DNA from: Thraustochytrium sp. TN22
Taxonomy: Eukaryota; Sar; Bigyra; Thraustochytrida; Thraustochytriidae
Assembly (NCBI GenBank): GCA_013306675.1
Contig: JABLUY010000094.1
Location: 1 to 64,000 of the forward strand
Length of the DNA: 64,000 nucleotides
Direction: 5' to 3'
The translations under genes and the position numbers were made by a program. The notes under the pieces are model-generated. The model searched no databases and was not told where the DNA came from. It was given only the letters and a program-made list of their open reading frames with translations. Shown here one piece after another: positions 1 to 64,000 of this stretch (the first letter of the stretch is position 1; each line of letters starts with the position of its first letter).

Positions 1-760
1 TTGCCACAAGGGCCTCGGGATGGCAAACGTGGACGTCGGTGGGCGGTCCTGTTTCTTCAAGACCGTTCCGTTCTCCAGCATGGCCACCTGGCGCTACACA
101 AACAACCCCGCCCTCTCCAGCATGGCCACCTGGCGCTCAAAGCACGTGCAGGGAGGTTAAATGCCGGGCATGACGTCCGGGTCCTGCTCAGAGGGGTCGA
201 GCTGATGCACCAGCTCTCGCGGGCGTGCTGGTTGCGGTGGTGCTTGATGTCGAACTGCATCTGCATGGCGACGGTCTTGCCGAGGTGAGGTTCTGGGCTG
301 CATGCTGATGCCCTACGGGGAGATGAAGGCAATCTCGCCCTCCTTCTGGACACAGTGGAGCAGCTTGGAGTCGTCCTCGAACTCTCGGTGACGCTGAAGG
401 CCTTGATCTTGTCGGCGAAGGCGCCCAGGCCGGAGCGCGCGACGACCTCCGGTCCCTTGCTGAGCGCGGGCAGGTCGGCCTTGGGCTCGCGTGCGCGCAA
501 ATCGGCCACGACGTCCTCTTGATTCGAGTGTGCAAGGCACACCGGATCGTGGTCGCCGGAGCGCGCGCAGGGGGTCTCGTCCGGCGTGACTGCGTTCTCC
601 ATGAGGCGTACCAGGTCCTGGGCCTTGCGCTCCGAGTTGCCCGCCACGACGCGGCGAGGGAGGCACATTCATGGACCCCAGCTTCTTGACCTTGTTCCGT
701 CTGCGACTCATGGACCGGGACGATGGGCGTCTTGTGGGCCAGCGCCTCGCGCAGCTCCAT
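1..760 (-). pseudogene. broken minus-strand coding sequence, possibly TIR-type
   Basis: No intact gene covers this stretch, but protein-like text appears on the minus strand and moves between frames. From about 760 one frame reads MELREALAHKTPIVPVHE, which resembles the LREAL..PVIPV part of a TIR domain. From about 640 to 380 another frame carries RKAQDLVRLMENAVTPDE and AFADKIKAFSVTE. Near 345 a third frame ends in KEGEIAFISP and a stop, and around 270-165 there is KHHRNQHARELVHQLDP. At least three frame changes would be needed, so it reads as a decayed gene or one with unrecognised introns. The segment 75-140 holds a direct repeat of CTCCAGCATGGCCACCTGGC. Family assignment is weak. Because three TIR genes lie at the other end of the window, a TIR relic is plausible, but this is inference. 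Confidence 0.3.
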
Positions 761-884
761 CTGTACCTATCTGTCTGTGTGTCACGGACATTGGCCACCG
801 ACAGCTGAGTGCCAGTGACCTGACTTCCGAGGTCCGCGGCGACCTAACCGTCACTGGGCGCCGCCGCCGCGCCGCAGGTCGCGC

Positions 885-3647
885 ATGGAATCAAAGGCCA
901 GGCCGGGCACAGACCTCGATCGTACGGGAGGCGGGGCGCGCGGGGCCGGCGGCGGCGCGGCCGGCGGCGGCAGCATGGGCAGCAACGGGCATGGTGAGGC
1001 GCGGTGGTCGTGGGCGTTCGACTTCGAGCCGTACGAGATCCAGAAGCAGCTCATGGCGGAGCTCTTCGAGACGCTGGAGCGCGGGCAGGTGGGCATCTTC
1101 GAGTCGCCGACGGGATCCGGAAAGAGCCTGAGCATCATCTCGAGCGCGCTGCACTGGCTGCAGACGCGGCGCGACCGCGACGTGGCCCTCAAGGCGGAGG
1201 AGCCCGCGGCGGCGGCGGCGACCGCCGCAGAGCCCGACTGGGTGCGCGCCTTCTCCGCGCAGCAGCGCGCCGCGGAGGCGGAGGACGGCGCAAAGCGCAG
1301 GCGCCGCGAGCGCCGCGAGCGCGTAGAGCGGCGCCGGCAGGTGCCGCGGAACCTTAAGCGCGGGCGTGGCGAGGTCGTGATGACGACGGCGGCGTCGACG
1401 GCCGATGCCAAGGCCGCCAAGGGCGGGGACGCGAGCGACGAGGAGTTCGCGCTGGATGACTTTGTGGGCGAAGGTGATGCGAGCGAGGGCACGGATAACT
1501 GGCGGGCGCGGGCGTACGAGAGCGACGATGAGGCAGCGCTGGCGCACGCGAGCGATGATGAGGCGGAGGAAGACCTGGAGCCGCGCAAGATTTTCTTCTG
1601 CAGCCGCACGCACTCGCAGCTGTCGCAGTTCATGAACGAGGTGCGGCGCACCAAGTTCCGCACGTCGGTCTCGAGCGTGGCGCTCGGGTCGCGGCGGCAG
1701 CTGTGCACAAATGAGGCGGTGCGCGCGCTCGGGTCGGTCTCGCGCATCAACGACCGGTGCCTCGACCTGATTGACCGCGCGCGGCAGCAAAAGAAAGACG
1801 CGGGCGGATCGAAGAAGGGCGGGCGACCTCGCGGGCCGCCTTTGCATGTGCGCGGCGGGAGCGAGACGAACCGCACACCGGCGCGGTCGCTGTGCCCGCT
1901 GCTGGACAAGAACGGCGTCGGGCGCGTGCGCGACGAGATCCTGTACGAGGCGCGCGACATCGAGAGCGTGGGGGACCTGGCGCGCGAGGAGAAGGCGTGC
2001 GGGTACTACGCGTCCCGCGCGGCGGTGCGCGAGGCCGAGCTTGTGGCGCTGCCGTACTCGATGCTGCTGCACCGCAAGACGCGCGAGTCGCTGGGCATTA
2101 AGCTCAAGGGCAACGTGGTGATTTGCGACGAGGCGCACAACGTGATCGAGGCCATCAACGAGGCGCACAGTGTCTCGCTGACGCTGGAGGAGGTAACGCG
2201 TGCGCGCGCGGACCTGACGGCGTACCGCGACCGCTTCCGTACGCGGCTCAAGCCGGCCAACAAGGTGTCTGTGAATTCGCTGCTGCTCATGGTGGGCGGC
2301 CTGCACGCCTTCATGCAACGGCGCGCTGAGAAGGGCGGCGAGGCGGTCGTTTCGTGCGGCGCGCTCGTGCTGGAGGCCAACGTGGACCACGTGAACCTCT
2401 TCCCTCTGCTGCGCTTCTTGGAGGCGAGCCGGCTCGCCGACAAGCTGCGTGGGTTTGCGGACAAGTACATGGCCCCGGCGGCTGAGGTTGGCGTGCACGT
2501 GCACGCTGTCGCTGGTGGCCACGGCAGCAGCGGCGGCGGCAGCGGCAGCGGTGGGGACCGCAAGCGTGTGCGCGCCGAGGGCCCGAGTCGCGGGCGCACG
2601 GCCGGCACGGCGGGCGGCGGTCGGCACCCGGCCAGCCTGCGGCCCGTGCAGGCGTTCCTTGAGGGTCTGAGCAACACGGAGGCGGATGGCAAGGTGCTGG
2701 TGGTGGCGGAGGGCCCGCGGACGAGCATGAAATTTCTCATGTTGAACCCGGGCACGCACTTCCGCGAGATCGTGGATCAGGCGCACGCCGTCGTGCTGGC
2801 GGGCGGCACCATGAAACCGACGGCGGACGTGGAGACGCAGCTTTTCGGGCACCTGGACCGCGAGCGCGTGCGGCTGTTCTCGTGCGGGCATGTCATTCCG
2901 CCAGAAAACATGCGGTGCCTTTGCCTCAAGAGCGGCCCGACGCGGACGCCGCTGGAGCTCACGTTCGCGAACCGGTCGCAGCCGGCCGTCATGGACGAGA
3001 TCGCTCGCGTCCTGGTAAACCTGTGCACGCTTGTGCCGCATGGTCTCGTTGTGTTTTTGCCGTCGTACGCATACGCGGACTCGCTCTTTTCGCGGTGGCG
3101 CGCCGCCAAGCAGTGGGAGCGCCTCGAGGCGAAGAAGACGGTGTTTTGCGACACGCGCGACGCGGCGCAGGCGGATCGCCTGCTGGAGCGGTTCGCGTCA
3201 GCAGCCGGCACTGAGCGCGGGGCGCTGCTCTTCTCGGTGGTGGGAGGTAAGCTGTCGGAGGGCATCAACTTCAAGGACGACCTGGCGCGGTGCGTGGTCA
3301 TGGTGGGGCTTCCGTTTCCGAACGCCGCCGACCCAGAGCTCAAGGCGAAGATGGCCTACCTGGACACGCAGCGCAAGAGCATCACGAGTCGAGAATTCTA
3401 CGAAAACCTGTGCATGAAGGCGGTGAACCAGTGCATCGGGCGCGCCATTCGCCACCGCGGCGACTTCGCGTCGGTGGTCTTGCTGGATGCCCGTTATGCG
3501 CGAGCAGGCATTGCTGCCAAGCTACCCAAGTGGATCGTTGGCGACCAGCTCGCGTGCCCGCCGCACTTTGGCGCCTTTGTCTTGGAGCTGAGGCGCTTTT
3601 ACAGCTCACACGCCGCGCGCCAGGCGGCACGTGATGAGAAAAGATAG
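885..3647 (+). CDS. CHL1/DDX11: DDX11/CHL1-family iron-sulfur DNA helicase
   Basis: This 920-residue protein is a superfamily 2 XPD-like 5'-3' DNA helicase of the DDX11/CHL1 branch, which acts in sister-chromatid cohesion and replication-fork processing in the nucleus. Walker A (SPTGSGKS) is near residue 74 and the DEAH box (CDEAHN) near 415. Motif VI (QCIGRAIRH) is near 850. Four cysteines fit the 4Fe-4S cluster: LCTNEA, NDRCLD, SLCPLL and KACGYY. DDX11 hallmarks include FFCSRTHSQLSQF, SCGHVIPPEN, SVVGGKLSEGINF and ENLCMKAVNQ. An acidic and basic insert at about residues 100-230 matches the DDX11-specific insertion, and a Gly/Ser-rich insert lies near 545-565. Translation could start at 885 or at the next in-frame ATG (975); the upstream residues are Gly-rich and may be dispensable. 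No intron is visible. Confidence 0.95.
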   Translation: MESKARPGTDLDRTGGGARGAGGGAAGGGSMGSNGHGEARWSWAFDFEPYEIQKQLMAELFETLERGQVGIFESPTGSGKSLSIISSALHWLQTRRDRDVALKAEEPAAAAATAAEPDWVRAFSAQQRAAEAEDGAKRRRRERRERVERRRQVPRNLKRGRGEVVMTTAASTADAKAAKGGDASDEEFALDDFVGEGDASEGTDNWRARAYESDDEAALAHASDDEAEEDLEPRKIFFCSRTHSQLSQFMNEVRRTKFRTSVSSVALGSRRQLCTNEAVRALGSVSRINDRCLDLIDRARQQKKDAGGSKKGGRPRGPPLHVRGGSETNRTPARSLCPLLDKNGVGRVRDEILYEARDIESVGDLAREEKACGYYASRAAVREAELVALPYSMLLHRKTRESLGIKLKGNVVICDEAHNVIEAINEAHSVSLTLEEVTRARADLTAYRDRFRTRLKPANKVSVNSLLLMVGGLHAFMQRRAEKGGEAVVSCGALVLEANVDHVNLFPLLRFLEASRLADKLRGFADKYMAPAAEVGVHVHAVAGGHGSSGGGSGSGGDRKRVRAEGPSRGRTAGTAGGGRHPASLRPVQAFLEGLSNTEADGKVLVVAEGPRTSMKFLMLNPGTHFREIVDQAHAVVLAGGTMKPTADVETQLFGHLDRERVRLFSCGHVIPPENMRCLCLKSGPTRTPLELTFANRSQPAVMDEIARVLVNLCTLVPHGLVVFLPSYAYADSLFSRWRAAKQWERLEAKKTVFCDTRDAAQADRLLERFASAAGTERGALLFSVVGGKLSEGINFKDDLARCVVMVGLPFPNAADPELKAKMAYLDTQRKSITSREFYENLCMKAVNQCIGRAIRHRGDFASVVLLDARYARAGIAAKLPKWIVGDQLACPPHFGAFVLELRRFYSSHAARQAARDEKR

Positions 3648-4110
3648 TACTAGGCCTAGGCATGTAAATAAAACGGCGCCTGTCTGACGGTGCGTCGCCA
3701 GCCAGAGCTGCAAATTGGCGGCCGGCAGCTATCAGTCACTGACTGTGAGTGTCGCGCATGCATCGCAGACCGGGATCGCCGACCCAAATCCTTGGTGACG
3801 CAGCAAGCATGGGCCATCTGGCACTCGGGCTTTGGCGCCGCATCACCAAGGCACTAGCTGACGCAAAGTGGCACCAGGCAGCACCTGTACCAGCACAAGC
3901 AATAGCCAAAATAAAGGCCCTCTCTCCTTCTTCGACAACCAAAAAACCAAGGGAGCAGATTGGCCAGTCAATGAGGTGCATTCTGGGACCCAATGAGGCT
4001 GTGAAATGATTGGCTCGTTGGCAAGCAGAAAGGCTTCCGGCCACGAGCAAGGTCATCGCAGGCAGCGGCACTGCGGGGCAGGCCCCATCGCCCTTGGCCG
4101 TAAGATAGGC
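3648..4110. other. spacer between convergent genes
   Basis: This is the 3' spacer between the DDX11-like gene and the convergent elongase gene. It holds an AATAAA-like hexamer about 20 bp after the helicase stop. An 86-codon frame at 3749-4009 has no recognisable content and is not supported as a gene. Confidence 0.6.
3667..3672 (+). terminator. possible polyadenylation hexamer AATAAA
   Basis: AATAAA occurs 20 bp downstream of the DDX11-like stop codon, in a locally AT-richer stretch. The position fits a poly(A) signal, but such signals are loosely conserved in protists. Confidence 0.35.
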
Positions 4111-5208
4111 TCACTGGTTCTTCTTGGCGGCGGACGTCTTGCTCTTCTTGCTGCTGTCGGCGGTGATGATCTTGAAGAGGATCTGCAAGAAAAGCAGAAA
4201 GTAGGAGAAGTACATGACGACGCCGGACTTGAAGGAAACCTCAGAGGTGGAGCAGGGGAGGCCCTCCTCATTGTAGAGGTAGATCTTGACGCAGATCCAA
4301 ATGCCGAGCACCATCTGCAGGAGCTGCAGCAGGGTGACGGTGTAACGCGGGATGAAGGACGGCCACATGCGCACAGCCGCGAGCGCGTAGTAGAGGTACA
4401 TGATGCTGTGCACCGTGTAGTTCATGGCGATGAAGTAGAGGCCGGCACTGGACTGCGAGGCGTACGACTGCCAGACGTAGAGCAGCACGGTGAAGTGGTG
4501 GTACCAGTGCAGCAGCACGAGCGGCTTCTTGCGCAGCACAATGAAGACGGTGTCGATGAGCTCCGGGATCTTGGAGATGATGAAGAGGAAGGACCAGAGG
4601 CCAACAGCGCCGGCGCCAAAGGTGTTGGCCACGGGAGCGCAGATGGAGTGGTAGAGGCCGTGCTGCTGGATGGTGAGCAGCAGGTGCGGCACGCAGCGCA
4701 TGACGCCGATGAAGCTGAAGCCGGAGAGGAAGAGGTTCCAGAGCACGAGCGGCGCGGTGAGCTTCATGGCCGGCAGGCACGACATGAGCTGGCGGCCCAG
4801 GAAAATGCCCACCAGGTACACGATGGAGCAAATGATGGGGATCTGGTAGTACTCGCGCATGTAGTACGAGAGCGGCGACCCGTCAAAGGTGGACTCCCAC
4901 TCAAACGGGTACAGCGGCTTGAGCGCCGGCTCCATCTGCCAGGTGGCCTGGAAGGGGTAGTCTTCCCCGGCGCTCTGAATGACGAAATGGGTCGCGTTCT
5001 TGGGCTTGACCGTGTTGCTCCACGCGTGCTCCCACGCGTTGAAGGCGTCATGGATCCAGTCGCCGGTCGGCCTGTACTCGCGCGGCATGAGCACGTCCTC
5101 GCGCTGGAACAGCGGCCGCGCGCGCTCCATGTACTCCATCACGATCGGCTCCGCCTTGTCCAGGTACGGCTGCGCGAGCTCGCGCCACTTCATGAGCGCC
5201 TCCTCCAT
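4111..5208 (-). CDS. ELO-family very-long-chain fatty acid elongase (3-ketoacyl-CoA synthase)
   Basis: This 365-residue ER membrane protein should condense malonyl-CoA with long-chain acyl-CoA, the first step of fatty acid elongation. The ELO signatures are KIPELIDT (213-220), the histidine box HWYHH (234-238), NYTVHSIMYLYY (263-274) and TLLQLLQ (292-298). About seven hydrophobic segments lie between 123 and 349. The last four residues are KKNQ, a textbook KKXX ER-retrieval signal. The protein is longer than the usual 270-300 residues because about 95 residues precede the conserved FEWE..FD region. The start at 5208 is the first ATG, directly after a CCG/CGG trinucleotide run. In thraustochytrids this family supplies PUFA elongation; substrate specificity cannot be read from the sequence. 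It is divergent from the lipid-binding gene at 6637. Confidence 0.93.
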   Translation of the reverse strand: MEEALMKWRELAQPYLDKAEPIVMEYMERARPLFQREDVLMPREYRPTGDWIHDAFNAWEHAWSNTVKPKNATHFVIQSAGEDYPFQATWQMEPALKPLYPFEWESTFDGSPLSYYMREYYQIPIICSIVYLVGIFLGRQLMSCLPAMKLTAPLVLWNLFLSGFSFIGVMRCVPHLLLTIQQHGLYHSICAPVANTFGAGAVGLWSFLFIISKIPELIDTVFIVLRKKPLVLLHWYHHFTVLLYVWQSYASQSSAGLYFIAMNYTVHSIMYLYYALAAVRMWPSFIPRYTVTLLQLLQMVLGIWICVKIYLYNEEGLPCSTSEVSFKSGVVMYFSYFLLFLQILFKIITADSSKKSKTSAAKKNQ

Positions 5209-6636
5209 GTTTCAAAAAAACCGCCGCGGCTCCCCGCCGCCGCCGCCGCCGCCGCTGCTGCTGCCGCCGCCGCTGCCGCCGCCGCCGCCGCTGCCGCGCG
5301 AGCGTCTGCGCGTGGTGAGGCAAGGGGCCAGGCGCGGGCGCGGGCGATCGTACTTTGCTTGCCTGCCCGCCTGGCTCATCATGATGGCGCCTGCCAATCT
5401 TGAGAGCCTGCGCGTGCTCGTTCGAAATGAACAACTTTCACTTGGCGGCCGGCGCCGCCCCCTTGCGCGCAAGCGCGCCTCCGCATTCTCCACTTGCGCG
5501 CGCGCCCTCGCTGCCCTTTGCAGAAAGCAGAAAAGCGTCGCCGCCATCATCGCGGTCCTCCTGCTCGTGCTCGTGCTCATCGTCGGGCCCCACTCCGCGC
5601 TCGAGCTCGCCGCGCCCGGGCTCGACCAATACCAATTCGGGCGGAGGCCGCGGGCGGCGCCGCGCCGGGCGCGCCGCCGCGGGCGCCGGCAAGGCCGCCG
5701 CGCGGCCTGGCGGGCGGGGGAAGGAGGTCAGCGGTCGAGCTCAGCAAGGACGCGCAGAGGCGGAGGGAGACGAGGAACGGGGCCGCGGTCACGGCGGCGA
5801 CGAGCGCGGCGCGGGCTGCGGCAGCGGCGCGGAGGACGCGCCGAGCACGACGACGGAGGAGAAGTGGACGCCGCCCCGGCTTCGATGTGGACGGAGACCG
5901 CTCGAGATCCTTGAACGTGGAGTTCAGGCCGGGCGCGGCGGCGGCGGTGGCCAGGTAGGTTTCGTCTTGATCACTCACCGATGAGCGGTAGATTTGAGGC
6001 GCAGACGCGCGGAGACCTCGATTTGATCTCGCAGCAAAAAAGCTCGCACTGCAGCCCCAGCAGTTTTCATTCGTGCAGTGGGAGGCATCAGCCGGCAGCG
6101 GCGAGCCTGAGGTGGACGGCGTCGTGGCTGAAGCGAGCGGCGTCGGGTTGCCAGCGAGCGAGCTAGCTAAGTTAGTTCGACCAGTCGCTCGCTGCGCCTG
6201 CGCGGTGGTGGTGGTGGTGGTGGTACCGGGTAGTAACAAGAGCTTGACACGACACGGCCAGCTCGTCGAGGAGGTCAGCTCGGGCTCCGACCCGGCGGCC
6301 AGCGGCGCGGCGGACGTGCGTCTCAGCACAGGGGCGCAGAGGCCACCAAACCCCGTCGGCGCGTCGTCGTCTCCTCGCGGCGCGACGCGGCGCGCGAGCC
6401 CGCGCGAGCAGCGGCGAGGGAGCCCGCGCGCGCGGCGAACGCCGCGGCGCTGAGCCTGGGCTCGAGCGCGGAAGCGAGGCGGAGGCGCAAGCTTGGCGGC
6501 GAGCTTGGATCCATTTCGAACGCGCGGCTCGGCTCGGCGGCGCGCGACGGAGCTGAGCGGCGGCGGCGGCGGCGCGGCGGCGGCGGAGCGCGGCGCGGCG
6601 CGGCGTGGCGTGGCGTGGTGTGGCGCGGCGGCGCCC
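5209..6636. other. bidirectional upstream region with GC trinucleotide runs
   Basis: This is the shared 5' region of the divergent elongase and Sec14-like genes. Runs of CCG/GCC occur at about 5226-5296, just upstream of the elongase ATG, and of GGC/GCG at about 6555-6635, just upstream of the other start. A short (GGT)n run lies near 6208-6225. Long open frames here are a by-product of the high GC content. No TATA box was convincing. Confidence 0.5.
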
Positions 6637-6984
6637 ATGTCGGGCCCGTCGGGCAGCACGCGGTCCGGCCGCGTGGTGTACTCGCGGCGCAAGAGCCCGC
6701 GCGGCGGCGATGGCGCGCTGGGCGCGGATAAGCTGAGCGCGCAGGTGGCGTCTGCGATGGGCGTGCGGCTGGTGTGCGAGGTGGAGGAGAACTCGTTCAT
6801 GCGCGACAAGGTTGTGCAGATGAGCACCTTTGGCTTCTCCGGCAAGCGCGGCGTGAGCGACAGTTTCAAGCTGGCGGACACGCAGATCGGATCGGTGTGG
6901 AAGCCGCGCATCCTGCTCATCACCATGTCGTCGGTGCTGCTGTTCTCGAACCGCAAGCGTGTCAGCTCGGGGTCGACGTCGTCG

Positions 6985-7020
<36 letters not shown>

Positions 7021-9909
7021 TCATCCACCGCAACCACGTCGCCGTCGCGGGCGGCGAGCGGCAGCCACGGGAACGCGCACGGCGACGAGGATAGCAGCGA
7101 TCCGAGCAGCAGCTCGCGGTCGCTCGGCCTGGACGCCGTGGGCGGGCGCCTCATTGAGCAGGCCGAGGAGGTGAAGACGACCATTCCGATGGAGGATGTG
7201 GCGTTCGTGAGCCAGTTCCACGACCTCAAAGCCACCAAGGACTTCATCTTGCAGATCCGCGCCACGCCCGTCACGGGCGTCACGCGCACGCACCTGTTTC
7301 GAGTCAAGTCGCAGGAGAAGCTGGACGAGATCATGGACCAGCTCGAGACGGCGCTCAAGGCGTACCGGTCGGCCGTGGAGGCGCTCAAGGACGGGCTCAT
7401 CACGGGGGGCGACTCGAAGAACGCCTTCCAGCCCATGCTGCTCACGCGCGCGCCAGCCGGCGTGGCGGGCCAGCCGCCGCGCGACGAGGTCGTGCTCTCG
7501 CGCGACCTCACGTGGAACACGCCCGTCACCGTGCGGGGCCTGGCCGAGACCGACACGCTGCGGCTCTACGTGCTCGGCCCCAAGGGCGCCGCGTACTGCG
7601 TGCAGCTGCGCCCCATGCACGTGCGCGCCGCGCAGCGGCTGGCCAAGCTCCGCCTGGATCAGCAGCAGCAGAAGCATTCGCAGCAAGAGCAGAAGCGAGG
7701 GCTGCTGCAACAGCGGCGTGGGGGCCGCGGGCGCCGGGCCAACACGGGCGAGGAGGACGACGGCGCGGAGGCGGAGGCGGAGGAGGACACCGGCGAGGGC
7801 GCCTTTCTTCGCGGCGACGTCATCGGCACCGAGAAGGCGCGGCCCATCTCGCTGTGCTTCGACGCGACGCTGAGCGCCGACGAGGCCTCCGACACCGCCA
7901 AGACCACCTCGCTGCCGGAGGTATCCACCACGGAGGTGCACAACGAGCCGGGCGAGCGCGCGCTCCTGCTCAAGGTCAAGGAAACCTCGATTGTGGCGGT
8001 CGTGGCTGCCCTGGTGCTCGTGGCCGTGGCGCTGCCGCAGTGGTGCTTCCAGCGCCAGTACGTTCTCACGCTCCTGGCCATTCCAGTGACCGCCGCCATG
8101 CTCTTTGTGCGCGGCGCGCAGCAGCACAAGACGCTGACGGGCGGGCCGGATGTTGACGAGGCCGCGGCCGCGAACAAGCGCAAGAACGCTACCGAGGCGC
8201 TCAAGGTGCACCGCCTCGAGCTTCGTCTGCTGCGCTGCTGCGAGGGCCTGGTCGCCGGCGCCATGGAGCCGGACCAGACCGAGGACGACCTCCTGCGGAC
8301 CGTGGAGGAGCGCGTCAACGCCGGCAACGGCGGCGGCGGCGACGACGACCCCGGACTGGCCAGGGACTCGTCCAAGCGCCAGCTGAGCGCCATCATCCCG
8401 GACTCGGACGAGAAGGGTATCGAGGAGCTCCTGCAGGCGCTCTCGGGCGCCTTCGATGAGAACCTCACGGACGAGGACTGCCCGAAGAAGTGGTTCGACG
8501 CCACGGACAACAACCCCAAGGACGCGCTGCGCCAGTGGCGCGACTCGCTCACCTGGCGCCGCGAGCAGGACGTCGACCGCGTCCTGGAAAAGCCGCAGCC
8601 AGACTTTTTTCGCATCAAGAAGCGCTTCCCGCACCGCTGGTTTGGCACCGACTCGGAGGGCCACCTCGTCACCCTGGAGCGCTTCACCAACGTCAAGCAG
8701 AACGTTGATGACCTCAAGAAGGCCGGCGTGGGGCCGGACGAGTTCGCCGCGCACTGCGTCTTCATGAACGAGTACTGGATCAAGAACCGCCTCACCAAGA
8801 CTGGCCGCCTCAACAAGATCATCGACCTCAAGGGCTTTGGCATCTCGCAGCTCACTCGTGAGGTCATCAACTACTTCCAGCCCATGAACCACGCCATGCA
8901 GCAGTACCCGGAGCTCATCATCAAGGTCTACGTCATCAACGCGCCCGGCTCCTTCCGCTTTATCTGGGGCATGGTCTCGCCCTTCCTCGCCAAGAAGACC
9001 ACGGAGAAGATCAACTTCCCCTCCGGCAGCGACGAGAAGCTCAAGGCGCTCCTGCGCAGCATGATGGACCCGGGCATCCTCCCCACCGAGTACGGCGGCG
9101 ACTACGACGGCGATTGGCGCGAGATCCCTCTCGAGCGCAAGATTGCCGCTTCCATCCGCAAGCTGAACGAAACCAAGGGCGTCGAGTCGCGGGAGGACTG
9201 GGCCCCGGACGACCTCCCCGGCAAGAATGGCATTCCGGCCGAAGTCGCCGACATGACGGGCTCTGCAGCCGCCCAGGCCGACACGGACGACGCCGACCCC
9301 CACGCGGACAAGGCCAACCCGGCGCGCGACGGCAGCTCTGCTTCCTACGCCAGCAGCGCTGCCGGCCCCGAGGACGACGACACCGTCATGGATCTCACCC
9401 GCATCGACAGGCTCGCCGGCAGCTGGACCGTCAACACGAGCGAGAGCCAGAGCATGGACCCCATCCTCGAGCTTCAGAATATCCACTACGCCAAGCGCGC
9501 CATCGCCAGGCGCCTCACCACCTACCAGTCCGTCACTGTCAAGCGCGCCAACGGCCGCCGCCACATTCACATCTCTACCAAGGCAGGCCCGGTCACCAAC
9601 ATCGCCCAGGGCTACCTCAACTCTGGTCACGAGGAGTTTGCCTCCATGGAGGCCACCGAGGACGCAGAGGTCGGCATCGCCGACGACGCCGTCGTCATCT
9701 CCTCCGTCGCCGTCCCCGCGCACCTCAAGGATCAAGTCGCAGGGCCCTGCCTCCAACTCGACTTTTCTCTCAGCAACGGCGACCACCGCCTCGTGCACCA
9801 CGGCCTGCACCGCAACTCCGAAAACAAGAAGGTCATGTCCATCCAGTACACCCGTGCCAAGGACTCCAAGACCACCACTGTCATTCTCGTCGCGGACCGC
9901 ACGGCCTGA
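6637..9909 (+). CDS. PH-like / membrane hairpin / Sec14 (CRAL-TRIO) / FABP-like lipid-binding fusion
   Basis: This is a predicted membrane-attached lipid-transfer protein of 1,090 residues. A split PH-like domain lies at about 43-108 and 179-262, interrupted by a Thr/Ser-rich loop encoded by an ACG repeat. A Gln-rich and acidic linker follows, then two hydrophobic helices at about 452-492, for example IVAVVAALVLVAVALP. A CRAL-TRIO/Sec14 domain spans about 612-828 with IIDLKGFGISQLTREVINYF and KVYVINAPGSFRFIWGMVSPFL. The C-terminal 170 residues begin LAGSWTVNTSES and resemble the start of intracellular fatty-acid-binding proteins. The frame opens upstream at a TTG, but the first ATG is at 6637. 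The Sec14 call is firm; the PH call is probable; the FABP call rests on pattern only. Its neighbour is a divergent fatty acid elongase, which fits a lipid theme. Confidence 0.85.
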
Positions 9910-10089
9910 GTCTCAGTCAGCCAAGCTCACCTTGAGTCTCAGTCAGCCACGCTGACCTTGAGTCTCAGTCAGCCAAGCTAACCTTGAGTCCCAGCCAGCC
10001 AAGCTAACCTTGAGTCCCAGCCAGCCAAGCTAACCTTGAGTCCCAGCCAGCCAAGCTAACCTTGAGTCCCAGCCAGCCAAGCTAACCTT
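9908..10089 (+). repeat. 26-bp tandem repeat, 7 copies
   Basis: Seven head-to-tail copies of a 26-bp unit (GAGTCYCAGYCAGCCAAGCT + AACCTT) begin inside the stop codon of the Sec14-like gene. The first three copies have GTCTCAGTC and the last four GTCCCAGCC, so the array grew by at least two expansion events. It would lie in the 3' UTR. Confidence 0.95.
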
Positions 10090-10748
10090 TCGTAAAGTAG
10101 ATATCCCCGTCCACGTAGCTTTGCTCCGAAGAAGACCTCCTCCCAAGAAAAAGCCTGCTCCGGGGACCAAGAAGCGCGCTCAGTTCGAAGCAAGAAGCAG
10201 CCTTCTCGCGCTGTTCTGTCACCGCAACGTCTCGCACCAGCTCCACTGCCACTCACATTCAGCCACCGATCCATCAACGAGCCCGTTCGGCGCCGTCCAG
10301 CCCAACGACACGCACGTTCACCTTCTTTCGCGCCGTACATCCGCGCTGCTCGCAGGGTCCGCATCCTCCCAGGCGCCCCTCCCGGCTCAGAGCTCTCCAG
10401 CCGCCGGCCGCTCCCTCTCCTCGTCCCCGCGCCCATGCTCCGCGCCCTCCTGCGCGTCCTCCGCCGCGCCCTGCTTGCGCCTAGAGACGGCCTGCATCCG
10501 TCCCGCCCTCGCGCGCGGCGCCGCGGCCCGGCCGCCGCCCTCGCCGCCGCCGTCTCCGCTTCGGCGGCGCGGCGCGCCACGGCCGCCGGGCGGCGCTCGC
10601 TCCTCCCTCCCGCTCGCCCGCTCGCCCGCGCGCCCGCCGCCGCGCGGGTGGCGCCGAACCGCGGCAAACCGCGTGCGAGCGCCGACATCGCGAAGCGACC
10701 ATGCCCGCGGCAGCTGCAAACCCACCAGGCTCTCCACGCGCGCGTGCA

Positions 10749-10793
<45 letters not shown>

Positions 10794-10846
10794 GCAGCAG
10801 CGGCGGCGGCGGCGGCGGCGGCACCAGCCAGCACTGCAGCGGCGAG
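10090..10846. other. upstream region of the alcohol dehydrogenase gene
   Basis: This GC-rich stretch without recognisable protein content precedes the dehydrogenase. It ends in a GGC/AGC trinucleotide run (about 10750-10822) that stops about 25 bp before the ATG. The frame upstream of that ATG is open but has no in-frame ATG. Confidence 0.5.
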
Positions 10847-11988
10847 ATGCCGCGCGAGGTCAAGGGGCTCTTCGTGACGGAGGTCGGCGGCGACTTCGCG
10901 GTCAAGACCTTCGAGCGCCGCGACCCGGGCCCGACGGACGTGGACATCGACATCAAGTACGCCGGCATCTGCGCCAGCGACGTGGCGCACGTGCGCGACC
11001 ACTGGGGGAAGAATGACTACTCGTACGTGCGAGGGTGGGATGTGGCGGGAAGAAGGAGCATGGGGGCGAGATGTGGCTGACGTCGAGTTGAAGGGACCCG
11101 GGCATGTGCCCTGGGCACGAGATCGCCGGCGTGGTGCGCGCCGTGGGTAGCGAGGTGACCAAGTTCCAAGTGGGCGACCACGTCGGTGTGGGCTGCATGG
11201 TGATGAGCTGCCAGACGTGCGACGAGTGCAAGGACGACCTCGAACAGTATTGCGAGAATGGGGCCGTCTTCACGTACAACTCGATGCAAAAGTACAAGCA
11301 CAAGTCCGGCTGCGGTGACCGCACGCAAGGCGGCTACTCGACCGGCATCGTCGTGGACGAGGCCTTTGTGCTCAAGGTACCGGAGAGCCTGGATCTGGCC
11401 GCCGTCGCGCCGCTCCTGTGCGCCGGCATCACCACCTACAGCCCGCTGCGCCACTACGGCCTCAAGGCGGGCATGCGCCTTGGCGTCGTGGGCCTGGGCG
11501 GCCTCGGCCACATGGCCGTCAAGTGGGCCCTGGCCCTCGGCGCCGAGGTCACCGTCATGTCGCGTGGCCGCAAGAAGGAGCAGCTCGCCGAGGAGCTCGG
11601 CGCCACCGGCTTCGTCGACACCACCGACCCGGAGTCGCTCAAGGATGCTGCAAAGTCGCTCGACATGACCCTCGACACAGTCTCCACCCAGCACGACCTC
11701 ATGCCGTACCTGGGCCTGCTCAAGCGCGAGGGCAAGCACATCCTCGTTGGCGCCGCGGGCGAGGCGCACGCGCTCAACCCCTTCGGCCTGCTCGCACCGC
11801 GCCGCTCTGTGTGCGGCAGCCTCATTGGTGGCATCGCCGAGACCCAGGAGATGCTGGACTATGCCGGTGCGCAGGGTATCACGGCCACGATTGAGATGAT
11901 CGATGCCTCTCAGGCCACCGAGGCCTACAACCGCATGGACAGGTCCGACTGCCGCTTCCGCTTCGTCATTGACGTCAGCACCATCTAA
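10847..11988 (+). CDS. zinc-dependent alcohol dehydrogenase, CAD/YahK type, with one intron
   Basis: Joining 10847..11022 and 11094..11988 gives a 356-residue medium-chain dehydrogenase, probably an NADP-dependent cinnamyl-alcohol/aldehyde reductase type. Exon 1 carries the catalytic-zinc Cys (YAGICASDVAHVRDHW). Exon 2 opens with CPGHEIAGVV, followed by the structural-zinc cysteines (SCQTCDECKDDLEQYC) and the nucleotide-binding GLGGLGH. The intron (11023-11093, 71 bp) starts GTACGT, ends GAAG and has CTGAC about 12-16 bp before its 3' end. Removing it restores the frame and joins exactly the two halves that are continuous in the family (..NDYS-DPGMCPGHE..). The start at 10847 is the only in-frame ATG upstream of the domain. 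Substrate is not evident. Confidence 0.92.
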
Positions 11989-12591
11989 GACTTTGGCGTC
12001 GTAACGATCAATTTTTCTTCTTCTTTCCTTTTCTGACTCTATCTGCACGCTCGTGCACTGCGTGCTGCATCGTGCTGCATCGTGCTCGTTCACGCGCTCA
12101 ACCACGTGCTCGTCCTCTTCGTCCTCCTCGTCCTCCTCGTCCTCCTCCTCGTCCTCCTCCTCGTCCTCGTCGTCCTCGTCGTCCTCGTCCTCATCCTCGT
12201 TCTCTCCCTCGTCCTCATCGTCCTGGTCGTCCTGGTCGTCCTGGTCGTCCTCGTCGTCCTCGTCGTCCTCGTCGTCCTCGTCGTCCTCGTCGTCCTCGCC
12301 TTCCTCGTCTTCCTCGTCTTCCTCCTCCTCCTCCTCCTCCTCCTCCTCCCCCTCGTCGTCCTCGTCCTCGTCGTCCTTCTCCTCGTCCTCCTCGCCGTTC
12401 TTGTCCGGGTCGCGGTACAGGAACGTGCGGCTGCGGCCGCGCGTGGCGGCGGCGCCAAAGCGGCAAGCGCGCGCGGGGGGGGCTCGGACGCGGCAACAGC
12501 GGCGGCGGCGGCAGCGGCGGCGGCGGCGGCAGCAGCAGCAGCAGCGGCAGCAGCGGCGGCGGCGGCGGCGGCAGCAGCAGCGGCGGCGCGG
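11989..12591. other. spacer with long imperfect CTC/GTC microsatellite
   Basis: A 300-bp imperfect trinucleotide tract (TCCTCG/TCGTCC, about 12108-12400) fills the spacer between the dehydrogenase and the deacylase-like gene. Read backwards it would encode a run of Asp/Glu, which explains a very long antisense open frame. A GGC/GCA run (about 12495-12590) follows, directly before the next ATG. Confidence 0.7.
12108..12400. repeat. imperfect (TCC/TCG/TCT)n trinucleotide tract
   Basis: About 290 bp are made almost entirely of TCC, TCG and TCT triplets in changing order. It is a microsatellite-like tract located where the 5' UTR or promoter of the downstream gene should be. Confidence 0.9.
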
Positions 12592-14367
12592 ATGGGCGGG
12601 CTGTTCGAGATGGACGCGCTGCGCGCGGCGCTGGCGAGCGCGGCGAGCGACGGCGCGGTCGCGCAGGAGGTGGCCGAGGTGGCGGCCACGCTCAAGGGCG
12701 CGGTGGAGGAGAAGGACGCGGCGCTGCTGATGGTGTGCGCGCGCGCGGGCTTCCGCGACACGGCGAACCAGAAGAAGCTGCGCGAGAGCGTGCTGGCCGA
12801 GGGCGCGCCGGCCAAGGCGGCGCTGGAAAAGGCGGAGGCGCTGGCGGCCGGCAAGAAGGCGGCCTTCCTGGGCGGCGAGGAGCCGAGCGCGGCGGACGCG
12901 GAGCTGCTGACGGGCGCCTACGTGGTGTTCGGGCTGCTGCTGACGGCGGACATGCGCAAGGCGTATCCGGCGCTGGACGCGTGGTTCACGGCGTGCCTGT
13001 CGCGCGAGGGCGTGCCGGGCGCGGCGACGCACACGCTGGGCAAGGTGCGCGTAGGTGGCCAGATCGACTGCTTCGCGGACTCGGTGCGCGTGCGCGAGCT
13101 GGCGGACCGCGCCAACGCGCTCAACCGCGGCCAGAAGAAGGGCAAGACGCAGCGCCAGATGGAGAAGGAGGCCAAGGCCAAGGCCAAGGTGGACGTGCCG
13201 GAGCCGGCGGCCGCCAACCAGTTCTCGCGTGTGGACGACGAGGCGCCCAAGGCTGACAAGATCGCCGCCGTCAAGGCGGCGCTCGCGCAGGTGGGCGCCA
13301 ACGCCGACGCGCTCGAGGTGCTCGAGCACACGGCCGCGCACACCATGGCGGAGATGCCGGCGGAGCTCAAGTCCAAGCCGGGCTATGTCTGCAAGAACCT
13401 CTTCCTCAAGGCCAAGAAGCCGCTCAACGACGCCGACTCGGGCGTCTGGCTCGTCTCGGTGCCGGAGGACGCCGAGGTCAACCTCAAGGAGCTCAGTGCC
13501 GCGCTCGGCTACAAGCAGGAGATCCGCCAGGCGCGCCCGGAGGTGCTCCTGGAGCTCCTTGGCATGAAGCCCGGCGCCGTCACGCCGCTGGCGCTCATGA
13601 ACGACCAGGATCGCAAGGTCAACGTCGTGCTGGACGCCACCATGCTGGGCGCGCCCACCAACACGCTCTGGTTCCACCCGCTCACCAACGAGGCCACCAT
13701 GGGCGTCAGCGCCAAGGACCTGCTCCAGTTCATCGCCGCGACCGGACGCAAGCCCGTCGTTCAGTCCTTCAAGATCAAGGGCGGTGCCGCTGCCGGTGGC
13801 CACGAGGCGTCCGAGGCTGGCCAGCAGCAGAAGGAGCAGGAGGCCGCGGCCCCGCTGGAGCTCTCGCACGAGGACGCGCAGGCGCGCCTTTGGGCTCGCC
13901 TCAAGGAGGCCGGCATCGAGCCGCGCCCCGAGGAGAACCCTGACCTGACCGCGCAGCGCCCCGTCGGCCACTCCACGCAGAACCTCTTCGTCAAGGACAA
14001 GAAGACCAAGAAGTGCTACCTCGTGGCGCGCCGTCAGAACGCCGATCTCAACCTCAAGAACCTCAGCAAGAAGCTCGGCGCCAAGGATCTCCGTATGTCG
14101 TCCAGCTCCAAGGAGTTCTTCTGCCTCGAGAAGGGCTGCATGTCCCTGCTCTCCCTCTACAACAACGTGCAGGGTGACGTCATCCCGGTGATTGACGATA
14201 AGCTCTTCCAGGAGTGCCCTAAGATTTGCGTCTGCCTCGGCTGCAGTGACCCGCTCGACCACAGCCAGCACATGGTGGCCGATATCCCGTCCGAGCTTAT
14301 TCTTCAGCTCCTCAAGGAGAGCAACCACCCCGACCCCATTTACATTGACCTCGACGAGCTCCAGTAA
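12592..14367 (+). CDS. two-domain prolyl-tRNA deacylase-like (YbaK/ProX) protein with GST-C-like N-terminus
   Basis: This 591-residue protein probably clears mischarged tRNA (Ala-tRNAPro type) in the cytosol. The N-terminal part (about 60-140) resembles the GST C-terminal fold found in tRNA-synthetase complex factors (AYVVFGLLL...YPALDAWFTAC). A Lys-rich linker of the kind seen in such proteins follows (GQKKGKTQRQMEKEAKAKAK). Then come two YbaK/PrdX-type domains. The first (about 225-395) has KPGYVCKNLFLKAKK, GMKPGAVTPLALMND and NTLWFHPLTNEATMGVS. The second (about 420-590) has STQNLFVKDKKTKKCYLV and CLEKGCMSLLSLYNN, with DHSQHMVADIPSE in place of the first's FHPLTNEAT. ATG 12592 is the first Met after an Ala-coding GCG/GCA run. 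The domain calls rest on motifs; the two domains could have different tRNA substrates. Confidence 0.85.
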   Translation: MGGLFEMDALRAALASAASDGAVAQEVAEVAATLKGAVEEKDAALLMVCARAGFRDTANQKKLRESVLAEGAPAKAALEKAEALAAGKKAAFLGGEEPSAADAELLTGAYVVFGLLLTADMRKAYPALDAWFTACLSREGVPGAATHTLGKVRVGGQIDCFADSVRVRELADRANALNRGQKKGKTQRQMEKEAKAKAKVDVPEPAAANQFSRVDDEAPKADKIAAVKAALAQVGANADALEVLEHTAAHTMAEMPAELKSKPGYVCKNLFLKAKKPLNDADSGVWLVSVPEDAEVNLKELSAALGYKQEIRQARPEVLLELLGMKPGAVTPLALMNDQDRKVNVVLDATMLGAPTNTLWFHPLTNEATMGVSAKDLLQFIAATGRKPVVQSFKIKGGAAAGGHEASEAGQQQKEQEAAAPLELSHEDAQARLWARLKEAGIEPRPEENPDLTAQRPVGHSTQNLFVKDKKTKKCYLVARRQNADLNLKNLSKKLGAKDLRMSSSSKEFFCLEKGCMSLLSLYNNVQGDVIPVIDDKLFQECPKICVCLGCSDPLDHSQHMVADIPSELILQLLKESNHPDPIYIDLDELQ

Positions 14368-14697
14368 GTGCGTCGGCCCGTTTAAGGCCTACTTTCGAGC
14401 GTCCATTCTTTCACTCTTTCGTTCTTTGGTTCATTCATCTATCCTTGAAGGCCATCATCAGGGATTGCTTTCGCAAGTTGGGTCCGGCTTAGCGTGGTAG
14501 CCTGCTCTGTTGTCCTGCCACTGGACGGCCGCTCCAGTAGGCGCGTCGGCCCGTTTTGGGCCTAGTTCTCAGCGTCCATCTTTCAATCTTTCGTTCTTTG
14601 GTTCATCTTGAAGGCCATCATCAGGGATTGCTTTCGCAAGTTGGGACATGCTTAGCGTGGTAGCCTGCTCTATTGTCCTGCCACTGGACGGCCGCTC
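14358..14697. repeat. tandem duplication of a 173-bp segment, starting inside the CDS end
   Basis: Copy 1 (14358-14530) begins with the last codons and stop of the deacylase-like gene (GCTCCAGTAA). Copy 2 (14531-14697) begins GCTCCAGTAG. Both contain TTCGTTCTTTGGTTCAT, AAGGCCATCATCAGGGATTG and AGCGTGGTAGCCTGCTCT. The copies differ by small indels and substitutions. Confidence 0.93.
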
Positions 14698-14951
14698 AGT
14701 CGTGCGCCCATCGATGCTCGCAAGACTTCTGGGGTGGGGGGACTGAAACCAGTATCGAGATCGTGGCGAGCGAGACTTAACAAAATGCTGTTCGCACGTT
14801 CATCGCTCTCTACATTCGAATATGTGAGCAGACCACTCGCAAGTGGCCACAGGGCCAGAAGCTTTTCTGGAGTGCCAATCTCTACCAACACGACCAGTGC
14901 ATTCTCTCTATGACAGTGCTCATCGTTTTGGCCTTTGGCATCTCTTTCAAC
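14698..14951. other. spacer between convergent genes
   Basis: Together with the tandem duplication this makes up the 3' spacer between convergent genes. I see no gene or clear signal in it. Confidence 0.5.
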
Positions 14952-16343
14952 TTATGATCGCGACTCGCGGGTGCCAATCAGGAACTCCATGTTGTGATAG
15001 TCCTCCAGGAGCGGGTTGTAGCCGGACCGCGTCTCCGTGTACGCGTAGTCAGCGTACTTGGTCATGAAGCGGCACTGCGAGCTGCACTCGGCGTGCGCGT
15101 CCGCGCCCATCACCTCCCGGTAAGCCCCCGCAAGTGCGGCGAAGTCCGTCTGAAAGAAGATGTCCGCCGTCCCGAGCGGGACCAGGTACGTGCTGTGGTC
15201 CGTGGTGCTACCGGCTTCCTTGGACGCGACGAGCGGCGCATTGCGCACGCCAAAAATACTGCCCGGTTCGTTGCGCCGCTGCATCATGGTCCACGTGGAG
15301 ATCTCTGGCGGCGGCAACATGTTGAAGTCGGCCGCGATGAGCTCGTGCCGCGGGAACTTGTTGCGCAGCGTCTCTAGCAGCTGCAAGGCGCCTGTGGGCA
15401 CAAAGACGGACCGCGCACGGCTGGACGCGGGCGCCGCCTCGGCGAGCCGCCGGCCTTGGGCCAGACTCTCGCGGGCCCAGTCCACGATGCGATCGCCCAA
15501 GCCCTTGGCAGCGTGCTCCTCCTTCTTGGCGGCCGCCTCCTCGGGCGCCAGCGGTACATGATGTGGACCTAAAAAGTACTCGGCAGCGCGAATCGCCAGG
15601 GGGTCCGAGAGCGGCTGGAAGTCCTCCACAAAGCGGCCCTCCTCACCCTCCTTGGGCACCACGACGGTTTGGTGCCACTCGGCCAAGTGCTCCGGCGAGA
15701 AGTGCCACCACGGCTCGCGCGCGTCGTCCTTCGCCTTGCTTGGGTCCACCTTGCGGACCAGCTTGTCGTGCGGCAGATTGTCCAGGACCTCGAGCGCGAT
15801 GACCACGCACGGGCCGTCCTCGCCCTTACCGGCGAAGCTGCAAGCATCCTCGTTGACCACCTCGAAGCGGCCCGGGTGCGCGGCGCCCAGTAGCGCCTCC
15901 TGACGCTCCGCCATGGCGTCGCTGATCTCAATGAGGCGGTAACGCGTGCGCGCGTACACCTTGGGCGCGCACTCCTTGATGTAGTCGAGCACGTGCAGCG
16001 CGTTGGTCCCGTTACCGCCGCCCAGCTCCACAATGCAAAGGTCTTGCGCCTCAGCACCCTTGCGCGGTCGCACGGCGCTCGATTCCAGTACATACCGGCC
16101 CAGCGCGCGCGAGTACCATGGCCTAAAGATCTCCGCCGGCGTCAGCCAGCTCTCGGACCGCGACTTGTACAGCTTGTCCAGCTCCGCAATGTACCCGTAC
16201 TTGCCCTTGAGCGTGCGGAAGTTCACCGGCTCTGGCGGCGAGTACACGCAGTCCACCTGGCTAAAGTACCCCTTGCCCTGCTCGTACAGCGACCTCTTCA
16301 AGAAGTCGCGCACCAGGACGCCGCGCCGCGCGATCTTGGCCAT
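14952..16343 (-). CDS. MidA/NDUFAF7-family SAM-dependent methyltransferase
   Basis: This 463-residue protein belongs to the DUF185/MidA family, whose animal member NDUFAF7 methylates an arginine of complex I in mitochondria. The SAM-binding motif I is VELGGGNGTNALHVLDYI (105-122), followed by RYRLIEISDAMAERQ and VVIALEVLDNLPHDKL. The late motifs ISTWTMMQRRN and FFQTDFAALAGAYRE also fit. The N-terminus (MAKIARRGVLVRDFLKRSLY) is basic and amphipathic, compatible with a mitochondrial targeting sequence. It looks closer to the fungal YKL162C-type branch than to classical NDUFAF7 (judgement from motif spelling). The start is the first ATG. Confidence 0.85.
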   Translation of the reverse strand: MAKIARRGVLVRDFLKRSLYEQGKGYFSQVDCVYSPPEPVNFRTLKGKYGYIAELDKLYKSRSESWLTPAEIFRPWYSRALGRYVLESSAVRPRKGAEAQDLCIVELGGGNGTNALHVLDYIKECAPKVYARTRYRLIEISDAMAERQEALLGAAHPGRFEVVNEDACSFAGKGEDGPCVVIALEVLDNLPHDKLVRKVDPSKAKDDAREPWWHFSPEHLAEWHQTVVVPKEGEEGRFVEDFQPLSDPLAIRAAEYFLGPHHVPLAPEEAAAKKEEHAAKGLGDRIVDWARESLAQGRRLAEAAPASSRARSVFVPTGALQLLETLRNKFPRHELIAADFNMLPPPEISTWTMMQRRNEPGSIFGVRNAPLVASKEAGSTTDHSTYLVPLGTADIFFQTDFAALAGAYREVMGADAHAECSSQCRFMTKYADYAYTETRSGYNPLLEDYHNMEFLIGTRESRS

Positions 16344-16867
16344 GCCTGCTGCGGCCGGGGCCGCGATGCCGGCGACGGCTCGTGCGCGCGTGCGTGCGTG
16401 CGAGCGACTGCTCCCTCGCTCCCTCGCCCGTCGGCGCGCCGCTCGCGCACGCGCCGGCCGCGTTGCGTCGCGCTGGAAGCGAGTTTACGCAGTGAATGCT
16501 GCGGTGGTGGCCGCACGAGCACCACGACTCGTGCAAGTGCGGCGAGTGGCGCGGCAAGCCGGGCGGCACGCTGGGCGGCACGCTGGGCGGCGGAGAGAGA
16601 GGAGGATCCCAAGTTCGCGCGGAGGAGGAGCTCGGCATAGGCCAATCCACTGCGTTTGACTTTCAAAGCATTCCTATTGGTATCCCTGACTTGGTTCGAT
16701 CGATCATTCAACATCATCATCATCATCATCGTTGCATCACCGTCATGGCACATCACGACACGACACGTCACGACACGATATACGATACGCCACAACACAC
16801 ACAGGCGGCAAGCAATTGCAGTGGCAGGTCCACGAGCAGGCAGGACAGGGCGAGACGCAAGTGCGCA
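16344..16867. other. intergenic region
   Basis: Holds a GGCGGCACGCTG direct repeat (about 16560-16590), a (CAT)n run (about 16709-16730) and CACGACAC repeats (16750-16785). It should contain the promoter of the methyltransferase gene and the 3' end of the kinase gene. No gene seen. Confidence 0.5.
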
Positions 16868-18634
16868 TCAGGCCTCGAGGTAGCGGTCGTGGATGATGCC
16901 GCGCTCAACGTCGGCAGCGAGGTTGAAGTTCTCCTCCGGCAGCGAGGCGATGGAGTCCATGGGCTGCAGAAAGGCTTGGACGAGGACAGGCTCGGCGAAG
17001 ATGCCGGACTGGAACTCCTCAAAGCTGATGAGGTCGTCGCCGTTGACGTCGATGCGCTCGAAGATGCGGGTGAGGTGCGGCTGCACGGCGGAGGCGTCGA
17101 GGCGCAGCAGCACGCGCAGAACGTTCTCAACGTCGGAGCGCGTAATGAAGCCGGTCTGGTTCTGGTCGTAGATGGCGAAGCAGAGCTCGAGCGCCTCACG
17201 CTCGCTCTTGCGCAAGATGGCGAGGTTGAGCAGAAAGGTGCGGTAGTCGATGTAGCCGAGGCCCTCCTGATCGAAGAGCGCAAAGAGGCGGTCAGAGGGG
17301 ATGTCCTCGAAGCCGAGGCGGCGCATGGCGCCGTCGAAGGCGTCCGGGTCGAGGCGCTCCTCGTTGGCGTGTTTCTGGAAGGAGGCGCGGATGCGCTGAA
17401 GCTCCTCGAGGTTGAAGCAGTTGGCCTCGGAGGAGTCGACAAGCGTCTGCAGGCGGCGGCGCATGCCGAGCTGCGCGCCCCAAATGACGGCCATGGCGGC
17501 GGCGCGGAAGCGCTGCTTGGCGCGCAGCTTCTTCATCTCGTTGAGCGTGGAGCCGAGCTCGGCGTTGGGCGCGTTCCGCATCCAGGGATGCGCCAGGACC
17601 TGCTCGCAGGTGAGGCGGCGCGCGCGGTCCGTGACGAGCATGCGGCTGACGAGGTCCTTGGCGTCCTTGGAGATGTTGACCCACTGGTCCGCGTGGAACT
17701 CGTAGTGGCCGCGGCGGATCTGCTTGAAGAGCTCGCGCACGTTCTCGTGGTAAAAGGGAGGGTAACCCACGAGCAAAATGTACAAAATGACGCCCATGGA
17801 CCAGACGTCGCAGGCGGGCCCGTAAAAGGGACCGCGCGGCTGGATGGAGACCACCTCGGGCGCCACGTAGTTGGGCGTGCCCACGACAGTCTTGTGCACG
17901 TCGGGCCAGGTGGTGACCATGGCCAGGCCAAAGTCGGTAATCTTGACCTCGGCGTCCTCGGCGTCGCTCGCGAAGACCAGGTTCTCCGGTTTGAGGTCGC
18001 GGTGCAGGATGTCGGCGCTGTGCAGCGTCTGCACGGCGCGCATGATCTTGTTCATGAGGTACGCGGCGTCGCGCTCCGTGTAGCGCTGGCGCGCCACGAT
18101 GCGGTCGAAGAGCTCCTTGCCCTCGAGGACCTCCATGACAATGGCCAGGCGGTTCTCCTCGCGCATCACGTCCTTGATGACGATGAGGTTGGTCGTGTCG
18201 CACCGCTCGCGGATGCGCGCCATGATCTTGATCTCGTTCTCCAGGATGCGTTCCTGCCGCGCCTGCTCCTGCGGCGACAGCGACGACAGCTGGATCACCT
18301 TGATGGCCACCACCTCGCCGCTCGCCCTGTGCGTCGCCCGGTACACCACCGAGAACGCGCCCTTGCCCAGCTCGTCCTTGATCTCGTACAGGTCCTTGAT
18401 GCGCCGCACGCACCGGTAGTTCTCCAGCGCCTGCCGCCCGTCCAGCGCTGCGCCCGCGCCGGCCGCCGGCGCGCGCGGCGCCGCTGCGCCCGCCGCCAGC
18501 GCCTGCTGCGCCTCCTGCGCCTGCTGCTGCTGCCCCATGAGCGTCATCCCATCCCCGGCCGCGCTCAGCGCCGCCGTCGACGCCGACGCCGTCGACGCCG
18601 ACGACGGCAGCGAGGCCGCCGACGCCGCGCGCAT
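16868..18634 (-). CDS. calcium-dependent protein kinase (CDPK) with degenerate EF hands
   Basis: This 588-residue kinase combines a CaMK-type Ser/Thr kinase domain with C-terminal EF hands, the CDPK layout of plants, alveolates and some stramenopiles. Kinase features are the glycine loop GKGAFSVVY (90-98), VAIK with catalytic K112, HRDLKPEN (211-218), DFG (234-236) and APE (258-260). A basic junction follows (KKLRAKQRFRAAAMAVIW, 368-385), the usual autoinhibitory segment. Of four EF positions only EF4 (529-540, DVNGDDLISFEE) is canonical. EF3 (490-501) ends in Asp, EF2 (455-466) in Thr, and EF1 (about 418-445) is degenerate. The N-terminus is Ala/Ser-rich and has no Gly2 myristoylation site. 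The start at 18634 is an ATG; Met30 is an alternative. Confidence 0.93.
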   Translation of the reverse strand: MRAASAASLPSSASTASASTAALSAAGDGMTLMGQQQQAQEAQQALAAGAAAPRAPAAGAGAALDGRQALENYRCVRRIKDLYEIKDELGKGAFSVVYRATHRASGEVVAIKVIQLSSLSPQEQARQERILENEIKIMARIRERCDTTNLIVIKDVMREENRLAIVMEVLEGKELFDRIVARQRYTERDAAYLMNKIMRAVQTLHSADILHRDLKPENLVFASDAEDAEVKITDFGLAMVTTWPDVHKTVVGTPNYVAPEVVSIQPRGPFYGPACDVWSMGVILYILLVGYPPFYHENVRELFKQIRRGHYEFHADQWVNISKDAKDLVSRMLVTDRARRLTCEQVLAHPWMRNAPNAELGSTLNEMKKLRAKQRFRAAAMAVIWGAQLGMRRRLQTLVDSSEANCFNLEELQRIRASFQKHANEERLDPDAFDGAMRRLGFEDIPSDRLFALFDQEGLGYIDYRTFLLNLAILRKSEREALELCFAIYDQNQTGFITRSDVENVLRVLLRLDASAVQPHLTRIFERIDVNGDDLISFEEFQSGIFAEPVLVQAFLQPMDSIASLPEENFNLAADVERGIIHDRYLEA

Positions 18635-19607
18635 CGCCGCCCGCCGCGCCGCCGCCGCGCCGCGCCGCCCGCCGCGCGCGAAAGAGTTCTCCCGCGCCGC
18701 CGCTCGGCCTCGCGCGCCGCCTTCAATTGAAGTAGTTCTGCGAGGCGCAGCCGCCGCTCTCCGGCCTCCTGCTCCTGCTCCTGCTCCCGCTCCTGCTCCC
18801 GCTCCTGCTCCCGCTCTGTCTGGCGGCGAGGCGCTCTGGCCGCCGCTGCCGGCCGCGCCCGTGCTCCTCAGCGCGTGCCGGGCCCTCCTGGCCGAGCCGC
18901 TCTTGGCTTCGGCCGGAGTTCTGCGCGCGAGACTGGGAACTTATCTTTCCTTCGTGCGCCTCGCTCTCAACAAGGTCGTCGTGACGAGGCGGTGCAGGAG
19001 ACGCGGGTACTTTACTAATTACTTTGCTGCGCTTCTTGTAACTTGGCCTGCATCCAGCGCGGCAGGAAACATGTCGCTTGCAGTGGAAGCTCTAGCTAGC
19101 TCTAGCTAGCTAAAGCTAGTAGGCTCGTCCGGGAGGCTCTGGGTCGCCCTGCCACAGACTCACGCGCCGGTGCGAGCGCTGCGAGATTTGGTGACTTGCT
19201 GCCAGGTACCTGCATGCGATGCGGGGCAAGGAATCAAAGCCTCCAGGGCCGCAGAGGCGCAGGATCGGGATTTGAGCAAGGCTCAGCAAGCTGCAGCTCT
19301 GTTTATAACTAACTGTAAGGTACGAGGACGACGGAAGGCTCAGCAGCCCGCGGTGCGGCCGTGCACGCGCGGTGAACAGCTGCGACAATCTCAGTGCGTG
19401 TAGCGGCAATCTCAGTGCCTGTAGCGGCAATCTCAGTGCGTGTAGCGGCAATCTCAGTGCGTGTAGCGGCAATCTCAGTGCCTGTAGCTCCTCACATCCG
19501 GCTGAGCTCCTGTCTTGAACGTGGTGTGGTACTGCTCGGGGTAGAACACCGGTTAGAACAGGATGAGGCCCTTGTGTGCATTGGCCAGTTGCGCATCAGC
19601 GACGTGT
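18635..19607. other. intergenic region with short tandem repeats
   Basis: This is the upstream region of the kinase gene and the 3' flank of the bromodomain gene. It contains a (CTCCTG/CTCCCG)n run at about 18766-18816, a CTAGCTAG-rich patch at about 19090-19118, and the 21-bp array listed separately. No protein-like frame was found. Confidence 0.5.
19386..19490. repeat. 21-bp tandem repeat, 5 copies
   Basis: Five head-to-tail copies of CAATCTCAGTGCGTGTAGCG+G. Copies 2 and 5 carry CCTG instead of CGTG, and the last copy is cut by one base. Confidence 0.95.
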
Positions 19608-20417
19608 TTATGAGCGGCTGAGCTTGTTCTGCGCGGCACCCAGAAGGCGGCGCGACTCCTTGTCAAAATGTTGCGTCAGGCGGTACATGGCGGTCTTGGG
19701 CGTGTTGTGGTACTGTTTGGAGTTGGACACGATCAGGCGAACGTCGCTGGCAAAGTCAGCAAAGGAGCGGTACGCGCCCTGATCAACCTTCTCCTTGACC
19801 TTGCTCAAATCCATGGGCTCCTTGATGAGCTCGAAGTACTCCGGAGGGACGACATGACCCGACGGCTCGAGTCGGACGGCAAATGGGTTGTCGAACGGGT
19901 AGCCCGAGTTCTTGAACGGAGACTTGTGAAAGCGCATGCGCAGCAGCCGATCTACCGTCTCCTGCAAGACGTGCGCCAGCCGCGCGGTCTGCGGGTCCTC
20001 CGCGCGCGCGCGCTTCGCCGCCGGCGCCGCCTCGGGCGGAGGCACCTCCTCGGGCGGAGGCCGCGGCAGCTTGATCTTGATGCTCGGTGCGCGCCGGATG
20101 GTGGTGGCCGGCGGCGGGCCCTTCTTCACCGGGACCAACGTAAAGCTGCGCTTGAGCTCCTGCTCCGTGAGCCGCTCGAACTGGATGTTCACCGGCGGCC
20201 GCACGTTATCGATGAGCCACCGGAACTGATTCCGCTCGTTCGCCACGAAGTCCGCGCGCTCCGTCAGCTCCGGGTCCTGGGCGCCGGCCGTCACCACCGC
20301 GCGTCCAAGGTACTGCACGTAGTCCTGCGCCAGCGCGCCGTGCGACGCGAGCCACGCCTCTGCCGCCTTCTCCACGCCGGCGCGCGCCTTGGGCGCGATC
20401 AATAGCGGCGCGTCCAT
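19608..20417 (-). CDS. small bromodomain protein
   Basis: This 269-residue nuclear protein has a C-terminal bromodomain (about 165-260), the module that binds acetyl-lysine on histones. Motifs seen are VPPEYFELIKEPMDLSKVKE (ZA loop, helix A) and YRSFADFASDVRLIVSN (helix B). The end of helix B reads SNSKQYHN; compared with NCxxYN in GCN5 or BRD4, the acetyl-lysine-binding Asn is His. The N-terminal half holds a charged segment and a Pro-rich stretch (KIKLPRPPPEEVPPPE) plus a possible nuclear signal (AAKRARAED). The frame stays open upstream to a TTG at 20630, but ATG 20417 is the first Met. Partner and targets are unknown. Confidence 0.85.
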   Translation of the reverse strand: MDAPLLIAPKARAGVEKAAEAWLASHGALAQDYVQYLGRAVVTAGAQDPELTERADFVANERNQFRWLIDNVRPPVNIQFERLTEQELKRSFTLVPVKKGPPPATTIRRAPSIKIKLPRPPPEEVPPPEAAPAAKRARAEDPQTARLAHVLQETVDRLLRMRFHKSPFKNSGYPFDNPFAVRLEPSGHVVPPEYFELIKEPMDLSKVKEKVDQGAYRSFADFASDVRLIVSNSKQYHNTPKTAMYRLTQHFDKESRRLLGAAQNKLSRS

Positions 20418-20914
20418 GGCGCCGCCGCGGCCCGCCGCCCCGCCTGCCTGGCCGCCTGCTTGGTCGCGCCCCTGCGCCTCCTCGCCCGCGCCCGCCGCCG
20501 CTGCGCGCCGCGCGCCGCCGCTGCGCGCCGCGCTTCGCCTTTGCGGCTTTGCCAACCTGAGGTTCAAGACCAACAACCACAACGAGGACGAGGACGAGGA
20601 CGACAAGGACGACAAGGACGACGAGCACAAGAAGCAGGAGCAGGATTCGTTTACGCGTTCGCGTTGGAGCAGGATTTGTTTACGCGTTCGCGTTGGAGGT
20701 CCAAGTTGTGCACCCTGTCAAGGCGAGAAGACGCCCCCTCAGCTTGAAAGAAGGACTTGGGCACTTTCAAGGAGAATACCAGCAAGCTCGCCTCGTACAG
20801 CTCCAGGAAGAAAGCTCACCTCGCTAGCTAGGCTCGCTTCGTAGGTCGACACAGATGACGCGCGGCGAGGCTCGCCGCGCGTCGCGAAAGATGGTTTCGA
20901 CAATATCGTCAGGA
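20418..20914. other. intergenic region
   Basis: This is the 5' region of the bromodomain gene. It contains an acidic-looking (GACGAGGAC)n tract at 20583-20625 and a 29-bp direct duplication (20641-20669 and 20670-20698, TTTACGCGTTCGCGTTGGAG). No gene seen. Confidence 0.5.
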
Positions 20915-22200
20915 TCAGGTGGGCACGCTGCTGGCGAGGCGCAGGACCTCCTGCAGGAGACCAGGCGGCGTTCCGACGGAGATGAGAAAGGTGGTGAGCA
21001 CGAGGAGGACGTGCGGTAGAAGGAAGTTGTACAGCCAGAGCGCAAGACGTCGCGTGCGCGAAAGGTTCGGGTAGAGCACGGTGGCGGACGCCTGCTTCGC
21101 GTCGAGCGGCGCCCTGCGGCGCGGCGTGATGGGCGGCGCCACGGCACCGTTCAAGATGGAGGACGGCGCCTCCTTGGACCGCGTGTACACGTCGAGTGAG
21201 AGGTTCGCGATCATGTACTCGAAGTCGGCCTGGCGCAGCTGGAGCTCGTCGCGCAGGCTCTTAATCTCTGCGTGCGCCTTGGTGAGCTGGTCGCGGCACT
21301 CGGCCAGCTCCCGCTGCAGCGCTTGGACAGCTGCACCCTCCGGCATGGGCGCGGGCGGCCCGCGAGATTGCGCAAACGGCGGCGGCTGCGACAGCATCGG
21401 CGGCGGCGGCCGCTGGTCGAGGCCCTGGCCACTCGTCACCGTAGGCGGGCCACGAGGAGGCGGGCCAGATGGTGGCGGGCCTGCAGGCGGCGGCGGACCA
21501 GATGGCGGCGGGCCAGAAGGTGGTGGACCAGCAGGCGGTGCCGTCGATGCGGATGAGACGGAGAATGAGGTGGGCGGCGAGGGCGGCTCTTGGGGCAGCG
21601 AGGGCGGCTCGTGCGACGACCCGTGCGGCAACTCCTGCATCTCCGCAGCGGGCTCGGGCGTACGGTCCGCCGTCGGCACAGGGACCGAGACCAGAAGCGT
21701 CTCGGCCTCCATGACCTTGCGTCGCAGGTCGTTCACCTCGAGAAGCGCCTTCTCCAGGTCCGCCTCGGCAAGGCACACCTGCTGCTCGCGCCACATGCGC
21801 GCCTCGCGTTCCGTGAAGAGCTCCTGCTCGAGGGACTCCACCTTGGCTTCGAGCTCGGCTTTGCGCGCCTCGAGCGCCTCGACCTGCTCGTTGGTCAAGG
21901 CGGTCACCTTGCCCTCGCCCTCGTTCTGGCCCTCGGGCGCGGCGGCCGGCGCCGAATCTGTGCTCATGGACCGGGCGCCGATCATCTTGGCCCACTCGTC
22001 CTCGGCGACAGCGCTCGCCGTGGAATCACGGCGCTCCTCCGAGACTGGCTCGGGCGAGCCCCACTCCATGGGCGCCACATAGCCGCTGCCATTCTCGAAG
22101 TGATGCGGGGACGCAGACTCGAATGGATCGTCCTGCGCGTGCTGCTGCTGCTGGTGATCGTATTGCGGCACCGGGGCATGGAAGTCGGCTTGCTGCGGGA

Positions 22201-22236
<36 letters not shown>

Positions 22237-25200
22237 GCGGCGAGGACGTGAAAGGATCGCCTCGCCCCCCCGGACCGGCGCTGGGCGGCTCCTGCGGTGG
22301 CCAACCATTGGCCGCAGGGTCATGCTGCTGCTGTTGCTGCTGTTGCTGCTGCAGGGGCCAGCTCGTGCCGCCCGAGAGCGACATGTCGGGCGGCCGTGGC
22401 GGCGGACTTGAACCAAAGGGCGACTGCGCAGAGCTTGGAGAGGTCGGTCCTTCCTGCGGCGACGGGTAGCCCGGCTGTTGCTGCTGCGGATGCGGCGGGC
22501 CCTGGTGCACAGGCGGCGTCGCGTCACGCTCAGGGCCGGCGATGATGCCAGTCGGCTCCTGGCGCAGCTCAAAGGTCGGGTGAAAGTTGCCACCGCCAAA
22601 GCCGTCGCGAGTCAGGCTGCGCGAGGACACGTTGCTAAAAGTGCGCGAGCGCGATCGGATCTCGCGTGCCGCCTTGAACGGGTCCGACATGTCGGTACTG
22701 ACGGAGCCTGCCGCGGCGCGGCCGGGGGGCAGCTCGGTCTCGTCAAAGTCCGAGTTGTCGTCCTGAATACCTGCTTCCACGAGTGTACGATGCCGGCCAA
22801 CACCAAACATCTGGCTCAAAAAGCGCGGTTCCGTCACGTCCTTGCGCTTCTTGCCGCCCTTCTTATCCTTGGACTCGTCCGACTCGCCTGCCTGGTCCGC
22901 AGATGCAGGACGCAAAGCGTCCTGATGCGGCGGCGCATCCGCCTCCGCGGGAGACGGAGGCAGCGGCGGCGGCGCGTTCACCGTCACCGGAACTGGCGCA
23001 GGCGGCGCCTGAGCCTGAGAGGAGTCTGGAGCCGGCGGCGCCATCATCGGCGGGGGCACGGGCGCCGCAGGAGACTGCGGCGTCGGCGCCTCTCCAGGCG
23101 GGCTGTAGAGACCCACCACACCGCTGCCGCCGGCGCCAGGCGATGAGATGCCCGTACCAACCTCGTTCATGGACATGCCCGTGGGCGGCTCCGACGGCTG
23201 GGACGCATCGACGCCCGTCTCCGGCTCGTCCAGGTCCAGGTCGTCCGGATCGTTGTCCCACCACTTGTTGGACCACGGCATCACCATGGGCGACTCGGGC
23301 ACCGCGGCTCCGTTTCCGTCCGACGCAGACGCGGACGCGGACGCAGATGCAGACGCCTCGTCCACGGGCGACGGGCCGCGCCCGCCCAGCACCTGCTGCG
23401 TGCGCCGCGGGAGCGCCGCCTTGCCGCGAATCGGCTGGATTCCGGCCGGCAGGTCCAAGACCGCGCGGTTGGGTGAAGCCGGCGGCGAGGCGGAGGGCGA
23501 GAATTCGTCGAGCCGCTCACCCGGGCTCAGCGGCCGGTCCTCAATAATATTGGGCTGGCCCACGAGCGAAGACTTGGCGCCAAAGATGGACCTGCGCATG
23601 GCAAGCTGCTTCTCCAGCTTCTCCACGCGCCGCAGCGCCTCGTCGCGCTCGCGCTGAGCCGCGGCGAGCTCGGCAGCGGACGCGCTCGGCTCCTCCGTAT
23701 CTTCCTTCTCCTCCTCAAGCTTGCCCTCGCACTCCTCGTCCTCGGCAGCCTCGACCGCCTCGATCACCGTGCTCGGAGCTGCCGTGAGCCGCTCGCTGAG
23801 CGCCACGCAGTCGGCTACTTCAGCCGTCAGCGCGTCTACCAGGTCCTGCTGCTCCTGCGCGGTGCCCGGCCTAGACTCGCCCGTGCTCTGCAGTTCGGCC
23901 TCCAAGGCCATGTATTCCTCACGAAGGCGCTCATGTGCCGTCTCGGCCTCAGTCGCGCGACGCAGTGCGTCCGCGAGCGCCTCGGCGTCGGCCGGGTTCG
24001 TCTCGGCCACCCAGCCGCTCGTCGTGGCCGCCATGCCGTCCGGCTCCATGCCGTCCTCCTCGCTGCCATCGTCCTCCGCCAAAGGAGAAGGCACCGCACC
24101 CTGATTCTGGCCGGCCTGCAGCTGAGCACGGTAAAGCTCGGCATTGGCCTCCTCCTGCTCACGAGCCTGAGACTTGGCATCCTCGAGCTGCTCGCCAAGC
24201 ACGCGGACCTGCTCACGCAGGACCGTGAGCTCCTCAGCCGCGGGGTCGGCCTGCGCCTGGAGCGCGGCGTCAAGCCGGCTCTGCAGGGCGGCCACCTCCT
24301 GCTGCGAATGTGCCAGGGCGCTCTGCGCGTCGTCGACTGCCTCGAGCTGCGCCCGGAGCGCCATGACCTCCTGCTGCGCCGCGGCGAGCGCGGTCCGCAC
24401 CTCGCCCTCGTCCGCGTGCATGAGGCGGAGGCGGTTCTCTGCAGTCTCCAGCTGGGCCTGCAGTGCAACCACCTCGTGGTCCTTGGCGCGGAACTGCTCC
24501 AGCAGTTGCTCCTCGCCCTGCCGGGCGGCCTGGTCGGCGACCTGCCGCTGCGTCATGGCCGCATCCACGAGTGACGAGCACTCCGCCACGACCTCGAACG
24601 CCTCGGCAATGCCGCGCTCAATGTACTGCGCAACGACGCCGCCTTCACCGTCGGCCTTCGTCTCGCCGAGGTCCTCCGCGGGATCCGCAAGGTACTCGTC
24701 AACCTGGGCGGCCAGCTGGTCATATTTCTCGTCCCAGGCGCCGGTCGCATCGCCAGCAACATCGGAAGCGGATCCGTTCGCGTCGTCGTAGCGCCGGCCC
24801 TCCTCCGCCTCCTCGGAGACCGAAGTGCTGAGCTTGAAGCGCGTCGAAGTGGTCGGCGTGAGCACACCTGGCGAGCCAAGGACCTCCTTGACCAGCGCGC
24901 CGTTCTCCGCGCCCTTCATCGGGCTCTGCGTGCGGCGTCGCAAGCTGCCACTGCGCTCAAACTCGTCATTGAGCCGCACGTCGTACATGGCGGCAGCGTC
25001 TTCCTGCGCGCGGTCGCGCTCGTGCTCGAGGCGCTTGATGACACCCAGGAGCCGCGTGACGCGGCCCGAGAGCTTCATGAGCGCGCGGTCGCGCGCCTCC
25101 ATCTCATCATGCACACGCTCCAGCTCGCGCAGCTCCTTGACGCGGGCCTCCAGCTTCTCCTTGTCCTCGTGCGCCGCGCTCAGAGCGCGCTTTGCCTCGG

Positions 25201-28200
25201 CCACCTGCGCCTCGGCCTCGCGCGCGCGCTCCGCCAGCGTCGCCTCTAATGTGCGCTTCTCATGCGCCCACAAGGTCTCGGCGTCCTCGAGCTCGCGCAC
25301 CCGCTCGCTGAGCGTGCGAGCCTTTTCCTGCGCTGCAAGCTCCTCGGACTTGGCCGCTTCCACCTGCTTCTCGAGCTCCGCGTACTGTTGCTGTGCAGCC
25401 GACGCAGCGTCCTCAGAAGCTTGCCGCTCCTTTGCCAGCGTTGCCTCCAGCGCAGCCGCCTTCTCGAGACCAGTCTTCTCCAGGGCAGCCTTTTCGAGTT
25501 CAAGCTCGTACGCCTTCCTGTTGGCCTCCTCAAGCTCGACGCGGAGCTCGCTCGCGTTCGACTCGGCCGCCGCGCGATCGGTCTGAGCAGACTCCAGGGC
25601 GTCTGTGGCCTCAGCCAGGCGCTGCTTCAAGTCGCCCAGCTCCCTTTGCAGACGGTCGCAGGCCGCCTCCAGCCCAGGTTTGAGCGCGAGCTCCGCCTCG
25701 GCCTCGGCCAGCGAGGTGCGTGCATCGTTCGCATCACTGTTGGCCTGCGTGACCTCGTCTTCGAGCTTTTCAGCGCGCGACGTCGCATCCTCGAGTGCGG
25801 CCCCAAGCTTCTGCACCTCGTCCTCCAGCGCACGGTGGTCCTTTTCGGTTGAGCGGAGCTGGTCCACCTCGCCGCGCAGGGCGTCCCGCTCGGTGCGCAA
25901 TGTGGAGCTTTCCTCAGTCAGCGAGGCAATCTGCGTCTTTAGCATCTCCAGCTCCCTCTGCATGTCCTCACGCGCCGAGCTGGCCGCGGCAGCGGCGGCT
26001 TGCCCGTCGCAACGCACCTCCTCGAGCTCGGTCTCAAGGGCTTGAAGCCTTTCGACGGCCTCCTTGCGTGCGGTGCTGACATTCTCCAATTCGCGCTCCA
26101 GCTGCGCGACCCGGGCGAGCACTTCGTCGTGGCCCTCGATCGCGGCTTCGGCCTGACTGAGCTCCTGCTCCAACTGCGCGACCCGGGTGAGCGCTTCGTC
26201 GTGGCTCTCGATCGCGGTTTTGGCCTGACTGAGCTCCTGCTCCAGCTGCGCGATTTGGGCAAGTGCCTCAGCCTCGCGGTCAGCCGCGGCCTCGGCTTCC
26301 TGGCGCGCCCTCTCCGCTTCCTTGAGCTGCGCGTCCAAATCGGCGTCGTCAGCCTGGTCCTCGAGCTCGGCAATGCGGGCGAGCGCCTTGGCCTCGCGGT
26401 CGACCGCGTCTTGGCATCTGCGCTCAGCGTCGTCGCGCGCGGCCTCGGCGTCGTCGAGACGAGCCTGCAGCTCCCGGAGGCGGGCGGCGCTGTTGCGCTC
26501 AGGGCTTGCGGCGTTCACGCCAGGGAAGCCCTCGTCCATGAGCGAGGCGCCCACAGGCGAGGACGAGGTGGCGTTGCCGCCGAATAGCGCAGCGGTGGTC
26601 GGCTCATCATCCGCCGCCGCTGCCGCTTCCTCCTCGTCCTCCTCGTGGTGGACGCCAAAGAAGTCGCTCGCAGCTGCGGATTCGTCCGTGAGCATGAAGG
26701 CGTTTTCAGGCGCGCCGCCGCCGGCGCCGCCGCCAAAGAGCGCGTCCGCCGCCGCGGGAGGTGGCATGTTGGTCCCCGATGGTGCCTGAGGTGATTGCTG
26801 CCGACGCGCCTCCAGCTCCGCGCGGAGTGCACGAACCTGGATGCGCTCCTCGTCGAGGAGACCCTTGAAGGAATCGAGCTCGTCCTTGGCGTTCTGCAGT
26901 TCGTCCCTGGCGGCTTGGAGTTCTGCCTCGGCGTGCTGCACGTCGACCTTGGTGGACTGGATCTCATCCCGCAGATAGTCGCGCTCGATTTCGGTAACCT
27001 CGAGCTGTTCGCGAAGCGAGGCAAGATTGTCCTCCGTGGCGGCCGCGCGCTGCTCGGCGTCGGCCAGCTGCATCTGCAGGACGGACTCGCCGGCGCCGTC
27101 GCCGTCGGCACCAAAGGCCGGGCTGCGCGGGGCCTCGGGCTCACTGTTGCCGAAGAGGCCGCGCGGGGCCGGCGCGGGTGATGCGGGCGTCTGCGGCGAG
27201 AGCGGCCCGCCAGAACTGACCATGGCGTCCCAGTCCAGGCTAGCGACAGGCGGGCTGACCACCTCGTGGTTGTCCCCGTGTTGCTGTTGCTGTTGCTGGA
27301 GCTGGTGGTGCTGATCCTGATCCAAGGCAGCAAAGGCAGGGGGAGCTGGCCGCGACGCGAAGTGGTCCTCCTGGTCCTTGAGGCGCGCCTCGAGGCCCGC
27401 GATGGACTGGCGGGCTTCGTGCAGCTCGTCGTCGAGCAGCGCACGCGCCTGCTTTTGGTCCTCGAGACGGGCTTCGAGCGCGCGGATCCGATCATGCAGC
27501 GAGGCCTCGGCGAGCGCGGCGCGCTCCGACTGCGCGGCCGCCTCGTCCGCAGCGGCCTGATTTTCGCGCACACGCTGTTCAGCCTGATCGGCGCGCTGCT
27601 CAGCCTGCAGGCATTCTGACCTGGCCTCGTCGAGCTTGGCGCGCAGCTCACTGAGCTTGCGCTCGTACTCCTCGTGTTGTTCGTTCTTGGAGGGCGCGCC
27701 GAGGTCGAAGTCGACGTCATCGCGCATGGCGAAGGGATCGTCGTCCGCTCCCGGGGCGGCCGCAAAGGGGTCGCTGGTCCGGGCGTGCTGCGCCTGGGCG
27801 AGCTCCTCCTCCTGGCGCCGGAGCTCCTCCTCGAGCTGCTCGCGCTGCTCGAGGGCCTGCCGCAGCTTGTCCTCGTGTGCGGCCGCGGCGGTGCGAAGTT
27901 CGGCGACCTCGGCCTGCGCGTCCGACAAGAGGACCTCGAGGCGCTCGACCTCGGCGCTACGGTCGGCGCTGGCGAGCGCGGCCTCGCGCTCGGCCTCGAG
28001 GCGCTGGATGGTCTCGACCTGGTCCGCAGAGGTGGCCTTGAGCTTCTTGAACTTGGCGTAGAGCTTCTTGAGCTGCTCGGTCTTGTTCTCCAGCTCCGCG
28101 GCGGTGCGCTCGTGGTTGGCGGCGTCCTCGGCCGGTGCGGTGCTACTGGCCGCCGCGGCGCGCAGCTGGTCGAGCTCGGCGCGCAGCTCGTTGGCCTGAG

Positions 28201-29563
28201 CCTCGTGGTCGTGGCAGAGCGAGTCGAGCTCGTTGCAGCGCTGCGTGCGCGCGGTGAGGCTGGCCTCGAGCTCCGAAACGCGCGCCTGGAGGCCGGCGGC
28301 GTCGTCTACCTGAGCACGCAGCTCGTTGAGCTGGGTCTCGGCGTCCAGCGTGGCGGCCTCCTGCGAGCGCAGCTTCGTGCGGAGCGCCTCAAGCTCCGGC
28401 TCGAGCTCGAGGAGCGCATTGGCGCGCGCGCGCTCGACCTCCTCGGCGAGCTGCGCACGCAGTTCGCTGAGCTGGACCTCGTGGCTCTGGGCGGCGGTCT
28501 CGTGCGCCTCAAGCTGGGCGCGCAGCGCCTCGAGCTCGGGCTCTAGGTCGGCGCGCGCGTCAGCGGCCGCACGTTCGGCCTCCTCGGCTAGCTCGGTGCG
28601 CAGATCGGCGAGGTGTGCCTCGAGCTCCTCGATGGTGGCGGCGGCGCGCGACTGCTCGCCGAGGAGCTCGGAGCGCAGGGCCTCGACCTCGGCGCGCATT
28701 TTGTCGGCCTCGGCGCGGGCGGCCTGCGCTCCGTCGTCGCCTTGCTCCGCCTTGAGCTGCAGCTGCGCGCGGAGGTCCTCGACGGTGTCGAGCGCCTGCT
28801 TGTGGAGGCCGCGCAGCTCGTCGGTGGCTTGGACCGCGGCGTCGCGCTCGCGCACGGCGGCGTCGAGATCCTGGCGCGACTGCATGTCGCGCTCGGCAAA
28901 GAGCGCGCGCTCTGCGTCGGCCTCGGCGAGCTCGGCCTCGAGCTCCGAGACGCGCGCCTCTGCGGCGCCGTTGTTGGCGGCCAGCATGCGCGCGGCGATG
29001 GTGTAGTGGCGCACGCCGCCTTCGTAGTTGCCCTCTGCGAAGTCTGCGTTGCCCTGTTCCCAGGCGGCGAGGATGGGGTCATCGGCGGCGGCCGAGCCGG
29101 CGCCGCGGGCGCCACCGCCCCCGTCGCCAGCCTCGTCGCCGTCGTCGTCGTAGTACTCCTCGTCGCCGCCGAGCGGACCGTCGTACGAGCCGGAGTCGTC
29201 CTCGCCGTCGTAGTCGTCGTAGGACCCCGCGTCGCCGTTGGCGTCGCGGGCTGCGGAGCGCGCCGCGGCTGCGCGCCGCGAGTCGAGCATCTCCTCCTCC
29301 TCCTCGAGCGCTTCGTCGGCGAACTGCAGCTGGCGCGGCGCGAGGTGTGGCGACTGCAGGTACAGCTTGTGCTCCATCTCAAGGTTTTTCTTCTCGGACG
29401 CGGCCAGGCGCCGTCGCAGCTCGCGCAGCTCCGTGTTGAGCGAGTACACGCGCTCCTCGGCGCGCAGCTTGACATTGGCCAGGTGCTCGGACAGCAGTTC
29501 AACGTCCTCCGGGGCCAGGCTCCCCGGCGTGCCCTGCGACCGCGGCATGGACATGGTTTCATG

Positions 29564-29597
<34 letters not shown>

Positions 29598-29797
29598 GCG
29601 TGCTGCTGCCGCCGCTGGCCGAACCCGCTGCCGCCGCTCGAGTCCCTGCGGGCGCTTGGCGGCGGCGTCACGGCCGGCGGCGGCACGCCGCTGCCGCCGC
29701 CGCCGCCGCCGTCCTCCTCCTCTTCGCCGCTGTCCTCGTGCCAGCCGAACTGCCTCTCGCTGCGGTCGCCCATCTCGCCGTCCTCGTCCGCCATCAT
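20915..29797 (-). CDS. giant tail-anchored coiled-coil (golgin/giantin-like) protein
   Basis: An uninterrupted frame of 2,960 residues. The N-terminus is acidic and Gly/Ser-rich, followed by a short coiled coil. A helical hairpin at about 240 (AAWEQGNADFAEGNYEGGVR) resembles a TPR or MIT-type unit. Roughly residues 290-1900 are almost continuous heptad coiled coil rich in Glu, Ala, Leu and Arg. A Pro/Ser/Gln-rich region (about 2150-2600) follows, with two polyglutamine runs (near 2480 and 2530). Then comes another coiled coil, a Pro-rich repeat (GPPPSGPPP) and a short last coil. A single hydrophobic helix (LALWLYNFLLPHVLLVLTTF, about 2915-2940) lies near the C-terminus. This is the layout of tail-anchored golgins that tether vesicles; the specific identity is not provable. 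ATG 29797 is the first Met, although the frame is open further upstream. Confidence 0.85.
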
Positions 29798-30835
29798 GGT
29801 CCCCGCGCCGCGCCGCGCTCCGCCCGCGCGCGCGCGCGCGCCAGCGTGGCCTCGCTCAGGCCGGGCCGCGCCGGCAGTTTGAACTGGGCTTGCTTGTCGC
29901 CGGGGCCTTGCGCGTGCCTCCTCGCTCGGGCCGGCGGGCGCCGCCGCCGGGCCCAGCGCGCGCCGCCGCGCGCTCGCCGCCGCCGCCGCCGCCGCCGCCG
30001 GCCGCGCCGCGCCGCGCGCCAGGGGCGATTGCCGCCGGCCGCGCCGCCGCCGCCGGCCGCGCTCGCGCCCTCGCGCCCGAAGCAGTACGATCCGCTGGCC
30101 GCGTCCGCGACGGCGTCCGCGACGTCCGCTTGTCGCGCTCCGGGGAAAAATACCTCGCCGCCCTTGGGCCCCTTTCCCGTTAGGCCGCCTCCCCCTTCGG
30201 CGCTCTCCCGCGCCGCACTCCCGCGAACCCCTCTTGGCCTCCGCCCCGCTGCGGGCCCCGCAGCCCCCGCCGCCTCGCGGAGAACCCTCTTCCCCCCCCT
30301 GCGTTCCTCGCAAGGAAGCCGGCTCCTTCCCACAGTCCCCGCACCGGCCCTTCCCATCCTCGCTCCCACTCGCCTCCGCACTTGCCTCCGCTCGCCGCGA
30401 CCCCCGCACCCTCGCCCGGCACCCCCGCACCCCGGCGCGGCACCCGGCTCCGCGCGTCCTTCGCGAACGGCCGCAGCGGCGCCTCTAACGATCGCCGCCG
30501 CTCCCGCCTCCCCTCCTCGCTCCCGCCGCGCGCCCGCCGCGCCGCGCCGCGCCGCGCCGCCCGCCCGCCCGCCTGCGCGCGCGCCCGCCTCGCCGCGCCG
30601 CGCCGCGCCGCGCCGCGCCGCGAGCGTTGGGCGCGGCGCGTGCGCATGACGAGGCGCAGCGCGGCGGCGAGCCCGGCCTCCTCCCTGCTTAGAGTTAGGC
30701 TCCCGAGCCGAGGAAGGTCGGCGCCTTCGCTGGCGCGCGGCGGCGCCGAGGCTGCGCGCGCGCGGCAGACCTCTAGCGGGGCGGCGGGCGGCGAGCGCGG
30801 CGCGGAGCGAGCGGCGGCGGCGGCGAGCGGGCAGG
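29798..30835. other. bidirectional upstream region, extremely GC-rich
   Basis: This is the shared 5' region of the divergent giant coiled-coil gene and the DDX3-like gene. It is over 70% G+C by eye, with GCC/GCG runs at about 29945-30060, 30535-30620 and 30780-30830. Open frames on both strands lack an ATG-led, protein-like sequence and are not called. Confidence 0.5.
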
Positions 30836-32809
30836 ATGTCGGGCGGCGGCAAGTACGTGCCCCCGCACATGCGGGGCGGCGGCGGCGGCGACATGCCGCC
30901 GGGCGCGGCGGCGCGGCGGCGGCGGCGGCTTCGCGGGCCGCGCGCGGCGGCGGCGGCGGCGGGCTTCGGCGGCCGCGGCGGCGGCGGCGGCGGCTACGGC
31001 GGCCCGCCCGGCGGCGGCGGCTACGGCGGCGGCTACGGCGGCGGCCCCGGCGGCGGCGGCGGCGGCTACGGCGGCGGCTACGGCGGCGGCTACGGCGGCG
31101 GCTACGGCGGCGGCGGCGGCGGCTACGGCGGGCCCCCGCGCCAGGGCGGCGGCGCCTTCGGCGGCTACGGCAACCGCGGAGGGCCCGGCGGGCCCGGCGG
31201 CTACGGCTACGGCGGCGGCGGCGGCTTCGGCGGCGGCGGCCGCGGCGGCTACGGGCCCCGCAAGAACGAGCTCGGGTTCCACGGCAACATGATGGAGGAC
31301 CCGCGGCTGGAGCAGCAGATCTTCGGCGAGAAGAAGTCGACCGGCATCAACTTCGACAAGTACGACGACATCCCCGTGGAGACGAGTGGCATGGACATCC
31401 CCGAGGGCATCGAGAACTTCGAGGAGGCGCAGATCCACGAGCGGCTCAAGAAGAACGTGGAGCGCGCCGGCTTCGCCAAGCCCACGCCCGTGCAGCGCTT
31501 CTCGCTGCCGATCGGCACGGCCGGCCGCGACATGATGGCCTGTGCGCAGACGGGCTCCGGTAAGACCGGCGGCTTCCTGTTCCCGGTCATCACGCTCATG
31601 CTGACCAAGGGCCCGGTGCAGATGGAGGACTACGGGCAGTCGTCGCGCAAGTCCTTCCCGAACGCGCTGGTCCTGGCGCCCACGCGCGAGCTGGCGTCGC
31701 AGATCTACGACGAGGCGCTCAAGTTCTGCTACTGCACTGGCATCGCCACGGTGTGCGTGTACGGTGGCGCCGACGTGCGCCAGCAGCTGCGCGAGCTGGA
31801 GCGCGGCTGCGACCTGCTGGTGGCCACCCCGGGCCGCCTGCTGGACCTCATGGAGCGCGGGCGCATCGGGCTGGCCTGCGTGCGCTTCCTCATCCTCGAC
31901 GAGGCCGATCGCATGCTCGATATGGGTTTCGAACCGCAGATCCGGCGCATCGTCGAGATGGAGGACATGCCGCGCGACCGCCAGACCTTTATGTTTTCGG
32001 CCACCTTCCCCAAGGAGATCCAGCGCCTCGCCTCGGACTTCCTCGACAACTACGTCTTCCTCACGGTCGGCCGCGTCGGCAGCGCCGCCGCCGACATCAC
32101 GCAGCAGGTCGAGTACGTCGACCAGGCCGACAAGACGCCCTTCCTCATCCGTTTCCTCAACACGGTCGAGGCCGGCCTCGTGCTCATCTTCGTCGAGACC
32201 AAGCGCTCGGCCGACTCGCTCGAGTACACGCTCAGCCGCGAGGGCTTCCCCACCACCTCCATCCACGGCGACCGTACGCAGGCCGAGCGTGAGGAGGCGC
32301 TCCAGTCCTTCCGCACCGGCCGCACGCCCATCATGGTGGCCACCGACGTCGCTGCTCGTGGTCTCGATATTAGCAACGTCATGTACGTCATCAACTACGA
32401 CATGCCCGGCAACATCGACGACTACGTGCACCGCATCGGCCGTACCGGCCGCGCCGGTAACAAGGGCACGGCCATCTCTATGATGAACGAGCGCAACTCC
32501 AACCTCGCGCGCGAGCTCTACGACCTGCTCTCCGAGAACGGCCAGAACGTCCCCGACTTCCTCTCGCAGCTCGGCGCCTACCGTGGTGGTGGCGGTCGCC
32601 GCGGCGGCGGCGGGCGTGGCGGCTCCCGCTTCGGTGGCCGTGACTTCCGTCTCGGCGACAAGGGCGACGGCGGCGGCGGCGGTGGCGGCGGCGGCGGCTT
32701 CGCCTCGCGCACCCATGGCGGCGGCGGCCGCCAGGCTGGCTTTGGCGGCGGTGGCGGCTACGGCGGCCCGGGCGGCGGCGGCGGCGGTGGCGACTCCTCC
32801 GCTTGGTAG
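30836..32809 (+). CDS. DED1/DDX3: DDX3/Ded1-family DEAD-box RNA helicase
   Basis: This 657-residue RNA helicase should unwind mRNA 5' leaders during translation initiation. The N-terminus opens [14 protein letters not shown], as in Ded1/DDX3, and then has a long RGG/YGG-type glycine-rich segment (to about residue 140). The motifs are FAKPTPVQ (Q motif), AQTGSGKT (about 237), PTRELA, DEAD (about 355), SAT (about 388), RGLDI and HRIGRTGR (about 532). The Ded1-typical stretch [13 protein letters not shown] precedes the core, and a second Gly-rich tail ends in SSAW. The Gly repeats are coded by GGC runs that continue the trinucleotide tract of the upstream region. No intron was seen. Confidence 0.97.
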
Positions 32810-33261
32810 ACGCGTCGCGACAGCGATCGCCTGCAGATGGAGGACAGAGCACCTGCGGCAGCACTCAAGAAGTTGAACGAGAAACCAACACTGACACACG
32901 CATGCCGCCTGCCACTTCCCCTACAGGACGATGAGCTGGACGTGACTCGCGCAGCGTTCGCTGCACCGCGCCCTCAACGTGCACGCATTTGATCCGCGAA
33001 AGAGCATGGCGCTCCACCCGGACGATGCGCGATGTGACCTGGCAAATGGCTAGTAGAGTAGGAAGGTGGCAAATATCATCATCATCATCAAGTTTTTTTC
33101 ATGCCCATCATGCCCTCAATTCCCCCTTTCCTCATCCTCGCGCTCGCAACTCCTTCTCACAGTCAAAGAAGCTTGCCTGCTTGCATGCCAATCTCAACGT
33201 CAACGCTACAGAGGTGGTGGTAGGTTGTATGTACCCCAGCTTTTTTACCAATCAAAATCCA
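32810..33261. other. spacer between convergent genes
   Basis: 3' spacer between the DDX3-like gene and the convergent thioredoxin-like gene. It includes a (CAT)n run near 33076-33092. No gene seen. Confidence 0.5.
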
Positions 33262-33828
33262 TCAATCACTGTTGGCCGTGCTACGGGCCGGTTGCTTCGA
33301 TTTGCTCGCGCACGCCGGCAGCGCAGGCGCCAAGGCCTCCGCCAAGGAAGCCAGCTGCCGCTCCACAGCCGGGCTGTCGGCGCCCAGCACGTGCGCCTCG
33401 AGCCGGTTCCCGGACTTGCCGCCCACGCGCCAAAACAGCGTCAGCGGCTTGGGCGTCGTCGTGCTCTCCAGCAACTGCCACAGCTGCTGCATCGTGCCAG
33501 CATCCAGCAGCGCCTCAAGGCCCACGAAGAACTTGCGCCGTGTCTCGCCAAGATTGCTGCGGATTGGGCTGCCCAGATCCTTGGTCGACTCCGCCGGCTT
33601 GTTCTCCAGCCACTTGCGCAGAACCTCTTGCTGCACCGAGACTAGCTTGACGCGCTCGCTCGTCGTCGAGTCCATGTCGCCTACCAGCCGCTGGAGTCGC
33701 GGTTGCAGCACCGTGCAAGGCCCGCACCACGCGCGATGCAGGTCCATGACCACGGCGCGCTCCGTCTCCGCCTCTAGCAGTTCGCACAGGTCCTCCACCT
33801 GCTCCAGAGCCTGCACCTCGGGAGTCAT
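33262..33828 (-). CDS. thioredoxin-fold protein with WCGPC active site
   Basis: This 188-residue protein carries VVMDLHRAWCGPCTVLQPRL near its N-terminus. That matches the thioredoxin active site and suggests a dithiol reductase. A basic, Trp-containing middle region follows (EVLRKWLENKP), then a C-terminal part that fits no domain I know (KPLTLFWRVGGKSGNRLEAH), so it is longer than thioredoxin itself (about 105). An early Met (33828) is the only one that leaves no low-complexity His/Ala/Arg leader, since the upstream frame runs through an ACGC microsatellite. It could be related to the thioredoxin-like axonemal proteins (NME8/TXNDC type), but this is a guess. Confidence 0.75.
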   Translation of the reverse strand: MTPEVQALEQVEDLCELLEAETERAVVMDLHRAWCGPCTVLQPRLQRLVGDMDSTTSERVKLVSVQQEVLRKWLENKPAESTKDLGSPIRSNLGETRRKFFVGLEALLDAGTMQQLWQLLESTTTPKPLTLFWRVGGKSGNRLEAHVLGADSPAVERQLASLAEALAPALPACASKSKQPARSTANSD

Positions 33829-34634
33829 TTGTGCTGTGGCCTGCCCGCCCGCCCGCCCCGCACGCACGCACGCACGCACGCACGCGTGCGCTCTGCCGTC
33901 GTGCCCGTCCGTCGTGCGCGCGCGTAGGGTTCTGGCTAGCCGATCTCTCCAAGTTTGGCAGCATTTATGACCGTTTCGAGGACCAGCGCCGCGAAGAAAG
34001 AAAGAGAGCCCGGGCATGCAGCGCCTGATTACACCTTCTTTCTCGCGATTGCGGAGATAAAAAAGGAAAGGGGGTGAATCGACGCCCATCGATGTAACTA
34101 TGTCGGTGCGTGCGCCTCCCAGCTGCTGGCTGGGCTGGCAAAGCCTGACAGAGGCAAGGGGTGCCTGACCCGGCTGAGTGCTTCGTGTTGTGGTGTGTGG
34201 GACCCCAGCTGAAAACACAGCAGAACAGACGGGAGCCTACGCGATCGCTGCGCGAACGCTCTCGGCTCGCTCGCTCGCTGTCTAGCTCTCAACTCGCTCG
34301 CTGTCTCTAGCTCTCAACTCGCTCGCTTGCTCTAGCTAGCCTACGCGATCGCTGCGCGAACGCTCTCGGCTCGCTCGCTCGTTGTCTAGCTCTCAACTCG
34401 CTCGCTTGCTGGCTCTAGCTAGCTAGTTAGCTCTCCGCTCGCTCGTGATCGTAGAGGCCCAGGCCCTAATTAGTTGAGAGAATCCTGAAATGCCCGGCAG
34501 CTGCCGCGTAGCGGCGGCAAAAAGCGTGGCGATGACGCTGCGCGGCGACAAGATCAAGAAAGGATCCTGATTTTCTTACCTGCAATGGAAACGAAACAAC
34601 ACCTTTTCTCACGCATACTTTCTCATCATCACAG
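33829..34634. other. intergenic region with (CGCA)n and tandem repeats
   Basis: Holds a (GCAC)n run at about 33866-33888 and a 104-bp tandem repeat at 34236-34425 listed separately. Frames across it are low-complexity. It supplies the 5' region of the thioredoxin-like gene and the 3' flank of the heliorhodopsin gene. Confidence 0.5.
34236..34425. repeat. tandem repeat of about 104 bp, two copies
   Basis: Copy 1 (34236-34339) and copy 2 (34340-34425, truncated) both begin CCTACGCGATCGCTGCGCGA and continue into CTCGCT and CTAGCT motifs. Internally the unit is itself made of shorter repeats (CTCGCTCGCTGTCTAGCTCT). Confidence 0.85.
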
Positions 34635-35462
34635 TCAGTTCGGCTGAAAGGTGCCACCAAAGACGAGCCAACCCAGGAGCGACTTGGCGACGAGCGAGAG
34701 CACGACGTAGGCCATCTCGCCGAAACGGTAGTCAGCCCAGCGGCCAACCTGCATGTACTGCAACAGCATGTTGATTGCAAAGCAGCAAAAGAAGACAAAG
34801 TACGAGACGAGGATGCCAAAGACGAAGCCAGGGACGCTGTCGGTGACGTTCTCGCCGCCGCAGAGCGAGAGCAAGACAGCAACCCAGGGCCAGGCACCAA
34901 TCCAACAGCCGACAACAAAAGGCGTCCAGTCCAGGTTGTCGTGGCGGCCCTCATTGCGCGTCTCCATGATAAGACCGAGCAGGTTCATGGTAGAGTTTGC
35001 GCCAATGATGAGCAGCAGCGTCTTGATGTCGTAGATGGCGAAGAGCTGCGCGATGGCCCAAATCATCACGGACGAGCTCATGGCGTACTCGTACCAGCGG
35101 AACTGGTTCATGCCGCGGTTCACCTGCGAGATGTACGTCTTAAACTTGGCCAGCACGACGAAGTGCGCCACGGCCGACATGAGGAAGAACACGCACACCA
35201 GAAACGCGATGCGGTAGGTCGTCAGCGTCCGCGTCTGCGTCGTGATGCGGCTCTGCGCCTCATCGTACCCCACCGCCGTCAGCGTGATGGGTAGGATGAA
35301 GTCCTTGACGCCCGGCACGGCGATGGCGCCGCCCAGCTGCACCACAAACTGGACCAGGTGCAGCACGCCAGCCACCAGGTTCCACTTGTACAGCAGCGCA
35401 TCGCTGATGCTGCTCCCGCCGCTGCTGCCGCCCACGAGGTTGCCCTCCATGTCGCCGCTCAT
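34635..35462 (-). CDS. heliorhodopsin
   Basis: This 275-residue seven-helix membrane protein matches the heliorhodopsin family of retinal photoreceptors, which sit in the membrane inverted relative to type-1 rhodopsins. Family marks are YKWNLVAGVLHLVQ in helix 1, NQFRWYEYAMSSSVMIW in helix 3 with E125 as the expected counterion, and WADYRFGEMAYVVLSLVAKS in helix 7 with K260 as the expected retinal Schiff-base lysine. SFxxNMxLQ-like spacing is preserved (CFAINMLLQYMQVGRW). Length fits the family (about 250-280). ATG 35462 is chosen because it starts just before helix 1; further upstream in-frame text is low-complexity. Function in eukaryotes is unsettled; heliorhodopsins generally do not pump ions and may signal or regulate a partner enzyme. 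Confidence 0.95.
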   Translation of the reverse strand: MSGDMEGNLVGGSSGGSSISDALLYKWNLVAGVLHLVQFVVQLGGAIAVPGVKDFILPITLTAVGYDEAQSRITTQTRTLTTYRIAFLVCVFFLMSAVAHFVVLAKFKTYISQVNRGMNQFRWYEYAMSSSVMIWAIAQLFAIYDIKTLLLIIGANSTMNLLGLIMETRNEGRHDNLDWTPFVVGCWIGAWPWVAVLLSLCGGENVTDSVPGFVFGILVSYFVFFCCFAINMLLQYMQVGRWADYRFGEMAYVVLSLVAKSLLGWLVFGGTFQPN

Positions 35463-36099
35463 CGTGCCTTGCTCGCCCCTCCCTCGCTCGCTCGCTCGCT
35501 CGGCAGCGCCTGCAGCGCCTGCGAGGTGCACTACAGCCCCGCGCGGGATGACGGTATGCGTGCAGCCCCAGAGCCCTCGCGCCCGCGCCCGGGGCGTGCG
35601 TCGAGCGAGTGCAAGGAGTAGGAGAGCTGGCTCGAGGAGTGTGCGCGCCGCGCGTGATTCAGGGAGCGACTCCTTTGCTGCGGTGCTCCGGGTGACGGCA
35701 CGTGCAGTGCTGACGGTCAGGAGCGATGAGAGCCTCACTCTGCCAAAGAGCGCGGGGAGAGGGCGGCGCCGCGAGTACGAGTGCGGTGGCGACGAAGCGC
35801 CCAAAGCGCGAAGTCGCGGAGGGCTCTGTCGCAAATGTATGCCGAGTTTGTACGGTATGGTGGTGGTGGTGGTGGTGGTGGTAGGCATGCTGAGGCTGTT
35901 GCGAACGATGATGAGGGTGGCGGGCGGCCAGGGGTACCCTACCATGCCCCCCAATGCGCTCGAGTTCGAGGTGCCTGGGACAGCCCGACTCAGAAACAAG
36001 GTGCGCTGTGCGCTGCACTGGCCAGTAGTTTTTATTCTGCACGTCGTCCAAGTCGTCATCTTGATCCAAGTTCACATTCTTCAGCCCACTGTGATGCTT
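35463..36099. other. intergenic region
   Basis: 5' region of the heliorhodopsin gene and 3' flank of the CH-domain gene. It includes a (GGT)n run at about 35862-35882 and a CTCGCTCG patch just upstream of the heliorhodopsin ATG. No gene seen. Confidence 0.5.
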
Positions 36100-39000
36100 T
36101 CACAGGTCGTTGTCATCATCATCATCGGCGTCGTCATCGTCGTCGTCGCCGCGGTTGTCGTCAATCGTAGTGCCATCGTCGCGAAAAGCGCCCTCGCCAA
36201 GGACGTGGTCGCGCACGGCTTGAAGCGCGGCAGCGATGCGGTCGGCAGCGCTAGAGAGGGGGTCCGGACGCAAATAGGAGGCGAGCGCGACAAGGAGCTC
36301 GCAATAGTCGCCAAAGAAAAACAGGGCATCGCGTTCCAGGCCGAGAGTCTGCACGATCTCGTCGAGCGCTGAGGCGGCTTCGGGCACCTTGCCTAGCTGC
36401 TGCAAAATGTCCTGCAGGGGCACTCGCTGCAGCGAGGCGTCAGCGACGGCGACGGCGACGAGCGGCGCAAAGGCAGCCTGCATGCGCGCGAGGTTGTTGC
36501 GCAGAGCCGCGAGGACCTCGTCGTCGTGCCAGACGGAGTGGCGCAGCCGCACAAAGGGCGTCTTGGCGGTGGGCACGTTCTGGAGAATGGGCGCGGCGCG
36601 GCGGCGACGGCGCATGGAGGCGTTCTTATTGCCGGCGCCCTTTTGCAGCATGTCGGCGATGTCCGAGGTGGGCCCAGCCAGCGTGGTGGCGTCCGGGAGG
36701 ATGGCCGCGAGCGCCGGGAAGAAGGCGTGCAGGGGCGGGACCCAGAGCCCGTAGAGCTGGATCAGCTTCTCCTCGATGAGGCGCGAGAGGTTGCCAGCCG
36801 GGGAGAGTCCCTGGTAGATGGCGTCGGCGAGCGCAACAAGACAGCGCACGAAGCCGGCCGGGTCGAAGTAGGTCCCCTCCCCGCCGGTCGACGCGGCCCT
36901 GGCAGCTCGGGTCGCGGCTGTGGAGACGGCGTCGAGCGTGTCGCAGACGCGCGCCAGGCCGAGCGCCGTGTCGAGACCGGCGTCGCGCGCGAGCAGCACG
37001 AGACCGTAGAACGGCACGCGCACGTCGCGGCGAGGCGCGGGGCTGTCCAAGGTGTGCAAGGCGTAGTAGTGAAAGGCGGCCCGCATCAGGTCGTAGTGTG
37101 ACTGCAAGAGCGAGTTGACGGCGTCGTCCTCGCGCTTGGAGCTGGCATAGTCTTGCAGAGAGGTGAACTCGCGGCGCAGGCGGTCCTCCTGCTGATTCGG
37201 GACGGTCACGCTTTGGCCGCGGCGGCGCTCGAGGAGAAGCGCCCAGGCGACAGATTGCGCGCGCCGGTGCACGGTGTTCCAGAGACTGACCTTTTGGTCT
37301 CGCTCCAGGAGGCACCAGCGCAGCTTGCGGCGCGTCTCCTCGACGCGCGTGGTGAGCGCGGCCCAGGTCGCCTCGTGACGCAGATCGCTGACGCAGTTGC
37401 GCTTGACGTAGTCCTCGAGCGCCTCGTGCTCGAGGGCCGCGGTCTGGAGCGCCTCGCGGCACTCGGCCCAAACGGGCTGCGCGCGGGAAAGCCCCGGCCT
37501 CGTACAGAACAGGTAGGCCACGGCGCAGAAGAGCATGTCACTGGCGCCGGTTTGGAGCGCGTTCACGGGAAAGGCTCGCAGCGCCGGGTCCGCGGCGAAG
37601 GCGGCTACCACGCGGTCCAGATCGGCCTCGTGCTCGGCGGCGATGGCGTCCAGGTCGACGGCTTCTTTCCAGTCGGGCGCCGATAAAGCCGTCGAGGACG
37701 AGGTGCCGGCCCCGAGGTCGGCGGCGTCTGCGTCGGCGTCCGGGCGTTGGCTCGTTGCCCCCGCCGCTGCCGCGTGCAGGGCTCCCAGCAGGAGCCAGAG
37801 CACGTGCCCGTCGGCGAGGTCTCCGGTGAAGTTCTCGACGCGCTCCGACGGGACATGGAAGCGCAGCCAACGCAGGAGGATGTCGTCCACAGGCATCTCC
37901 AGCAGCGAGTCAAGCTGTACGGCCTCGTCCACGAGGAGCTCGAGGTCAACGAAGTGGTCCGCGGAGGTATCTTGGAGCTGCACCTCGAGCACGCGCAGCT
38001 CGAGCGTGGTCACCTCGCTGCAGAGGGCGAACCAGGCGGCTGCGGTCTTCTTCGCCGCGACCTGCACGGCGGCGCGCGGCGCGAGGTCCTCATGCGCCTC
38101 ATCAATCTGCGCGCGCAGCTCAGCCATCTCATTGTGCAAGTCCGTGAGCTTCTCGTTCCACTCGCCGACATCGTCCGCGGCGTGCTTGATTTGGGTGTCG
38201 AGCTCGGCCTTGGAGGCCTGCAGCGCGTTGTAGCGCGCGTCGATCTCGCGAATCTCGTTGAGGGCACGCGCGCGCTTGGATTCGGCGGCAGTGCGCTTCC
38301 AGGCTTGGAAGATCTCCTTGGCTCGCGACTTGCTCACGCGCGCAAAGCAGGCGTCCAGCAGCTCGCGCTGCTTGCGGCGCGCGCGAACCACGTTCTTCCA
38401 GTTGCCGAACATGGAGGCCAGCAGCGAGCGCTGCCAGCGCTTGGCCGTGTTCTCCAGGAGCAGCTGCTTCTTCAGCAGCTCCTTTTGCATGGTGGCTTCG
38501 AGCGAGTTCCAGCGCTCAATCTCGCTGCACAGCGCGTCGCGCCGCCGCTGCATCCACTCTGTCCCGAGCGCGAAGCAGTTGGCGTGCGAAGCCTGTGCCA
38601 CAAGCGCGCTCACGGCCGCGGCGGCGGTCTCGGCGTCCAGGCTCGCCCTGGAGGCCGCCTGCGCCATGTCCTCACGGAAGACGGCGTGCGTCACCTCCTC
38701 CAGGACTGACCGCCACAGGTGCGCGTCGTGCGTGCGAGCGCCGCGCGCGAGCGCGCCCAGTATGGCGCACGCCACTGCGGTCTGGTACACGTTGCCCGCT
38801 CCAAGCTGGTCTTCGCGGCTGGATGTGCGCGCTAGCGTCAGCATGCCCCTCCACAGCGTCGGGCCCTGCACGGCGCCATGCTCCGAGTCCTCCCGCTTCT
38901 GCCGGCCGCGCTTGCCTTGCCCATGCTCTGGCTCCTCCTGCGGCTGCGGCTGGAGCGAGGCGGCCAGGCCGCGGTCACCGGCTTGCTGCTCCTCGCCGCC

Positions 39001-39108
39001 GTCGCCGCCCACCAGAACCTCGCACAGGAAACGCGCACCCTTGCCGGCGGGCGTCGGCCGCGCGGGTCGCTCGCCGCGCGGCCGCGCAGGCCGCAGCTGC
39101 GCCGCCAT
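36100..39108 (-). CDS. calponin-homology and Sfi1-like repeat protein
   Basis: A 1,002-residue protein of mixed helical content. Two Sfi1-like, centrin-binding-type repeats occur at about 225-275 (SMFGNWKNVVRARRKQ and AKEIFQAWKRTAAESK). A coiled coil (about 275-330) follows. A calponin-homology-like region begins near 406 (DILLRWLRFHV, then FTGDLADGHVLWLLLGAL), which is the actin- or microtubule-binding fold. The rest is helical without known motifs and ends in a poly-Asp tail coded by a GTC/ATC microsatellite. The combination points to a centrosome, basal-body or flagellar role (inference; zoospores of this group are flagellate). The GTG-led frame starts at 39225, but ATG 39108 is the first Met. 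Confidence 0.75.
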   Translation of the reverse strand: MAAQLRPARPRGERPARPTPAGKGARFLCEVLVGGDGGEEQQAGDRGLAASLQPQPQEEPEHGQGKRGRQKREDSEHGAVQGPTLWRGMLTLARTSSREDQLGAGNVYQTAVACAILGALARGARTHDAHLWRSVLEEVTHAVFREDMAQAASRASLDAETAAAAVSALVAQASHANCFALGTEWMQRRRDALCSEIERWNSLEATMQKELLKKQLLLENTAKRWQRSLLASMFGNWKNVVRARRKQRELLDACFARVSKSRAKEIFQAWKRTAAESKRARALNEIREIDARYNALQASKAELDTQIKHAADDVGEWNEKLTDLHNEMAELRAQIDEAHEDLAPRAAVQVAAKKTAAAWFALCSEVTTLELRVLEVQLQDTSADHFVDLELLVDEAVQLDSLLEMPVDDILLRWLRFHVPSERVENFTGDLADGHVLWLLLGALHAAAAGATSQRPDADADAADLGAGTSSSTALSAPDWKEAVDLDAIAAEHEADLDRVVAAFAADPALRAFPVNALQTGASDMLFCAVAYLFCTRPGLSRAQPVWAECREALQTAALEHEALEDYVKRNCVSDLRHEATWAALTTRVEETRRKLRWCLLERDQKVSLWNTVHRRAQSVAWALLLERRRGQSVTVPNQQEDRLRREFTSLQDYASSKREDDAVNSLLQSHYDLMRAAFHYYALHTLDSPAPRRDVRVPFYGLVLLARDAGLDTALGLARVCDTLDAVSTAATRAARAASTGGEGTYFDPAGFVRCLVALADAIYQGLSPAGNLSRLIEEKLIQLYGLWVPPLHAFFPALAAILPDATTLAGPTSDIADMLQKGAGNKNASMRRRRRAAPILQNVPTAKTPFVRLRHSVWHDDEVLAALRNNLARMQAAFAPLVAVAVADASLQRVPLQDILQQLGKVPEAASALDEIVQTLGLERDALFFFGDYCELLVALASYLRPDPLSSAADRIAAALQAVRDHVLGEGAFRDDGTTIDDNRGDDDDDDADDDDDNDL

Positions 39109-39629
39109 TGACCTTGGCGAGTCTGCTCGGATGATGATGCGCGCGGCGACTCTGGACGAAAGCGACCGTAGACCGTAGTCCGCGACATGGTTCGGAAACG
39201 ATGATGCCGCGGCAGTGACTCGCACTTCACTTCGGACTCACCGACTCAGAGTCCGGTGACCTGAAGTACACACCCTCTGAGTCTGTCTGACAGGCTCTTG
39301 ACAACAGTCAAGTTGTTCACTTCTTCTTCAAGTCACTCTACCATACCAACTTGAGGGTCGCTGAGGTGTGCGTGCGAGAAGGCTCGAGGCTTGCGCGGCG
39401 CCACAGGTGCACTGGCTGGCAGCGGCGCCACTGGCAAGCACCGGCGGCGCCGAGACGTCGGCCACCGAAACGGCGCGGCCGTGTGAGACGGGGCAAGGAT
39501 TGACAAAAGACATTTGTTCGAAATCGATTGACGTGATTCTTTGATAACGATGATGATGATCTCTTCGTGTTGAGAGACCCAGAAAGAATGCTCTCGACTC
39601 TTCGCCCGAGCCGTAAACGTAAAATCAAT
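39109..39629. other. spacer; 3' flank of cysteine-rich family gene A, repeated at 44560-44756
   Basis: Part of this stretch (about 39160-39280 and 39505-39560) matches 44565-44690 near paralogue B: TTCGGAAACGATGATG, GGCAGTGACTCG, AAATCGATTGA and GATGATGATGATCT. So the duplication that made the two genes carried their 3' flanks along. No gene is seen. Confidence 0.65.
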
Positions 39630-40898
39630 TTACGCCTTGACGCAGGTGCCCGTGCCGTCAGCGGACTCGGTGTGGCCCGGGTAGCAGAACTCGGCGGAGT
39701 AGTTGACGGGGACGTCATGGCCAGTGACGTACCAGCTGCCGGGCGAGATGCCGACGGCGCCGGTGAGCACGCTGTTGGCGCCGCCATAGATGTTGTAGCG
39801 GAACTCAATAACACCGTTGCGGAAGATGAGGGCCTGGAACTGGATGGGCTTGGTCTCCTTGCCGTCCTGGGTGAGCTCGGACCAGAAGACGCCAGTGAAG
39901 ATGCCGCCGTCGTGGCGGCCATCCGGGAAGGTGCCCGCGATGACCACAATGTTGTCGCGGCCCGCGGCCGTCGACGAGTCGCCATCGGTATCCTCGGGCT
40001 TGTTCCAGTCGCCGAAGAAGGGCGAGATGCGCGGGACGCTGAAGTGCTGGGTGAGGAGGTCGTCGGTCGAGCTGGAGTCGAAGCCGCTGACGCTGCTGCA
40101 GGAGCCGCGCGTGATGAAGCCCTGGTAGCTGATGCAGATGTTGTCCATGGTCTGTCCAAAGAGGGTGGTGCTCTCGCCGAGCCACTTGCTCTCGCTCAGG
40201 TCGATCTCAAGAGTGTCCTGCGTGGACGCCTTGTACGAGAACCAGTCTTGGACGCCCTTGAGCAGACCCTCATCGGACTTGGTCACCTTGTACAGGTAGC
40301 GGCCCGAGATATCCTCGCCAACCGGCGAGAAGGTGATGCTCGTGCCGCCAATGTCCACGTCTTCGTGAAAGGACTCGGCGAGAAGCTGGCCGACCGGGCC
40401 GCATTGCGGAAGCTCCGTGGTGAAGGCCTTGAGGCTGCAGTCGAAGACCTGCTTGCCGCACGGCACGCAGGTCTTGGTCTCGGCGTCCGGCACATAGCCG
40501 CCGTCGCAAACCGGGTCGTTCTCATACTGGCACCACGGCTGATCCTTGAAGCCGCACGCGATGCACTTCTCGCCGGCGTCGTCCGGCACCAGGTTCGAGT
40601 CGCAGGGCTGCGTGAACCCTTCGCACACGCGGGCGTTGGCCGAGCCGCATTTGTAGCAGGTATCACCCTCCGGGACGGTCTGGCCGCGGCACGGTGCCTG
40701 GTTCGGGCCCGTGCAGACGGGCTTGCCGGCAGTGCCACACGGCTTGCACTTGCCGCGCAGTTCATCGAAACTCGTCATGCACTCCCACTCGCGGTCCTCG
40801 CACGGCTGCTTGCCGCTCCAGAAGCATGCCGCCTCGCCGCTCACCACGCTCGCGGCCGCCACGAGAGCCACAATGGCAGTGGTCTTCTTGCTCATCAT
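39630..40898 (-). CDS. secreted cysteine-rich protein with NIDO-like C-terminal region (paralogue A)
   Basis: A 422-residue secreted protein. The signal peptide (MMSKKTTAIVALVAAASVVSG) has a basic start, a hydrophobic core and a small-residue cleavage site. Residues about 24-150 hold some twenty cysteines in CxxC-like units (GKCKPCGTAGKPVC, CYKCGS, KCIACG, TCVPCGKQVFD). The C-terminal half contains PRISPFFGDW, IQFQALIFRNGVIEFRYN and GAVGISPGSW, a pattern reminiscent of the extracellular NIDO domain (weak). No membrane helix follows, so the product is likely released or wall-bound. ATG 40898 is followed immediately by a second one; upstream text is promoter. It belongs to a four-gene family here. 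Its second half is closest to paralogue C, its first half and promoter closest to B. Confidence 0.88.
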   Translation of the reverse strand: MMSKKTTAIVALVAAASVVSGEAACFWSGKQPCEDREWECMTSFDELRGKCKPCGTAGKPVCTGPNQAPCRGQTVPEGDTCYKCGSANARVCEGFTQPCDSNLVPDDAGEKCIACGFKDQPWCQYENDPVCDGGYVPDAETKTCVPCGKQVFDCSLKAFTTELPQCGPVGQLLAESFHEDVDIGGTSITFSPVGEDISGRYLYKVTKSDEGLLKGVQDWFSYKASTQDTLEIDLSESKWLGESTTLFGQTMDNICISYQGFITRGSCSSVSGFDSSSTDDLLTQHFSVPRISPFFGDWNKPEDTDGDSSTAAGRDNIVVIAGTFPDGRHDGGIFTGVFWSELTQDGKETKPIQFQALIFRNGVIEFRYNIYGGANSVLTGAVGISPGSWYVTGHDVPVNYSAEFCYPGHTESADGTGTCVKA

Positions 40899-41839
40899 GG
40901 TATCTTGATCTTTTTTGCTGTCTGCGGCCTGGTTTTTCGGGTTTGCTCGGCCTGCCAACGATTCCGGATTTGCTTGGCACCGCCGAGCCGCTCGGCAAGC
41001 TCGGGTGGTAGTACCTTGGTACGCAAAACGGAAGCAGCGTCATGCGAACGAGCTTCATCACGGCAGACGCTTGTTCGGGCCACCTCGTCGCCCACTTTTC
41101 TCCGGTCAACCCAAGCCAGTCGGGCTGAGTCGGCTGCGGCCCGCGCTGCGGCTGGGCTCGAAGCCTGCAGCGCGCTAAGACAGTCGGGACGGGTCACGCT
41201 GAGCCCGGGAACTTGAGGTTTTCGTTGTCCGAGCTTGTCCGAGCGAGCTTGTCCGTGCCCTCCCCCAGTGGCGACCGCGTGCACGGGCCTGCCAGTGGGC
41301 CTGGCGCGCGCCGCGCCGCGCCGCCGGGCGCGCACGGTGCCCATCTTGCCCAGAACGCCTCGCCAAGCCGTGCCAAGCCCGTGCCAAGCCGTGCCAAGCC
41401 GCCCGGGCCAAGCCTGAGCTGCCCAAGCTCAGCTTTCGGCCTGCAGCGCGAGCCGCTGCGCCGCTCCGTCGGGCCAGCCTTGGCTGCACTCACGCTCGAC
41501 AGGCGGCACGGCCGCTCGGTTCGTGCAGTGGTGCGGCTACAGGCTCGCACGCGCTGCGCGGCCCCGTGCTTCCCACGGAGCCTCTGCCAGTAGGCAGGGC
41601 CGCTGGCAGCGGCTCCAAGTCTTCCTTGACGCAAGCCCAGCGGCGGCCCGGCCGCCTGAGCCGCTGGGCAAGATCATGCACAGCAAGCCAGCGCTGAGAG
41701 ACGACGCGCAGCCTTTAATGCCGGACGGACAACTTCCGAGAGACTCCAGAATCTTGGCGCAGCTCTCGCACCCGTTTGCTTCGCCTCGCCGGGACACAGC
41801 GGGCTCCAAGACCATCCGTCGACCGCTGTGTTGTGCTAA

Positions 41840-42650
41840 CTCGCTTGCAGCGTGACCACCGTGCGCCGCCGAAGCGCGGCCGATGAGATCATCGCAGTGT
41901 CACCTCCAAGTGCTTGCTGCCCGGCGGCCCCAGCCTCCCACAGAATGCAGCGGTACTTGCGCAGCGGTTCGCAAGGCCTACGTAGGATTGCCGAGGACCC
42001 CTATCGCGTGCAAGGTTCTGCGCAGGACTACCGTCCAGGCTCGCGATCATCAACGCGGGCAGAGTGGGCTCTCGATGCTGCCCGGCGGCCCCAGGTTCTA
42101 CGCACGCAACGTGACGCAAGATCACCCCTCCAGGCTCGCGATCAAAGCAGAGCAGAGCGGAGCAGAGCGGGCTTGCCTCGGCCGCGGCACGTCCTGCACT
42201 GCAGCGAGCACTCTCTTGCGGATCGGTGGTTTGCCGAGCTGAGCCAGGTCTGGGAGGCGCGTGCCGGGCAGCCGCTCCGGGGCCCACTGTGCAGCGAGAG
42301 ATGCAGAGGCAGGAGCGGCTCGAGTCCGAGTCTCGGCGCCCAGCCTGCTAGCCGTGGGCCGTGGCTGCCAGTGGCCGCCGGCCGCTTCCATGCCATGTAC
42401 AAGGAGCTTCCGGCAAGCTGCGAGCGATCTGGCCAGGCCTGTACACAGCTGCCCAGTGCTCCTTCCGCGCGCCGCGCCAGGCCAGCCTCACTCCAGTGGA
42501 CCGTCCGAGTCGTCTGCAAGCCAGCTCGGGCCGGCTCGGGCTGGCTGGCTTGGAGGCGCCAACCGAGCGACGATGCGGCTCATGCGGATTCGAGATCGAG
42601 GATCATCGAGCAGCCTGGCGTAACTCTCGCGTACCGCTCTACTGCTGCGC
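41840..42650. repeat. intergenic repeat, copy 1
   Basis: Shared landmarks with copies 2 and 3 are GTGACCACCGTGCGCCGCCG, ACTCTCTTGCGGATCGGTGG, GAGCTGAGCCAGG, GCGTGCCGGGCAGCCGCTCC, GGCCGCTTCCATGCCATG, GCGAGCGATCTGGCC and GGCTTGGAGGCGCCAACCGA. Order is kept across copies. Boundaries are approximate. Confidence 0.75.
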
Positions 42651-43645
42651 TAGATGGTAGCTAGGAGCACACTCTGCTCCGCGGTGATGATCGCGAGCCT
42701 GCAGGTCCTCGGCGTAACTCATCGGCCGCGCCTCGGCGGCGCACGGTGGTCACGCTCAAGATTGCCGCGGGCGAGCCCGGCCTGGCCAAGGTTGCATCGG
42801 CGCAGCCGCTCTGTCCCGCCAAGGCGAAGCAAACGGGACGAGTTGAGAGGCGAGAGCTGCGCCAAGAGCCTCTCGGAGAGCGGTCCCGTGTCCGCCCGGC
42901 CTGCCAGCACAGCGGTACGCGACCGAGGACCCTCCAGGATCGCGATCAGAGCAGGCTTGCCTCAGCCGCGGCACCGTCCCGGGCAGCCAGTCGGCAGCGA
43001 GCGCGCTCTCCTGCCTGCCAGTGCAGCGAGCACTCTCTTGCGGATCGGTGGTCTGCTGAGCTGAGCCAGGTCCGGAGGCGGCGCGTGCCGGGCAGCCGCT
43101 CCGGGCCCCACTGAGCTAGCTAGCTAGCTAGATGCAGAGCAGGAGCGGCTCGAGTCCGAGTATCGGCGCCCAGCCGGCTGGCCGTGCGCCGAGGCTGACC
43201 GCCGGCCGCTTCCGCGCCATCGTGTGCAAGAAGCTCCCGCTCAGCTGCGAGCGATCTGGCCAGCCGCCAGGCCTGCGGCGCTGCGCGGCGCTGCGCAGCT
43301 GCATGTGCCGGGTGCCAGACTGCCTGTGCACGGTGTGCAGTGCTACTTCCGCGCGCCGCGCCAGGCCAGCCTCACTCCAGGGACCGTCGAGTCGTCTTCA
43401 AGCCCGCTCGGGCCGGCTCGGGCAAGCTGGCTGCAGTGGCTGGCCGCTGGCTTGGAGAGCGACGACGCGCGACTCGGCTCCGGGACACGACGCGTTGGAG
43501 TGACGCAGGTTCAAGATCGAGCAGCCAGCTCGAGATCGAGCCCGGCCGCGCGACGCTCCAGGAATCAGGATCCAAGCCGCGACTTTCGGGCGCCTCACTG
43601 CTGATAAGGTCCACCGTTCTGAGGATCGAGCCGCGAGGCGGACTC
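42650..43645. repeat. intergenic repeat, copy 2
   Basis: Same landmark series as copy 1, including ACTCTCTTGCGGATCGGTGG (about 43030), GTGCCGGGCAGCCGCTCCGG, GCGAGCGATCTGGCC and GGATCGAGCCGCGAGGCGGA. It lies directly behind copy 1 in the same orientation, so the two form a tandem. Confidence 0.75.
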
Positions 43646-44056
43646 GGAACGACGCGGAGCGCGGCAGGCCGAGGCGGCCAGGCCGTGGTCATCGGCTTGT
43701 GTTGAGGAAGCATACAACGTCCTTTGAGAGTGATGACTGACAGTGAAGCCGAAGTCCCGGGCCTTTTTGGCGTCACTACCATGGTAGGAACAGATTGATG
43801 GGCCCGGTACTTTCTGCTGCATCCGCTCGCCTGGGCGTGCGAAGCGAAGCCGACCTGGCCAAGATTCCGCCCACCAAGTGGCTCGGACGTCGTGAGCTTG
43901 ATCGCTGAGAACGAGCGACTTGCGCGTGCGGCGGTGGTGACGTGCTCGAGCAGGGCGTCGAGCGGACCGGAATAGAAGCGCGCGATGGCGGCACCACGCG
44001 CTAGAGGAGCTAGGGGCGCCCCTGGGAGCTTGCAGACGGCGAGACAGGCGCTATGA

Positions 44057-44575
44057 ATGGCTCATCCGCATCAGCATGTTGAAGGCGAGCACGAGGGCAA
44101 CAACGAGGCGCGGGGACGCGAGCGAGGGCGACGACAGCGGTTGTATCATAGAGGCAGGCGCGCAAACCTGGTGGCCAGCCTGGCAAGCGCAAGATCCTGC
44201 AGATGCCACCGCGGGCGAAGTGTCATCGTGGCGCAGCACTCGAAGTTTGCCACGCGATCCAGATGGGCGCAGCGACGGGCGAGGAGCTGGAGGGCAATGC
44301 GAAGGAAGAAGGGCAAGGACGCTCGTCTCATCAAGGACGTTCTGGATCTTCCTGCAGCCTTCGGCTTTGGAGAGAGCTCTCGCAAGAAGCTGCCCAGCAA
44401 GAAGGACCGCGAGCTGGGGGAGGTGACTGCGGACGACCCACGGATGCGAGCGGTGGTCAGCAACGACTTGGTCGCGTCCGTGCGAATGACGGAGCTCAAG
44501 TATCCTGGCAATATGGGCATCATTCAAGGACGCACTCATTCTGAGGCCTGGTTTAGGCCAAAGTCCGCGAAATAG
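44057..44575 (+). CDS. small hypothetical protein, doubtful
   Basis: An ATG-led frame of 172 codons. The first 80 residues are Arg/His-rich and look random, but the last 92 (from MRRKKGKDARLIKDVLDLP to the end RTHSEAWFRPKSAK) have balanced composition, like a real globular or conserved segment. No domain is recognised. It lies alone between repeat-rich stretches, on the strand opposite to paralogues A and B. It could be a small gene starting at the internal ATG (about 44297) or a fragment of a larger lost gene. Confidence 0.3.
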   Translation: MAHPHQHVEGEHEGNNEARGRERGRRQRLYHRGRRANLVASLASARSCRCHRGRSVIVAQHSKFATRSRWAQRRARSWRAMRRKKGKDARLIKDVLDLPAAFGFGESSRKKLPSKKDRELGEVTADDPRMRAVVSNDLVASVRMTELKYPGNMGIIQGRTHSEAWFRPKSAK

Positions 44576-44756
44576 TTCGGAAACGATGATGTGGCAGTGA
44601 CTCGGGACTCACCGAACTGAAGTAGACTCTTATGTCGAAGTTCAAGATGTTCAAAATCGATTGAGATGATGATGATCTGTTCGTGTTTTTATTTTAAAAA
44701 GGACGAAGCTCTCGACGTTGATTATTTCCATGTTCAAGCCGTGAACGTGACCAAGC

Positions 44757-46007
44757 TTACTCCTTGACGCAAGTGCCGGCGGAGTCCGCGGTGGCGACGT
44801 AACCCGGGTAGCAGAACTCGGCGGAGTAGTTGATGGGAGCGTCAAAGCCAGCAGAGTACCAGCTGCCAGGCGAAATGCCAGCAACGCCGACGAGAACGGT
44901 GTCGGCGCCGCGGTAGATGCTGTAGCGGAACTCGATGACGCCGCTCGAGAAGATGAAGGCCTGGAAGCGGACGTCCTTGTCCTCGTGGCCGACCTGGGAA
45001 GCCCACCAGAAGAAGCCGGCAAAGTCGCCACCGCCGTGGCGGCCGTCGGGGAAAGTGCCGGAGACTGCCTGGATCCTGTCAGTGACTTCGGTCTCTGTAA
45101 ACATGTTGAAGTCGCCGAAGAAGGGCGAAATGCGCGGAACCTCGTAGTGCTTGGTGAGGAGGTCGTCCGTGCTGGCGTCGTAGTCGTTGGTATCGTCGTC
45201 GGAACAGGCGCCGCGAGTGATGTAGCCCTGGTAGCTGGCGCAGACGGTGTTCATGGTCCGGCCGAAGAAGGTGGTGCTCTTGCCGAGGTACCGGGTGCTG
45301 GTCAGATCCATTTCAAGATTCTTGCTGCTCGTGGTGGATGTGCGGTACTTCAAGAAGTCCTGACCGGTGAGAATTTTGTCGGTGGACTTGGTCACCTTGT
45401 ACAGATAGCGGCCGTTGATGTCCTCGCCGATCGGGGTGAAGGTGATGACTAGGTCGTCCAGCTCGGCGTTCTGGTCGAAAGACTCCGTCAGCAGTTGGCC
45501 CACCGGGCCGCACTGCGGCAGCTCCGTGGTGAAGGATTTGGAGTCCGAGTCGAAGACCTGCTTGCCGCACGGCACGCAGGTCTTGGTCTCGGCGTCCGGC
45601 ACATAGCCGCCGTCGCAAACCGGGTCGTTCTCATACTGGCACCACGGCTGATCCTTGAAGCCGCATGCGACGCACTTCTCGCCGGCGGCGTCCGGTGCCA
45701 GGTTCGAGTCGCAGGGCTTCGCAAACCCCTCGCACACGCGGGCGTTGGCCGAGCCGCACTTATAGCAGGTGCCATCCTCCGGGACGGCCTGGCCACGGCA
45801 CGGTGCCTGGTTCGGGCCCGTGCAGACGGGCTTGCCGGCAGTGCCACACGGCTTGCACTTGCCGCTCAGCTCATCGAAATTCGTCATGCACTCCCACTCC
45901 CGGTCCTCGCACGGCTCCTTGCCGCTCCAGAAGCATGCCGCCTCGCCGCTCACCACGCTCGCGGCCGCCACGAGAGCCACAATGGCAGTGGTCTTCTTGC
46001 TCATCAT
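44757..46007 (-). CDS. secreted cysteine-rich protein with NIDO-like C-terminal region (paralogue B)
   Basis: A 416-residue secreted member of the same family as paralogue A. The first 17 residues of the signal peptide (MMSKKTTAIVALVAAAS) are identical to A, and the cysteine-rich part is almost identical as far as CGKQVFD. Beyond that point it diverges strongly: for example AELDDLVITFTPIGEDINGR replaces the A/C version, and the loop after GACSDDDTNDY is shorter. PRISPFFGDF, VRFQAFIFSSGVIEFRYS and GVAGISPGSW are retained. So the N-terminal and C-terminal halves have different histories or different constraints. The 5' flank is also shared with A. No membrane anchor seen. Confidence 0.88.
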   Translation of the reverse strand: MMSKKTTAIVALVAAASVVSGEAACFWSGKEPCEDREWECMTNFDELSGKCKPCGTAGKPVCTGPNQAPCRGQAVPEDGTCYKCGSANARVCEGFAKPCDSNLAPDAAGEKCVACGFKDQPWCQYENDPVCDGGYVPDAETKTCVPCGKQVFDSDSKSFTTELPQCGPVGQLLTESFDQNAELDDLVITFTPIGEDINGRYLYKVTKSTDKILTGQDFLKYRTSTTSSKNLEMDLTSTRYLGKSTTFFGRTMNTVCASYQGYITRGACSDDDTNDYDASTDDLLTKHYEVPRISPFFGDFNMFTETEVTDRIQAVSGTFPDGRHGGGDFAGFFWWASQVGHEDKDVRFQAFIFSSGVIEFRYSIYRGADTVLVGVAGISPGSWYSAGFDAPINYSAEFCYPGYVATADSAGTCVKE

Positions 46008-46964
46008 GGTGTCTTGATCTTTCTCGCTCTCTGCTGCGTGGTTTTTCGGGTTTGCTCGGCCTGCCACCGATTCCAGATTTGCTTGGCGCCGCTGCGGCTG
46101 AGCCGCTCGGCCGGCAAGCTTCAAGTTGCGGGGTAGTACCGTGGTACGCAGCAAAACGGAAGCAGCAACGAGCTCCAGCACGGCAGACGCTTGTGCGGGC
46201 CGCCTCTTACTTCCAGTCCAGCCAAGCCAGTTGGCTGCGGCTGCCCGCACGCGGCGCACTGATGAAATCCAGGACTTGGAGCCCGCCCGAGCTCTAGCCT
46301 CTCGCCCTGCCGGTGTGCAAAGGGCGCCGCTCGGACAGCCGGGACGGCTGTCGAAAGCCCTTGAAGTTTTCGTTGTCCGACTTGTCCGACTTGTCCTAGC
46401 TTGTCCGAGCCCCTCAGTAGCGACCGCGCGCGCGGGCCTGCCTGGCGCGTCGCCGGGCGCGCACCGTGATCGTGCCAAGCCGCGCCACTTGAAGCCGCCC
46501 CGAGCCGTGCGGTGCTGCACCGTCCTCAGACCCCCGCGCGCCTCGCCGCAGCAATAGAGTCCGAGTCGCCGGATCACGCGCCCACCCGGGCCACGCCTGA
46601 GCTGCCGTGGCAGGGCCTGGCAGCCCGGCTCACTACACTACTCAGGTCCAGCGCAGCGGTGACGGCGGCGCTGCGGGCGGCTGCCAGGGCCGGCAGTACT
46701 CAGCAGGCTGCTCCGCCGCTCCGAGTCTTCCTTGACTCAAAAAGCTCAAGTTGACCACAAGAGCTAGCCCACCGTGACGAGATCAGCAAGCCAGTCACGG
46801 TCAAGTTGCGACGGCACGCCGTGGCGTGTTTGGCGCGGACTTGGACAAGCGTCCGCCCTCTGAGGGCCTCTTGCCCTCGACTCGTCGCCTTGGCGGACAG
46901 AGCGGGAACTTGGCCGATGCAGCCCTGGCCAGGCTGCGCTTGCCCGCGCCCGCGGCAATCTCCA

Positions 46965-47905
46965 GCGTGACCACCGTGCGCCGCCGAAGCGCGGCAGTGT
47001 CACCTCCCAGTCTCCCAGATGCTGGCCGGCGGCCCCTTGAGATGCCGCGGTACTACGCAAGACCGCCGAGGACCCTCCAATCGCGATCGGAGCGGAGCAG
47101 AGCGGGCTGCGCTGCCGCGGCCGCGGCACCGCCGCACCGTCCCGGGCAGCCAGTCGGCGCTCCGCGTCGACATGCAGTCCATCCGCCACCCATTCCGCGC
47201 CGCAGCGGCGGCAGCGAGCACTCTGTTGCGGCGGATCGGTGGTCCGCTGTGCTGGAGCTGAGCCAGGCCCGGCGCGCGCGTGCCGAGCAGCCGCTCCGGC
47301 GCCCACTGTGGCGCCGCGCAAAGAAGTCGCGCGCGTCGTCGTGGCAGGAGCGCCTCGGGCTCAGGCTGTGCAGAGCCTGATGAGGCAGGAGCGGCTCGAG
47401 TCCAAGGGTCGGCGGCCGGCAGGCATCCCAGCCTGCTAGCCGCGGGCCGTGGCTGACCGCCGGCCGCTTCCATGCCATGTGCAAGAGCTTCCGTCAAGCT
47501 GCGCCGGCCCTGCGCAGCCGCACGTGCCAGCGTGCCAGACTGCCACTTCCGCGCGCCGCGGCCAGGCCGGCACTGGCCCGGCAGGCCTCCACTTCAGTGG
47601 CGGCTTCTTCAAGCCCGGCTCGGGCCGGCTCGGGCTGGCTGGCTCGGCAGCCTGGCTGGCTTGGAGGCGCCAACCAGTGGCGGCTTCTTCAAGCCCGGCT
47701 CGGGCCGGCTCGGGCTGGCTGGCTCGGCAGCTGGCTGGCTTGGAGGCGCCAACCGAGCGACGACGCGACTCGGGCACGACGCCGCGTTGGAGTAGTCACG
47801 CGAGATCAAGATCCTTGAAGATCGAGCAGCCAGGAGATCTGACGCGCGCCTCTCTGCTGCGAGGATCGGGCCGCGAGGCGGACCCGGGGCAACGCGGAGC
47901 GTGGC
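46965..47905. repeat. intergenic repeat, copy 3
   Basis: Carries the same ordered landmarks as copies 1 and 2: GTGACCACCGTGCGCCGCCG, GGCGGATCGGTGGTCCGCTG, GAGCTGAGCCAGG, GGCCGCTTCCATGCCATG, GGCTTGGAGGCGCCAACCGA and GGATCGGGCCGCGAGGCGGA. It is the most diverged copy in the middle. Confidence 0.72.
47596..47755. repeat. 80-bp tandem duplication inside repeat copy 3
   Basis: 47596-47675 and 47676-47755 are almost identical (AGTGGCGGCTTCTTCAAGCC ... GGCTTGGAGGCGCCAACC), differing by a one-base indel. Confidence 0.95.
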
Positions 47906-48213
47906 CGGGCCCGCGACCCGATGGCCGGCCTGCCGGAGCACTGAGCAGCAGGAAGCCCTCGTCAACGCGTACAACGCGGCCGCCATCGCGAGCTCCGATT
48001 GCTTCCGCCGCTCGAAGCACACGGTGCTGCACACCGCCTGCTGACGACTGGCTGAATCCCGGCCAGCGGCTCGGCCGCTCGGGCCCGCGCTGGATCCGGG
48101 CGCGTGCCTGCGCGCACGAAGGTATCGCGCAGGCGGCAGGCGGCGGGCGGATGTTGACGGTGCCAGCAGCCAGCAGACTCGATTGCAAACCGAGCGAAAC
48201 ACAAAAGGCCAAG

Positions 48214-49479
48214 ATGTCGAAAAAGAGCGCTCTCCTGGTGGCTCTGGTGGCTGCGGCGAGCGCGGCGAGCGGCGAGGCGGCGTGCTTCTGGAGCGGCAAG
48301 GAGCCCTGCAGCGACCGCGAGTGGGAGTGCACCGCGGGCTACGATGATGTGAGCGGCAAGTGCAAGCCGTGCGGTACGAGTGGCAAGCCCATTTGCACGG
48401 GCCCGAACCAGGCGCCGTGCCGCGGCCAGACCACCGAGGTGGACGGCACCTGCTACAAGTGCGGCACGGCGAACGGCCTCGTGTGCGAGGGGTTTGCGCA
48501 GCCCTGCAACTCGAACCTGGTGCCGGACGCCGCCGGCGAGAAGTGCATCGCGTGCGGCTTCAAGGATCAGCCGTGGTGCCAGTATGAGAACGACCCGGTT
48601 TGCGATGGCGGCTACGTGCCGGACGCCGAGACCAAGACCTGCGTGCCGTGCGGCAAGCAGGTCTTCGACAGCAGCCTCAAGGCCTTCACCACGGAGCTTC
48701 CGCAATGCGGCCCGGTCGGCCAGCTTCTCGCCGAGTCCTTTGACGGCGACGTGGACATTGGCGCCACGAGCATCACCTTCTCGCCGGTTGGCGAGGATAT
48801 CTCGGGCCGCTACCTGTACAAGGTGACCAAGTCCGATGAGCGTCCGCTCAAGGGCGTCCAAGACTGGTTCTCGTACAAGGCGTCCACGCAGGACACCCTT
48901 GAGATCGACCTGCGCGACAGCAAGTGGCTCGGCAAGAGCACCACCCTCTTTGGCCGGACCATGAACAACATCTGCATCAGCTACCAGGGCTTCATCACGC
49001 GCGGCTCCTGCAGCAGCGTCAGCGGCTTCGACTCCAGCTCGACCGACGACCTCCTCACCCAGCACTTCAGCGTCCCGCGCATCTCGCCCTTCTTCGGCGA
49101 CTGGAACAAGCCCGAGGACACCGAGGGCGCCACGTCGACGGCCGCGGGCCGCGACAAGATTGTGGTCATCGCGGGCACCTTCCCGGATGGCCGCCACGAC
49201 GGCGGCATCTTCACTGGCATCGTCTGGTCCGAGCTCACCCAGGTCGGCAAGGAGACCAAGCCCATCCAGTTCCAGGCCCTCATCTTCCGCAACGGTGTTA
49301 TTGAGTTCCGCTACAACATCTATGGCGGCGCCAACAGCGTGCTCACCGGCGCCGTCGGCATCTCGCCCGGCAGCTGGTACGTCACTGGCCATGACGTCCC
49401 CGTCAACTACTCCGCCGAGTTCTGCTACCCGAGCCACACCGAGTCCGCTGACGGCACGGGCACCTGCGTTAAGGCCTGA
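48214..49479 (+). CDS. secreted cysteine-rich protein with NIDO-like C-terminal region (paralogue C)
   Basis: A 421-residue secreted protein, opposite in strand to A and B. The signal peptide (MSKKSALLVALVAAASAASG) and cysteine-rich half differ from A at scattered positions. From about TFSPVGEDISGRYLYKVTKS to the end the protein is nearly identical to A, including TAAGRD.IVVIAGTFPDGRH and the last residues GTGTCVKA. That level of match at DNA level suggests a recent inverted duplication or gene conversion over the second half. The start is the first ATG before the signal peptide; a much longer upstream open frame is rejected because it has no Met at the right place and reads through repeat copy 3. 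Confidence 0.9.
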   Translation: MSKKSALLVALVAAASAASGEAACFWSGKEPCSDREWECTAGYDDVSGKCKPCGTSGKPICTGPNQAPCRGQTTEVDGTCYKCGTANGLVCEGFAQPCNSNLVPDAAGEKCIACGFKDQPWCQYENDPVCDGGYVPDAETKTCVPCGKQVFDSSLKAFTTELPQCGPVGQLLAESFDGDVDIGATSITFSPVGEDISGRYLYKVTKSDERPLKGVQDWFSYKASTQDTLEIDLRDSKWLGKSTTLFGRTMNNICISYQGFITRGSCSSVSGFDSSSTDDLLTQHFSVPRISPFFGDWNKPEDTEGATSTAAGRDKIVVIAGTFPDGRHDGGIFTGIVWSELTQVGKETKPIQFQALIFRNGVIEFRYNIYGGANSVLTGAVGISPGSWYVTGHDVPVNYSAEFCYPSHTESADGTGTCVKA

Positions 49480-51135
49480 TGATGAAATGAGACCCATAGA
49501 ATCGAAGCAGCCTGAGCTACACACACGATCTTGACTGTGAACAATGGCGCGATTTCGAGCGGCCGCTCGAGAAAAAGGTCGCTGTCGGCCGCTCTCGCCC
49601 GCCAGCCGCCGCCGTCTCTCCTGATCGCAAAAGGCCTCCTTGATGCGCGTGACCGCCGTGACGCGAGCCACCGCGATGATTCCGCCTTCGAGCCTGGATG
49701 GCGCAGCGCCGCCGCAACCCATCCCGCTTGCCTCGTTTCGTCCTTGATCGCTGCCCACTACAGGCGGGCTGGCGGAAAAACGACGCATGAGCTGGCTGGC
49801 TGTTCGCGGCTTGCGCGGCTCACGCGCAAAGCCGGGTCAACTTGAAGTCGTCTGCCATGGCTCGCTCGAGCCTCGAGCCGAGCTTGCATCAGGTTCTTTT
49901 CCGCGTCGCGGCGTCCGCCCGAGCGGCGCGGAGTACTGCGCTCAGGCTGCGCATGTGCACATCACGAGGTCGCGGTTCGTCCGTGCCGTACTGGCAGCAG
50001 TGAGTGCGCGTGCGAGCGCTCCTTGCCTCCAAGCTTGGAGCTCGCGCGTGCACTCAGCTCAGCACTGGCCCTGTTGTTGGCAGGCTGCGCCGCTGCAGCG
50101 TGGCCGCCGCGATCGAGCTTGAAGCGAAAGCGATCGAATGTGAAGGCGTCATTCCCGGCCGCGCGTGTCGTCTCGTCGTGCCAGTGGCCATGCTGGCTGG
50201 CCACGGCCGGGCCGGCGGGCCCGCCTCCGACCCGAAGCGCTGGCTGGAAATGGAAACCGGATCCCGTCAACGCGGCTCATGCACGTGTCATTGCACGTGA
50301 CGCGAGAAGCCGCGTCGGCCGCCGTCCCGGCCTGGGGGTCCTCGCTTCAACCAGCCTGCCAGTGAGCTGGTTGGTTGGTTGGTTGGTTGGTTGGTGGGTG
50401 CAAGCCGTAGTGATCACTTGATGACTCTGGAGTGGCACGCCTGGCCGCACGGCACGGCGGCAGAAGCCACTCGGTCGCGCAACAAGGTGGCGGTCGAGCT
50501 GGCTCACGCGCGCATCTGAGTCGATCATCGATCGAAGCGAGTCGATCTTCGGTCGAAGCGACCCGGAGACGACGTGGTTGCGATGATGGACGGCCGCTTG
50601 GCCCCGCCGGAGGATCGCACGAGCAGGCCCGAACAAGAATCGCGGCACCGGCCCTTCCTGGCCATCTTCCTACACGTCGTCTCCGGCGGCTCAGCCCCAA
50701 GTCCGAAGCGAAGCGCGTGGCCGCCCAGCCCTGCTTCCCAAGCGTGAATGAGCCTCGTGGCGCTGCTCTGGCGCGCTGATCGTGACCTGTGCATCGCCGG
50801 GTGCAGTGAATGGCAGGCCTGGCCGCGCACTGGCGCGGCCGCGCACAGGGACGCTCAAGTGGTCCGATGCCCAGTCCGAGTCGTGGCCGCGTCGCGAGTC
50901 GGCAGAGCCATGAGCCATCGATCCTGGCGGGTGAAAATCAGGGCTGATTTGCAGCAGTAACTTACTCTTAGCTCCACTGCAGGCTGCGGCCCGCGCCGGT
51001 GTCGACAAGCCCTCGCTCGCTCTCGGAGCGTCGCGTCGCGTCGCGTCGCGTCGCGCAGAGCAGACCCACAACCGAGTCCACACCGCCCCAAGTGCTCCCA
51101 TTAGCTAGCTAGCTACACAAACAGCGCACGACAAG
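49480..51135. other. spacer between paralogues C and D
   Basis: Contains a (GGTT)n run at about 50370-50394, a (GCGTC)n run at about 51030-51055 and a CTAGCTAG patch just before the D start. Open frames are Arg/Ala-rich without recognisable content. No gene supported. Confidence 0.5.
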
Positions 51136-52407
51136 ATGGTCAAGACCGCCGGGATGATGGCGGCGGCCCTTGTGCTGGCCGCCGCGACAACGAGCGGGGA
51201 GGCTGCGTGCTACTGGAAGAAGAAGGCGCCGTGCGAGGACCGTGAGATGCAGTGCGCCGCGGGCCTGGACGACCTCAATGGCAAATGCAAGCCGTGCGGC
51301 GGGAACTCCCAGCCGATCTGCACGGGCCCGAACCAGATGGCGTGCCGCGGTGCCACGGTGAACATTGACGGCAAGTGCATCGGGTGTGGTGGTCCGAACG
51401 GCTACGCTTGCGTGCAGACCGCGGAGCCGTGCGAGGCCGGCCTCGTGCCGGACAGCGACGAGGAGGGCGCGCGTTGCGTTCCTTGTGGCTACAACGGCCA
51501 GCCGTGGTGTTCCAACCTGGGCGACCCGATCTGCGACGGCGGCCACGTGCCCACCGTCGTGGATGGCGCCGAGATTTGCACGCCGTGCGGCAAGCAGGTC
51601 TTCGACTCGGAGTCCAAAACCTTCACCACGCAGCTGCCGCAGTGCGGCCCGACGAGCGCGTTCCTGGCCGAAGTCTTTGACAGTGAGACGAACACCTTCG
51701 ACCTGGGTTCCATGGGCGCGACGCTGCTCTTCACGCCGGTTCCCAGCGCCGACGGCAAAGCCCGCATGTACCGCGTCTCCAAGTCTCTGAAGGAGGAGAC
51801 CGTGCTGCTCACGGATGAGGACACGGACGAGGGCAAGCTCAGCTGGCTTCAATGCAAGGACGCAGTCTGCGACATCGACTTCGCCGACTTCTTTGACGGG
51901 CCTTTTCCCTTTTACAACACCGAGTACGACAAGGCCTGCGTCACCTACCAGGGCGGCATTTCCGTTGGCAGGGTTTGCAGCCATCAGTACACGATGCTCA
52001 AGGAGCCCAACTTCGGCAACCCGCTGCGCATCCATCACCAGCAGCCTCGCATCTCGGCCTTTTTCGGCAACTGGAAGAACCCGGTTGACTCGGCCTATGA
52101 AATGGACAAGGTGCGCCTCCAAAAGGGCACCATCGGTGGCGTGCCCTTCATGGCCGTTTTCTGGAGCCTGCTCGAGCATGCAGAGGACACCAGCGTCGAT
52201 TCCCATGCCCAATTCCAGGCCGTGCTCTACAAGGACGGCCGCATCGAAATGCGCTTCCCGTGGGGTGCGAATGCCTTCGTTCACGGTGTCACCGGCGTCA
52301 CGCCCGGCAACTTCCGCGCATACCTGACCGAGCCTCTCGTCAGCTTCTCCGCCGAGTTCTGCTACCCGTCGCACAACGAGGCCAGCGACGGCACTTGCGT
52401 GCACTAG
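51136..52407 (+). CDS. secreted cysteine-rich protein with NIDO-like C-terminal region (paralogue D, divergent)
   Basis: A 423-residue secreted protein, the most diverged family member. The signal peptide is MVKTAGMMAAALVLAAATTS. The cysteine spacing of A-C is kept (GKCKPCGGNSQPICTGPNQ, GKCIGCGG, RCVPCGYNGQPWC, CTPCGKQVFDSES). The C-terminal part keeps RISAFFGNWKNP, AQFQAVLYKDGRIEMRF, VTGVTPGNF and VSFSAEFCYPSHNEASDGT but is otherwise different. Conservation in such a diverged copy shows which cysteines and loops matter. It converges with the acyltransferase gene, with only 94 bp between stops. Confidence 0.9.
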   Translation: MVKTAGMMAAALVLAAATTSGEAACYWKKKAPCEDREMQCAAGLDDLNGKCKPCGGNSQPICTGPNQMACRGATVNIDGKCIGCGGPNGYACVQTAEPCEAGLVPDSDEEGARCVPCGYNGQPWCSNLGDPICDGGHVPTVVDGAEICTPCGKQVFDSESKTFTTQLPQCGPTSAFLAEVFDSETNTFDLGSMGATLLFTPVPSADGKARMYRVSKSLKEETVLLTDEDTDEGKLSWLQCKDAVCDIDFADFFDGPFPFYNTEYDKACVTYQGGISVGRVCSHQYTMLKEPNFGNPLRIHHQQPRISAFFGNWKNPVDSAYEMDKVRLQKGTIGGVPFMAVFWSLLEHAEDTSVDSHAQFQAVLYKDGRIEMRFPWGANAFVHGVTGVTPGNFRAYLTEPLVSFSAEFCYPSHNEASDGTCVH

Positions 52408-52501
52408 GCAAGTCAGCTTGGAAGCAGCAAGCAAGCAGGCAGGCAAGTAAGTAATTTAAAAAAATGTCAGACCCAGCGTGCACGCGTCTTGCATTCGAGT
52501 T

Positions 52502-53755
52502 TCAAATGTGTCGGCCGAGTGGCGCGCCTGCGGCGACCAAGTCCTCCGCAGCAAAGTTATTCGCGAAGCACATGAGCGCGTCTGTGCCCTTGCGCGCGCG
52601 GAAAACCACGCCAACGTTGAAGATAGCTTCCTGCGGCCGGTACACTGGCAGATGGAGGCGCACAGGCGTCTCAACAGCTTCCAGGAGCTGAAGTTCTCCT
52701 GTAAACTGTGGGAACAGCCACGAGGTAATCATCGAGAAGCGGCAGTGCATCGCCTCGCAACATCCGGGTAGCGGGCGCCCGGAGGTTCGCACCACCGGCG
52801 CCTGCTGTAGCGTCTCGCGCACCTGCTCAGCCTGCGCATACGACTCGGGGTCCAAGAGCACTGCAGACTCGTAGTTCCCTGCGTCTTGCGCATCCAAGCC
52901 CTTCACACGCCCTCGCCAGTTGATCGCCATCAGCAGCACGCGACTCCGCGAGGCCACGCCAAAGGACGACGTCAGCAGGTCGTTCGTGGACACGAAGCCG
53001 GGCGCCGGCACGCGCGCCTTCGCCTTCTCCACCAGTGCGCGATCAATCTCGTGCGCGAACACGCGCACCTTTACGCCCCGCGCAGCACGGCCGAGGATGT
53101 TCACCAGCAGGCTTGGTTTGAACTGCCACGCGTACTCTGCGCTCCCGGCGCCCTCTCGGCACGCGGCGGCCTGCTTCAGCTTGCGCTCTGCACGCAGCGG
53201 CGCGATCTCGCGTCCGTACGACAGCTGCGACAGAATCTCGTAGTATGTCGCGCCGTCCGCCACGCTATGCGACAGCGAGTAAATCAGCAGGCAGACGCCC
53301 GCGCTCGCCGTCTTTTGCACCACCGTGAACCGGCACACGCGCAGGTCCTTGCCTACCAGCGTACTGCCGCTCTCCACCACGGCCGTCGAGGCCGCCACCG
53401 TCTTGAGCACATGCTCCAAATCGTCCTTCTCGCTGAGCGCGGAGAGCTTCGGGTCCTCGGACGCACGTACCAATGCATCCAGGTCCTCAGTTGTTGGTAC
53501 GGCATTAAACTTCAGCAGCACGTTCTTGTGCCGCGACTTGTCGCGAACCAGCCGCGCCGCCACCCACGGGCTCACGACGCAGATCGCGGCCACCCGCTTG
53601 CGCACCGCCGCGGCCACCGCCGCGCCGTCGCCCTCCACAAAAGTCGCCGTTGTGATGCCTTTCTCCATCATGAACTGCAAGGAACACTCCGCATCCATCA
53701 GCGGCACGTACTTTATCGCCGCCGCGCCGCCCTCATCTGGGCCCACCGTCGCCAT
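52502..53755 (-). CDS. HXXXD-type acyltransferase (BAHD/condensation superfamily)
   Basis: This 417-residue protein has the catalytic HSVAD (163-167) in the context IYSLSHSVADGATYYEILSQ. That is the active site of the CoA-dependent acyltransferase superfamily (BAHD enzymes, alcohol O-acetyltransferases, condensation domains). The C-terminal half contains AINWRGRVKGLD and NVGVVFRARKGTDALM in the expected positions of the second subdomain, though a DFGWG motif is not obvious. No signal peptide or membrane helix is seen, so it is probably cytosolic. Acceptor and donor substrates cannot be inferred. The start is the first ATG. Nothing nearby suggests a biosynthetic cluster. Confidence 0.75.
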   Translation of the reverse strand: MATVGPDEGGAAAIKYVPLMDAECSLQFMMEKGITTATFVEGDGAAVAAAVRKRVAAICVVSPWVAARLVRDKSRHKNVLLKFNAVPTTEDLDALVRASEDPKLSALSEKDDLEHVLKTVAASTAVVESGSTLVGKDLRVCRFTVVQKTASAGVCLLIYSLSHSVADGATYYEILSQLSYGREIAPLRAERKLKQAAACREGAGSAEYAWQFKPSLLVNILGRAARGVKVRVFAHEIDRALVEKAKARVPAPGFVSTNDLLTSSFGVASRSRVLLMAINWRGRVKGLDAQDAGNYESAVLLDPESYAQAEQVRETLQQAPVVRTSGRPLPGCCEAMHCRFSMITSWLFPQFTGELQLLEAVETPVRLHLPVYRPQEAIFNVGVVFRARKGTDALMCFANNFAAEDLVAAGAPLGRHI

Positions 53756-54978
53756 GATGGTCGCGCCTTGGAGACCGTCGTTTTACCTGGCCGGGCGCCG
53801 CGTGGCCAATATGGACCGTCGCCGTACGTGGCGCCGCCGCGTGGCCAATGTCGCCTCGCGCAGCACCTCGGCCTGGGCGCGCTGCCAGCGACTGGCCGTG
53901 CGTGGTGAGGTGACCAGAGCTTGCCATGGTTGCTGTGACTCACTGTCAGCCTGCCTGCCTGTGGAGAATCCCAACGGAAACCGTGAAGCTGCGACCCGGC
54001 GGACCCGCCCACGACTTTTTACCGCCAAGTTCGAACCACCGGCTGGCACCGTGGCACGCACGGTGCCACGGCCACCGCAGTCCGCTGCAGCGTCACAGCC
54101 CCACTGCACTGCAGGCGCACGTGCCACGTGGTGACGTGGCACTGCACAGTGTCGCACAACGAGCTCGCACACCCCTGGGAGCGGCGAGCAAGCCAGGTGG
54201 TTCGGCGCCGCGCGCAGGCCCACTCTGGTAACGCAACGACTTTTCAGGCGTCCGGGCGCCGAGTGAAAACAGTTCAACTCAGCTTGTGCGTCGGGAGTGT
54301 GATCCTGTGCAGCCCGACTGCTTCGCCGCGCGGCAGCACCACTCAGAGTCATCAGGGAGAGAGAGAGGTTGGATCGAGGTGACGACACGAGCTGGGTGGC
54401 ATCATGGTGATCTCGTATGAAGACCATGAAGACCGGCCCCGCTTACTGCCTGAGCAAGACGACTGGTCCCGCTCCCTGACTGGCGCAGGCTGCCACAGCC
54501 ACCGGCGCGCGCCGCGTTTGCGCCGTTTGACTCAACGAAGTCGCCAAGTAAGCCCCGCTCGCGGGCTCGTGCCGCCGGCCCTGTGGCTCCGGCCCTGCGC
54601 CACTTGCCGCAGACTCGGCGCAGAGCGCTGCCCACGACTGGCCGGCCTCCTCGCACCTTCACATCAACTCCACTCAGGCTGTCTCCACAGCCCTCGTCGC
54701 ACTGCGCGTGCAGACGTGCGACCGCACGTGCAAAGAGGCTCCGCGGCGCTGTGGGGCGCACTCCAGGAAGCTCCGGACAAGCTGGGCTCGCCACAGGGCA
54801 ACAAGGGCGGATCGTACGCCTCGCCAAAGGCGGGCGAGAGTCCTGTGCTACGATCTCGCACGTGCAGACCTCATTGGCAGCGGGCGAGCGGGCGTGCGGG
54901 CTTGAGGCGGGGATAGCGGCCAGGCAAGCAGGGGAGGCACGGGAGGCCGGCAGACGAAGCAGGCGAGCGCGAGTGAAA
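53756..54978. other. bidirectional upstream region
   Basis: The region between the divergent acyltransferase and heme oxygenase genes. It holds a cluster of GTGCCACGTG/GTGACGTGGC-like palindromic pieces (about 54050-54150), which include G-box-like CACGTG cores. No coding region supported. Confidence 0.5.
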
Positions 54979-55734
54979 ATGGGTGAAGATGCTCCGCGGG
55001 ACCTGGCCACGCGGCTCAAGGAGGAGACGCACAAGGTGCACCGCGAGGCGGAGTCCGCGGAGTTCATGAAGGCTTTCATGAAGGGCAACCTTGGCGAGGC
55101 CGAACACACGGCGTACCTGGTGCAAATGTACCACGTGTACGCGGCCATGGAGCCCGCTTACGAGGAGTCCTGCCAGCAGAGCGGCGAGGACGCTGAGATG
55201 CTCAAGACGCTCTATTTTCCGGAGCAGCTCGACCGGCTCGAGTCGCTCCAGGAGGACCTGGCCTTCTTTCTTGGCGACAAGTGGGAGGAGAACGCTGCCG
55301 TGCGCAACCCGTCGCCCGCAGCGCAGGCCTACGCCGGCCGCCTCAAGGAGCTCGCCGCCAAGGACCCATTGCTGCTTATCGCGCACGCCTACACGCGGTA
55401 CCTCGGCGACCTCAGCGGCGGCCTGCTGCTCGGCCACATGGCGAAGAAGTCGCTCGGCCTCGAGGACGGACAGGGGCTCGCTTTTTACACCTTCGCCAAT
55501 GTGGAGGACCCCGCCGCTTTCAAGAACGAGTACCGTGCACGCATGAACGCGCTCCCGCTCTCCGAGGATCGCGCTGCCGACATGGCCCGTGAGGCTGTCG
55601 TTGCCTTCCAGCTCAACATCAAGCTCTTCAAGGAGCTCGACGACAAGTTCGGCCTCGTCGAGGGCGGTGCCGCCATCGCTAACGCCCCGGCCAACGCCGA
55701 GGCAGACAGCGGTCCTTGCTGCCTTCTCATGTGA
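54979..55734 (+). CDS. HMOX: heme oxygenase with C-terminal CaaX box
   Basis: This 251-residue enzyme should open heme to biliverdin, CO and Fe2+. The proximal heme ligand is H21 in THKVHREAESAEFMKAFMKG. The distal helix has RYLGDLSGG (140-148), and the FYTF segment and the late helix FQLNIKLFKELD fit heme oxygenase. In vertebrate enzymes a hydrophobic C-terminal helix anchors the protein to the ER. Here the tail is a short Ala/Asn-rich linker ending in CCLLM, and the last four residues, CLLM, form a CaaX prenylation box with a preceding Cys that could be palmitoylated. The tail is read directly from the DNA (TGC TGC CTT CTC ATG TGA). ATG 54979 is the first Met before the domain. Confidence 0.93.
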   Translation: MGEDAPRDLATRLKEETHKVHREAESAEFMKAFMKGNLGEAEHTAYLVQMYHVYAAMEPAYEESCQQSGEDAEMLKTLYFPEQLDRLESLQEDLAFFLGDKWEENAAVRNPSPAAQAYAGRLKELAAKDPLLLIAHAYTRYLGDLSGGLLLGHMAKKSLGLEDGQGLAFYTFANVEDPAAFKNEYRARMNALPLSEDRAADMAREAVVAFQLNIKLFKELDDKFGLVEGGAAIANAPANAEADSGPCCLLM

Positions 55735-55875
55735 GAATCCCGTCGTCCGACTCCTTGACTGCGAGGAAGTTGAAAGTACGAAATCATCATGATGTGTGTT
55801 GTTGGCTCTTCCTGACCAAGCGCGCGCTTCTATTGCACGTGAGGGTTTCGTCATGCTTCAGTGTCTTTTAGAACT

Positions 55876-57330
55876 TCACGGTGCCTTTTTAAATTCTAAA
55901 AGCGCTTCACCAATAGTCGCGGCAACGGCTGCGACAGCCTTATCGAGGGCAGCCTCATCGTCGTGTTCGAACGGCTGGATGTGGAGGTTGTCGAAGATCA
56001 TTTGCCGAAATTCCAGCTCGCCCCACTCATCGTCGGAGAGCTTCTCGAGATGCACGCAAACAATCGTTTTGCCCTTTCTCATGGCGTAGTGTAACTCGTT
56101 CCGGACATACCCGTTGGAGTTCTTCTTCTGCACCTCACTAATGTAGTGGTGAGTCGCAAACATTACAAACGCTGCGCTCTCATCAATCCCGCGTTGCATC
56201 GACGGTTCGAAGTTGGTCCTAGAGATGTTTTCATCATCAAGCCAACACTCCATCCCGAGTGCCTCGCGAAGTTTCTGGTGGAAGCGCTTAACGAGTTGGT
56301 GCGTGTCGTGCGGACCCTTCTCAGTGCTGCTCCACTTGTGAGCCAGAAAAGCAGCATATTTGGGACCGTGGCCTGCCGCCATGGGATCTTGGGCTGCAGG
56401 TGCTGTTCGTTGCACCCGGACCAGGGAGGCATCCCCTCTTTGCGCCTCATCTTGCGGAGTATTGGGCAGTTCCTCCTCGCCTCGCGCATCAGGTTCCGCA
56501 GACTCCGCGCGCGCGCCCAACGTGTGACGAGAAGGGTCTCCACCTTCGCTGTCGTCCTCGCCGGGATCCTCCTCCTCCTCCTCCTCGTCGTCGTCGTCGT
56601 CATCATCGGCGTCATCGTTGTTGTTGTCATCGTTGTCGTTCTTGCCAAGATTGTCACTCCCGTTGTGGTCATGGTCGTCGTGGTCGTCATCCTGGCCACT
56701 AACGGCGTCCACTGGCGCCCGTTGCGCCTCCGCATGAGACGCACGCGGGGCGCCCTCTGCAGACGCTCCGGCTCGCCACAACCACACTGTGAAACCAATG
56801 ACAAGCATGGTGATCGCAGACGGCCAGAGCCGCCAGACGAAGTCCTGTACCTTGATCTCGCAAGCCGGGTAGAAGTGGTTCGAGTCGCTGCAAGGAACAT
56901 CGTCCCATCGGCCCTGGAACAGAGGCGATACGGCCGCACAGGAAGCCTCGTTTCTCGCGCTCTTGTTGGGCTCGCTCTCCTCCCAGTATTTAAAGCCGTC
57001 CGTCGTGCTCCCGTCCTCCCACCTCCACACATTTGAATTATTGCATGCATCGCGGTGGTCGCACGGCTGGAGTCCGATCCAGCACCCATGATGATGACAT
57101 TCATAGTCGACCTTTAAGGACCGCTGCACCACGGGAGAATCCACCTTGACGAGGACCCCGCCCCTCCACGAGCAGTACGAGTTGGCCTCGTACCAATCAA
57201 CTTTTCTCGAGCCCACGAACCTGTGCTTATCCCCGAGCCACTCCATCATGGGGCGCACGGCGCTCAATGCCCCGCACGAGTTCATGAACGAGTGAAGGAG
57301 GGGAATGGTGAAGACGCTCTCGCCCGCCAT
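55876..57330 (-). CDS. C-type lectin / transmembrane / TIR receptor-like protein (copy 1)
   Basis: A 484-residue predicted single-pass receptor. Residues about 45-158 form a C-type lectin domain with WIGLQ, the Ca/sugar motif EPN (120-122, mannose-type) and WDDVPC with the paired cysteines. A helix (about 166-185, SAITMLVIGFTVWLW) spans the membrane. An acidic linker (about 207-268, Asp/Glu runs) follows, and then a TIR domain (about 324-455): KYAAFLAHKWSS, ECWLDDENISRTNF, AAFVMFATHHYIS and VRNELHYAM. E412 in NEL fits the catalytic Glu of NAD-cleaving TIRs. ATG 57330 gives a leader (ESVFTIPLLHSFM) that is a poor signal peptide, so the true 5' end may lie in another exon. Copy 2 lies directly upstream. 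It converges with the heme oxygenase gene. Confidence 0.88.
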   Translation of the reverse strand: MAGESVFTIPLLHSFMNSCGALSAVRPMMEWLGDKHRFVGSRKVDWYEANSYCSWRGGVLVKVDSPVVQRSLKVDYECHHHGCWIGLQPCDHRDACNNSNVWRWEDGSTTDGFKYWEESEPNKSARNEASCAAVSPLFQGRWDDVPCSDSNHFYPACEIKVQDFVWRLWPSAITMLVIGFTVWLWRAGASAEGAPRASHAEAQRAPVDAVSGQDDDHDDHDHNGSDNLGKNDNDDNNNDDADDDDDDDEEEEEEDPGEDDSEGGDPSRHTLGARAESAEPDARGEEELPNTPQDEAQRGDASLVRVQRTAPAAQDPMAAGHGPKYAAFLAHKWSSTEKGPHDTHQLVKRFHQKLREALGMECWLDDENISRTNFEPSMQRGIDESAAFVMFATHHYISEVQKKNSNGYVRNELHYAMRKGKTIVCVHLEKLSDDEWGELEFRQMIFDNLHIQPFEHDDEAALDKAVAAVAATIGEALLEFKKAP

Positions 57331-57840
57331 CTCCGTGATGATCACTGCTGCTCCACGGGTGTTGCGTCAGCTCGTGCAGCGCCGCAGCGCCGCAACGCCT
57401 AGCCTCGCCTCGGCTCGCCCCGCGGGCGGGCGAGCGAGCGAGCGAGGCGCGCCTCCGCTCGTCGCGCGTCCCTTGCCCAGGCTGTTGCAACGTCGCAGCC
57501 TGGCATTCGCGACCTGTTTGACAGCGACTGCAGTGCCTTGCCTTTGCAAGCAAGCAGCAAGCTGCAAGGTACTCTAACTTAGTACCGGGTCCCAGCTAGG
57601 TACCTTGGGACCAGGTACCAGGGTACCGATCCCAATGATCGCGCCGCTACGAGCTTGCACATGGCATCTTGACTCGGATGGCCTTGCAGAAAACCATGGT
57701 CACAGTGGTGTACTCTAGCTAGACGACCTTAGTGGCTAGCGCCTCGTAGTCTTTGTCTCGGTAGTCGGCATCTCGTGTGTTGTTGGCTCTTCCTGAGGCG
57801 CACTTGATCAAGCGCGCGCTTCATGCACGTGACGAATTCG
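57331..57840. other. spacer between the two lectin-TIR genes
   Basis: Matches the upstream flank of copy 2 (59140-59530): GCGCAGCGCCGCAACGCC-like text, CTCGCCCCGCGGGCGGGCGA, GGTACC-rich patches and AACATGGTCACAGTG. GGTACC recurs several times (57599-57630), as it does at 59370-59410. Its left end repeats the 3' flank of copy 1 (TGTTGTTGGCTCTTCCTGA). Confidence 0.65.
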
Positions 57841-59067
57841 TCATGCTTCGGCGGTATCTTGCAATTCAAGGATACTCGCGGCGAGGCGAGTGACAGCGGC
57901 ATCGAGAGCAGCCTCATCGTCGTGTATGAATAGCTCGACGTGGAGGTTGTCGAAGACCTCATGCCGAAAGCTCAGCGCGCCCCAGTCCTCGTCGGAGAGC
58001 GTCTCGAGACGCACGCAAAGGATCCTTTTGCGCGTTCTCAAGGCGTAGTGGAACTCGTTCCGGACAAACCCGTTGAACTGGTTGTTCACCGCATCAACGT
58101 ACCTGCGAGTCACAAACATCACAAACACTGCGCTCGCATCAACCCCGCGTTGCATCGCCGCTTCGAAGCCGGTCCTAGAGATGTTTGCCTCATCAAACCA
58201 ACACTCCATCCCATGTACCTCGTGAAGTTTCTGTCGGAAGCGTCCAACGAGTTCATGCGTGTCGTTCAGCGGACCATAGCCACTGCTCCACCTGTGAGAC
58301 AGAAACGCAGCATACCTGGGGTCGCGGCCTGCCGCCATGGGATCTTGCGCTGCAGGTGCTAGTCGTTGCACCCGGACTCGAGGGGCATCTCCTCTTCGCG
58401 CCTCATCTTGCGGAGTGTTGGGCAATTCCTCCTCGCCTCGCGCATCAGGCTCCGCAGACTCAGCCCTCGCCCTCACCGCGCGACGAAAATGGTCCTCTGG
58501 CGCCCGTTGCGCCTCCACATGAGACGCACGCAGGGTGCCCTCTGGAGACGCTCCGACTCGCCACAACCACACTGTGAAAACAATGACAAGCATGGTGATC
58601 GCAGACGGCCAGACGAAGTCCTGTACCTTGATCTCGCAAGCCGGGTAGAAGTGGTTCGGGTCGCTGCAAGGAACATCGTCCCATCGGCCCTGGAACAGAG
58701 GCGATACGGCCGCGCAGGAAGCCTCGTTTCTCGCGCTCTTGTTCGGCTCGCCCGGCCCCCAGAGTTTAAAGGCGTCCGTCGTGCTCCCGTCCTCCCACCT
58801 CCACACATTTGGATTATTGCATGCATCGCGGTGGTCGCACGGCTGGAGTCCGATCCAGCACCCATGATGATGACAAGCGTGGTCGACCTTTAAAGACCGC
58901 TGTACCTCGGAAGAGTCCACCTTGACAAGGGCCCCGCCCCTCCTCGAGCAGTACGAGTTGGCCTCGTACCAATCGACTTTTCTCGAGCCCACGAACTTCA
59001 GCTTTTGTCCGAGCCACTCCAACATGGCGCGCACAGCGCTCGTCGTCCCGCACGAGTTGATGAACGA
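57841..59067 (-). CDS. C-type lectin / transmembrane / TIR receptor-like protein (copy 2, 5' end uncertain)
   Basis: Paralogue of copy 1, 408 codons from the first shared residue (SFINSCG). The lectin domain keeps WIGLQPCDHRDACNNPNVWRW, EPNKSARNEASC and RWDDVPC; the membrane helix is ITMLVIVFTVWLW; the TIR domain has YAAFLSHRWSSG, ECWFDEANISRTGF and NGFVRNEFHYAL. The linker lacks the acidic tract of copy 1. No ATG exists in frame until 59025, which would cut into the conserved leader. The bases just before SFINSCG read CCCCTGCCTCCAG, a good polypyrimidine-AG 3' splice site, so an upstream exon with a signal peptide is likely (inference). The start given here is that exon boundary. Confidence 0.82.
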   Translation of the reverse strand, partial: SFINSCGTTSAVRAMLEWLGQKLKFVGSRKVDWYEANSYCSRRGGALVKVDSSEVQRSLKVDHACHHHGCWIGLQPCDHRDACNNPNVWRWEDGSTTDAFKLWGPGEPNKSARNEASCAAVSPLFQGRWDDVPCSDPNHFYPACEIKVQDFVWPSAITMLVIVFTVWLWRVGASPEGTLRASHVEAQRAPEDHFRRAVRARAESAEPDARGEEELPNTPQDEARRGDAPRVRVQRLAPAAQDPMAAGRDPRYAAFLSHRWSSGYGPLNDTHELVGRFRQKLHEVHGMECWFDEANISRTGFEAAMQRGVDASAVFVMFVTRRYVDAVNNQFNGFVRNEFHYALRTRKRILCVRLETLSDEDWGALSFRHEVFDNLHVELFIHDDEAALDAAVTRLAASILELQDTAEA

Positions 59068-59546
59068 CTGGAGGCAGGGGCAGGCAGGCAGGGCAGGGAG
59101 CAGACGCGCGCTCGTCCACGCCGTCTCCGCACGCCTCTTGATGCTGGCAGCTCGGCTTCTTGCTTGCGCAGCGCCGCAGCGCCGCAACGCCGCGACGCCT
59201 GGCCTCGCCTGGCCTAGCCTCGCCCCGCGGGCGGGCGAGCGAGCGAGGTGCGCCTCCGCTCGTCGCGCTCCGCTTGCCCAGGTTGCCGACGTCGCATTGC
59301 TCTGCCACCGTCTGACGGTGACCGTGAGTGCAAGCCTGATTCATGATCAGTCAGAGCAAGCTCGCGCGTGGTACCCTGGTACCCTGGTACCTGGAGGTAC
59401 TACCATGGTACCAGCCAGTACCATGATAGCCTGATTCCAAGGATCGCGCCGCCTCGAGCTTGCACATTGCATGCCATCACTCGCAGAAAAAACATGGTCA
59501 CAGTGTTGTAGTCTAGATCTTCGCAGTCATTTCTTGGATCAAGAGA
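59068..59546. other. upstream flank of lectin-TIR copy 2
   Basis: Would hold the missing first exon and promoter of copy 2. GGTACC-type repeats occur at 59369-59410 (GGTACCCTGGTACCCTGGTA). No ATG-led signal-peptide exon could be picked out by eye. Confidence 0.5.
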
Positions 59547-61343
59547 TCATTTTGCGGGCGGCGGGACGGCGGCGCGGTGAACGACGTCAATGACCTCGGC
59601 CCACTCCGCGGGTTGGGTGCTCGTTAGGTGGAGCGTGTGCGGCGGCCGACGCAAGAGCCACGCGATGGCGCTCATGACGTCGATGGGAAGTACGCCGAGG
59701 TTGGCGAGGTGGTCCCAGTGCTTTTCCGGTAAGAGCGCTCGCACGGCGCCGTAGGTGAGGCCGTCAAAGTCGGCAAAGGGAAAGGCGCCGTTGATATTGA
59801 CTGGAACGCACTTCTTGCGCTCGCGCTGCGCCAAGACGAGCTGCGCGAGGCAGTGCTTGGACCGCAGGTAGGCCGGCGTGAGCAGCGGGCAGAGCACCTT
59901 GGCCAGGCGCACAGTGGCCAGGCCTTCGTCGAGGTCCTGCAGGGCATCCTCGTCCTGGAAGGAGAGCGCAAAGTCACGGCCCAAGCCATCGTTGAGCCCC
60001 TGCACAAACCAGGCGGCGAGGTCGCCGTCGTCCTGGTAAGAGACGAAGATGGTGTGGCGCACGCCGCGCGCACGGCAGGCGGCGAAACAGGCGGCGCGAG
60101 AGAGGCCGGAGCTCGCGGCGAGGTCACGGTCGCGCTCGGCCTCGACGCTGGTCTGCGGAACCGCGCGCGAGGCGCCGCCCGGGCCAAGCCCACAGCCGCA
60201 GAACGAAGCGACAAACTCGCGCGCGCGATCGCCGAGCGAGTCTGCCGATTCAAAGTGAAAGACGCCAACCTCAGCCTCGTTGTAAGGACGAATGCGGCGC
60301 AAGATGCCAAAGGCGAAGCGCAGCTTGGCAACGGCCTTGCTGCCCTTGAAGAGCACGGCATTGCCGTGCGGCAGGCCCTCCTCGAACTCCGCGAAAAGCA
60401 GCGGCCGCGCGGCCTCCGACGCGATGACGAGGCCCTGCCCGTGCAGCTTGCCGTCCATAAAGGTGCCCAGGTAGACCAGCGTCTCTACCTTGCTCTGCAG
60501 GCGCGGCAGGACTGCCATGTCGAACCAGAGCGATTCCGCGAAGACGCCCGACGGGACGTCCCAGAGCTCCGGCCGCAGGTACTCGGGTGAGAAGAACCGG
60601 CTCAGCCCGTGCTCGCGGACGATCTGCGCGAAGAGTTCGCGCTGACGGTTCGGGTCTGCGGCGCGCGGCAAAAAGTACTCGGTGGCGAAGCGGCCGATGC
60701 GACGCCCGGCAACCAGGCCGGCGCCCGCGGCCGACACCCCGGGCGCCAGTGCCGGCGCAAGCCTCGCCGTGGCCGCCGCACGCACCGCGCTGGCCCTTCC
60801 ACGAATTGCCGCTGCGGCGGGGCTACCTGCGCTCGATGGAGCCTCCGTCTTGGCGCTCGGCGTGACGAGGTCAGCGGCGGTGGCCGCGACCGCCGCGCCG
60901 ACCGGGTCCTCATCCCCGGAGTACGGCGCGGCGAGCGGCACGGTGCCAGAGCTCAAAATGTGCAGCGTCGCGGCGCTGGCGCCCAGGTCGTCGCCCGAGA
61001 CGGCCGCGGCCAGCCCCTCGGGCAGCACGCTGGCCAGCAGGCTGCTCAGCACGGCGCGCAGCGGCACGGCGAGCGGGACGGCGGCCGCCGGCGCGAGCGC
61101 CGCTGCGGCCCACAAGCCGCCAAAGAAGCCTGCGGCGACCATGGCCGCGCCGCCCAGCACGCTGCTCTGCACCAGCCTGGCGTCGCGGCCCTCGCGCTCC
61201 GCCTTGCGCAGCGGCAGCGGGTCGTCGTCCGCATCGCCCGCGCGCCACCCCGGCCTGAACGCGAACCGCAGCAGCGTCGCCTGCTCGTCGCTGTCCAGGA
61301 ACTGCGCGTGCGTCACGCGCCCCAGCGTCTCGCGGTGCGCCAT
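59547..61343 (-). CDS. membrane-associated MORN-like / TIR protein
   Basis: A 598-residue protein. The N-terminal part contains long hydrophobic Ala/Val/Leu segments (about 60-108, GGAAMVAAGFFGGLWAAAAL and AVPLAVPLRAVLSSLLA) that may span the membrane. A region at about 290-335 resembles two MORN repeats (LVYLGTFMDGKLHGQGLV and FAEFEEGLPHGNAVLF), which bind lipids or membranes. A TIR domain spans about 430-575: TIFVSYQDDGDLAAWFV, ALSFQDEDALQDLDEGL, LCPLLTPAYLRSKHCLAQLV and KKCVPVNING. At the position of the TIR catalytic Glu (CLxEL) it has Gln (CLAQL, Q501), so NADase activity is doubtful. Start ATG 61343. It lies upstream of, and in the same orientation as, the two lectin-TIR genes, making a three-TIR cluster. 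Confidence 0.82.
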   Translation of the reverse strand: MAHRETLGRVTHAQFLDSDEQATLLRFAFRPGWRAGDADDDPLPLRKAEREGRDARLVQSSVLGGAAMVAAGFFGGLWAAAALAPAAAVPLAVPLRAVLSSLLASVLPEGLAAAVSGDDLGASAATLHILSSGTVPLAAPYSGDEDPVGAAVAATAADLVTPSAKTEAPSSAGSPAAAAIRGRASAVRAAATARLAPALAPGVSAAGAGLVAGRRIGRFATEYFLPRAADPNRQRELFAQIVREHGLSRFFSPEYLRPELWDVPSGVFAESLWFDMAVLPRLQSKVETLVYLGTFMDGKLHGQGLVIASEAARPLLFAEFEEGLPHGNAVLFKGSKAVAKLRFAFGILRRIRPYNEAEVGVFHFESADSLGDRAREFVASFCGCGLGPGGASRAVPQTSVEAERDRDLAASSGLSRAACFAACRARGVRHTIFVSYQDDGDLAAWFVQGLNDGLGRDFALSFQDEDALQDLDEGLATVRLAKVLCPLLTPAYLRSKHCLAQLVLAQRERKKCVPVNINGAFPFADFDGLTYGAVRALLPEKHWDHLANLGVLPIDVMSAIAWLLRRPPHTLHLTSTQPAEWAEVIDVVHRAAVPPPAK

Positions 61344-62149
61344 CCCGCGCCGCCGCCGCCCCTGCCCGCCGCGCGCCGCCCCCCTGCGGCCGCGTTAGGT
61401 ATTGCTGCCCGTGCCGGACAGTAGGCGCCACGAGCACGTGGTGCACGTGCGGCGCGTGCGCACCTGATGGGCGGGCGGTGACGCTGGTGACGCAGACAGA
61501 CCGCGGAGGGCTGGCTGCGACGGGCTGCGGCGGCCGGCCCCGGGCAGTGCCGCCGGCCGGCCTCCGAGCCCCCGAGGCCCTCGGTGGCCGCTCTGTGCAA
61601 GACGCGGCGCAGCGCGCGAGGCAGGCGTGACGCATGGGGTTCTGCATGGCGAAGCAGAGCACACAGCACGCAAGTTCGCCTTTTGGGCTCGAGTCTTCTT
61701 CTTCTCGCGACCAGACGTCTGGCACGAACTTGAACTCACAGTCAGGCGCGTCGCAGCGGCATTGGCCTCTGCAACGAGGCGTCGGACAACAAAGGGAGCA
61801 TGAGGAGCTCCACTGGCATTGGTTGCGGCGGTGCTGGCGCCGGCACGCGGCGCCCGGCGCCGGCGGCGCGCGCTCATGACTTTCGAAGCGCCTCGGCGCT
61901 CCTCAAGTCACGTGTACAAGGCGCGCTTCAAGTGTGCTGTAAGCACCACCGGTAGCGCAGGGTGCCGGGTGCCGCGGCGCCACCGCAGAATGCACGTCCG
62001 AGTCAAGCTTTCAAATGGCGACAGCGGCCTTGACTCAGTGGCCCGGGCCTCGACTGTACTGTGCAAAATGTATCTTGTCTTCTTTCTTATTTCTTCGTGT
62101 CTCGCAACAGGCTCGCCGCCTTGCTTCAGCTCGAAACCTGATCTCGTCC
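61344..62149. other. intergenic region
   Basis: 5' flank of the MORN/TIR gene and 3' flank of the gene at the right edge. GC-rich left part, more balanced right part. No coding region or repeat stands out. Confidence 0.5.
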
Positions 62150-63991
62150 TCACTCTGCGCGAATGGCCTCTTCAACAGCGTCGCAGAGCTCCTTGGGCTC
62201 AATGCAGATGGTGACGTCGTGGCCGGTCCCAGCGCGACGTTGCTCACGGAACGAGTCCACTGCTTCGGCGAACTTGCGGAGGGCAAGTTCGGGCAGGGAG
62301 ATTTGATTGTGAGCGGCTCGCACCTCATCCAGGTTCACCCTCGTGCCGGGTGTGACCAAGAGGTAGCGCTGGTCGTCCCGCAAAAGGTCAAAGGTGGAGC
62401 GCAGCAGGCCGGTTGCATAGGTCTCCCGAATCGGCGACGACGCGATGCCAGCCGTGTAGAAGGCGGCAGAGGCGTCCTTCTTGATGGCCGCCACGTCGGC
62501 CGTCTGGGCGCGACCCTGGGCGAGGAGCCAGAGTCGACGCTGCAGAGGGTGCCAAGCAGCCTGGACATCGACCTCGTGCAGCGCAACAGCCTCGGCGACA
62601 TCCGGAAACTTGACCGGGTCGAGCAGCGGCGCGAAGAAACCGCGCCACAGCAGCGGAACGCGCGAAGCGGCATCGCGGCTCATGTGCCACTCGGAGAGTC
62701 CAACGAGCAGGGTGGTGAGGAAGTGCTCGCGGCGGCCGCGGTCCTTGGCGCGCGTCGCACGCAGCGACGCAACGTTGTCAGGCGCCCACGCCAGCGCCTT
62801 GGCGAGCTCCTCGCGGGGCACGAAGCGCTCCACCAAGTGCCGCGTGTTGATCGGATCCTCCTCGCACATGAGGAGCGTCCAGACGGCGGCTCGGTACGGG
62901 CTGCAGTGGCCATGCTGGTCGGCGTCCTCCTCGAATGCACCACTCCGGAGGACGTACTTGGCGAGCTTGAGCGCATCGTCGGAGAGAGAGCCCTGCAGGA
63001 GATCCACGAGATTCTGCCGCTCCAGGGCGCGCAGGACCATCGCCGGAGAGCGGCATGCCGAAAGGAGAACCACAAAGTCACTCAGGGCCACCACGTCGCG
63101 CTCCCGCCACTCCTTTTCGTACACGTCGCGGAAGTTGATGCTGTGGCCGCGACGCAGGGCATCCGACATGGCCTCCAGCGACTCGTAGCTGCCGCCCCAG
63201 CTGAAAGTCTTGCATCTCGTCTCCGTGACGCTCGCTCGATCGCTCAGCTGGTGTGGAAAGCCCACCTGGTCGATGAATGTGGTCGAAAAGATCACCTCGG
63301 GCGAGATAAGCTTGGACCGCGACACCTTGCGGTCTGTGACCGCAGTGTGCATCATGCAGCACCACGCTGCGATCTTGGTGGCCGGAGACACCCCATTCGC
63401 GCCGCGCAAGTCGCGCTCCACGAAGTCGGGGAAGTCACGGCCCGCGTCCGTTGGCCAAGCCAGCAGCGCCGCCTGGACCATGGCGCCCACGGGACTCTTC
63501 TTGGTTCCCACGCGTAGAAACACCTCCTTGGCGATGGGGGCGCGCGCGTCGGGGTCCCCCGTCGGCACCGCATCGCCCTCGAGCGCCTCCATGGCCACAA
63601 GGAAGGCGCTCACAAAGTCATGCGCGGTCAGCTCCGACAGCCGCGGCATCTTCTTGCATAGCTGCTCCTGCAGCTGTGAAGAAGAGTTCTGAGCTAGCGC
63701 GACATTCAGCGCTTCAATCATGCGGAGCGAAATGGACTCGCCGCCAAAGAGGGCGCGGCTCAGGTGGAACCATAGCGTGATAGCCCAGGGCTTTTGAATG
63801 TTCGTCCGCTTTGTCAGCACCTCGTGGATGAGCGTAGCTGGTAGCCGAGCATTGAACACCGACGCGCCAAGCGGTTCCAAAAGGGCGTCGTCACTGGCGC
63901 CCTTGCGGTTGGCGATCAGCAGCACGCGCAGTCGGGCTTGCTGGGTAGCAAGCCACGTGAAAAGCTCCCGCTTGTGGGCGCTCGACAGCAT
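62150..63991 (-). CDS. uncharacterised helical protein, possibly 5'-truncated by the window edge
   Basis: At least 613 residues with no domain I recognise. Composition is balanced and strongly protein-like, with an all-helical look (for example RALFGGESISLRMIEALNVA and LQGSLSDDALKLAKYVLRSG) that could be ARM/HEAT-type repeats. There is no signal peptide, membrane helix or coiled coil. It ends VTICIEPKELCDAVEEAIRAE. The ATG at 63991 is only 9 bp from the edge and the frame stays open beyond it, so the real start may lie outside. It shares orientation with the three TIR genes downstream; a functional link is only a possibility. Confidence 0.7.
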   Translation of the reverse strand: MLSSAHKRELFTWLATQQARLRVLLIANRKGASDDALLEPLGASVFNARLPATLIHEVLTKRTNIQKPWAITLWFHLSRALFGGESISLRMIEALNVALAQNSSSQLQEQLCKKMPRLSELTAHDFVSAFLVAMEALEGDAVPTGDPDARAPIAKEVFLRVGTKKSPVGAMVQAALLAWPTDAGRDFPDFVERDLRGANGVSPATKIAAWCCMMHTAVTDRKVSRSKLISPEVIFSTTFIDQVGFPHQLSDRASVTETRCKTFSWGGSYESLEAMSDALRRGHSINFRDVYEKEWRERDVVALSDFVVLLSACRSPAMVLRALERQNLVDLLQGSLSDDALKLAKYVLRSGAFEEDADQHGHCSPYRAAVWTLLMCEEDPINTRHLVERFVPREELAKALAWAPDNVASLRATRAKDRGRREHFLTTLLVGLSEWHMSRDAASRVPLLWRGFFAPLLDPVKFPDVAEAVALHEVDVQAAWHPLQRRLWLLAQGRAQTADVAAIKKDASAAFYTAGIASSPIRETYATGLLRSTFDLLRDDQRYLLVTPGTRVNLDEVRAAHNQISLPELALRKFAEAVDSFREQRRAGTGHDVTICIEPKELCDAVEEAIRAE

Positions 63992-64000
63992 GTGGTACTC

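Follow-up and report, generated by a model that had tools for sequence, protein, structure and literature searches.

Two tandem genes on the minus strand, A and B, each combine three parts in a single chain: a C-type lectin domain, a hydrophobic helix and a TIR domain. They lie in the window, the whole stretch of 64,000 nucleotides that was analysed (C447:1-64000, in an assembly of 37.9 Mb and 453 contigs), with ORF A at 55876-57345 and ORF B at 57841-59187 (Table 1). The first-pass annotation had described two paralogues whose single chains join a lectin with the EPN and WDD motifs to one helix and a TIR, and this description was borne out by Pfam, by hydropathy and by the unbroken frame. The Pfam domain search that it had put forward was run and returned Lectin_C and TIR_2 in both genes. 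ORF A matched Lectin_C with an E-value of 9.3e-9 (36.4 bits) and TIR_2 with 2.7e-11 (44.5 bits), and ORF B with 1.6e-11 (45.3 bits) and 2.1e-11 (44.8 bits), respectively, all above the curated cut-offs of 22.6 bits for Lectin_C and 28 bits for TIR_2. No stop codon was found across the two domains in either copy, the open frames being 496 and 499 aa long, and the two proteins share 72% identity. The putative ectodomain consists of Lectin_C, and no leucine-rich repeat (LRR) was matched by Pfam in A or B at E up to 10. A scan against NCBIfam gave three weak matches only, far below cut-off, and PADLOC gave zero matches for the 3 proteins scanned.

Table 1. Features of the lectin-TIR locus and its neighbours, in positions of the window.
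Feature	Position	Strand	Remarks
Heme oxygenase ORF	54583-55734		On the other flank of the A/B pair from 59547-61343
Gene A, lectin-TM-linker-TIR, 484 aa	55876..57330	(-)	ATG at 57330, stop 55876-55878; unbroken frame
TIR of A	55966..56301	(-)	Aligned Glu kept, VRNEL
Acidic low-complexity linker, Asp/Glu-rich, A only	56530..56700	(-)	57-codon insertion relative to B (171-nt indel)
Predicted membrane helix of A (WPSAITMLVIGFTVWLW)	56776..56826	(-)	Hydropathy; net charge 0 before, +1 after
Lectin_C of A	56872..57204	(-)	EPN, WDD, canonical cysteines
Gene B, lectin-TM-TIR open frame	57841..59187	(-)	ACG at 59124 aligned to the ATG of A; first in-frame ATG 59025
TIR of B	57973..58305	(-)	Aligned Glu kept, VRNEF
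Predicted membrane helix of B (WPSAITMLVIVFTVWLW)	58561..58611	(-)	Hydropathy; net charge -1 before, +1 after
Lectin_C of B	58648..58980	(-)	Pfam match
Third TIR gene	59547-61343	(-)	Adjoins the pair, outside the fusion; without lectin match

We propose, with even confidence, that A and B are paralogous membrane proteins in which the lectin, outside the cell or in a lumen, binds sugar and the clustered cytosolic TIR cleaves NAD+. The C-type lectin would face the cell exterior or the lumen of a vesicle and bind sugars with calcium. Upon contact with a multivalent glycan surface, such as a bacterium, prey or another cell, the chains would cluster and the cytosolic TIR domains would assemble, leading to the cleavage of NAD+. 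The output might be a nucleotide signal, either ADP-ribose or a cyclic form, or a local loss of NAD+. The orientation, the sugar binding, the clustering, the NAD+ cleavage and the biological trigger, be it a bacterium, prey or a mate, are what we infer from the sequence. A fuller version, which we hold more tentatively, is a single-chain C-type lectin receptor at the cell surface whose TIR is an enzyme, so that sugar outside directly switches NAD+ cleavage inside, and which was assembled locally from a lectin-helix gene and an intracellular LRR-TIR gene. If true, this receptor of a unicellular eukaryote would parallel the Toll-like receptors independently and without an adaptor, and would provide a small system coupling glycan binding to NAD+ cleavage.

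The TIR domains were compared in an alignment of 25 TIRs of the genome, 7 of the 30 prepared references having been omitted by choice. All 25 share the Glu of the RNE[FL] motif, one Asp and one Tyr, and this Glu is at least 90% conserved in a 37-member alignment of the longer TIR ORFs. In a single-sequence search, the TIR of B alone matched nothing in the PDB at E up to 1; the profile of the 25 TIRs matched 37 solved sequences with an E-value of 0.05 or less. Cat1 ranked first, followed by two SEFIR entries and then by bacterial TIRs, tir-1, AbTIR, SARM1 and plant TIRs. The tir-1, SARM1 and AbTIR entries are named NAD(+) hydrolases, whereas the SEFIR entries are not so named; none of the 37 is a Toll-like or IL-1 receptor by name, and 4c7m is named just TIR domain-containing protein. 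In the printed alignments with tir-1 and Cat1, the conserved Glu was aligned onto a Glu, which in tir-1 we take to be the catalytic one. The catalytic Glu of SARM1 is E642, according to the excerpted text of a review (PMC7282519). We favour a predicted NAD+-cleaving output over Toll-style scaffolding because the profile matches NAD(+) hydrolases and the aligned Glu is kept in both A and B, although a conserved Glu alone is not proof of activity in a TIR.

The TIR of the same receptor might instead act without catalysis, drawing in further TIR proteins in the manner of a Toll-like scaffold, which we consider unlikely. Potential partners for a scaffold are plentiful, since TIR_2 was matched 123 times in the genome with an E-value of 0.001 or less, and 114 times above cut-off, numbers that differ from a gene count as some ORFs carry two matches and some are tandem copies. 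The fast divergence of the TIR of A and the second and third rank of SEFIR domains among the solved matches would also suit a scaffold. However, the invariance of the Glu argues against it, and so do the names of the solved matches, none of which is that of a Toll-like or IL-1 receptor. The TIRs of TLR4 and MyD88 are without NADase activity, as stated in the excerpt of the same review (PMC7282519). Toll-like receptors, with which the first-pass annotation had compared the pair, are not the best comparison, the profile having matched bacterial, SARM1/tir-1, SEFIR and plant chains. According to the excerpt of a survey preprint of eukaryotic TIRs (PMC13142454), TIR_2 matches nearly every subclade, and several all-eukaryote clades are uncharacterised.

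The lectin domains of A and B both contain the four canonical cysteines and the WIGL, EPN and W[N/D]D motifs, with WDD in place of the usual WND. In the alignment, the two are identical at EPN, at the Glu at +8, at WDD and at the canonical cysteines. EPN and W[N/D]D are the calcium-ligand motifs of C-type lectins. An extra cysteine pair just N-terminal of W-x-G is present in 7/7 aligned lectins of the genome, and this conservation suggests disulfide bonds. The best solved matches of the lectin were langerin entries, with an E-value of 3e-5; an antifreeze protein and NKG2-D, lectin-fold members not known for sugar binding, were matched as well. The lectin of A and B would most likely bind sugars in a calcium-dependent manner.

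A single hydrophobic stretch lies between the two domains, with a 19-residue mean Kyte-Doolittle hydropathy, on this simple scale only, of 1.47 in A and 1.91 in B. The flank C-terminal to the helix is more positive than the N-terminal one in 4/4 proteins, namely A and B (Table 1) and their lectin relatives on contigs C34 (net charge -2 before and +2 after) and C233 (-2 and +1). The bias is small, and since the C-terminal flank is the more positive one it weakly favours an orientation with the lectin outside and the TIR inside. A reverse signal anchor reaches this orientation without a cleaved signal. By 9-residue hydropathy against controls, with no dedicated predictor, no convincing signal peptide was found in A or B: the best N-terminal values were 1.42 for A and 1.41 for B (read from the ACG), and those of four hand-picked controls with evident signal peptides, of which three are lectin genes and one is the window gene at 51136, were 2.53-3.18. 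No evident signal peptide was found within the ORFs of the C34 and C233 relatives either. Combinations of ATG, GT and AG were listed in 57255-57840 and 59030-59546, with an intron of at least 45 nt and an acceptor at most 120 nt from the conserved segment, and no candidate upstream signal-peptide exon was both shared by A and B and consensus-like. The top starts in this listing reached 2.2 in A and 2.61 in B and were rejected as hidden exons, as their splice sites were non-consensus and unshared and their values were below the maxima of 30 shuffles (2.54 and 2.66).

A cytosolic lectin, or a protein located off the cell surface, would make the pair an internal sensor, for example of glycans on damaged vesicles. 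The lack of an evident signal peptide in A, in B and in the C34 and C233 ORFs speaks for such a sensor, as does the position of the helix at the C-terminus of C34 and C233, like that of tail-anchored proteins. Nevertheless, we judge it distinctly unlikely: the cysteines conserved in all seven lectins form a disulfide-like pattern, the charge bias favours the lectin outside, and if the lectin were cytosolic, the single helix would put the TIR on the opposite side, remote from cytosolic NAD+ and partners. A putative role of A and B as surface pattern-recognition receptors is plausible.

The two copies have diverged unevenly: at the nucleotide level their N-terminal segments are 68% identical, the TIR parts 78% and the lectin parts 92%. 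Of the five indels in the coding part, four have a length divisible by 3 (18, 9, 171 and 3 nt) and the fifth, of 14 nt, lies near the C-terminus; upstream, this holds for four of nine. The sample is small, and the count excludes the first 60 columns of the upstream part and the last 20 of the coding part. The joined frame has evidently been preserved while the copies diverged. The dN/dS ratio is about 0.5 for the lectin (bootstrap 0.23-1.37) and about 1.2 for the TIR (bootstrap 95% 0.78-2.06), and selection on either domain is not established because both ranges include 1. The tree, made from 23 of the 25 aligned rows after two truncated rows were dropped, places the TIR divergence mostly on the branch of A, with a length of 0.67 compared with 0.029 for B. 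Relaxed constraint on the TIR of A is possible, given these branch lengths and the TIR dN/dS of 1.2.

A decay of A, of B or of both, or an expression that departs from the gene models, is very unlikely; in that case B might have lost its start and the TIR of A might be relaxed. In B, the codon aligned with the ATG of A does read ACG and no in-frame ATG precedes the lectin, the first one lying at the edge of that domain, and the TIR dN/dS is near or above 1. Against decay, the domains are free of stops in both copies, the coding indels mostly keep the frame, and the lectin dN/dS is about 0.5, though its bootstrap range spans 1. That the lectin and the TIR are two separate genes, on separate transcripts that the gene model has wrongly joined, was set aside as extremely improbable because, although the related LRR-TIR genes are apparently split by introns (by eye), the two copies, though diverged, each keep one continuous frame across the helix and linker.

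Within the genome, relatives of both halves of the fusion were found outside the pair. When protein B was searched against it, the best TIR matches beyond the pair were two genes on contig C407 (E-values of 6e-36 and 6e-27, with 48% and 45% identity), the next TIR match having an E-value of 2.8e-16 and the other identities being at most 43%. Both C407 genes carry leucine-rich repeats ahead of the TIR, with GT-AG introns within the repeat part (by eye), and their TIRs group with those of A and B in the tree at 100/99 support. The only other lectin matches of protein B in the genome were the C34 gene (36% identity) and the two-lectin C233 gene (33% and 32%), whose ORFs run from a lectin part to a C-terminal hydrophobic helix and lack a TIR. 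Since the lectin is nearest to the genome's own lectin-plus-helix genes and the TIR to its LRR-TIR genes, the fusion looks to have been built within this genome from local parts. In the simplest history, whose direction we read from these matches, a TIR from one of the genome's LRR-TIR genes would have been joined to a lectin-plus-helix gene, and the fused gene would afterwards have been duplicated in tandem together with its upstream region. The upstream regions of A and B contain conserved blocks and are 63% identical across 418 aligned positions. If true, such a history would mean that receptor-type TIR proteins can arise by domain shuffling outside animals. One scan each of prokaryotic and viral contigs with the A/B alignment gave 57 and 20 pattern stretches, of which none was confirmed as a relative; the patterns sit in the lectin half, and the scan covers relatives with a lectin part.

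Several known proteins resemble A and B in part. In animals, sugar sensing and TIR signalling are usually found on different proteins. Langerin and DC-SIGN, to which the lectin part is most similar among solved sequences, are animal type II membrane proteins without a TIR. The solved chains matched by the TIR profile, tir-1/SARM1, Cat1 and AbTIR, of which tir-1 and Cat1 have the aligned Glu, possess to our knowledge no lectin or membrane receptor part. Toll-like receptors, including the choanoflagellate ones (LRR-TM-TIR, per the excerpt of PMC6040629), share with A and B a ligand domain, one helix and a TIR in each chain; A and B differ from them in having a C-type lectin for the LRRs, no clear signal peptide and a profile without any match so named. 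Ig-TM-TIR proteins are described in sponges and cnidarians in the same excerpt (PMC6040629). Dictyostelium TirC is a protist TIR with a predicted membrane helix and reported NADase activity, but its helix is N-terminal, and the excerpt (PMC13142454) mentions no lectin. A ctenophore paper reports, in its excerpt, TIR_2 joined with fibronectin repeats, and the common C-type lectin partners that the excerpt of a cnidarian survey names do not include TIR.

The first-pass annotation knew of no described example of a single-chain lectin-TIR receptor, which holds in part. Lectin and TIR have been published in one chain, as in Arabidopsis PP2-A5, which differs from A and B in its PP2 lectin fold and N-terminal TIR, the excerpt (PMC12355970) mentioning no membrane helix. 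Likewise, cyanobacterial variable proteins have a C-type-lectin fold with TIR-like domains among the rarer partners; in contrast to A and B they are bacterial, mostly predicted to be cytosolic and diversified by retroelements, as described in the excerpt of PMC7517822. What stands is that no C-type lectin-membrane-TIR protein was found among the matches listed in a word search of the text, not the figures, of open-licence papers, which is weak evidence of absence.

Throughout the genome, with its 123 TIR_2 and 18 Lectin_C matches, A and B are the only ORFs that contain both domains. Comparison of the two lists showed a lectin match within 20 kb of a TIR match on C447 only, the next being on C11 at about 23 kb. 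The partner domains were counted in 37 TIR ORFs at E up to 0.01, three from the window and 34 from other loci, a sample that is biased to strong TIR matches, with many ORFs clipped by locus ends, and that includes two near-identical neighbours (L025 and L026). COR-A was found in 15 of them, ankyrin in 4, Roc in 3, and NPHP3_N, LRR_6 and Lectin_C in 2 each. The partners in the sample are thus COR, Roc, ankyrin, NTPase or LRR matches besides the lectin. The third TIR gene next to the pair scored 24.4 bits for TIR_2 in the Pfam scan of the window, below the cut-off of 28, with a weak MORN match, and 28.0 bits, over the cut-off, in the genome-wide scan. It reads CLAQL where the others show C-x-x-E, so that the Glu is seemingly absent (by eye). 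A 3044-aa frame for a polyunsaturated fatty acid synthase of the PfaA type is also present in the genome, and a divergently placed frame of 2083 aa lies about 2.6 kb from it. Such synthases are found in marine bacteria too, and the frame fits a labyrinthulomycete or thraustochytrid.

The TIR repertoire of this genome is very large for a protist. The Pfam profile search of the whole assembly gave 123 TIR_2 matches, 114 of them above the cut-off, a tally of matches at E up to 0.001 and not of genes, as some ORFs carry two. COR-A was matched in 15 of 37 TIR ORFs sampled by profile scan (three from the window and 34 from other loci, biased to strong TIR matches), and ankyrin, Roc, NTPase or LRR families were matched in others. 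On contig C160 of the same assembly, four TIR matches follow one another at a constant spacing of exactly 1043 bases. Each contains a single internal TGA, and the locus seems to consist of disrupted TIR copies repeated in tandem.

A third TIR gene adjoins A and B, the tandem lectin-membrane helix-TIR ORFs. By eye, its translation reads CLAQL at the conserved-Glu site, so that Gln seems to replace the Glu conserved in other TIRs. The N-terminal part of the product is hydrophobic.

GGTACC palindromes cluster upstream of both A and B, with 7 of the 14 copies of the window starting within the two clusters. They are clustered without overall enrichment, because about 22 copies are expected from base composition. 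Elsewhere in the window, the heme oxygenase translation ends in CCLLM, which resembles a prenylation CaaX box.

Features of the window and of contig C160
Feature	Coordinates	Strand	Match or content
Very long open frame	20915-30430	-	3171 aa; weak rootletin match, below cut-off
Heliorhodopsin gene	34635-36059	-	Pfam, E 1.3e-76
Heme oxygenase	54583-55734	+	Pfam, E 4e-59
GGTACC cluster	57599-57622		
GGTACC cluster	59370-59407		
Third TIR gene	59547-61343	-	weak MORN match (Pfam)
Apparent TIR array	C160:1247-4627
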